Below, piece after piece: positions 1-32,893 of a stretch of 32,893 bases of DNA (position 1 is the stretch's first letter; every line of letters begins with the position of its first letter). The stretch comes from Ruminococcus sp. (GTDB taxonomy: Bacteria; Bacillota; Clostridia; Oscillospirales; Ruminococcaceae), in the NCBI GenBank assembly GCA_017441505.1, contig JAFRXL010000052.1, forward strand, positions 1-32,893, written 5' to 3'. Position numbers and translations under genes: made by a program. The notes under the pieces were generated by a model that made no database searches, was not told where the DNA came from, and saw only the letters and a program-made list of their open reading frames with translations.

Positions 1-223
1 CTTCGAGTTCAGGCATGATATTCTCCATTGCCTGCTCAAACACCTCGAGAGCGTCCTTGCCTGTTTTCTCAGCAACGATCTCGAATGCACCATAAACGAT
101 CTTCTGAGCAACACCCTTCTTACCATCGAGCATAATGTTGTTGATAAGACGTGTTACGAGCTTTGAATTGTATACAGGATCCTGTAATACATCACGCTTT
201 GCGATATTACCTCTTCTTGGCAT
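1..223 (-). CDS. rpsG: 30S ribosomal protein S7, 3' part beyond the left edge
   Basis: Only the first 74 codons are in the window; the gene runs off the left edge. The N-terminus [20 protein letters not shown], followed by [30 protein letters not shown], is typical of bacterial S7, which binds the 3' major domain of 16S rRNA and starts assembly of the small-subunit head. The ATG at 221-223 follows GGAGGG at a normal distance, which fixes the start. It lies downstream of rpsL on the same strand, the usual str operon order, so fusA and tuf may follow outside the window. Confidence 0.97.
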
Positions 224-460
224 TTCGCTTCCCTCCTTCACATAGATTCATGAATTCATAGGTACTCGGACTATACCGGTTACTGCCGGAAAATACCGGC
301 AACCTTCGCCGGTCAGCACGTCAGGCTAAGCAGAGGAGAACAATTGCCGTAAAAACGGCTATCTATATGATCTCCGCATAACCTGCGGTAGTTAGTCAGC
401 CTATATTAATAATGATTTGCGGTATATTTATTCAGCTTTCCGCCATGCTGATGAAGCATC
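224..460 (-). other. rpsL-rpsG spacer with hairpin at 284-301
   Basis: This 237-base stretch between rpsL and rpsG holds no credible ORF. It contains a perfect 6-bp stem (TGCCGG 284-289 with CCGGCA 296-301) around a 6-base loop, plus further CCGG-rich pairing to about position 313. In E. coli the S12-S7 spacer is where S7 binds to repress its own operon. A comparable role here is inference from position only. No T run follows the hairpin, so it does not look like a terminator. Confidence 0.4.
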
Positions 461-877
461 TTACTTCTGCTTAGGTCTCTTTGCACCGTACTTGGAACGA
501 GCCTGACCACGGTTAGCAACACCCTGAGCATCGAGAGTACCTCTGATGATGTGGTAACGCACACCAGGGAGATCCTTTACACGTCCGCCTCTGATGAGAA
601 CAACGCTGTGCTCCTGAAGGTTGTGGCCGATACCTGGAATGTAAGAAGTAACTTCGTAGCCGTTTGTGAGCTTAACTCTGGCGATCTTTCTCATAGCTGA
701 GTTAGGCTTCTTAGGTGTAGCTGTTCTAACAGCTGTGCAAACGCCTCTCTTCTGAGGTGAGCTCTGGTTGATCTGAGTCTTCTTCTTAGCATTGTAACCC
801 TTCTGGAGAGCAGGAGCTGTGGACTTTGTCTCAAGATCCTTTCTTCCCTTACGAACGAGCTGGTTAAATGTAGGCAT
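461..877 (-). CDS. rpsL: 30S ribosomal protein S12
   Basis: This 138-residue protein starts [13 protein letters not shown] and carries the S12 signatures [11 protein letters not shown] (the streptomycin-site loop), [26 protein letters not shown] and a basic C-terminus ending RPKQK. S12 sits at the decoding centre of the 30S subunit. An ATG at 925 in the same frame would add 16 residues foreign to the family. The ATG at 875-877 follows AAGGAGG and matches the family N-terminus, so it is the start. Length is normal (137-140). The gene has its own strong promoter at 934-962 and is first in the str operon here. Confidence 0.98.
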
Positions 878-933
878 AATCTTCCTCCTTTTCACAAATA
901 TTATATGTGCATACAAAATCAGCACACTGATAT

Positions 934-962
934 ATTATACCCAAAAAGCGGCAGCTTGTCAA
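934..962 (-). promoter_or_regulatory. rpsL (str operon) sigma-A promoter
   Basis: On the minus strand there is TTGACA (957-962), a 17-base spacer and TATAAT (934-939), a perfect consensus promoter ending 57 bases before the rpsL ATG. The -35 box and spacer lie inside the terminator hairpin of the upstream gene, an unusually compact arrangement. Confidence 0.92.
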
Positions 963-989
963 GGGGTTCCCCTGAAAAAGCTGCCGCTT
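943..989 (-). terminator. Intrinsic terminator of the dockerin gene, overlapping the rpsL promoter
   Basis: A perfect 12-bp stem pairs AAGCGGCAGCTT (946-957) with AAGCTGCCGCTT (978-989), with an inner AGGGG/CCCCT stem in the loop. On the minus strand it is followed by five T (943-947). It lies 57 bases beyond the stop of the dockerin gene. Confidence 0.88.
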
Positions 990-1045
990 ATTTCATATTT
1001 TGTTATTTTTCCCATGCCAGAGACTGGTCACGGGCAGGTTATTGG

Positions 1046-4000
1046 CTAAAATTTCAGATTTTTATACCATTCAGCCATGTCGTCGCCCTCATAGCCGGCA
1101 CCTTTTTCAGCGAAGTATCTGAGGATGTCACCTGCGTCACTCGCATCGATAGAGCCGTCATTGTTGATGTCTCCGGCTTTTATCTGAGCCTCCGTGAATG
1201 TTCTGTCCTCCGGGAGCACTGCGTACTCTCTGAGTACCATTCCGGCATCTGTACCGTCCACGCTGCCGTCACCGTTTATGTCACCGGTCAACAGACCAAC
1301 ATTAAGAGTTATCTTTCCGTCAGCAGTCTGACCGCCGACTGTTCCCTTGAAGCTGATAGTTACCATACCCGGCTTATTGAATATTACAGTACCGTCATTG
1401 TTTACTTCTGCGATGCTGTTATCGCTGCTGCTTATCTGAGTTATAGCGTCAACTGGCTTGCCGTCTGAGGTCTTGAATGTGAGCTTTACATCTCTTCCTG
1501 CAACAGTCTGCTTTTCGCTTGGTTCATCAGCCACAATAGTAGGAGTTTCTTTTTCTTCAACTATTACAGTGAATGCTTCATGTGTAATGTAGAATGAATC
1601 ACCTGTTTTGCTTAACGTTATGTATACCGGATATTCACCAGCCTTGCTCATATCAACAGCAGATGTATCAACTTTCACTATGAAATAGTGTTCTTCGTGA
1701 GCCACCGGATAACTACCGTTGTCATAATCATAATAAACAGTAAATCTTTTCTCGTTGTCAGTCATGGAAACATTTGACACTTCGTTTGAAGGTGCTGTTC
1801 CATCGCTGTAAGTAACCATTGCACTTGCACTATAGGTACCGCCTGTAAGGTCGAGCTCGTCGCCTGCCTCATAGAACATCTTGTCTGGAAGTTTGTTGAC
1901 TGTTATTGCTCCGGACCACGAATCATAGTACGGAATATCGCCGTAATCATGGGTCGTTGTATTTGTAACCGTTGTGGTTGCAGTAGTAGTTGTTGTAGTT
2001 GATGTTGTGGAAGTACTTGTTACAGGAGCAACATAGTCGATATAGAATGCAACATCGTGATAGCCGCCTGCATCTCTCTGTGCGAATGTAATATCAAGGT
2101 ATACAGGATAATGACCTGCCTTTGTCTTATCTACCGCTGAGAAATCAAGCTCAGTTCTAATAAGAAGCGGTGGATAGCTGTCGTATTCGCCTTTCGGATA
2201 AGAGAGATAATGGAGTTCATTATAACCAAATTCTCCCTCAAACACACCTGTTCTGCCGCTATGATATTCAGCATCTACCTTTATATAATACTTATAACCG
2301 TCAACCGGAGGAATATAACCGTTGGTCATATAATCCTCTCCAACATTGAATGTGGTCTTATTTGGCTTTGAAACAGTATTTACAAAAACATCAGCGTGTT
2401 TAAGACCGTCGTTCAAACCGTTGTATGTGGTAGTAGTTGTAAAGAAGACAGGTCCTGTAGTTGTAGTACCTCCATCAGGAACTGTAGTTGTAGTAAATCC
2501 GTCAGGAAGTGTTTGTGTTTTTGTAGTTGTGGTTCTTGTGTCTGCTGTTACAGTATGCCATGTTGTTGTCTCAACATATATAACATCAAATGAATCAGAA
2601 ACAGCCTTTCCTAAGGATTCGAGCTTTACATATACAGTATATCTGCCGACATTTGTATTATCGACCTGAGAGTCATCTAAAGATAATGTAATAGGCATAA
2701 GGTCTGCATAAGACTTACCGCCATAGACAAAAACGTCACCGAAAGCTGTTTCATCGTAGCTTACTTTATTCTCGGAAGTAACAACATCGCCGTCTGTATA
2801 AGTTCCTGTTATAGTGTAAGTGAATTCAAGACCGGTAAGGTCGAGTTTCTCACCTAACTGATAGTAGACAGTTTTATCAGGTTCTTTGTTGATGCTTATT
2901 GCAAGATCAGCATCTGCCACTGAAGCATACACTTCAACCTTGAATGAATTTGAAGCAACAAACTTGTCGCCGGCATAGAGCTCTATGTATACCGGATATT
3001 CACCCGGTTTATTCATATTTACAGCGGATGTATTAACATGAGTTCTGAATGAAACTCTTACGCCGTCACGGGATACTTCAAAATAAGAATCAGCTGCTGT
3101 CATTGATACCTTCATCAGACTGTTTGTAGTTGTAGCACCGGTATTTAAGATTATTTCTCCTAAAGCAGAATAAGAACCGCCTGTGAAGTCAAGTGTATCG
3201 CCTACATGATAAACGTTATTATCCGGCTCAGAATCTATGTTCACTCTGCCGTTAGAACCTGATAAATACAGAGCTGTAGTAGTTGTGGTGGTAGCAGTAG
3301 TAGTTGTTGTGGTGGTTGTGGTGGTTGTTGTGGTGGTAGTTGTTGTTTCATTCACATAGTCGATATAGAATGCAACATCGTGATAGCTGCCTGCATCTCT
3401 CTGTGCGAATGTAATGTCAGCGTATACAGGGTAGTGACCTGCCTTTGTCTTATCTACCGCAGAATAATCAAGATTAAACTGAGCAAGCAGTGGTGGATAC
3501 TCATTATACACACCATTCGGATCTTTTGGATAAGCAAGATAAGGAAGTCTGCTGTCATATTCTCCCTCGAAAACACCTGTTCTGCCGCTGCTGTATTCAG
3601 CATCTATCTTTATATAGTACTTATAACCGTTAGCTGAATAATCCTCACCAACATTGTATATTGTTTTATAAGGCACTGAAACAGTATTTACAAAAACATC
3701 AGCGTGTTTAAGACCATCATTTGAAGCGATGTATGTGGTAGTCTTAGTAGCAGTTGTTGTTGAGGTTGTTGATGTTGTAGTGGTGGTGGTTGTAGTTGTT
3801 GTAGTAGTTGTTGTTGTGGTTGTAGTAGATTTAGTTGTGGAAGATGAAACCTGACCGCCGCTGCCTGAAACGTTTATATAACCATTTTTAAGAAGCGGGA
3901 AATATGCAGCTCCTGTTGTTGTGGAAGCCATCATATCTCCGGACTGCCATGTTACATTATACTTTCCTTCCGGACAGCCGGCAGGAACATTGAAGTATAC

Positions 4001-4372
4001 CGAGAACAGTACGGTCTTGTTAGCCGCTGTTGACGGGCTTGTTCCTGTCATATCAAACATAATTGTATTGCCGCTGATCTTATGTGTGATAGATGCATTG
4101 TAGGTCGGACAAGTAGCAGACATATCCGATGGGACGATCGGTCCGTCAACTTTCAAGCCGAGGTTTTTAACACTTTTGAGTGCGACACAGTTGTAAACAA
4201 TTATGTCGATCTTTGCAGTAGAACCAGGAGCCACAGTTGCTGCTGAAGCATACCATGTCATCTTACTTGCTTTTCTTAGTTCTGCTGCGATGGATGCCGG
4301 GGTGACGAGACTCAACATCATAGCCATAATGCTAAGCATAAGAGCCGTCAGTCGTTGGATATTCTTTTTCAT
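1046..4372 (-). CDS. Secreted multidomain protein: cohesin-like N-domain, Thr linkers, Ig-like repeats, C-terminal dockerin
   Basis: This 1108-residue protein starts MKKNIQRLTALMLSIMAMML, a Sec signal peptide ending near residue 30. The ATG at 4370-4372 follows GGAGGG; an ORF extension of 28 codons upstream lacks a site. In order: about 38-170, a beta-rich domain ending KNGYINVSG that resembles a cohesin or carbohydrate-binding fold; poly-Thr linker; repeat A1 (about 220-340); Thr linker; two group-3-like Ig domains (motif DKTVYYQLGEKLDLTG); linker; repeat A2; linker; another Ig domain; a Big_2-like domain; and a type I dockerin with two Ca-binding repeats (GDINGDGSVDGTDAG and GDINNDGSIDASDAG). 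There is no catalytic domain, so a structural or adhesion role on a cellulosome-like scaffold is inferred. The gene starts 22 bases after trkH and may share its transcript. Confidence 0.85.
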   Translation of the reverse strand: MKKNIQRLTALMLSIMAMMLSLVTPASIAAELRKASKMTWYASAATVAPGSTAKIDIIVYNCVALKSVKNLGLKVDGPIVPSDMSATCPTYNASITHKISGNTIMFDMTGTSPSTAANKTVLFSVYFNVPAGCPEGKYNVTWQSGDMMASTTTGAAYFPLLKNGYINVSGSGGQVSSSTTKSTTTTTTTTTTTTTTTTTTSTTSTTTATKTTTYIASNDGLKHADVFVNTVSVPYKTIYNVGEDYSANGYKYYIKIDAEYSSGRTGVFEGEYDSRLPYLAYPKDPNGVYNEYPPLLAQFNLDYSAVDKTKAGHYPVYADITFAQRDAGSYHDVAFYIDYVNETTTTTTTTTTTTTTTTTATTTTTTALYLSGSNGRVNIDSEPDNNVYHVGDTLDFTGGSYSALGEIILNTGATTTNSLMKVSMTAADSYFEVSRDGVRVSFRTHVNTSAVNMNKPGEYPVYIELYAGDKFVASNSFKVEVYASVADADLAISINKEPDKTVYYQLGEKLDLTGLEFTYTITGTYTDGDVVTSENKVSYDETAFGDVFVYGGKSYADLMPITLSLDDSQVDNTNVGRYTVYVKLESLGKAVSDSFDVIYVETTTWHTVTADTRTTTTKTQTLPDGFTTTTVPDGGTTTTGPVFFTTTTTYNGLNDGLKHADVFVNTVSKPNKTTFNVGEDYMTNGYIPPVDGYKYYIKVDAEYHSGRTGVFEGEFGYNELHYLSYPKGEYDSYPPLLIRTELDFSAVDKTKAGHYPVYLDITFAQRDAGGYHDVAFYIDYVAPVTSTSTTSTTTTTTATTTVTNTTTHDYGDIPYYDSWSGAITVNKLPDKMFYEAGDELDLTGGTYSASAMVTYSDGTAPSNEVSNVSMTDNEKRFTVYYDYDNGSYPVAHEEHYFIVKVDTSAVDMSKAGEYPVYITLSKTGDSFYITHEAFTVIVEEKETPTIVADEPSEKQTVAGRDVKLTFKTSDGKPVDAITQISSSDNSIAEVNNDGTVIFNKPGMVTISFKGTVGGQTADGKITLNVGLLTGDINGDGSVDGTDAGMVLREYAVLPEDRTFTEAQIKAGDINNDGSIDASDAGDILRYFAEKGAGYEGDDMAEWYKNLKF
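2031..2412 (-). repeat. Intragenic duplicated domain, copy A2
   Basis: This encodes the second copy of a domain running from GLKHADVFVNTVS to YHDVAFYIDYV. It is closely similar to copy A1 at 3354-3721 in DNA as well as protein, for example through ATAGAATGCAACATCGTGAT near the 3' end. This suggests recent duplication or gene conversion within the gene. Confidence 0.8.
3354..3721 (-). repeat. Intragenic duplicated domain, copy A1
   Basis: This is the first copy of the duplicated domain of the dockerin protein. It differs from A2 by a short indel around the YKYYIKIDAEY segment and in the YPKDPNGVYN loop. Both copies are flanked by Thr-codon microsatellites (3285-3350 and 3735-3835 here), which could promote recombination. 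Confidence 0.8.
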
Positions 4373-4394
4373 TTTTGATACCCTCCTGTTTTTT

Positions 4395-5837
4395 TCATAT
4401 AGTTTTTTTTCTAACTGCAAACAACAGTATAACAGGATAGATCTCCAGTCTTCCAAGGAGCATATCGAAGCATAGTACTATCTTTGAGAATGCTTTAAGT
4501 TCACCGAATCCACCAGCCGGTCCAAAGCGTCCCACACCGAAGCCGATGTTGTTCATACAAGTCACGACTGCTGACAGCGACTCCTCAATGGAATACTTGT
4601 CCAATGAGATCAGCAGGAGTGATGTACACATAAGTATAACAAAAAGCACCAGATAGGACAGAGCACCTCTGACAACGCCTTTTTCAACAGGTTTGCCGTC
4701 CATTTTAACTGTTGCAACAGCTCTTGGGTTAATGATGTACTTCAGCTCTTTGATACCTGTCTTTACTATTATCATTATTCTTGAGACTTTCATACCGCCT
4801 CCGGTAGAGCCTGCACACGAACCAACGAACATGAGCAGCAGCATGAGAGTCTGCGAGAATACCGGCCACTGTGCTGTATCAGCCGTAGCAAAGCCGGTCG
4901 ACGTGATAGTAGAAGCGGTCATGAAGAATGCGTGTCTTAAAGCATCCCCGACGCTGTCGTACAAATGGGATATATTTATCGTAATTATAGCGGTAGCAGC
5001 GGCAATTATCCCGAAATACCAATGCACCTCTTCGTTTTTGAAAGCTAAAGCGTATTTGCGTATGATTATATAGTAGTACAGATTGAAATTAACACCGAAA
5101 AGCAGTATAAATACCGCTATAACCATTTCAATGTAAAGGCTGTTGTAGTGACCGATACTGTCACCGTATATCGAGAATCCTCCTGTTCCGGCTGAAGAGC
5201 AGGCATGGATTATCGCATCATACAGCGGCATTCCGCCAAAGAGCAGAAATATCACCTCTGCGGCTGTAAGCGACATATATATACCGTAGAGTATCCTTGC
5301 AGAAAAGCTTGATTTTGAAACAAGTCTTCCCACTTTAGGTCCGGCACACTCTGCTCGCATCATGTGCATCGTCCTCGCATCATTGCTGGACATTATTGCA
5401 AGCACGAACATGAGTATTCCCATACCGCCCAGCCAGTGGGTAAACGCTCTCCAGAAGAGTGAAGCTCTCGACATCGACTCTATATCGCTTAGTATTGTTG
5501 CACCTGTAGTAGTGAAACCTGATACAGTTTCAAACAGAGCACTTGGATAATCCGGTATTTCTCCGGATATAACGAACGGAAGAGCTCCTATCATGGAAAC
5601 TCCTATCCACGAAGCGGCAACGCTTACAAATCCCTCCATGGAAAAAATAGAATTATTTTTTGGTTTCTTAGCAGTTGTAATTATACCGAGAAGCAAAAGA
5701 ATAAGCATAGGTATGCCAAAGGACGTCAAAACATGGTCTTCGCCGTAAATAAACCCTACAAGCATCGGCAGCACCATAGCCAGTCCGGCTACCTTGAATA
5801 TCTGTCCCATAACATAGGTTATCATTCTGTAATTCAT
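4395..5837 (-). CDS. trkH: Trk/Ktr-type potassium channel subunit TrkH
   Basis: This 480-residue polytopic membrane protein of the TrkH/KtrB superfamily is made of four M1-pore-M2 units. The four selectivity-filter segments can be seen: SGFTTTGATI (about 106-115), SSAGTGGFS, TITSTGFAT and NNIGFGVGRFGP. It forms the K+ pathway and is gated by the cytosolic TrkA ring encoded 20 bases upstream at 5858-7216. The ATG at 5835-5837 has a weak GGGGAG site, and the protein starts in the usual way with a hydrophobic helix. Length is normal for the family. Confidence 0.93.
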   Translation of the reverse strand: MNYRMITYVMGQIFKVAGLAMVLPMLVGFIYGEDHVLTSFGIPMLILLLLGIITTAKKPKNNSIFSMEGFVSVAASWIGVSMIGALPFVISGEIPDYPSALFETVSGFTTTGATILSDIESMSRASLFWRAFTHWLGGMGILMFVLAIMSSNDARTMHMMRAECAGPKVGRLVSKSSFSARILYGIYMSLTAAEVIFLLFGGMPLYDAIIHACSSAGTGGFSIYGDSIGHYNSLYIEMVIAVFILLFGVNFNLYYYIIIRKYALAFKNEEVHWYFGIIAAATAIITINISHLYDSVGDALRHAFFMTASTITSTGFATADTAQWPVFSQTLMLLLMFVGSCAGSTGGGMKVSRIMIIVKTGIKELKYIINPRAVATVKMDGKPVEKGVVRGALSYLVLFVILMCTSLLLISLDKYSIEESLSAVVTCMNNIGFGVGRFGPAGGFGELKAFSKIVLCFDMLLGRLEIYPVILLFAVRKKTI

Positions 5838-5857
5838 ATTTAATTATATTGCTCCCC

Positions 5858-7216
5858 TTAATCAAAAATATTGCTGAGATCATGGAATCCCTTGCTTGTT
5901 GTGACTACTACAACGCTGTCGTTGACTTTAAGGCAGTCATCGCCCTTTGGTATGATAAGTTCGTTTCCACGGACTATACTTGCGATAAGTATGCCGCTTC
6001 TGAGCTTGAGCTTTTTGAGCGGAACGTCCACATAATCCTTTTTATCACGTATAACGAACTCTATAGCTTCAAGTCTGTCGTTAACCAGACGGTAAAGTGT
6101 AGTTACGTTATTTCCGAGTGAATTCTGTTTTGCACGTACATACTGTAATATCTGATTCACCGTTATCGACTTTGGTGAAACAAGGCTGTCGAGGTCAAGA
6201 GTGTCAGAGAGCTGTATGAGCGACATACGGTTCACCTTTGTTACGACCTTTTCAACGCCATTATTTTTTGCAAGCAGCGAAAGGAGTATATTTTCCTCAT
6301 CGATTCCTGTAAGAGTAACCACAGCGTCAGCATCGTAGACGTGTTCTTCTTCCAATATATCATGGTCTGTACCGTCAGCACAGGAGATATTCACCTTGTT
6401 GAGCCTGTCGCTGAGTTCAAGGCAGCGTTTCTCATCTATCTCGATTATCTTTACTTTAACGCCCATTTCAATGAGCTGCTGAGCAAGATGATAAGCTACT
6501 CTTCCGCCTCCGATTAGAACGGCAGTTTTTACTCTCTTTTCACGATAAGCAGCACTTATGCTCCTGAAGAACTTCACCATAGCACTGTGTGAAGCAGTCA
6601 TGTGTATCTTATCGCCGGCTTTCAGTACGAAGTTGCCGTTAGGTATTATAAGCTCCTCACCTCTCTGTACCGCACAGATAAGGACATCAAGTCTCAGGCG
6701 GCGTGAAAGGTGACTAAGAGCAACATTATCTAAAATACTTCCGCTTGTAATACGTATCTCGGCAAGATCTACCCTGCCTTTTGCAAAGGACTCTATATTT
6801 ATAGCCTCAGGGTATCTCAGCACCTTAGCTATCTCGTTGGCAGCATTATAGTCCGGATTGACCATCATGCTTATACCGAGCTCCTCACGCATGAATACGA
6901 GCTGTTTATCAAATTCGGGACTTCGAACTCTTGCTATACAATGTCTTGCATTCATTCTTTTTGCGATCATACATGAAAGAATGTTTACTTCGTCGGAAGC
7001 CGTTACAGCTATGAAAATATTAGCCTTATCCACATTGGCTTCTGCAAGAACGCTTGTCTGGAGACAGTTTCCGGCAATTCCCATTACATCAAAATCATTT
7101 GTCACAGAATTAATCAGGTCTTCTTTTTTATCTATGACTGTAACGTTATGCTCATCACTGAGCACTTCTGCAAGGGCACTGCCGACCTTACCGCAGCCCA
7201 CAATAATAATATCCAT
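5858..7216 (-). CDS. trkA: Trk potassium uptake regulatory subunit TrkA
   Basis: This 452-residue peripheral membrane protein has two tandem RCK modules. The first starts MDIIIVGCGKVGSALAEVL with NAD-binding GCGKVG. The second has AVLIGGGRVAYHLAQQL near 225-240, each followed by a TrkA_C domain. It binds NAD(H) or other nucleotides and gates TrkH. It is the first gene of the trkA-trkH unit, possibly with the dockerin gene as a third member. The start at 7214-7216 follows GGAGGAT. A consensus promoter with a palindrome at the predicted start site lies upstream (7290-7339), suggesting repressor control of potassium uptake. Confidence 0.93.
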   Translation of the reverse strand: MDIIIVGCGKVGSALAEVLSDEHNVTVIDKKEDLINSVTNDFDVMGIAGNCLQTSVLAEANVDKANIFIAVTASDEVNILSCMIAKRMNARHCIARVRSPEFDKQLVFMREELGISMMVNPDYNAANEIAKVLRYPEAINIESFAKGRVDLAEIRITSGSILDNVALSHLSRRLRLDVLICAVQRGEELIIPNGNFVLKAGDKIHMTASHSAMVKFFRSISAAYREKRVKTAVLIGGGRVAYHLAQQLIEMGVKVKIIEIDEKRCLELSDRLNKVNISCADGTDHDILEEEHVYDADAVVTLTGIDEENILLSLLAKNNGVEKVVTKVNRMSLIQLSDTLDLDSLVSPKSITVNQILQYVRAKQNSLGNNVTTLYRLVNDRLEAIEFVIRDKKDYVDVPLKKLKLRSGILIASIVRGNELIIPKGDDCLKVNDSVVVVTTSKGFHDLSNIFD

Positions 7217-7289
7217 ATATCCTCCGTTTTATATCAAATCAAATATAATTCACATACAATAAAGTATAGTAGTATATTGATTCCAAATA

Positions 7290-7304
7290 GAGTTATAATA
7301 ACTC
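7290..7304. promoter_or_regulatory. Candidate operator: GAGTTAT-A-ATAACTC palindrome at the trkA start site
   Basis: A perfect palindrome with 7-bp arms and one central base lies seven bases downstream of the trkA -10 box, covering the predicted transcription start. This is where a repressor would block initiation. The bound regulator cannot be named from the sequence. Confidence 0.5.
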
Positions 7305-7310
7305 AATATA

Positions 7311-7339
7311 ATTATACCCCTGTACCTATATTTTGTCAA
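7311..7339 (-). promoter_or_regulatory. trkA-trkH sigma-A promoter
   Basis: On the minus strand there is TTGACA (7334-7339), a 17-base spacer and TATAAT (7311-7316), all consensus. The leader to the trkA ATG is about 90 bases and AT-rich. Confidence 0.9.
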
Positions 7340-7383
7340 TAGACATTGCATACGAAAAAGCCCCGAAATTTTGGTCAATAAGC

Positions 7384-7410
7384 AAAATAACTGCCGCACA
7401 GGCGACAGTT
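7384..7410 (-). terminator. Probable terminator of the PP2C gene
   Basis: AACTGCCG (7389-7396) pairs with CGACAGTT (7403-7410), an 8-bp stem with one wobble pair, followed on the minus strand by ATTTTG. It sits just after the phosphatase stop codon. The T run is short, so termination may be partial. Confidence 0.55.
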
Positions 7411-7416
7411 ATATGT

Positions 7417-8235
7417 CTATTTTATAGAAAAAGTGATACAGGTGATATTGTCCAGACCGCCATTTTCCAGAGCTTCATTTTTCAGCAGAGAGGCTGTATC
7501 CTTACCATTTTTTCTAAGGAATCCCGCTATTTCAGGTTCTTCCGCCATGTCGGTCAGACCGTCGCTGCAAAGCAGTACAGTCCCCTCTGAAATATCAAAC
7601 GGCTCGTATCTGAGAGCTTTAAGTCCGATAGAATTTTTATCAGCTCCGAGGAACGAAGTCAGCTTATGAGCGTCAGCACTGAGTTTCGCCTCAGTTTCAG
7701 TATATATGCCGGCTTTCAGCTTCTTTGCTGCGAGCGTCTGATCCTGCGACACCTGCCGCAGTCCCTCGCTTTTATTATAATAGTATATCCTGCTGTCGCC
7801 AACGCTGAAAGTATACGCAATCGTTCCCACAGTACACAGAAGTACCAGAGTACTTCCGCTGACATCCGCATTTCGTTCCTTTGCCATGTGGACTATCCTG
7901 TTATTAGCCTCACCAACATACTCATCTGCCACATCTGCGAGTTTATCAGGCTCGGCATCATTCAGTCTGCCGGCGAACTCTTCAAGAGTTTTCACCGCTA
8001 TTTCAGATGCTTCCGCACCGAATTTCTCTCCGCCCATGCCGTCGCACACAGCAATTATGCACCTTTCGGAAGCTTCGGCTTCCCTATATCCGCCGACTTC
8101 ACGTTCAGTTCGTGTGCCGATACCGTCTATATAGAAATTATCCTCATTTGCGTCCCTTACCCTGCCTGCGGACGAAGCATAGCTGATGACTATAGTCTGT
8201 TTCTTTTTAAATAATTTTTCAAAAATTGCCGGCAT
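7417..8235 (-). CDS. PP2C-family serine/threonine protein phosphatase
   Basis: This 272-residue soluble PPM/PP2C phosphatase would dephosphorylate Ser/Thr phosphoproteins with two Mn or Mg ions. Metal-binding and family motifs are in order: RDANEDNFYI, VCDGMGGEKFGAEAS, SGSTLVLL, FSVGDSRIYYY, VSQDQTLAA, LLCSDGLTDM and GGLDNITCI. The ORF could extend to 8316, but that extension crosses the promoter at 8254-8282. The ATG at 8233-8235 has AGGTGG upstream and gives the usual family start. No PrkC-type kinase is adjacent, so its partner lies elsewhere. A SpoIIE-like role is unlikely because no sensor or membrane domain is present. Confidence 0.9.
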   Translation of the reverse strand: MPAIFEKLFKKKQTIVISYASSAGRVRDANEDNFYIDGIGTRTEREVGGYREAEASERCIIAVCDGMGGEKFGAEASEIAVKTLEEFAGRLNDAEPDKLADVADEYVGEANNRIVHMAKERNADVSGSTLVLLCTVGTIAYTFSVGDSRIYYYNKSEGLRQVSQDQTLAAKKLKAGIYTETEAKLSADAHKLTSFLGADKNSIGLKALRYEPFDISEGTVLLCSDGLTDMAEEPEIAGFLRKNGKDTASLLKNEALENGGLDNITCITFSIK

Positions 8236-8253
8236 ACTATCCACCTCTATACT

Positions 8254-8282
8254 ATTATACCACATATATGCCGATGATTCAA
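8254..8282 (-). promoter_or_regulatory. Promoter of the PP2C gene
   Basis: On the minus strand there is TTGAAT (8277-8282), a 17-base spacer with an extended -10 TGG, and TATAAT (8254-8259). The predicted leader is only about 12 bases, just enough for the ribosome binding site, which supports the start at 8235. Confidence 0.75.
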
Positions 8283-8463
8283 GGAAAATCAAGTTTATTT
8301 TCCAATTACCGCTCATATTTCGTCTTCAAACTTTGCCATACCTCACCCGAAATTATCACATAATCAACATATTCATACTCTATAATATAAATCACAACGG
8401 AGATAAAGCCGCACGGACACTCCGTTATTAACATCGCAATCTTCACTTTTCATATAAACCACC
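8283..8463. other. Intergenic stretch without a supported gene
   Basis: AT-rich sequence upstream of the PP2C promoter. The only structure seen is an inverted repeat, AACGGAG and CTCCGTT (about 8397-8427), with a 17-base loop and no T run. I see no coding signal. Confidence 0.4.
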
Positions 8464-8504
8464 CTAAAAAGCTCAGAGCCCACAGATCATTCTGTGGGCT
8501 CTGA
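8464..8504 (-). terminator. Strong terminator of the GH3-like lipoprotein gene
   Basis: A perfect 14-bp stem (8473-8486 with 8491-8504, core CAGAGCCCACAGA) with loop TCAT is followed on the minus strand by AGCTTTTT. It lies eight bases beyond the stop codon region. Confidence 0.92.
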
Positions 8505-8511
8505 TGCTTTA

Positions 8512-10038
8512 TCAGCAAAGTTCCATTAATTTTTTCCTGATTATTATTTTTTCAACGATCTCGTCAATTTTTGATTCCTCGATCTCTCCGTCCTCTACAG
8601 CCTTGCATATAGCATCCACAGCTTCATCAAGGTCTTTCGGAGCAAGCAGAATATCAGCTCCTGCCTTTACAGCAAGCACCGCTGCTTCATCTGGATCATA
8701 CTTCTTTGTTATCGAGCTCTTATCAAGCCGGCAGGTAACAGCTATGCCGTCGAAATCAAGGTCAACTCTGAGTGATTTGTAAGCTGTTGACGAAAATACA
8801 GCCGGCAATTCGTCATCGAAAGCCTTGAAATTTTTATCACTCATCTGAACGAACTGAGCTCCGTTTTCAATAGCCTTTCTGAAAGGCAGATAGTTGAAAG
8901 CTTTCAGCTTGAAACGTGTATCGAAGTCCTCGCTTCCGGGGAATGCTGACACAGCCGGAGCTACACCGCCCGAATCAAGTCCCTTGACCATAGCTTTAAC
9001 GAGCTCGGCAGCAATTTCGGCATCGCTGCTGTATCCGTTCTTATCAGTCGAAGCTGACGGAGCGAAATTGATATGGAATCCCAGTTTTGCAAGCTCCTTA
9101 CCTACCTCTTTTCCGGCTTTTTCAAGCTCATCCGGTTTATTTTCAAGACCGTACTCTTCCTGTTCGGACAATTTTTTGATGTCCAGCTTCTCAGCGACCG
9201 GAGAGTTATCTCCGCCCTGCTCGCATACAGCAAAAAACAGCTTCACATCTGAATTTTTTCCGATATAATACTGCATATTCGTCATAAGGGCACTCAGCTG
9301 GGTCTCGGATCTCAGATTATCTTCCGAAAGCAGCACACCTGCCACCGGATATGAAGCAAGCTTCTTTTTTATAGAGGTGTTCGCCTCTGTGACCTTAGAA
9401 CCTCCGCTCAGCTGTTCCGGAGTTACTATAAACATCTGACAGACTTTCTGTTTCAATGTCATTTCACTTACGATCTTTTTCGGACTCTTTCCCTTGAAAG
9501 TAGTCGTGACAGTAGTGGTCGTCTTTGACTTTGTTGTCGTGACCTTGCCTGTTCCTGTCTGACCTGTCCCCGTCTGCGAGGATACATCCGTATCCGCTGT
9601 AACGGTCACTTCGGAAGTTGCCGGAGCTGTTACTATCTTCGTAACGGTCACGATAGAGGTAACCACCTTAGGTCTGGGAGCTGTAGCTCTGGTCACTATT
9701 TTTCTCGGTTTAGAGGCTGTAGTTCTTGGAGTTATGCTATTATCGTCCCTGACCCGGGTTGTCGTTTCAGGTCTGCGGCGGTTACCGTCGGCAACATAGC
9801 CTCTTGCACGAGGAACTGTAGTAGTCTCTTCGTATTCGTAAACAAATGAAGTGGTAGTCTGAACGGGTTCATCCTCTTCCTCTTCATAGTCATCCTCATT
9901 GAGGTCATAAGTTTCGGACGGCTGAACATTGACTATACCGTCCGGCATACTGTTATCGCTCTGCTCAGTTCTGCCGCATCCTCCTAAAAGAACGCAGCAG
10001 CTCATAAAGGTAAGTACTAACCTTCTGAAAGAATTCAT
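8512..10038 (-). CDS. Lipoprotein with degenerate GH3 (NagZ-like) domain, probably not catalytic
   Basis: This 508-residue protein has a lipoprotein signal with lipobox LGGC (Cys21), an acidic stretch, then a long Thr/Arg/Pro-rich wall-spanning linker (about 50-185). The C-terminal 320 residues follow the GH3 N-acetylglucosaminidase order: MTLKQKVCQMFIV, VAGVLL, LGFHINFAPSAS, AFPGSEDFDTR, LPAVFSS, LRVDLDFDGIAVT. Active enzymes have KHFPGHG and an Asp nucleophile right after the last motif (the SDD or TDD of family members). Here the first reads SAFPGSE and the second TCRL, so the catalytic His loop and nucleophile both appear lost. A binding or structural role at the cell surface is inferred. 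Start at 10036-10038 with AGGAGGAG upstream. Confidence 0.8.
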   Translation of the reverse strand: MNSFRRLVLTFMSCCVLLGGCGRTEQSDNSMPDGIVNVQPSETYDLNEDDYEEEEDEPVQTTTSFVYEYEETTTVPRARGYVADGNRRRPETTTRVRDDNSITPRTTASKPRKIVTRATAPRPKVVTSIVTVTKIVTAPATSEVTVTADTDVSSQTGTGQTGTGKVTTTKSKTTTTVTTTFKGKSPKKIVSEMTLKQKVCQMFIVTPEQLSGGSKVTEANTSIKKKLASYPVAGVLLSEDNLRSETQLSALMTNMQYYIGKNSDVKLFFAVCEQGGDNSPVAEKLDIKKLSEQEEYGLENKPDELEKAGKEVGKELAKLGFHINFAPSASTDKNGYSSDAEIAAELVKAMVKGLDSGGVAPAVSAFPGSEDFDTRFKLKAFNYLPFRKAIENGAQFVQMSDKNFKAFDDELPAVFSSTAYKSLRVDLDFDGIAVTCRLDKSSITKKYDPDEAAVLAVKAGADILLAPKDLDEAVDAICKAVEDGEIEESKIDEIVEKIIIRKKLMELC

Positions 10039-10080
10039 AATACTCCTCCTGTTCCGGTGGAAAAGTCCGATATTCTTGGG

Positions 10081-10494
10081 TCAATAGGCTTCTTTAATGG
10101 CAGTTTTAGCCTTTGTTACGATAGTTTTGTCATTCTCATACGAGAGGATATTTGCTGCATAGGATATATCCACCCAGCGTATTTCGGCTATCTCATCTTC
10201 TTGTGGGACGAAGTCCACATTTTTAGCCTTTGCGAGGAAATATACCACTACTTTGATAGTATCTTTTTTCGGAGAATAGGTCACTGTTTCACGGAAGGTC
10301 GGGTCTATGATGACATCTATAGAAGTCTCTTCCATTATCTCACGGCGTGCAGTCTCGACCTCAGTCTCACCGGCTTCAACGTGTCCCTTCGGAAACGACC
10401 AGTGTCCGCTGTTGATATGCTTGATAAGGAGTATCTCGGTATTGCCGTGAAATTTGCGGTAAACTATAGCTCCGCATGATTTCTCGTGAAGCAT
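10081..10494 (-). CDS. Nudix hydrolase, diadenosine tetraphosphatase-like
   Basis: This 137-residue protein has the Nudix box GHVEAGETEVETARREIMEETSI near residues 42-64. It fits GX5EX7REUXEEXGU except that the Gly before the last position is Ser. The opening KSCGAIVYRKFHGNTEILLIKH and SFPKGHVE resemble asymmetrical Ap4A hydrolases (NUDT2-like) rather than MutT. It would clear dinucleoside polyphosphates or related nucleotides in the cytoplasm. The gene has its own promoter (10582-10610) and an 81-base leader. The lipoprotein gene starts 42 bases further on and may be cotranscribed. Confidence 0.85.
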   Translation of the reverse strand: MLHEKSCGAIVYRKFHGNTEILLIKHINSGHWSFPKGHVEAGETEVETARREIMEETSIDVIIDPTFRETVTYSPKKDTIKVVVYFLAKAKNVDFVPQEDEIAEIRWVDISYAANILSYENDKTIVTKAKTAIKEAY

Positions 10495-10573
10495 AAAAAA
10501 TCCTTTCTTGCCGTAAAGCCGGCATAATTCAGGACAGCTGATAAAAGAAAAGGCGTAACTGTCCCATGTAGTA

Positions 10574-10610
10574 TCACAAATATTATATCATATTTTGTGA
10601 ATTTTGTCCA
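10574..10610 (-). promoter_or_regulatory. Nudix gene promoter with inverted repeat around the -10 box
   Basis: On the minus strand there is TGGACA (10605-10610), a 17-base spacer and TATAAT (10582-10587). The -10 box lies between the arms of an inverted repeat, TCACAAA (10574-10580) and TTTGTGA (10594-10600), a possible operator. Confidence 0.7.
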
Positions 10611-10691
10611 TAGGGAAGATACTAATTTTTGATTACAAAATATTTCATTATATGACATTATTGCATTTACGCAACATTTATACAACAACAA

Positions 10692-10720
10692 TTGACAAAA
10701 CACGGGGACAGGTTTATAAT
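10692..10720 (+). promoter_or_regulatory. Amidohydrolase gene promoter
   Basis: TTGACA (10692-10697), a 17-base spacer and TATAAT (10715-10720) form a full consensus. It diverges from the Nudix promoter 82 bases away. The site AGGAGGAATTAAA follows directly before the ATG. Confidence 0.92.
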
Positions 10721-10743
10721 ATATAGGAATAGGAGGAATTAAA

Positions 10744-11544
10744 ATGAATACTGAGAATTACGAGATAATCGATGCCCATGCACATATTTTTCCAGACAAA
10801 ATAGCCGAGAATGCTACAACTAATATCGGTCACTTTTATGATATACCTATGACAGACTGCGGTATCAGCGAAAGACTTATCAAAAGCGGCGAAAAAATAG
10901 GAGTATCACGCTACCTTGTGTGCTCCACAGCAACTTCACCTAAGCAGATAAGCTCCATAAATAATTTCATCGCAGCAGAATGCGAAAAGCACCCTGAATT
11001 CTACGGTTTCGGTACTACTCATCCGGATTCAGAAGACCTTGAAGCTGATATTGAGCAGATAATCTCTCTCGGACTTCACGGTGTAAAGCTCCATCCGGAT
11101 TTTCAGGAGTTCAATGCTGATTCTCCGGAAGCATTCAAGATATATGAGCTTATCGAAGGCAGACTGCCGCTCCTTATCCACTGCGGTGATAACAGGTATG
11201 ACTATTCTGCTCCGAAAAGGATAAGAGCTATTCACGATAATTTCCCGAAGCTCCAGCTTCTTGCGGCTCACCTCGGCGGCTATCAGCGTTGGGATGAGGC
11301 TGAACAGTATCTTACCGGACTTGACAACGTCCGCTATGATGTTAGCAGTTCACTGGCATTTATAAGTCCTGAAAGGGCTGCTCGCATGGTAAGAGCTTAC
11401 GGTGTAGAGAATTGCTTCTTCGGGGTAGATTTCCCTATGTGGAGCCATGATGAAGAACTCGAAAGATTTTTCAAGCTTGGTCTTACAGAGGAAGAAAACC
11501 GTAAAGTGCTCGCTGAAAACTTCAAACAGTATCTCAATTTATAA
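10744..11544 (+). CDS. Amidohydrolase-2 family metal-dependent hydrolase
   Basis: This 266-residue protein is a TIM-barrel hydrolase of the amidohydrolase 2 family. Visible metal and active-site motifs are IDAHAHIFP (HxH, residues 10-15), GVKLHPDF (about 116-123), LLIHCGD, LLAAHLGGY and FFGVDFPMW (final Asp). The family includes decarboxylases and lactonases, and the substrate cannot be told from sequence. It stands alone on its strand between two minus-strand units, with its own promoter. It has no terminator of its own except the hairpin shared with the rubredoxin gene. Length is normal. Confidence 0.85.
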   Translation: MNTENYEIIDAHAHIFPDKIAENATTNIGHFYDIPMTDCGISERLIKSGEKIGVSRYLVCSTATSPKQISSINNFIAAECEKHPEFYGFGTTHPDSEDLEADIEQIISLGLHGVKLHPDFQEFNADSPEAFKIYELIEGRLPLLIHCGDNRYDYSAPKRIRAIHDNFPKLQLLAAHLGGYQRWDEAEQYLTGLDNVRYDVSSSLAFISPERAARMVRAYGVENCFFGVDFPMWSHDEELERFFKLGLTEEENRKVLAENFKQYLNL

Positions 11545-11589
11545 AAAGCATCGGGGGCAGACCTTTCTGAATAAAGGCTTGCCCCCGAT
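11544..11589 (-). terminator. Terminator of the rubredoxin gene, abutting the convergent stop codon
   Basis: ATCGGGGGCA (11550-11559) pairs with TGCCCCCGAT (11580-11589), with an inner CCTTT/AAAGG stem. On the minus strand it is followed by GC and five T (11544-11548), so the T run overlaps the end of the amidohydrolase stop codon. On the plus strand there is no T run. Confidence 0.85.
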
Positions 11590-11614
11590 AATAATATGCA
11601 AAAGTAAAATAATA

Positions 11615-11773
11615 TCAGCCTTCTGAGAACTGTCCCTTGTCAACTCCGCAAAGAGGACATTCAAAGTCAGCAGGAAGGTCCTCGAATTTAGTGCCCGGAG
11701 CAATACCGTTCTCAGGAGAACCTGCCTCCTCATCGTACTCCCAACCGCAAACATCACATACATACTTAGCCAT
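11615..11773 (-). CDS. Rubredoxin
   Basis: This 52-residue protein begins [18 protein letters not shown] and ends [17 protein letters not shown]. Four Cys at 6, 9, 39 and 42 in two CxxCG knuckles bind one Fe, the rubredoxin signature. It is a small cytoplasmic electron carrier, in anaerobes often serving oxygen or peroxide detoxification. The ATG at 11771-11773 follows AGGAGGTG. It lies 77 bases downstream of coaBC, with TATAAT at 11798-11803 on the minus strand but only a weak -35 (TTTATA), so it may have its own promoter or be read from coaBC. Confidence 0.97.
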
Positions 11774-11850
11774 AGTCACACCTCCTTTTCATAAAAAATT
11801 ATATCCAACCGCTGCGGCTTTATAAAGCAGCGATATTAGCAGCTATTGTC

Positions 11851-13059
11851 TCAGCGAGACTTCTTTTCTGCGGACATTTCCAGCAGCTTGCTCAGAATTA
11901 CATTAGCAGCGTCAAATTTACTCATTATTTCAAGCTCTTCGCAGCTTTCCGGAGTTATCATAGTGATGATATTGGTGTCTGTACCAAATCCTGCACCTGC
12001 ACTGCGGAGCGAATTTGCACATATCATATCGCACTTCTTGGATTCAAGTTTTTTCCTTGAATTTTCCAGAACATTATCAGTCTCCATTGAGAATCCGCAT
12101 ATCATCTGCTCCGGACGGCGGTTTTCGCCGATATATTTAAGAATATCAGTAGTCCTCTTTAGTGGGATGCTCATATCTCCTGCGGATTTTTTGATCTTGG
12201 TGTCCACAAAAGTCACCGGAGTATAGTCTGCAACAGCGGCAGCCTTTATAACAAAGTCGGTCTCATCAAGACGCTCTTTTACAGCGTTGAACATATCCTC
12301 CGCAGACTTTACCGGAACAACATTCACAAACATAGGCGGCTCAACGTCGGTATGAGCAGCTACAACTGTTACATCTGCTCCACGGAGCATAGCAGCTCTT
12401 GCAACGGCGAATCCCATTTTTCCGCTTGAATGATTTGAAATGAAGCGGACAGGGTCGATGCTTTCACGGGTAGCACCTGCGGTAACGAGCACACGCTTTC
12501 CTGCGAGGTCTTTTTCAAATGCTATCTCACGGATGATATGTTCAAGGAGAGTTTCCTCGTCCGGAAGCTTTCCGTCACCGATGTCACGGTTAGCGAGCAT
12601 ACCTCTTACAGGCTCGATCACCTCGTAGCCGTACTTCTTCAGTTTTGCAAGATTTTCCTGCACTATCGGATTATGGTACATATTATGATTCATAGCCGGA
12701 GCTATAAGCTTTTTGCAGGTGCAAGCCATAATAGTGGTAGTGAGCATATCGTCAGCAATGCCGTTGGCTATCTTTCCGATAACATTTGCCGATGCCGGAG
12801 CTACTACGGCTATATCGGCTTTTTTGGCGATAGAAACGTGCTCAACGCTGTATTCAAAATTTCTGTCGAAAGTATCTATAAGGCACTTATGCTGAGTGAG
12901 TGTCTCGAAAGTCAGTGGGTGGACGAAATTAACGGAATTAGGAGTCATAGCAACATGGACTTCCGCTCCGAGCTTTGTGAGCATTCTTGCAAGATTACAT
13001 ATCTTATATGCTGCGATAGAGCTTGAAACTCCAAGCAATACAGTTTTTCCTTTTAACAT
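11851..13059 (-). CDS. coaBC: Bifunctional phosphopantothenoylcysteine decarboxylase / phosphopantothenate-cysteine ligase
   Basis: This 402-residue enzyme performs two steps of coenzyme A synthesis. The N-terminal FMN-dependent CoaC half has GVSSSIAAYK, the active His in VEHVSIAKKADIAVVAPASANVIGK and the PAMNHNMY motif. The C-terminal CoaB half starts near LAGKRVLVTAGATRE, with SNHSSGKMG, AAAVADY and KIKK. In the CoaC substrate clamp the usual ACGD-G-GRM is LANRDIGDGKL, so the Cys that reduces the intermediate in E. coli and plant enzymes is Asn here. The start at 13057-13059 follows CGGAGGT. It diverges from coaX with repeat R1 between them. Confidence 0.95.
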   Translation of the reverse strand: MLKGKTVLLGVSSSIAAYKICNLARMLTKLGAEVHVAMTPNSVNFVHPLTFETLTQHKCLIDTFDRNFEYSVEHVSIAKKADIAVVAPASANVIGKIANGIADDMLTTTIMACTCKKLIAPAMNHNMYHNPIVQENLAKLKKYGYEVIEPVRGMLANRDIGDGKLPDEETLLEHIIREIAFEKDLAGKRVLVTAGATRESIDPVRFISNHSSGKMGFAVARAAMLRGADVTVVAAHTDVEPPMFVNVVPVKSAEDMFNAVKERLDETDFVIKAAAVADYTPVTFVDTKIKKSAGDMSIPLKRTTDILKYIGENRRPEQMICGFSMETDNVLENSRKKLESKKCDMICANSLRSAGAGFGTDTNIITMITPESCEELEIMSKFDAANVILSKLLEMSAEKKSR

Positions 13060-13119
13060 GGTTTACCTCCGAATTATTTTATATTGTATATCAGTAAAAT
13101 AATTATTGAAGAAATATCA

Positions 13120-13200
13120 TCGGTCAAGCCAAGGGATAATAATACGAACAAGCCGTGCCCCTTTTAGGGCTCCCTTTTCTGCGGCTTCGCCGTTTTTTAT
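13120..13200 (+). repeat. Structured intergenic repeat R1 (short form), strand given in terminator-last orientation
   Basis: An 81-base member of the repeat family. It begins CGGTCAAGCC, giving the conserved TCAAG loop on a 2-bp GG/CC stem. It has one central hairpin (GCCC 13157-13160 with GGGC 13167-13170) and ends in CGGC-TTC-GCCG (about 13182-13192) followed by six T. It lacks the longer hairpins of the other copies. It lies between the divergent coaBC and coaX start regions, with its terminator end pointing towards coaX. Confidence 0.7.
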
Positions 13201-13314
13201 AATCAATTTGTAATATGTGATATAATTATACCATGCTTTTTCAAAAAAATCTATAGATTTTTAAATAAAAATATGTTATAATGAAATATATTATATATAT
13301 CGGGAGGAAAAATA

Positions 13315-14088
13315 ATGCTTTTAGCTGTAGATATAGGAAATACAAACGTAGTATTCGGCTGTGTTGACGAAAAAGATGAGGTAGTGCTCTTCGAGAGAAT
13401 ATCTACCAACCACAATGCAACTTCCGCTGAATATGCATCTCTTATAAAGAATATCCTTGAAATGAACAATTTCAATGTCAGTGATATTGATGATGCGATA
13501 ATGTCGTCAGTGGTCCCATCCGTAACCGCAACCGTCAAAGAGGCTATCAGAAAGCTTTTCCACGTTGAAGTAATGATAGCAGGTCCGGGAGTAAAAAACG
13601 GACTCAAGATCCTTATAGACAACCCTGCACAGCTCGGAAGCGATCAGGCTGTAGATGCGGTAGCAGCTATTGACCAGTACCCTGCTCCGCTTATCATAAT
13701 CGACATGGGTACAGCTACTACAGTTTCAGTAGTTGACAGACAAAAGAGCTATCGTGGCGGTCTTATAATGACCGGAATGGCTGTTGCTGCTGATGCACTT
13801 ATCACAAGGACTGCACAGCTGCCTAAGGTCAATTTTGAAGCTCCGTCGCATATAATCGGTACTAACACTATCGACTGCATGAAGAGCGGCTTCCTCTATT
13901 CAAACGCTTGTGCCCTTGACGGCATTATCGAGCGTATCGAAGAAGAGCTTGGCGATAAATGTACTGCTGTTGCTACAGGCGGACTTGCAGAGCTTGTTGT
14001 ACCGCTTTGCAAGCGTGACATTATCCTCGACAGCAATCTGCTCATCAAAGGTCTTGGTATCATCTACCGCAAGAATAAGAAGAAGTAA
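13315..14088 (+). CDS. coaX: Type III pantothenate kinase
   Basis: This 257-residue ASKHA-fold kinase phosphorylates pantothenate in the first step of coenzyme A synthesis. It starts MLLAVDIGNTNVVFG with the phosphate-binding DIGNTN. It then shows NPAQLGSDQAVDAVAA (catalytic Asp), IIIDMGTATTVSVVD, GGLIMTGMAVAADAL, and TGGLAELV near the C-terminus, all in the family order. Type III kinases need a monovalent cation and resist CoA feedback. The ATG at 13315 follows CGGGAGG. A TATAAT at 13277-13282 is the likely -10, with no good -35. Confidence 0.95.
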   Translation: MLLAVDIGNTNVVFGCVDEKDEVVLFERISTNHNATSAEYASLIKNILEMNNFNVSDIDDAIMSSVVPSVTATVKEAIRKLFHVEVMIAGPGVKNGLKILIDNPAQLGSDQAVDAVAAIDQYPAPLIIIDMGTATTVSVVDRQKSYRGGLIMTGMAVAADALITRTAQLPKVNFEAPSHIIGTNTIDCMKSGFLYSNACALDGIIERIEEELGDKCTAVATGGLAELVVPLCKRDIILDSNLLIKGLGIIYRKNKKK

Positions 14089-14147
14089 AAAATACACAGT
14101 GAGCTTTCTGCTTTTGATAATTCAAGTCGAACTCACTGTGTTTTTTG
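14086..14147. terminator. Bidirectional terminator between coaX and the DUF4317 gene
   Basis: ACACAGTGAG (14094-14103) pairs with CTCACTGTGT (14132-14141), a perfect 10-bp stem. It is followed by five further T on the plus strand and preceded by an A run (about 14087-14092) that serves the minus-strand gene ending at 14150. Confidence 0.85.
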
Positions 14148-14149
14148 TT

Positions 14150-15280
14150 TTAATTAAGAGTTACCGGAAGTCCGTTTATTTCAATGGTCGGGTCGTCAAT
14201 ATCTATCAGCAGGCATCTTCTGCCGTCAACAACACTTGTGCGGACTTTATCAGCAGCAGAGGGCTTTATGTTCACGGTTATGCCCGGCGAAGCAAGGACT
14301 GTTTTGCTCTCAACAAGATTAGCGGCTGTAAGCGGAGCTGTACCGCAGACTTTTTCATAAACAGGCTCTACCATCTGCACTCTTTCTTCCGGAACACCAA
14401 TATCGCTCAGCATCTCTTTAAGCTGTAACGGCTCGATAACGGCATTATCAGTCTCATCCTTGCTGTCGTCGACAACTTCCTGTATCTTTTCATTTACAGT
14501 TTTTATCAGCATATAGTCGAGGTCGTCACCGACAACGGATTTCAGTATATTCTGGAAACTGGACTTTTCATTCTCTGCCGACATTACGAAAGTACATCCG
14601 AGAACTTCCTCGATAATGGAGATATTAGGCTTTTTAGCAGATTTAGTGTAGTACATTACGTGGTTCACATCGCTGCTTCTGTTGCTGAAAACAGGGAACA
14701 GGAATCCGTCAGAAGGAGCTTTGCTGATTATCAGTTCGGTATTGAGCTTTTTAGTTATCTCGTTGTTGAAAGAATCGAAAACAAAGCCGTCGCTCGATGT
14801 ATTTACCGGACATATCGCCGTAAGCAGATAGCGATATATTTCGTCCTCGCCGTCAGCAAATTCGTCATTTTTGTCCTTTCTGCGGACCGTATATGTACAG
14901 TATGAGGTAATGACCGCAAAAGGTCCTTCATAGGCGATATGGTTAGCGATGTGGTTGAGGAATTCCTCACAAGCGAGGTCGTCTTTAAGCTCAGAGGTCA
15001 GCAGAGTATAGAGTATATGCTGAGGCTGTCCCTCGTCATAGGCTTCATTCGGGAATTCATATTCTACAAATGATTTTCCCACATTTGTATTAAGTACCTT
15101 TTTCAGAGTCTCGTCATAAACGTCATGTTCCTCAACTGACATTGTGAGACATGAGCTTGAATTGTGATAGCGGACGTTTTTTTCTGCATCTATGAAAGCT
15201 GTAAGAACTCGCTCCATTATGAAAAATCCGATTTTATCGGAGAAATTCTTTTTTATTTCTGCTGTTTCTTTTTTATTCAT
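14150..15280 (-). CDS. DUF4317 family protein
   Basis: This 376-residue soluble protein has the pattern of DUF4317: MNKKETAEIKKNFS at the start, CTYTVRRKDKNDE, YRYLLTAICPVNTSSDGF, SDGFLFPVFSNRSSDVNHVMYYTKS, and a C-terminal region after GDDLDYMLIK. The family is common in clostridia and has no established function. No signal peptide or membrane segment is visible. It is monocistronic, with a promoter at 15313-15341 (TTGAAA, 17 bases, TATAAT) and a shared terminator. Repeat R2 with its terminator end lies directly upstream. Confidence 0.75.
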   Translation of the reverse strand: MNKKETAEIKKNFSDKIGFFIMERVLTAFIDAEKNVRYHNSSSCLTMSVEEHDVYDETLKKVLNTNVGKSFVEYEFPNEAYDEGQPQHILYTLLTSELKDDLACEEFLNHIANHIAYEGPFAVITSYCTYTVRRKDKNDEFADGEDEIYRYLLTAICPVNTSSDGFVFDSFNNEITKKLNTELIISKAPSDGFLFPVFSNRSSDVNHVMYYTKSAKKPNISIIEEVLGCTFVMSAENEKSSFQNILKSVVGDDLDYMLIKTVNEKIQEVVDDSKDETDNAVIEPLQLKEMLSDIGVPEERVQMVEPVYEKVCGTAPLTAANLVESKTVLASPGITVNIKPSAADKVRTSVVDGRRCLLIDIDDPTIEINGLPVTLN

Positions 15281-15312
15281 AATGTTCTCCCTTCGATTGG
15301 TGGATAAGTTAT

Positions 15313-15341
15313 ATTATACTATATGGGGAGAAAAATTTCAA
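15313..15341 (-). promoter_or_regulatory. DUF4317 gene promoter
   Basis: On the minus strand there is TTGAAA (15336-15341), a 17-base spacer and TATAAT (15313-15318). The T run of the repeat R2 terminator ends within about 10 bases of the -35 box, so readthrough transcription from the right would stop just before this promoter. Confidence 0.8.
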
Positions 15342-15360
15342 GCAAAATAAAAAATAAAAG

Positions 15361-15579
15361 AAAAACCGCCGGAGGCGGACATAATGAGAGTCCAGAGAGA
15401 GGTTCTCTCTCTGGCGGTAGGGTGTACGAGGTTTCCCCTACCAGCGGTAGGGGATGTCAGCTTGCTGACAGGGGTGGCTGGACCCGATTAGGGTACAGAG
15501 TTCCCCCTAAAGAGTAGTAAAAACAGCGTAGCGAGTTTTTACGGACCGACAGCATCGCTCCCCTCGGCTTGACCGACGC
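15361..15579 (-). repeat. Structured intergenic repeat R2 (long form)
   Basis: Read on the minus strand it begins with CGG-TCAAG-CCG (about 15565-15575). It continues with an 8-bp stem GTAAAAAC (15517-15524) with GTTTTTAC (15535-15542) around a 10-base loop, a hairpin containing TCT, and two extra hairpins (TGTCAGC with GCTGACA; CCCCTACC with GGTAGGGG). Next comes a 10-bp stem CCAGAGAGAG (15392-15401) with CTCTCTCTGG (15405-15414). It ends in CCGCC-TCC-GGCGG (15366-15378) and a T-rich run. A TGCCAGTCAAG remnant of a facing copy follows its other end at about 15589-15599. No ORF in it is convincing. Confidence 0.8.
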
Positions 15580-15635
15580 AATAAATTATGCCAGTCAAGA
15601 TTGATAAAAACCGTATGTTACACTGATATATATAC

Positions 15636-15664
15636 TGGAAATAGAATAAAAAATGTGGTATAAT
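15636..15664 (+). promoter_or_regulatory. Promoter of the C39-like/cca/pflA operon
   Basis: TGGAAA (15636-15641), a 17-base spacer and an extended -10 TGG-TATAAT (15659-15664). The start site would be near 15671, leaving a leader of about 13 bases. Confidence 0.72.
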
Positions 15665-15683
15665 GGTAATGAAGGTGAGAATA

Positions 15684-16043
15684 ATGGAAAATATAAGATA
15701 TATTCATGAACCCACTGATTTACAGTGCGGACAGGCAGTGCTTGCGATGATACTCGGAAAGAGTGTGGAAGAAATAGTCACATTCCTTGATAATGACCGT
15801 GAAACCACTCTTAAAGAGATGAAATACGTGCTCAGACATTTCGGATGCAGGATGTCTGATGAAAGAATACAGGTCAGCGACCGCTCGGAGCTTCCGGAGC
15901 TTTGTGTGCTTAGTCTGGAAACTCCGAGATGCTGGCATTGGTCGCTTTATGCTTATGGGACTTTTTACGACCCTGAACATGGGGTAATGGATGATTTTCC
16001 GGAGTCCGGCAGACGGTACTGCTGGAAAGTAGAAAGAGGGTGA
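15684..16043 (+). CDS. Small C39-like (papain-fold) cysteine peptidase homologue
   Basis: This 119-residue protein matches the peptidase C39-like pattern: LQCGQAVLAMIL (Cys15), then CWHWSLYAYGTFYDPEHG with His85 and Asp96. The putative Cys-His-Asp triad is intact. There is no signal peptide, membrane segment or transporter domain, so it is not a bacteriocin exporter. A housekeeping or regulatory cysteine peptidase or amidase is possible. An upstream in-frame ATG at 15663 lies within the -10 box, so the ATG at 15684, after GAAGGTGAG, is the start. It is first in an operon with cca four bases downstream. Confidence 0.75.
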   Translation: MENIRYIHEPTDLQCGQAVLAMILGKSVEEIVTFLDNDRETTLKEMKYVLRHFGCRMSDERIQVSDRSELPELCVLSLETPRCWHWSLYAYGTFYDPEHGVMDDFPESGRRYCWKVERG

Positions 16044-16047
16044 TGTT

Positions 16048-17358
16048 CTGGATAAAAAAAGCAAAGAGCTTCTCATAAAGTTGGAGAATGCCGGATATGA
16101 GGCTTACTATGTCGGCGGATGCGTCAGGGACTCTATCATGGGCCGCAGTATGCATGACATCGACATAACAACATCAGCAAGACCAGAACAGACTATTGCT
16201 GTTTTCGGTGAGGAAAACATAATCCCTACAGGACTTAAACATGGTACTGTTACGGTGTGGAAGGAATATGAAGTAACCACTTATCGCATTGACGGTGATT
16301 ACAGTGACAGCCGCCGTCCGGATGAGGTGCACTTCACGGGTGATATAAATGAAGACCTCGCTCGCCGTGACTTTACAATGAATGCTATAGCTATGGATGT
16401 GCGGGGAGATATGGTCGACCCATTCGGGGGCAGGGACGATATTTCAGCCGGAGTCATACGCTGTGTAGGTGAACCGGAAAAACGTTTTGGTGAGGACGCT
16501 CTTCGTATACTTCGTGCAGTAAGATTTGCCTCTCAGCTTGGATTCTCCATAGAACCGAAAACGAGTACAGCCATACACAGTATGTGCGGAGAACTGAAAA
16601 AAATCTCCGCAGAGCGTGTGCGTGAGGAGCTGGACAAGCTCATTTGCGGCAAGGGTGCTGTTGATGTACTGCTGGAATACAGTGATGTGATACTCTCTGT
16701 GATACCGGAATTTGCTTCGAGTATTGGCTTTGACCAGCGTTCACCATATCATAAGTACACGGTATGGGAGCATATACTCAGAGCTATGGAGACAGCTCCG
16801 GAAAAAGATATGGTGCTCAGAAGAGCTCTTTTCTTCCACGATATTGCCAAGCCTGCGTGTGCTGCTTTCGATGAAACAGGAAGAGGACATTTCAAAGGTC
16901 ACGACAGTGTCGGTGCTGATATGACAAGAGAAATAATGAAAAGACTTCGTTACGACAGCAAGTCCATAGAGACAACGTTCAGACTCATTGCAAATCACAG
17001 TGCAAAGCTCCGCACGAAAGCTGATGTCAAACGTATGATGAACAGTATAGGCGATGAACTGTTTTTTGTACTTATGGAAATGAAAAAGTGCGATAATCTG
17101 GGAAAAAATGAATTCGTAGCTGAGGAAAATATCTTTTTCGATGAACTTATCTCTATAGGACATGAGATAGTCGATAATGACCAGTGCCGGACAGTCTCCG
17201 GACTTGCTGTGAATGGAAGTGACCTTATCGCTGCCGGATTCAGAGGATGTGTGATAGGTGAGATATTGGATGAACTGCTCGAAAAGGTGATAACAGAAGA
17301 ACTGCCTAATGACAGGACAGCTCTGCTTGAATATACAAGGAGGAATAAAAATGCTTAA
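16048..17358 (+). CDS. cca: CCA-adding enzyme (tRNA nucleotidyltransferase) with HD domain
   Basis: This 436-residue class II nucleotidyltransferase adds or repairs the tRNA 3' CCA. Motifs: AYYVGGCVRD, the metal pair in HDIDITTS, GTVTV, RRDFTMNAIAMD, GEDALRILRAVRFASQLGF, then an HD phosphohydrolase domain (FFHDIAKP, HFKGHD). The N-terminus needs about 11 residues before AGYEAYYVGG. No ATG or GTG is in frame there. CTG at 16048 follows AGAGGGTGATGTT at the right distance and gives LDKKSKELLIKLENAGYEAYY, so I use it. The alternative TTG at 16081 lacks a ribosome binding site and would cut the first helix. It overlaps pflA by 8 bases. Confidence 0.88.
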   Translation: MDKKSKELLIKLENAGYEAYYVGGCVRDSIMGRSMHDIDITTSARPEQTIAVFGEENIIPTGLKHGTVTVWKEYEVTTYRIDGDYSDSRRPDEVHFTGDINEDLARRDFTMNAIAMDVRGDMVDPFGGRDDISAGVIRCVGEPEKRFGEDALRILRAVRFASQLGFSIEPKTSTAIHSMCGELKKISAERVREELDKLICGKGAVDVLLEYSDVILSVIPEFASSIGFDQRSPYHKYTVWEHILRAMETAPEKDMVLRRALFFHDIAKPACAAFDETGRGHFKGHDSVGADMTREIMKRLRYDSKSIETTFRLIANHSAKLRTKADVKRMMNSIGDELFFVLMEMKKCDNLGKNEFVAEENIFFDELISIGHEIVDNDQCRTVSGLAVNGSDLIAAGFRGCVIGEILDELLEKVITEELPNDRTALLEYTRRNKNA

Positions 17359-18091
17359 AGGACGGATACATTCTACAGAGAGTTTCGGAACGGTAGATGG
17401 TCCTGGAGTACGTTTTGTTGTGTTTTTTCAGGGATGTCCGCTGAGGTGCAAATACTGTCACAACCCCGATACATGGGCTTTCGACGGCGGCAGAGAAGTG
17501 ACCGCAGAGGAGCTCCTGAAAGAGTATGATTCATATAAAGAATTCCTGAGATCAGGCGGAATAACTGCTACAGGCGGCGAGCCGCTCGCTCAGCCGGAGT
17601 TTCTTGCAGAGCTTTTCCGCATGGCTAAAGGGAAAAAAATACACACCTGTCTTGATACTTCCGCAGGATGTTTCGATCCGAATAATACTGCAAAAGTCGA
17701 CGAGGTGCTTGAATATACCGATCTCGTTATGCTTGATATAAAACATATCGATGATGAGGAGCATAAGAAGCTCACGGGACATACAAACCGCAATATACTT
17801 GCGTTTGCTGAATATCTGAGAGATAAGGGCATACCTGTCTGGATAAGACACGTAGTAGTGCCGGGGATAACTGACGATGAGGGAGAACTTTTTCGCCTTG
17901 GGGAGTTTCTTGCGACACTGAAGAATCTTAAAGCATTGGATGTGCTGCCTTATCATGATATGGCGAAGCCGAAATATGAAAATTTAGGTATAGAGTATCC
18001 ACTCGGAGACACTCCGCCGCTGACGAAAGAGGAAGCAATAAAGGCGAGGGAGATAATAATAAAAGGGATAAAATCAGGACTAAAAAAATAA
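17351..18091 (+). CDS. pflA: Pyruvate formate-lyase activating enzyme (radical SAM)
   Basis: This 246-residue radical SAM activase starts MLKGRIHSTESFGTVDGPGVRFVVFFQGC and has the 4Fe-4S motif CPLRCKYCHNPDTW (CxxxCxxC, about residues 31-38). GGITATGGEPLAQ and VVPGITDDEGEL follow. It generates the glycyl radical on pyruvate formate-lyase in fermentation. The ATG at 17351 follows AAGGAGGAATAAA and overlaps the cca stop by 8 bases, suggesting translational coupling. An upstream in-frame start at 17309 is not needed. No pflB is in the window, so the partner lies elsewhere. Confidence 0.94.
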   Translation: MLKGRIHSTESFGTVDGPGVRFVVFFQGCPLRCKYCHNPDTWAFDGGREVTAEELLKEYDSYKEFLRSGGITATGGEPLAQPEFLAELFRMAKGKKIHTCLDTSAGCFDPNNTAKVDEVLEYTDLVMLDIKHIDDEEHKKLTGHTNRNILAFAEYLRDKGIPVWIRHVVVPGITDDEGELFRLGEFLATLKNLKALDVLPYHDMAKPKYENLGIEYPLGDTPPLTKEEAIKAREIIIKGIKSGLKK

Positions 18092-18094
18092 GAG

Positions 18095-18316
18095 AAAAAA
18101 ACGCCGAAGGCGGGCATAATGAGAGTCCAGAGAGAGGTTCTCTCTCTGGCGGGAAGGTGTACGAGGTTACCCCTACCAGCGGTAGGGGATGTCAGCTTGC
18201 TGACAGGGGTGGCTGGACCCGATTAGGGTGGGCAGAGCCCTTCCTAAGAAGCAGTCCAGCGAGCAAAGCAACGCTGGACGGACGGCTCGTAGTACTTGTC
18301 CCAGCTTGACTGGCGT
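18095..18316 (-). repeat. Structured intergenic repeat R3a (long form, subtype II tail)
   Basis: Read on the minus strand it begins with CCAG-TCAAG-CTGG (about 18302-18314). It has the 8-bp stem GTCCAGCG (18254-18261) with CGCTGGAC (18272-18279), again with a 10-base loop but a different arm sequence from R2. The two extra hairpins and the 10-bp CCAGAGAGAG stem (18127-18149) match R2. It ends in CGCC-TTC-GGCG (18102-18112) plus a T run that lies against the pflA stop codon. Confidence 0.8.
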
Positions 18317-18327
18317 AATAAATAAGA

Positions 18328-18357
18328 GTGAACCGTATTTTAGGTTCACCCTTTTTG
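18328..18357 (+). terminator. Probable pflA operon terminator between R3a and R3b
   Basis: GTGAACC (18328-18334) pairs with GGTTCAC (18343-18349), followed by CCTTTTTG. It separates the two facing repeat copies and is the first plus-strand terminator after pflA. Confidence 0.65.
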
Positions 18358-18519
18358 TCGGTCAAGCCGAGGAAAGCAAATGCGGACGGTCCGTAAAAAC
18401 TCGCTACGCTGTTTTTACTACTTCTGAGGGAAGGCTCTGCCTTCCCTCGCACACCCTACCGCCAGAGAGAGAACCTCTCTCTGGACTCTCGTTATGTCGC
18501 CTTCGGCGTTTTATTTTTT
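18357..18519 (+). repeat. Structured intergenic repeat R3b (medium form)
   Basis: It begins GTCGG-TCAAG-CCGAGG. It has the stem GTAAAAAC (18393-18400) with GTTTTTAC (18411-18418), then GAGGGAAGGC (18426-18435) with GCCTTCCCTC (18439-18448) around loop TCT. The 10-bp CCAGAGAGAG stem (18462-18484) follows, and it ends in CGCC-TTC-GGCG (18498-18508) with a T-rich run to 18519. It faces R3a, so the terminator ends of the pair point outward to the 3' ends of pflA and tyrS. Confidence 0.8.
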
Positions 18520-18529
18520 CTTTTCTTTT

Positions 18530-19747
18530 TTATTTAACTACAACTTTCTTGAAAGCCTTCTTGCCCTTGCGGACTATTGTCTCACCTTCAAGCTTTATCT
18601 GTGCTTTAGCATCTGTCATCTTCTCATCATTTACTGTGATTCCACCCTGCTGTACAAGTCTTCTTGCCTCTGATACAGAAGGTGCAAGTCCGGACTTTAC
18701 AAGCAGATTGAGAAGACCAATGCATCCGTCAGTAAGGTCAGCTGAGTCTATCTCTGCTACAGGCATATTTGCGTCATTACCGCTTCCGCCAAAGAGTGCC
18801 TTAGCTGCTGCCTTAGCTTTTTCAGCTTCCTCTTCGCCGTGAACAAGCTTTGTGAGCTCGTAAGCAAGAAGCTCCTTAGCTGCATTAAACTGAGCTCCTT
18901 CCATTGTCTTTTCCATTTCCTCTATCTGCTCTACAGGAACGAATGTGAGCATTTTAAGACACTTGATAACGTCAGCATCAGCAACATTTCTCCAGTACTG
19001 GAAGAATTCGTATGGAGAAGTTTTTTCTGGATCGAGCCATACTGCTCCCTTTTCGGTCTTGCCCATTTTCTTGCCCTCAGAATTGAGGAGAAGTGTGATA
19101 GTCATTGCGTAAGCATCCTTGCCGAGCTTTCTCCTTATGAGCTCTGTGCCGCCGAGCATATTTGCCCACTGGTCATCTCCGCCGAACTGCATATTGCATC
19201 CGTACTTCTGGAAGAGTTCGAGGAAGTCGTAGCTCTGCATTATCATGTAGTTGAATTCGAGGAAAGTGAGTCCTCTTTCCATTCTCTGCTTGTAGCACTC
19301 GTGTGAGAGCATACGGTTAACGCTGAAATGAGCTCCGACATCACGGAGAAGCTCGATGTAATTGAGCTTCATGAGCCAGTCTGCATTGTTTACGATTATA
19401 GCCTTGTCATCAGCAAAGTCGATGAAACGGCTCATCTGCTTCTTGAAGCAGTCAACGTTGTGCTGGATAGTCTCAGGAGTCATCATTTTACGCATATCAG
19501 TTTTGCCGGAAGGGTCACCTATCATTGCAGTACCGCCGCCAATGAGTACGATAGGCTTGTTTCCTGCCATCTGGAGTCTCTTCATAAGACAGAGTGCCAT
19601 GAAGTGACCTACGTGGAGTGAGTCTGCTGTTGGGTCAAAGCCGATGTAGAATGTAGCTTTTCCGGCATTAACAAGCTCCTCTATCTCTTTTTCGTCTGTG
19701 AGCTGTGCAAGCAGCCCTCTGCGTTTGAGTTCTTCAAAAGTAGTCAT
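18530..19747 (-). CDS. tyrS: Tyrosyl-tRNA synthetase
   Basis: This 405-residue class I synthetase charges tRNA-Tyr. It has [21 protein letters not shown] (HIGH-like HVGH), [25 protein letters not shown], the KMSKS-like GKKMGKT, and a C-terminal S4 RNA-binding domain ([19 protein letters not shown]). The ATG at 19745-19747 follows AAGGAGAA at a good distance; a TTG two codons upstream is less likely. A T-box leader (19872-20110) and promoter precede it, so expression should rise with uncharged tRNA-Tyr. Its 3' end abuts the terminator end of repeat R3b. Confidence 0.97.
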
Positions 19748-19871
19748 AATCAAATTCTCCTTGTTTTTATTTTATTATTAATGTATTTTCATTTGATTTG
19801 ATGCAATAAGCCATGAGCTCGTTTTCTGACCTCATTTTTATCACGACCTTCCATTTATGATACCATTAACT

Positions 19872-20110
19872 AAAAAACCCCCGTACAGAATTACTGTACG
19901 AGGACGAATTTACTCGTGGTACCACCCCGGTTCGCCGGACTTCCGCCCGACCTCTTTAAGCTGTAACGGGCTTACCCGTCCGCACCTACTTCAAGTTCAG
20001 CACGACTGCTCCGGGATGTAGCTCCTGTGACTGCATTGTTTCCTCCCACCTACCGGAAACTCTCTGAAAATGCTCCTCGCCACGGTTTATTCCCTTCATC
20101 GCCTTTATTT
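19872..20110 (-). promoter_or_regulatory. T-box riboswitch upstream of tyrS
   Basis: The minus strand carries AGAGAGT near the 5' end, a structured stem I region and the T-box core GGGGTGGTACCACGAG (19913-19928). Then comes a terminator stem (arms about 19878-19888 and 19894-19903, CGTACAG/CTGTACG) followed by six T (19872-19877). Unpaired tRNA CCA ends bind the T-box core and favour the antiterminator. A TAC (Tyr) triplet at 20018-20020 is a possible specifier; I do not assign it firmly. Confidence 0.93.
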
Positions 20111-20115
20111 CTTCT

Positions 20116-20145
20116 ATAATATCACACTTCTCACCGGTCTGTCAA
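20116..20145 (-). promoter_or_regulatory. tyrS promoter
   Basis: On the minus strand there is TTGACA (20140-20145), an 18-base spacer and TATTAT (20116-20121), which places the start site just upstream of the T-box. Confidence 0.78.
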
Positions 20146-20185
20146 GCATAATTATTGTTAACATATAAAAATATTAGTCCCCCTA

Positions 20186-20214
20186 TTGACTTTCTGCACG
20201 CTTTGTTGTATAAT
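20186..20214 (+). promoter_or_regulatory. tRNA-Thr promoter
   Basis: TTGACT (20186-20191), a 17-base spacer and TATAAT (20209-20214), ending 19 bases before the tRNA. Confidence 0.88.
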
Positions 20215-20232
20215 ATTATTCGTTGAGTTGGT

Positions 20233-20308
20233 GCTGATGTGGCACAGTCGGTAGCGCAACGCCTTGGTAAGGCGTAGGTCGTCGGTTCAAGTCCGATCAT
20301 CAGCTCCA
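20233..20308 (+). tRNA. tRNA-Thr (anticodon GGT)
   Basis: A 76-base cloverleaf: acceptor GCTGATG (20233-20239) pairs fully with CATCAGC (20298-20304). The D arm contains GTCGGTAGC, the anticodon arm is ACGCC-TTGGTAA-GGCGT with GGT, and the T arm is GTCGG-TTCAAGT-CCGAT. The discriminator is T and CCA is encoded. Confidence 0.97.
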
Positions 20309-20310
20309 CG

Positions 20311-20345
20311 AAAAAAGCGGTTCAGTTAATCTGAGCCGCTTTTTA
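20311..20345 (+). terminator. tRNA-Thr terminator
   Basis: GCGGTTCAG pairs with CTGAGCCGC (one wobble) around TTAAT, flanked by A and T runs. It follows the tRNA directly, so this is a single-gene tRNA unit. The A run means it may also work on the minus strand. Confidence 0.9.
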
Positions 20346-20383
20346 TTTTACCATTTTCAATAAAATCAAATAAAACTATATTT

Positions 20384-20608
20384 TTATACTCCTAATACAG
20401 CCAGTACTATTACATCTTTTGCTGGTGCCATTATATTTTTTACTTCCTGATGTAAATAATAGCCAAGCTGATCTTCACTAATTTCTGTTATTAAGCTATC
20501 CTTTTCGGAATCATATGCTCTTAAAGTTATGATATTGCCATCACTAAATTTAAATATGCCTACTTTGATATCTTCACGAATAAGATTTAATACATCAAAA
20601 ACTACCAT
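20384..20608 (-). CDS. Small protein of unknown function
   Basis: A 74-residue ORF that I do not recognise. It starts MVVFDVLNLIREDIKVGIFKFSDGNIITLRAY and ends in a hydrophobic stretch VIVLAVLGV. AGAGGTG precedes the ATG at 20606-20608. Codon use is AT-rich compared with the surrounding housekeeping genes. It lies in an islet just after tRNA-Thr together with another small ORF on the same strand. It may be an adaptor or a remnant of acquired DNA. No clear domain or transmembrane helix is seen. Confidence 0.5.
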   Translation of the reverse strand: MVVFDVLNLIREDIKVGIFKFSDGNIITLRAYDSEKDSLITEISEDQLGYYLHQEVKNIMAPAKDVIVLAVLGV

Positions 20609-20682
20609 AGAAACACCTCTTTTTTATTTGTATAAATTATAAATATTTATATATCTTTATGATTTGAATTGATTTTAACTAA

Positions 20683-20874
20683 TCACCTAAGTTGCCAGTA
20701 ATCACATCGTTGCTGACTTGCACTTGTATAAGTTGCTCCGCTATTACGATTCAGACATATGCTTCGATAACTGTCAAAAAAGCGGCACGTTCTGCATGAA
20801 CTAAGGTTTGCAGCAATATTCTTTTTTAGTTGTTGCTTCATGTTATACTTGTTTTTGTTTCCAAATAGTCCCAT
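20683..20874 (-). CDS. Small cysteine-rich protein
   Basis: A 63-residue ORF I do not recognise. It starts MGLFGNKNKYNMKQQLKKN and carries four Cys as CRTC, then SICLN nine residues later and RCDYW near the C-terminus. This spacing suits binding a metal or Fe-S centre. AGGAGGTATATT is a strong ribosome binding site for the ATG at 20872-20874. It precedes the 74-residue ORF on the same strand with a 74-base gap, so the two may be cotranscribed. A possible -35 (TTGACA, 20960-20965) upstream lacks a well-spaced -10. Confidence 0.6.
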   Translation of the reverse strand: MGLFGNKNKYNMKQQLKKNIAANLSSCRTCRFFDSYRSICLNRNSGATYTSASQQRCDYWQLR

Positions 20875-21156
20875 ATAATATACCTCCTATAAACGTCATA
20901 AATTCGTTTTAGAAAGAGCTCGTTTCTTTTACGCTATACAAAGTATACCATTTTTTTTTTGTCAATAGAATATGGTAAAATAGTATATTTTTGTAAAGAT
21001 TCCCAAAAAAGAATGATATCAATTATTAGAAATTGATGAAACCAACAAAACTTAAAGATTGATTATTTAATAAATTTCTAACATATATGCTATCCATGCA
21101 TACTTGTACCTTCTTGTGAATAAGATATAACAAAGCAAAAATCAAGGAGGTCACCC
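20875..21156. other. AT-rich intergenic region upstream of the sipL-like gene
   Basis: No coding signal is seen. It holds a ten-T homopolymer (20951-20960) and a near-palindrome around GTATAC (20933-20949) upstream of the Cys-rich ORF. Two weak plus-strand promoter candidates precede the sipL-like gene: TTGTAC (21104-21109) with TATAAC (21126-21131), and CATACTTG at about 21099-21106, which resembles a sigma-E -10 box without a clear -35. Confidence 0.35.
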
Positions 21157-22710
21157 ATGGAATTTAAGATAAACCGAGAGACAGTACCTGCGGCAGAGTG
21201 CATATATGACGGCATACAGGAGCAGAGTGTAGAACTGGACTACATACTTCCCGACTATTATCCTGATATATTCAGACTTATCCGTTGTCGGATAGAGCCG
21301 GTGATAACGAACAGCTCAGTAAATGGGGATAAGCTGAATTACGAGCTTCGCTGTGACATAAAGGTGCTTTACTGCGGAGAAGAAGATACAGTGATACGCA
21401 GTGTAAGTCAGACGCAGAGTTTCACAAAGACGGTGGACATAGGGAGAAACTGTGATAATGCAGCGATAGAACTTACTCCAAAGACCGGCTTTGTGAACTA
21501 CAGGGCAGTAAACAAACGACGTCTTGATATAAGGGGAGCGGTATCGGTCAAGATAAAAGTGACCGGTGAAAAGGAGCAGGAGGTCATAACAGATGCAGAG
21601 GGAATGAATATCCAGCTGAGAAAAATGCCTGTACGTTTTGCGTCAAAGACCACGACCATAGAAAAGGTAATGCGGATAAGTGAAGAGACAGAGCTTTCAC
21701 CTGCCCAGCCTTCTATAATGAGCATAATAGGAGTACGCTGTACTGCAAACGATATTGAGAACAAGCTTATATCCGGAAAACTTCTTGTTAAGGGAGAGAT
21801 TGAAGCGAAAGTACTTTACGCCTGTGAAAGTGACGGCGAAGGTGCAGCGGAGCTTATGGTATTTTCGCTGCCATTCAGTCAGATAATGGATATAGATGAA
21901 ATAGACGAGAGTTTTGATTGCAGTATAACTACAGAGGTGGTCAGCTGTGATGTAACACCGGCATCCGGAAAAAACGGGGATAACAGGATGCTGAGATGTG
22001 AAGCTGAGCTCAGGATAAAATGCAGTGCGGTAAAGACGGGTTCAGCGATGCTGGTAACGGACGCATACTCCACAGTATATCCCTGTGAATTGTCTGTATC
22101 AGAGATAAAGACCGAGCAGATACCAGTCATATATAATGAAAGTTTCCGCAGCAATGTCCGTATAGCGGAGGGGGATCAGATGCCGGAGACTGTATATGCG
22201 ATGTGGTGTGTGCCGAAGAATATAAATACACGCATTGCCGACGACGGTCACAACGTAGTAATAACAGGTATGCTGACATACTCAATGGCAGCAAAGGATG
22301 CATCAGGTATGATGATAATGCCTGACAAGGACGAAGCATTTGAAGAGACTATCGACCTCGGAGATGACATATCCGGAAGTACTATAACAGCCGATATAAA
22401 GGTGCGGGAGGTATCATATAATATCACATCAGAGGGAGTATTGTCGGCAAAGGCAGATATATCGGCAGAAATATCGGTTTCGGGCAGTTCAGTAGTAAAT
22501 GCTGTAACTGATATATCTATTGATGATACTGCGAAGAAAGAACGTGACGGCGACTATTCGATGAAGCTGTACTATGGTGCTGAAAATGAGGATATATGGG
22601 ACATCGCAAAGCGTTACAGCACAAGTGTTGACGCTGTAAGAGAGGAAAATGACATTGACGGAGACAAAATAGAAAACGGCGGTATGCTTCTCATACCCAT
22701 TATAAATTGA
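21157..22710 (+). CDS. sipL: SipL-like spore coat assembly protein (DUF3794/SPOCS plus LysM)
   Basis: This 517-residue protein has SPOCS (DUF3794) segments: the opening with ELDYILPDYYPDIFRLIRCRIEP, then repeats including ISEETELSPAQPSIMSIIG. It ends in a LysM domain (YYGAENEDIWDIAKRYSTSVDAVREENDIDGDKIENGGMLLIP). This matches SipL of Clostridioides difficile in length and layout. There SipL binds SpoIVA through the LysM domain to build the coat base on the forespore. The next gene is spoIVA, 22 bases downstream, which strongly supports the call. The start follows AAGGAGGTCACCC. The gene should be expressed in the mother cell. Confidence 0.85.
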   Translation: MEFKINRETVPAAECIYDGIQEQSVELDYILPDYYPDIFRLIRCRIEPVITNSSVNGDKLNYELRCDIKVLYCGEEDTVIRSVSQTQSFTKTVDIGRNCDNAAIELTPKTGFVNYRAVNKRRLDIRGAVSVKIKVTGEKEQEVITDAEGMNIQLRKMPVRFASKTTTIEKVMRISEETELSPAQPSIMSIIGVRCTANDIENKLISGKLLVKGEIEAKVLYACESDGEGAAELMVFSLPFSQIMDIDEIDESFDCSITTEVVSCDVTPASGKNGDNRMLRCEAELRIKCSAVKTGSAMLVTDAYSTVYPCELSVSEIKTEQIPVIYNESFRSNVRIAEGDQMPETVYAMWCVPKNINTRIADDGHNVVITGMLTYSMAAKDASGMMIMPDKDEAFEETIDLGDDISGSTITADIKVREVSYNITSEGVLSAKADISAEISVSGSSVVNAVTDISIDDTAKKERDGDYSMKLYYGAENEDIWDIAKRYSTSVDAVREENDIDGDKIENGGMLLIPIIN

Positions 22711-22732
22711 AAAAATTGAAAAGGAGCATAAC

Positions 22733-24208
22733 ATGGTAAAAGATATATACAGCAATATCGCCGAACGTACAGGCGGTGACATTTACATAGGCGTAGTTGG
22801 ACCCGTAAGAACAGGCAAGTCCACCTTTATAAAGAGGTTTATGGAAACTCTGGTCATACCTAATATATCCGGAGGTTATAAGCGTGAAAGAGCTATAGAT
22901 GAACTTCCGCAGTCGGCAGCAGGAAAAACTATCATGACCACAGAACCTAAATTCATACCGGAGGAAGCGGTTACAGTTGATTTAGGTGACGGAGCGGGAT
23001 TCCGTGTGCGTCTGATAGACTGCGTGGGGTATATAGTTCCAAGTTCACTGGGATACATAGAAAACGAGCAGCCAAGAATGGTCATGACTTCGTGGTTCGA
23101 TGAAGAGATACCGTTCAATATGGCTGCTGAGATAGGTACTCAGAAGGTAATAACAGACCACTCAACAATTGGTCTTGTAGTGACTACTGACGGCTCTATA
23201 TCAGATATTCCAAGAGAGGAATATCAGGAGTGCGAAGAGAGAGTTATCCGTGAGCTTAAAGAGCTCGGCAAGCCGTTTGTGGTGATACTGAACTCTCTTA
23301 CGCCGGATTCACCTGAAACAAAAGCACTTGCTGATGAGCTTACAGACCGATATGATGCAAAAGTTTTGCCGGTAAGCTGCCTTGAACTCGATGAGGACAA
23401 CATCCGTGATATAATGCGTGAGATACTCTTTTCTTTCCCGATAAAAGAGATAAATATCCGTACAGCAAGGTGGATAAACACTCTTGAAAAGGGTCACTGG
23501 CTTAAAGACGAGATACAGAATTGTATCCGCAATGCTGCAAAGGACATCAAGATAGTCAGAGAGGCTGCAAGTGCCGCAGAAGCTATGAGCGACTGTCCGC
23601 ATATACTCAAAGCGGAGGTTGCTTCAATAGATCTCGGAAAAGGCTCTGTGACCATAAATGCCGAGCTGGACAGTTCACTTTTTTATAAGATACTCGGAGA
23701 AACTACCGGTATAGAGATAGAAAGTGAAAGCGACCTCATGCCGCTGCTCACGGAGCTTAACGAGATAAGACGCAAGTATCAGAGGATAGAGCCTGCACTT
23801 GCAGAGGTCGAAGCTACCGGCTATGGCATAGTTATGCCGGAGCTCGATGAACTGACTCTTGAAGAGCCTAAGATAATCCGACAGGGCGGAAAATACGGAG
23901 TAAGACTGAAAGCTTCCGCACCGTCTATACATCTCATGAAGGCGAATATCAATACGACAGTAAGCCCGATAGTCGGGACTGAAAAGCAGTCAGAGGAACT
24001 TGTGATGTATCTGCTTGACGGTTTTGATGATGATCCGAAAAAAATATGGGAATCGAATATATTTGGAAAGTCACTGCATGAGCTGGTGAATGAGGGACTG
24101 CACAGTAAGCTCTACAAGATGCCGAATGATGCGAGAATGAAGATACAGGAGACACTTGAAAGGGTAATAAATGACGGCTGCAGCGGCTTGATATGTTTTA
24201 TACTATGA
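22733..24208 (+). CDS. spoIVA: Stage IV sporulation protein A (spore coat basement ATPase)
   Basis: This 491-residue protein is the coat-anchoring ATPase SpoIVA. It starts MVKDIYSNIAERTGGDIYIGVVGPVRTGKSTF with a Walker A motif (GPVRTGKST, 23-31). It has RLIDCVGY and the Switch-like DHSTIGLVVTTDGSI, and ends ICFIL like family members, whose C-terminus contacts the membrane anchor SpoVM. Length is the family norm (about 492). It polymerises around the forespore using ATP. AAGGAGC precedes the ATG. With the sipL-like gene it forms a two-gene operon. Confidence 0.97.
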   Translation: MVKDIYSNIAERTGGDIYIGVVGPVRTGKSTFIKRFMETLVIPNISGGYKRERAIDELPQSAAGKTIMTTEPKFIPEEAVTVDLGDGAGFRVRLIDCVGYIVPSSLGYIENEQPRMVMTSWFDEEIPFNMAAEIGTQKVITDHSTIGLVVTTDGSISDIPREEYQECEERVIRELKELGKPFVVILNSLTPDSPETKALADELTDRYDAKVLPVSCLELDEDNIRDIMREILFSFPIKEINIRTARWINTLEKGHWLKDEIQNCIRNAAKDIKIVREAASAAEAMSDCPHILKAEVASIDLGKGSVTINAELDSSLFYKILGETTGIEIESESDLMPLLTELNEIRRKYQRIEPALAEVEATGYGIVMPELDELTLEEPKIIRQGGKYGVRLKASAPSIHLMKANINTTVSPIVGTEKQSEELVMYLLDGFDDDPKKIWESNIFGKSLHELVNEGLHSKLYKMPNDARMKIQETLERVINDGCSGLICFIL

Positions 24209-24214
24209 AAAAGA

Positions 24215-24380
24215 AAAAATAAAAAACGGCGAAGCCGACAATAACGGGATTCCAAAGGGTTATTTAACCCTTTGGCAAGGAGGTGTGCGAGGGGGAACAG
24301 AGTTCCCCCTCAAGAGTAGTAAAAACAGCGTAGCGAGTTTTTACGGACCGTCCGCATTGCTTCCCTCGGCTTGACCGACG
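24215..24380 (-). repeat. Structured intergenic repeat R4a (medium form)
   Basis: Read on the minus strand it begins CGG-TCAAG-CCG (about 24367-24377). It has the stem GTAAAAAC (24319-24326) with GTTTTTAC (24337-24344), then GAGGGGGAAC (24289-24298) with GTTCCCCCTC (24302-24311) around TCT. A 10-bp stem CCAAAGGGTT (24252-24261) with AACCCTTTGG (24266-24275) sits where the other copies have CCAGAGAGAG. It ends in CGGC-TTC-GCCG (24227-24237) plus a T-rich run reaching the spoIVA stop. The substituted arms still pair. Confidence 0.8.
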
Positions 24381-24389
24381 GAAATATTA

Positions 24390-24441
24390 TGCCAGTCAAG
24401 CTGGGGAGAGTAATGCGAGCCGTCCGTCCAGCGTTGCTTTC
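24390..24441 (+). repeat. Truncated repeat R4b (subtype II tail only)
   Basis: Plus-strand sequence starting TGCCAGTCAAGCTGGG and running through GAGCCGTCCGTCCAGCGTTG to GCTTT matches the minus strand of R3a over about 50 bases, then stops in the middle of the 8-bp stem. It faces R4a and lacks the 3' half and terminator. Confidence 0.7.
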
Positions 24442-24532
24442 TTGATGCACTTTACTTAAAACATATCATCGTAACTTGAATTTGTTCATAATTTGTTTGC
24501 TGAGAAAAGTACCTTGAGTATATATTTTTACC

Positions 24533-24562
24533 TTGACCTTATACTTTGAAGTATGATATAAT
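24533..24562 (+). promoter_or_regulatory. Promoter with palindrome in its spacer, for the GT-C-like gene
   Basis: TTGACC (24533-24538), an 18-base spacer and TATAAT (24557-24562). The spacer contains ATACTT-TG-AAGTAT (24541-24554), a perfect-armed palindrome where a MerR-type activator or a repressor could bind. MerR targets usually have 19-20 base spacers, so this is only suggestive. Confidence 0.7.
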
Positions 24563-24575
24563 GATTTAAAAGCCC

Positions 24576-24611
24576 TTGCAGATACGTGCTGCGGCACAGC
24601 ACTCCCTGCAA
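24576..24611 (+). other. Two-tier hairpin in the 5' leader of the GT-C-like gene
   Basis: TTGCAG (24576-24581) pairs with CTGCAA (24606-24611), and inside it GTGCTG (24586-24591) pairs with CAGCAC (24597-24602). It lies about 30 bases before the start codon. No T run follows and it matches no riboswitch I know. Confidence 0.4.
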
Positions 24612-24640
24612 ATCGGACAATTACGAAAGACGGTGATATT

Positions 24641-26404
24641 TTGGAGAAATTCAAATCTGCCTGTTTGTCACGAAAAACAGGCAAAGCCGAGATAATTGCC
24701 CTGCTTCTTTATATAGCAGGCACTGTGATCATCTCGTATTTCCATGAGCCTTTTTTTGACGAGGCTCAGGCATGGAATATAGCACGTTCAGCATCTATAA
24801 AAGAAATATTTACTTTTGTTCCGCACTATGAAGGACATCCACCTCTATGGCATCTGATACTTGCACCATTCGCCAAATCAGGAGCTCCATTTCATCTGTC
24901 TGTCAGCTTAGTGAACATTACTTTTTGTACAGCAGCTATGGCATTGCTGTTGTTCAAGTCCCCTTTCCCTAAAGCTATAAGATGCACACTGCCGTTTACT
25001 TTTTTCTGTTTTTACCAATATGGAGTTATTTCACGTCCATACAGCATGATGATGCTTGCATTCATGCTTATGGCTATGACATATAAAAACAGGAATGAAA
25101 AGCCTTGGCGGTATATTTTTTCAATGACTTTCCTTTGCCTTACTACCTCTCTCGGACTACTCCTCGCAGGCGGACTTTGTCTTGTATGGACATACGATAT
25201 AATCACTCAGCTTATAAAAGAAAAAAAGATGAACCGTTTTTATGCAGACAAACGATTCATTCCACTTTGCTTTATACTGGCTTGTGCGATACTTATATTG
25301 ATAACCGTAATGCCTGCGGATAACTGCTATTATGTCGGAGCTGACATGGAATATAATATATTAGACCTGTTGAAAAACATTTCCAATACTCTGGCATTTC
25401 TCTATCTTCCATACGAAAGCTGGAGCGGAACTCTTGTCAACCAGTATTATAACTACACCAGTGATATGTTCAGGTGTTATCTTGAAGCATTCTTTGGTCT
25501 TATTTGCTGGATAGCACTTATAACCATAACGAAGAAAAATAATAAACTGCTCACTTTTTTAGTTCCCTATGTTATTTTTGACATTTTCCTTTCTTACCAT
25601 TACAGTTCTCTGCATCACATAGGTATAAGTTCAACTTTCCATATTTTTATATTCTGGATAATAACAGAGGAAAACGGCAAGGTGGAGCTTCCGGACTTTT
25701 TTGGCAAAATAGGCAGCAGACTGAAAAGTCCACTTATACGTAAGATAGCCGGAACAGGATTATGCGGTCTGTACCTTATAAATGTTGTTTTTTCCGGAGT
25801 TTCTTCATTTAATGATATAAGATACAGCTATTCTTTGCAGCCTGTTGCTGATTTTATAAAAGAAAATGATCTTGAAGACAGAAAAATAATTGCAGCATGG
25901 AGCTTTGATTATGCCAAAATAGATCCAGACAATGTAAATGGAAACAGCATTTTTTATGATTTTGCAATACCTTCTAATCATCCTAAAGTTATTTCAAATC
26001 ATACACTTATGAGCGGTATTGCTGCAACACTAATGCCATATTTTGACCATAATATCTTTATGAATTTCAACAACTATAAATATAAAGACGACCTCTATTT
26101 ACACTATGAATATAAAGAAGATAAAGAAGCAGTATTCAATTCATGGGAAGAACAAGGACTCCCTGATGTAATAGTAGGCTACTGTCCGATAGATGAAGTA
26201 TATGATTACGCAACATTTAAGAATGTAAGATACGCTATAATTTATGAGTGTAAATTTCATGTTAATTTCAAATTACATACTACCGACAGCCGTACCTTCG
26301 TCTATATGCGTGAAGATCTATTAGACGAATATCCCCAGCTGTCTGCTATTTATAATCCAAAGATAGCCGGCGAGTATGTTCCTGAAACTGAAAAAGAGAA
26401 GTAA
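24641..26404 (+). CDS. Multipass membrane protein, GT-C glycosyltransferase-like
   Basis: This 587-residue protein has about ten hydrophobic segments, beginning EIIALLLYIAGTVIISYF near residues 18-35, and a soluble C-terminal domain of about 200 residues. After the first helix comes FHEPFFDEAQAWNIARSA, like the acidic first-loop motif of lipid-linked-sugar GT-C transferases, then GHPPLWHLIL. The substrate is unknown; a role in surface glycan or protein glycosylation is inferred. The start is TTG at 24641 after GGTGATATT, with no in-frame ATG nearby. The gene is monocistronic. Its 3' half is more AT-rich than the flanking genes, which hints at transfer. Confidence 0.65.
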   Translation: MEKFKSACLSRKTGKAEIIALLLYIAGTVIISYFHEPFFDEAQAWNIARSASIKEIFTFVPHYEGHPPLWHLILAPFAKSGAPFHLSVSLVNITFCTAAMALLLFKSPFPKAIRCTLPFTFFCFYQYGVISRPYSMMMLAFMLMAMTYKNRNEKPWRYIFSMTFLCLTTSLGLLLAGGLCLVWTYDIITQLIKEKKMNRFYADKRFIPLCFILACAILILITVMPADNCYYVGADMEYNILDLLKNISNTLAFLYLPYESWSGTLVNQYYNYTSDMFRCYLEAFFGLICWIALITITKKNNKLLTFLVPYVIFDIFLSYHYSSLHHIGISSTFHIFIFWIITEENGKVELPDFFGKIGSRLKSPLIRKIAGTGLCGLYLINVVFSGVSSFNDIRYSYSLQPVADFIKENDLEDRKIIAAWSFDYAKIDPDNVNGNSIFYDFAIPSNHPKVISNHTLMSGIAATLMPYFDHNIFMNFNNYKYKDDLYLHYEYKEDKEAVFNSWEEQGLPDVIVGYCPIDEVYDYATFKNVRYAIIYECKFHVNFKLHTTDSRTFVYMREDLLDEYPQLSAIYNPKIAGEYVPETEKEK

Positions 26405-26447
26405 AAAACAAGACTGCATTGGTAACACAATTACCTTTGCAGTCTTT
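26404..26447. terminator. Bidirectional terminator between the GT-C-like gene and the histidine kinase gene
   Basis: AAGACTGCA (26410-26418) pairs with TGCAGTCTT (26438-26446), with inner GGTAA/TTACC. It is flanked by an A run on the left and TTTTCTT on the right, so it works on both strands. Confidence 0.9.
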
Positions 26448-26449
26448 TC

Positions 26450-27682
26450 TTATGCCTTTCTTGCAACTATTGTGACTTTCATTTCTCCGCCTTCTATTTC
26501 AGCAAAGACCTCTCCGTCCATTTTTCTCATAAGCTGACGGCAAATGTAAAGTCCGAGACCACTTCCGGGATTGTCTCCGGCATTAGAACCTCTTCTGAAA
26601 CTATCAAAGATGTACAGCAGTTCATCGTCCGGCAGAGTACAGCCGGTGTTGGAGAAAGTAATCAGCCGGCAGTCCTCATCGTCAGCGAAGTCGATAGAGA
26701 TACGCTCACCGTCACCGTATTTTAAAGCGTTCTCCATGATATTCTGCATTACTTCATTAAGTCTGCTTGCATCACCTTTCAGGATGCAGTCGTTATAGTC
26801 AGCGATAACGAATTCAGTTTTATTCATTTCAAGCCGGTCGTTATAGTAAGCAATAACGTCATTTAGTATCTCCGAGAGATAGAATTCGCCGTTATCCACA
26901 TCAAGTGAAAGCAGGTCATCACCGGCAGTTTTTGTAAGCTCGGTAACATATTTTTCTATCTCGTCAGCCTTTGCATTGATACTCAAAGCCGCTTCAAGCT
27001 GTTTTTCTTTTTCGGAGTACAGTCCCTTTGAAAGAGCTTTTGCGTAAAGCTTTATAGCCGAAAGCGGAGTTTTTATATCGTGAGAGATAGAAAGAAGCAT
27101 TGTCTGCTTTTCACGCAGCATCTCTATCTCAGATTCCTTCTGCTTTATGATATTCTCTCTGAGCATATTTACTCCCCAGACGAACTTTCCGAAATACCGG
27201 CTTTTTTCCTCTTTAAGCGGAGCTGTGAGCTCACCTTTCGAGAGCTTATACGGCACATTTGTGAACCTGTGGAACGGTTTTATCAGTCTGATACGGATAT
27301 ACAGCATCGCCAGCAGAACTATAAGTGCGATGAAAGCAAAGGCTGTATTCATGACCTTTTGGCGTTCATTTCCGGTATTCTGAGTTACACGGTACTCAAT
27401 GCGGTAAAGCTCACCATTTATCTCATGCACAGAATAGTCCTTTTCGGTACTGTAGAGATCGTCGGCATCACCCTTTTTCACAACAGCAATTATATAGTCA
27501 TAATCAGAGACATCAGCTTCGCCGTCTTCTTCTATATCATGACATATACGATTTATCTCTAACTGCCACGGTCTGTCTGCATTATTTACCTTACGGTAAT
27601 GAGAAAAGGCAATATTCGCAATAAGTACCACAGCTGCTATCAAGACGATTATAACAGCTGAAATTTTATTGAAGTACTTCAT
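26450..27682 (-). CDS. Sensor histidine kinase
   Basis: This 410-residue kinase has transmembrane helices at about 7-27 and 112-132 flanking an 85-residue extracellular sensor, then a HAMP-like segment and dimerisation helix. The phospho-acceptor is His201 in SISHDIKTPLSAI. An HATPase domain follows with the N box IMENALKYGD, FRRGSNAGDNPGSGLGLYICRQ (F and G2 boxes). It partners the response regulator encoded immediately upstream, overlapping by 4 bases (ATGA). It lies last in an ABC-TCS operon, as in antimicrobial peptide sensing systems, though its sensor loop is larger than in BceS-type kinases. Confidence 0.93.
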   Translation of the reverse strand: MKYFNKISAVIIVLIAAVVLIANIAFSHYRKVNNADRPWQLEINRICHDIEEDGEADVSDYDYIIAVVKKGDADDLYSTEKDYSVHEINGELYRIEYRVTQNTGNERQKVMNTAFAFIALIVLLAMLYIRIRLIKPFHRFTNVPYKLSKGELTAPLKEEKSRYFGKFVWGVNMLRENIIKQKESEIEMLREKQTMLLSISHDIKTPLSAIKLYAKALSKGLYSEKEKQLEAALSINAKADEIEKYVTELTKTAGDDLLSLDVDNGEFYLSEILNDVIAYYNDRLEMNKTEFVIADYNDCILKGDASRLNEVMQNIMENALKYGDGERISIDFADDEDCRLITFSNTGCTLPDDELLYIFDSFRRGSNAGDNPGSGLGLYICRQLMRKMDGEVFAEIEGGEMKVTIVARKA

Positions 27683-28341
27683 TGATACTTATACCCCACG
27701 CCCCAGACCGTTTTGATATGTTCCGGCTTTTTAGGGTCCTTCTCAGTCTTCTCACGCAGACGGTTTATATGTACCGTAAGTGTCTGCGGCTCAGAAAAGC
27801 TGTCCGACCCCCAGACCGTATTGAAAAGGTACTCCTTTGAAAGAGCCTTTCCGCCGTTTTCTACAAGGAGAAGCAGCAGTTCAAACTCTTTTACGGTCAG
27901 GTCAAGCGGCTTACCTTTGAGAGTTGCAGTATGCTCCGACTTGTTTATAGTGAGGTCACCTAAAATTATCTCATCAGAATTGTAGTGCCTACGGAATATA
28001 CCTGCTATCTTAGCAAGGAGTATATCAATGTCATAAGGCTTTTCGATGTAGTCATCAGCTCCGAGCCCAAGTCCCTCAAGCTTATCGTCCTTGCCGTTTT
28101 TGGCACTCACTATTATTATCGGGACATCACTGTTTTGTCTTAGTCTTTCGCATACTCCGAAACCGTCCATTCCCGGCAGCATTATGTCCAGCAGCACGAG
28201 CTTTGCACCGTATTTTTCAAATATCTGCAAAGCCTTTTCGCCTGTCTCAGCGGTACTTACTGTATAATTCTCTGCACGAAGGAAGTCCGTGAGCAGTCCT
28301 GAAAGCTCTTTATTATCCTCAACTATGAGCACATCTATCAT
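27679..28341 (-). CDS. OmpR-family response regulator
   Basis: This 220-residue protein has a receiver domain with acidic pocket VEDN, phospho-acceptor Asp52 (LLDIMLPGMDG), SA at 79-80 and Lys101 (IEKPYD). A winged-helix DNA-binding domain follows (LTVKEFELLLLLVENGG, TVHINRLREK, VWGVGYKYQ). It should control the ABC transporter genes directly upstream. The 35-base gap to the ATPase gene and the overlap with the kinase gene indicate one operon. The start at 28339-28341 follows GGAGGTG. Confidence 0.95.
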   Translation of the reverse strand: MIDVLIVEDNKELSGLLTDFLRAENYTVSTAETGEKALQIFEKYGAKLVLLDIMLPGMDGFGVCERLRQNSDVPIIIVSAKNGKDDKLEGLGLGADDYIEKPYDIDILLAKIAGIFRRHYNSDEIILGDLTINKSEHTATLKGKPLDLTVKEFELLLLLVENGGKALSKEYLFNTVWGSDSFSEPQTLTVHINRLREKTEKDPKKPEHIKTVWGVGYKYQ

Positions 28342-28376
28342 ATTACACCTCCGACAGGCTCACTGTACAGGAAAAC

Positions 28377-29144
28377 TTACCATCCCATTTCCATAAGCCA
28401 GTTATTCAATGTTCTTTCTCTGTCCCTTAAAGAAGAATTTGTTTCGTATCTACCTAAATTATACTCTCCTTTTATGTTTCCGTCAACTATATAAACTACT
28501 TTTGAGCATTTTGCAGCAACTCCTGCATCGTGAGTGACCAGCATTATGGAAGTTCCGTCACGGTTGAGCTTGAGAAGCTCGTCCATAACCTCGTTTGATG
28601 AGCTGCGGTTAAGAGCACCTGTAGGCTCGTCAGCAAATATCACCTTCGGAGAGTTTATCATACTTCTGCACACACAGGCTCTCTGGAGCTGACCTCCGGA
28701 CACTTCATTGATGTCGTTATCAGCTATCTCAGTTATACCCATGCGTCGCATAAGCTCCCTGCCGGTCTTGATCTTCTCTTTTTTGGAGGCTGTGTTCTTC
28801 TTCGACTGCATTGCCGGAAGCAGTATATTATCCATAACTGTGAGATTTTTGAGCATATACATCTGTTGGAATATGAATCCCATTTCATTTAGTCTTACAT
28901 CTGCAAGCTCCTTCTGGGACATTTCTGAGATGTTTCTGCCGTCAAATATTACCTCTCCGGCAGTAAGACTGTCCATACCTGAAACGGTATAGAGCAGTGT
29001 GGACTTACCTGAGCCGGAAGGTCCCATTATAGCTGTAAGGTCACCCTCCTCCATATAGAAATCGACATTTTTAAGTACGTTATTCTGTCTTTTATTCACG
29101 ATATATGTCTTGCTGAGTCCCTTAACTTCAAGGATCTTTTTCAT
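28377..29144 (-). CDS. ABC transporter ATP-binding protein (MacB/Bce-type)
   Basis: This 255-residue ATPase has Walker A GPSGSGKST (41-49), Q-loop FIFQQMYML, signature VSGGQLQR (148-155), Walker B VIFADEPTGAL (168-178) and the H-loop THD. A C-terminal tail ending TLNNWLMEMGW after position 225 is typical of SalX-like ATPases that pair with large FtsX permeases. The ATG at 29142-29144 is chosen because GGGG lies seven bases upstream; another ATG two codons earlier is too close to it. It follows the permease gene by 15 bases. Confidence 0.95.
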   Translation of the reverse strand: MKKILEVKGLSKTYIVNKRQNNVLKNVDFYMEEGDLTAIMGPSGSGKSTLLYTVSGMDSLTAGEVIFDGRNISEMSQKELADVRLNEMGFIFQQMYMLKNLTVMDNILLPAMQSKKNTASKKEKIKTGRELMRRMGITEIADNDINEVSGGQLQRACVCRSMINSPKVIFADEPTGALNRSSSNEVMDELLKLNRDGTSIMLVTHDAGVAAKCSKVVYIVDGNIKGEYNLGRYETNSSLRDRERTLNNWLMEMGW

Positions 29145-29159
29145 AATCATTCCCCTTTC

Positions 29160-31538
29160 TTATTCAACAGCGGATGTATCGGATGCCTTTATTTTAGCGG
29201 CTGAAATTGCTGCTAAAACAGTCGCCAAGGCTATAACTGTCATGAATATCACCGGATAAAGTCCGAATACTTCTGCCGGCTTTATCACATATCTGAGATT
29301 CTTTCCTGCTCCGAGCATACCGAATATAGAATTGCCAAATGCCTTTGTTACAGGTACTGAAACTATTATTGCAAGTATGCTTGCCACTACAGCAGTTATC
29401 ATCATTCTGAACGTATGCCATTTCATGATATTGCCATTACGGAATCCAAGGCTCTTTATGAGTGCTATCTCACACTTGTCCTTTTCGACCATGGAACGTT
29501 CCATAAGTACAACTATGAGTATGCATATAACAAGTCCTATGAGTAATATCAGATTCTTTACTGTAGAGATAGTGTCGCTTGATCTTGTACATTCGTCTAC
29601 GAATTCTCCTGCTGTCTGATACTTATACTGTGTACCGAATATATCCTTCATTTTATCAATTCGCTCTGCAATGACCTTGTCGGAAGGATGATCGTCAAAT
29701 TCTATCTGATAGCCCATACCGCCTAAAAAATCGCAGTAATCAAGTTTTATTACATTATTGAGTCTTGCATTCTTACCAAGATTGTTCATGCACTGAAAAT
29801 ATCCTGTAACTATAAATTCCTTATCTTCGCCATTCATATTTATAGTGACCTTATCGCCTATATGTGCGTCAAGATAATCGGATACATATTCGGTCAACAC
29901 TATTTCGTCAGCATTTCTCGGAACATCTCCTTCGAGCATATCATAGCCTTCAATATCTGTATTCTGTCCCTGATATACATTCAAAGAGATCTTTTTATCT
30001 CCATAAGCTAATGAGTAGTGAAAAAGTGCTTCCATTGAACATTTGCCCGGCATACCGTTTTCTGCAAGTTTTTCTTCGATCTCAGCGAACTTCTTTTCAC
30101 GGTTTACATCTCCGCCGGTTTTCTTGTACATTTCTTCATCTGAATAAAAGTCAATATACACATCTGTTTTCTGAGTTCCGAAAGTTTGTATGATAGTGTC
30201 GCCTCTTAGCGTATTTACTATATTTGCAAGTGTCATTACAAGAACGAGAAGTATGGTCATCGTAACAGTTATTATACCGAACTTCTTTGGGCTGCTGAGA
30301 ACATCATTTGAAGCAAGGAATCCTGTAGTGCCAAGTCTGGTCTTTTTAAGGCTGAGGATTCCTTTTTTGCGGAAACGTTCACCTGTCTGTCCGTTTCTTA
30401 TGGAGTCTACCGGTGAATATTTCTTGACCTTGCCCGTACATCTCCAGCAGAACAGGAGTATTACAGCTATTACTGCAAATGATGATAATACGTTTATAAG
30501 TATCTTATTGTCATTGTCAAGTACCATATTATATGAAACGCTGTCCAGAAGCATTTTAGCAAATGGTATGCTGAGTATTAATCCTATTAAAGCTCCCGTT
30601 ACAGCCATTGTGAAATACTTTACCATGTAAAGGAATCTTATTTTTGCATTGCCTATTCCTATAGCCTTCATTACTCCTATTTCTCTTATCTCGCCTGAAA
30701 GAGTAAAGTTTATAGTAAACCTCAGCATAACAAATGCTATTATCATAAGAAATATACTTACAACAAACAGTACTGCTACTATAATCATATCGAGGAGATA
30801 AGTTGTTTTTATAAGACTTCTCTCTCCACTGAAATCTATTCCCTGCTCATCACCTAAAAGTCTTTCAATTGCTTCAGTATCATCTGTTTCTATATAGGTG
30901 ATCTTTCCGCAGTGATTTTCTGTTATCTCAGGAACATCTGCAAAAGCACGGAAATCCTTTTCATTCATTATAAGACGTTTGTTACCTATTATATTTGAGC
31001 CAAGTACTGCGTCTTTTGCATGACTTTTGATACGAAGCTCTTTTCTTACACCTTTCATATCAATGATAAAGGTGTCACCGTCTGAAAGATCAAAATCCTT
31101 CATAAAACTTCCGGTAATATAGACCTCACCTTCATTGACAGATGTTATCTTTTTATTATCCATGTCAAAAAAGTTTATCGCCATTTCATTATCGGACATA
31201 AGCAAAATGTATGATGAATTAGCGTTTGTAAGGTCTGCACCATCAATAATAAAATTATCAATCGGTATCTCTATGTACTTCTCTGACTTTACATTTGTAA
31301 CACTGTCTAATTTTTCTAATTTTTCCTGGAGTGAATAGTCATCTTCAAGCTGTTGTGAAGCAATAACATAGTCACCGCAGTCAGCCTTGTCAATAAAGTT
31401 ATCAAGTCCTGTAAAAACTGTAATGATGTTGTTCATTCCGCTTGCAACAAACATCGTGGACAAGATAATGAATATTATAAGTATGACATTCATGGTCTTC
31501 TGACGTTTAAGGTCTTTTTTTATTATGTTCAGATACAT
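29160..31538 (-). CDS. FtsX-like ABC permease
   Basis: This 792-residue membrane protein has the two-FtsX-domain layout of MacB/Vex/Bce-type permeases. There is an N-terminal helix (MNVILIIFIILSTMFVASGM), a large extracellular domain (about 45-230), three helices with the motif EIREIGVMKAIGIGNAKIRFLYMVKYF, then a second helix, an extracellular domain (about 440-640) and three final helices with CEIALIKSLGFRNGNIMKWH. Such permeases act in peptide resistance, lipoprotein release or signalling rather than bulk transport. It is the first gene of the operon, with AAAGGAGCTGGTGAT before the ATG. Substrate unknown. Confidence 0.92.
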   Translation of the reverse strand: MYLNIIKKDLKRQKTMNVILIIFIILSTMFVASGMNNIITVFTGLDNFIDKADCGDYVIASQQLEDDYSLQEKLEKLDSVTNVKSEKYIEIPIDNFIIDGADLTNANSSYILLMSDNEMAINFFDMDNKKITSVNEGEVYITGSFMKDFDLSDGDTFIIDMKGVRKELRIKSHAKDAVLGSNIIGNKRLIMNEKDFRAFADVPEITENHCGKITYIETDDTEAIERLLGDEQGIDFSGERSLIKTTYLLDMIIVAVLFVVSIFLMIIAFVMLRFTINFTLSGEIREIGVMKAIGIGNAKIRFLYMVKYFTMAVTGALIGLILSIPFAKMLLDSVSYNMVLDNDNKILINVLSSFAVIAVILLFCWRCTGKVKKYSPVDSIRNGQTGERFRKKGILSLKKTRLGTTGFLASNDVLSSPKKFGIITVTMTILLVLVMTLANIVNTLRGDTIIQTFGTQKTDVYIDFYSDEEMYKKTGGDVNREKKFAEIEEKLAENGMPGKCSMEALFHYSLAYGDKKISLNVYQGQNTDIEGYDMLEGDVPRNADEIVLTEYVSDYLDAHIGDKVTINMNGEDKEFIVTGYFQCMNNLGKNARLNNVIKLDYCDFLGGMGYQIEFDDHPSDKVIAERIDKMKDIFGTQYKYQTAGEFVDECTRSSDTISTVKNLILLIGLVICILIVVLMERSMVEKDKCEIALIKSLGFRNGNIMKWHTFRMMITAVVASILAIIVSVPVTKAFGNSIFGMLGAGKNLRYVIKPAEVFGLYPVIFMTVIALATVLAAISAAKIKASDTSAVE

Positions 31539-31569
31539 ATCACCAGCTCCTTTTTTCTGTTGTGACTAT

Positions 31570-31575
31570 AGTATA
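31570..31575 (-). promoter_or_regulatory. Likely -10 box of the ABC/two-component operon
   Basis: TATACT on the minus strand lies 32 bases before the permease ATG. The region 17 bases upstream reads GGATTA, a poor -35, which suits a promoter that needs an activator such as the operon's own response regulator. Confidence 0.45.
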
Positions 31576-31610
31576 ACATGGAAAATATTAAATAATCCTT
31601 AACTTTGCTT

Positions 31611-31713
31611 TTATCGATAAACGATAAAAAATTATCGTTTAAACCGCACAACAAAGAACTATTCTAACCCATGATTATATGTAAGATATGTAAAATTTAA
31701 TGATAAACGATAA
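31611..31713. promoter_or_regulatory. ACGATAA box cluster between divergent operons
   Basis: TTATCGATAA (31611-31620) is itself palindromic. AAACGATAA (31619-31627) and TTATCGTTT (31632-31640) form a perfect 9-bp inverted repeat with a 4-base spacer. GATAAACGATAA occurs again at 31702-31713, eight bases upstream of the DUF2975 -35 box. The cluster is the likely binding site of one regulator; the YozG-like HTH protein or the response regulator are candidates. Confidence 0.6.
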
Positions 31714-31720
31714 ATTTTAG

Positions 31721-31749
31721 TTGACAAACACTAATCCGCTTGCTATAAT
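31721..31749 (+). promoter_or_regulatory. Promoter of the DUF2975/HTH operon
   Basis: TTGACA (31721-31726), a 17-base spacer and TATAAT (31744-31749), a full consensus. An ACGATAA box lies just upstream of the -35. Confidence 0.92.
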
Positions 31750-31809
31750 ATAACCATCAGCTGAAAACAATGATCTACAACTCAATTATTAATAAAAAGG
31801 AGATACATC

Positions 31810-32454
31810 ATGAAAAACGATAACATCAAAAAAATCAATACCATTGGCAAAATAGCTCGCATACTTGCAATTATCTTTCAGATAGCATCAATAGTCGGAT
31901 TTGTAAGCTGTATTGTCGCAGGCTGCATACTCATGGCTGTTCCGGATGATTCTTTAAAACTGAACGGCACTGCAAATGCGATACTTTCAGCAGATAAGGA
32001 CAGTAAATATGTCCGTCTGGACGGCGAGAACGACTCCGTTTCTTTCTTTAACGGACGCTTAAAGATTTTTTCCGAAAAAATTGAAACCGATGACGATGAA
32101 GAGGCTTTAACTTACAATATTGAATCAAATGACGTTACTTTCGGAGATGTTAAACTGATTTTCGCTTTAGCATTATTCGCTGCTGCTGTATTTCTTATAA
32201 TCACTATCATACCGCTATTCTTCGGTGGAAAGCTCGCAAAAAGCCTTGAAAAATGCAATTCCCCGTTTGAAGAAAACGTTCTTAAAAGCATGGGTAATTT
32301 CGGAAAATCACTTATTCCACTCGGCATTTTAAGATTTATAATATTCGGTATAACAAATCTTGGAACTGTACTTATGATCTGTATCGTTCTTATGTTTGTG
32401 TATATATTCAAATATGGTGCTCAGCTTCAGAAAGAATCTGACGAACTTCTGTGA
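31810..32454 (+). CDS. DUF2975 family membrane protein
   Basis: This 214-residue protein has four transmembrane segments (about 14-46 merged with a second stretch, 118-142, 170-205), with an extracellular loop of about 70 residues after the first. Its pattern, including LAKSLEKCNSPFEENVLKSMGNFGKSLIPLGILRF, fits DUF2975 (YoaS-like), typically encoded next to a small YozG-type HTH protein, as here eight bases downstream. The function of the pair is not established; a membrane-linked regulatory switch is a guess. AAGGAGATACATC precedes the ATG. Confidence 0.8.
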   Translation: MKNDNIKKINTIGKIARILAIIFQIASIVGFVSCIVAGCILMAVPDDSLKLNGTANAILSADKDSKYVRLDGENDSVSFFNGRLKIFSEKIETDDDEEALTYNIESNDVTFGDVKLIFALALFAAAVFLIITIIPLFFGGKLAKSLEKCNSPFEENVLKSMGNFGKSLIPLGILRFIIFGITNLGTVLMICIVLMFVYIFKYGAQLQKESDELL

Positions 32455-32462
32455 GGTAGAAA

Positions 32463-32675
32463 ATGGCTATTATTTTGAGACTTGACCGTGTTATGGCTGA
32501 CAGAAAAATGAGTCTGAATGAACTGAGTGAACGTGTTGGGGTGAGCAATGTCAATCTCTCCAAATTAAAGACCGGAAAAGTGAGTGCTATCCGCTTTTCA
32601 ACCCTTGAAGCGATTTGCAGTGTGCTGGACTGCCAGCCAGGTGATATACTGGAATACGTAAGGGATACACAGTAA
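32463..32675 (+). CDS. YozG-like Cro/C1-type HTH regulator
   Basis: This 70-residue protein consists of a single HTH_26/Cro-C1 domain: MADRKMSLNELSERVGVSNVNLSKLKTGKVSAIRFSTLEAICSVLDCQPGDILEY. It should bind DNA, probably as a dimer. Being encoded directly after the DUF2975 gene, it may autoregulate the operon through the ACGATAA boxes upstream. GAGGTAGAAA precedes the ATG. Confidence 0.9.
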   Translation: MAIILRLDRVMADRKMSLNELSERVGVSNVNLSKLKTGKVSAIRFSTLEAICSVLDCQPGDILEYVRDTQ

Positions 32676-32677
32676 AA

Positions 32678-32708
32678 TAAGGAGCTGAGGAAGAACCTCA
32701 GCTCCTTA
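32678..32708 (+). terminator. Hairpin after the HTH gene
   Basis: TAAGGAGCTGAGG (32678-32690) pairs perfectly with CCTCAGCTCCTTA (32696-32708). No T run follows, so termination may depend on the next hairpin (32719-32748). Confidence 0.5.
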
Positions 32709-32718
32709 CAGTCTGTCG

Positions 32719-32748
32719 AAAAAGTCCAGTGCCGCACTGGACTTTTTT
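32719..32748. terminator. Bidirectional terminator at the IS edge
   Basis: AAAAAGTCCAGT (32719-32730) pairs with ACTGGACTTTTT (32736-32747) around GCCGC. Many IS elements carry such a hairpin at their end to stop outside transcription. The -35-like TGGACT in its right arm, with TAAAAT at 32762-32767, could be the transposase promoter. Confidence 0.75.
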
Positions 32749-32794
32749 CAATGTAATGTGGTAAAATAGAAAAGAAGAAGGGAGCTGAGTGAAG

Positions 32795-32893
32795 ATGCTT
32801 AAAGAAAACAAGGCAGAGCGAGAGCAGATGGAAATGGTGTGTATAGAAGAAATGGTATCGAAGGAACATATTCTGAGGAAAATAGACTCGGTA
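32795..32893 (+). CDS. Transposase N-terminus, IS1182-like, runs off the right edge
   Basis: The first 33 codons translate as MLKENKAERE, then QMEMVCIEEMVSKEHILRKIDSV. This is the typical N-terminus of IS1182-family (DDE) transposases, in which a VPxDHxLRKID-type motif precedes the first domain. GGGAGCTGAGTGAAG supplies the ribosome binding site. The IS left end probably lies between 32709 and 32720, but no terminal repeat can be confirmed because the right end is outside. Confidence 0.72.
   Translation, partial: MLKENKAEREQMEMVCIEEMVSKEHILRKIDSV

Follow-up and report, generated by a model that had tools for sequence, protein, structure and literature searches.

A modular five-hairpin repeat family in Ruminococcus with hairpin alleles that differ between orthologous copies

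Several intergenic regions of a Ruminococcus sp. contig carry a repeat in which the arms of ordered hairpins vary in sequence and stay paired, and the question raised by this locus is what kind of element produces such a pattern. We analysed a stretch of 32,893 nucleotides (contig JAFRXL010000052.1, assembly GCA_017441505.1; hereafter the window) together with its own genome, a multi-contig draft that is about 80% complete, and with related genomes. A preliminary description of the window had argued that compensating changes in at least four helices point to selection on a folded molecule. The broader issue is how such changes should be read: stems in a family of repeats may covary because whole hairpins have been exchanged, and covariation over dispersed copies alone is no proof of selection on RNA.

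Repeat copies in the window and architecture of the unit

The repeat unit, which we call R, is ~160 nt long and runs from head to tail through an A-rich run, hairpins H1 and H2, a purine-rich linker, and hairpins H3, H4, and H6. H1 consists of CG followed by a variable pair, with the loop GAA in most copies. H2 is mostly of the CCAAAGGG or CCAGAGAG type, H3 has four main alleles in the window's own genome, and H4, which has a 10-nt loop, is mainly of the GTAAAA, GTCCAG, or GTACAG type. The tail hairpin H6 has the loop CTTGA and occurs as version a (TCGG/CCGA) or version b (CCAG/CTGG). Long R units additionally contain I1, a hairpin-rich insert of 63 nt in the 5′ arm of H3, and a few units carry a second insert, I2, in the H2 loop. 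The purine tracts preceding H2 and H3 resemble 5′ arms, and the 3′ arms might be their partners. Across genomes, the order of the hairpins, the linkers, and the loops are kept. Predicted as RNA, the plus strand of R4a folds with an energy of -67.5 kcal/mol, where shuffles gave -43.85 (sd 3.8; z -6.2), and the minus strand with -65.4 kcal/mol (z -4.9).

A covariance model built from 32 short copies of the own genome, R3b and R4a among them, recovered R2, R3a, R3b, and R4a as full copies (Table 1), in agreement with the preliminary description, and the alternative arms and 10-base H4 loop reported there are present as claimed. The truncated copy R4b was also upheld, as a tail fragment with a blast match to positions 171-220 of R3a. 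R1, by contrast, had been listed as a copy at 13120-13200 and is merely a degenerate remnant in which H2 to H4 are unrecognisable in the sequence. R2 and R3a are long because I1 is inserted in the 5′ arm of H3; this insert had not been separated before, and the lengths of both copies contain it. R3a and R3b are the first and second members of one tail-to-tail pair, and a hairpin of the same type as the linker between them adjoins other R copies too. The type-b tail remnant facing R2 forms with it the junction that is seen in tail-to-tail pairs.

Table 1. Repeat copies, nested inserts, and associated hairpins in the window. G588 is the syntenic genome compared below; the last column gives the covariance model match.
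Feature	Position	Strand	Description	Model match
R1	13119-13197	-	Degenerate remnant: tail hairpin, H1 hairpin, and T run	28.5 bits, E 6.7e-5
R2	15361-15579	+	Full long copy, tail type a	15362-15577, 131 bits
I1 in R2	15432-15494	+	Nested 63-nt insert within H3	
Type-b tail remnant facing R2	15590-15599	-	Sequence GCCAGTCAAG	
R3a	18095-18316	+	Full long copy, tail type b	18097-18314, 134.5 bits
I1 in R3a	18167-18229	+	Nested 63-nt insert within H3; orthologous G588 copy without I1	
Linker hairpin	18326-18351		GAGTGAACC/GGTTCACCC, between R3a and R3b	
R3b	18357-18519	-	Full short copy, tail type a	18357-18513, 164.1 bits
R4a	24215-24380	+	Full short copy, tail type a	24222-24379, 178.3 bits
R4b	24390-24441	-	Fragment of a type-b copy (part of H4 and tail), facing R4a	39 bits within a longer match, 24391-24486

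Copy number and distribution

The R family is not confined to the window, as dozens of copies are dispersed in the genome and other genomes of the genus match. The model alignment excluded two atypical copies (L004:1766-1936 and L010:3122-3282) and the 17 long ones. At E≤0.01, the model gave 86 matches in the 2.24-Mb draft, with 63 at 1.3e-32 or better. Under strict filters, 21 of 60 genomes matched at E≤0.001, all of them within the 36 genomes of the genus, and none of the 24 genomes from other genera matched the model. The best E was below 1e-15 in eight of the 36 (G000, G008, G011, G016, G019, G023, G030, and G035), and 13 further genomes of the genus matched more weakly (E≤0.001). In a sample of 391 genomes of the class, G000 and three others matched at E≤1e-5, the three all weakly, and in these three an H2-H3-like part was visible by eye.

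The statement that no named family matches was borne out: Rfam had no match over the repeats, whether for the whole window at gathering scores or for 15300-24500 at E≤1. We found no description of the family in the literature searched, which was that of open PubMed Central, and a DNA search with R2 gave no match in phages or plasmids.

Pairing, covariation, and strand bias

Pairing of the hairpin arms was nearly complete. In the 32 own-genome copies, 97.8% of 1096 cells pair, compared with 33.0%-53.6% when the partners are slid by 1-3 columns. Across 140 copies from eight genomes (74 of them from the own genome), the five ordered hairpins were paired in 96.0% of 4438 cells, and two-sided changes occurred in 33 of 34 pairs. 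They involved 760 cells; column shuffles gave 189.2, and none of 500 reached the observed count. These numbers overstate the independent evidence, since the copies are related to one another and their alignment was a fit to the model. The input for this set was 100 loci, with the weak loci L107-L111 and duplicate loci excluded.

Two-sided changes were found in all five helices, and the compensating changes reported earlier in at least four helices are thus real. The argument drawn from them, that they speak for selection on the fold, does not hold as it was worded: the arms change as whole alleles (two-sided versus one-sided changes were 185 versus 5 in the 32 own-genome copies), and orthologous copies swap hairpins, as described below. 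A modest form of it is supported by the mispairs. Read on the head-to-tail strand, the 140 copies contain 81 G·T and 23 A·C mispairs. Counting distinct helix alleles, which is less sensitive to copy number, gave 39 G·T versus 15 A·C (p 0.0015), under our own assumption that mutation alone would produce the two in equal numbers. The excess was found in H2 and H3 (27 to 3), whereas H1, H4, and H6 together gave 12 to 12. The fold of the head-to-tail strand therefore appears relevant in H2 and H3, and the excess lends modest support to the view that selection may favour this folding, in RNA or in single-stranded DNA, through these two helices only.

Gene context and terminator form

Counts of gene context, T runs, and strand cover most model matches, with the weakest rows excluded, and context was scored where a single copy had gene calls on both sides. 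Among such copies, the head points toward the 3′ end of a gene in 37 of 50 from relatives, at a median of 13 nt, and in 20 of 35 from the own genome (median 21.5). The reverse orientation, seen in 13 of 50 and 15 of 35 single copies, respectively, counts against the explanation that we favour below.

When units are read from tail to head, at least six T occur in the 9 nt after H1 at 100 of 128 heads, compared with 2 of 128 on the tail side. A GC-rich hairpin followed by a T run is the form of an intrinsic terminator, which these 100 heads have on the tail-to-head strand, and judging from this form H1 with its U tract probably ends transcription that proceeds in the tail-to-head direction. Of 12 tail-to-tail pairs, only 3 lie between convergent genes and nine between codirectional genes (in the same loci, 11 of 107 other gene pairs are convergent), so the pairs are not chiefly terminators for convergent genes and the terminator role is argued from form alone.

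The two tails of a pair were always a and b, in 16 of 16 pairs in the own genome and 8 of 8 in G588, some of them orthologous. Like tails (a-a or b-b) would give a long, unstable palindrome, which may be why only unlike tails are paired. Dimers of unlike REPs predominate in most REP families, without an obvious explanation in the available part of the source (PMC3733652).

Differences between orthologous copies

G588 is syntenic with the own genome, with long aligned stretches at 92%-98% identity, and we paired 13 orthologous copies by hand from this synteny, excluding the ambiguous locus at L014 12189 and any unit that one of the genomes lacked or had replaced. All 13 copies differ between the two genomes. 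At least one whole hairpin allele differs in 8 of the 13 and the presence of I1 in 5 of the 13, and two others are slightly different; an apparent H1 difference at L014:10571 is an alignment artefact. The 150-nt flanks that could be compared, 14 in number, are 89%-99% identical, and two more are incomparable since the unit is missing there.

Differences ranged from single inserts to whole pairs. For the copy at L014:10402-10558, the clearest case, the G588 counterpart carries I2 (H2 loop) and I1 (H3) and is otherwise the same, and the partner of this copy differs by I1; in these units I1 takes the place of two bases, AA or AG depending on the allele. At site A, H2, H3, and H4 are all changed, and the flank up to H1 is almost unaltered. 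The R3 pair is inverted in G588 together with its linker hairpin, in which one paired base is altered on both sides, and in the L006:15044/15213 pair the two tails are swapped relative to G588. These whole-allele swaps, insert differences, and the R3 inversion indicate that hairpins move as units, and the observed covariation is partly owed to the exchange of whole hairpins. Within the own genome, 64 full-length copies represent 54 haplotypes. Among them, we found no linkage between H2 and H3 or between H3 and H4; H4 is linked with H6, and H1 with H2, H4, and H6.

Presence, absence, and terminal repeats

Whole units also vary between the two genomes. The copy at L014:5873-6089, which has imperfect terminal inverted repeats of 31 bp, is absent from the syntenic site in G588; this is the sole clean empty site, and it has 7 extra bases and no readable target duplication. 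At sites A, B, and D, one unit of a pair is missing in the own genome or in G588, and the junction at site D lies at short repeats common to H1 and the tail. At the position of R4, G588 has a different repeat family, followed by the flank that adjoins R2 in the own genome, which points to a rearrangement with its ends at R elements. These observations add to rumen Ruminococcus a large repeat family associated with inversions and rearrangements that distinguish close relatives.

Many R copies are without terminal repeats. In the own genome, both terminal repeats lie within 10 of 29 mismatches of the consensus in 12 of 38 single copies, and the best of 300 random placements in this test was 11. 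A terminal-repeat pattern had 11 matches in the genome, all beside R copies, and its reversed control had none. No terminal repeat was found away from R copies that would mark an autonomous partner, an absence that is weak in a draft about 80% complete.

Interpretation and alternative explanations

On balance, we think it reasonably probable that R is a non-coding, non-autonomous, recombining mosaic repeat of Ruminococcus that is BOX-, REP-, or MITE-like and probably terminator-like. Units would spread by a transposase acting in trans, and modules would be exchanged among the many copies by recombination or template switching. Copies may persist at gene ends because they are tolerated there. 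Both compared genomes are drafts, in which misjoined repeats could fake some of the mosaics, and this counts against our reading.

Similar elements are described in other bacteria. In the available part of PMC3049150, the BOX elements of Streptococcus pneumoniae are small intergenic repeats of modular build, bounded by terminal inverted repeats and predicted to fold stably as RNA, and the SPRITE elements of the same species are terminator-like and located near the 3′ ends of genes, with repeats inserted in one another. R shares with this group a small, intergenic, modular build, terminal inverted repeats, a terminator-like form, and nested repeats. It differs from BOX and SPRITE, as far as that text goes, in its genus, its five-hairpin architecture, the exchange of hairpin alleles between orthologous sites, and the nested inserts of 57-63 nt; we set it apart from BOX by this description, with no Rfam match. 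Like MITEs, as portrayed in the available part of PMC10969869, R is short and non-coding, varies in presence and absence, and has terminal inverted repeats in a subset of copies. Unlike for MITEs, no partner transposon was found for R and no target duplication could be read at the one clean empty site, and many copies have no terminal repeats.

A more tentative possibility is that R constitutes a recombining hairpin-cassette system, in which whole hairpins are exchanged and inverted between fixed chromosomal sites faster than the surrounding DNA mutates, by an activity on the conserved linkers or the hairpins. I1 and I2 would then act as minute hairpin transposons, inserting into hairpin arms and loops and, in frame, into protein genes.

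We consider it unlikely that R is primarily a functional RNA, with each copy a 3′-UTR element (a terminator, mRNA-end protector, or protein-binding site) selected at its own site and its spread incidental. The excess of G·T on one strand of H2 and H3, the position of heads just after stop codons, and the stable RNA folds of R4a are what such an element would show. However, the sites are not conserved: at the tyrS loci of 30 genomes, R copies occur only in the window's own genome, with a weak H2-like fragment in G030, and these loci are patchy, with no clean empty site among them. Additionally, hairpin alleles are freely swapped at single sites, and H1, H4, and H6 have no strand bias.

Less probable again is a REP/BIME-like role at the DNA level, in which the hairpins would be single-stranded substrates folded for an HUH (Y1, RAYT) transposase. 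R does resemble REPs, which in the available part of PMC3733652 are palindromic, mostly extragenic, and often arranged as inverted dimers of unlike members; the plus strand of R4a also folds stably as DNA (z -6.0), and Y1 genes are present in 14 of the 36 genomes of the genus (E≤0.001). Yet Y1 searches gave nothing in the copy-rich genomes G019 and G035, and the own genome has one doubtful match of 23.6 bits inside a frame of 4124 aa, all three genomes being incomplete. We rejected Y1 as the partner of R, as its presence did not follow R copy number. A conserved GTAG (or CGTC) tag was also rejected, since the bases beside H4 vary in the 32 copies (AGTAG, AGCAG, AATAG, and ACAG); type-a tails have G next in many copies, not all. 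R differs from REP/BIME sequences in its five hairpins in fixed order, in having no conserved GTAG tag, and in having no consistent Y1 partner.

It seems improbable, too, that pairing arose without selection, with palindrome arms corrected against each other by template switching and perfect hairpins left as a mutational by-product. The rarity of one-sided changes in the own genome agrees with this process. So does the short form of H3: in one orthologous pair, both alleles have a 3′ arm complementary to the dinucleotide (AA or AG) that I1 displaces. The conservation of hairpin order, linkers, and loops across genomes and the strand specificity of the G·T over A·C excess speak against it. Finally, misassembly of drafts with many near-identical repeats is a very improbable source of the mosaic alleles and inversions: both genomes are multi-contig drafts and G588 is a metagenome assembly, but the differences recur in every one of the 13 orthologous copies, some consist of a clean insert with the remainder of the unit identical, and unlike tails are retained in 24 of 24 pairs.

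Nested I2 element

I2 is a hairpin element of 57-60 nt that is present in R. flavefaciens FD-1 and in many Ruminococcus records. Its core pattern was found in 74 stretches of the named genome collection, in 72 distinct contexts, of which some are R-type hairpins, some other sequence, and some genes. At L255, a phage-type cytosine methylase contains two in-frame I2 copies of 19 residues, and a Ruminococcus phage homologue is without them. Relaxases at L208 and L233 have a common I2 copy of 20 residues that homologues such as L265 do not have, and the plasmid relaxase of R. albus 7 gave no alignment across the I2 position. A third I2 hairpin that copies the target sequence would fit the two methylase sites and does not fit the copies in H2 of the own genome.

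The nested I2, and only this part of the system, is like Rickettsia palindromic elements, which the available part of PMC10969869 describes as hairpin elements lying in frame within unrelated protein genes. In the same text, those elements are about 150 bp long, whereas I2 has 57-60 nt, also occurs inside R hairpins, and has Clostridia hosts; R units themselves lie outside genes, unlike the Rickettsia elements. If truly mobile, I2 would be a very small element capable of in-frame insertion into protein genes, and named isolates that carry it, R. flavefaciens FD-1 for example, offer a place to study the repeats. At L190 and L226, the reading frames on either side of I2 seem to differ.

I2 insertions in protein genes

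Copies of I2, the nested hairpin element of 57–60 nt found, for example, in the H2 loop of the R repeat, were also present within protein genes. A phage-type DNA methylase gene holds two in-frame copies (L255 5878–7950), and a relaxase gene holds one, likewise in frame (L208 1–1146; L233 2893–3615). I2 adds 19–20 residues to the methylase and relaxase that are absent from their homologues. Two further host genes (L190 1494–1910 and L226 863–1390) were assigned from protein sequence, and we take one to be amidoligase-like and the other RAYT/Y1 transposase-like. I2 lies antisense within the latter gene, and the frames flanking I2 at these two loci are apparently unlike each other.

The third hairpin of I2, a stem closed by a loop of the GTT/GGTTA/GTAA type, differs between sites (L186–L259). 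At both methylase sites, the 3′ stem of this hairpin seems to be derived from the target. Within the I2 copy of the H2 loop, there appears to be an extra hairpin stretch at L004 (1598–1936) and L014 (12189–12532), and insertion therefore seems to be nested to three levels at these loci.

Structure and rearrangement of R elements

The purine tracts directly before hairpins H2 and H3 are similar, by eye, to the 5′ arm that follows (window 15361–24380), so the 3′ arm of each hairpin might have a second partner in the preceding tract.

A near-perfect palindrome at L103 (1223–1451) consists of two R heads joined within I1, the 63-nt insert nested in the H3 5′ arm, as if a tail-to-tail pair of R units had lost its middle. 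We also compared window positions 24215–24441 and 15280–15360 with L286 8270–8700 in the near relative G588, where a different repeat family comes after the gene that precedes R4, with R2-adjacent sequence beyond it. This arrangement is a rearrangement ending at R elements.

Other features

The end of the large protein with threonine-rich stretches seems dockerin-like.

Additional features of the window
Feature	Position	Strand	Remarks
T-box leader	19897–20108	minus	upstream of tyrS reading frame
tRNA-Thr (GGT) gene	20233–20308		
Large protein	1046–4456		long threonine-rich stretches and repeated modules

In relatives, tyrS is followed by another type of palindrome that starts with GTAGGG (L063, L067, L068 and L079), namely GTAGGGGCGGCCATTGGCCGCCC and variants differing in their stems, which is reminiscent of the GTAG-tagged REPs.
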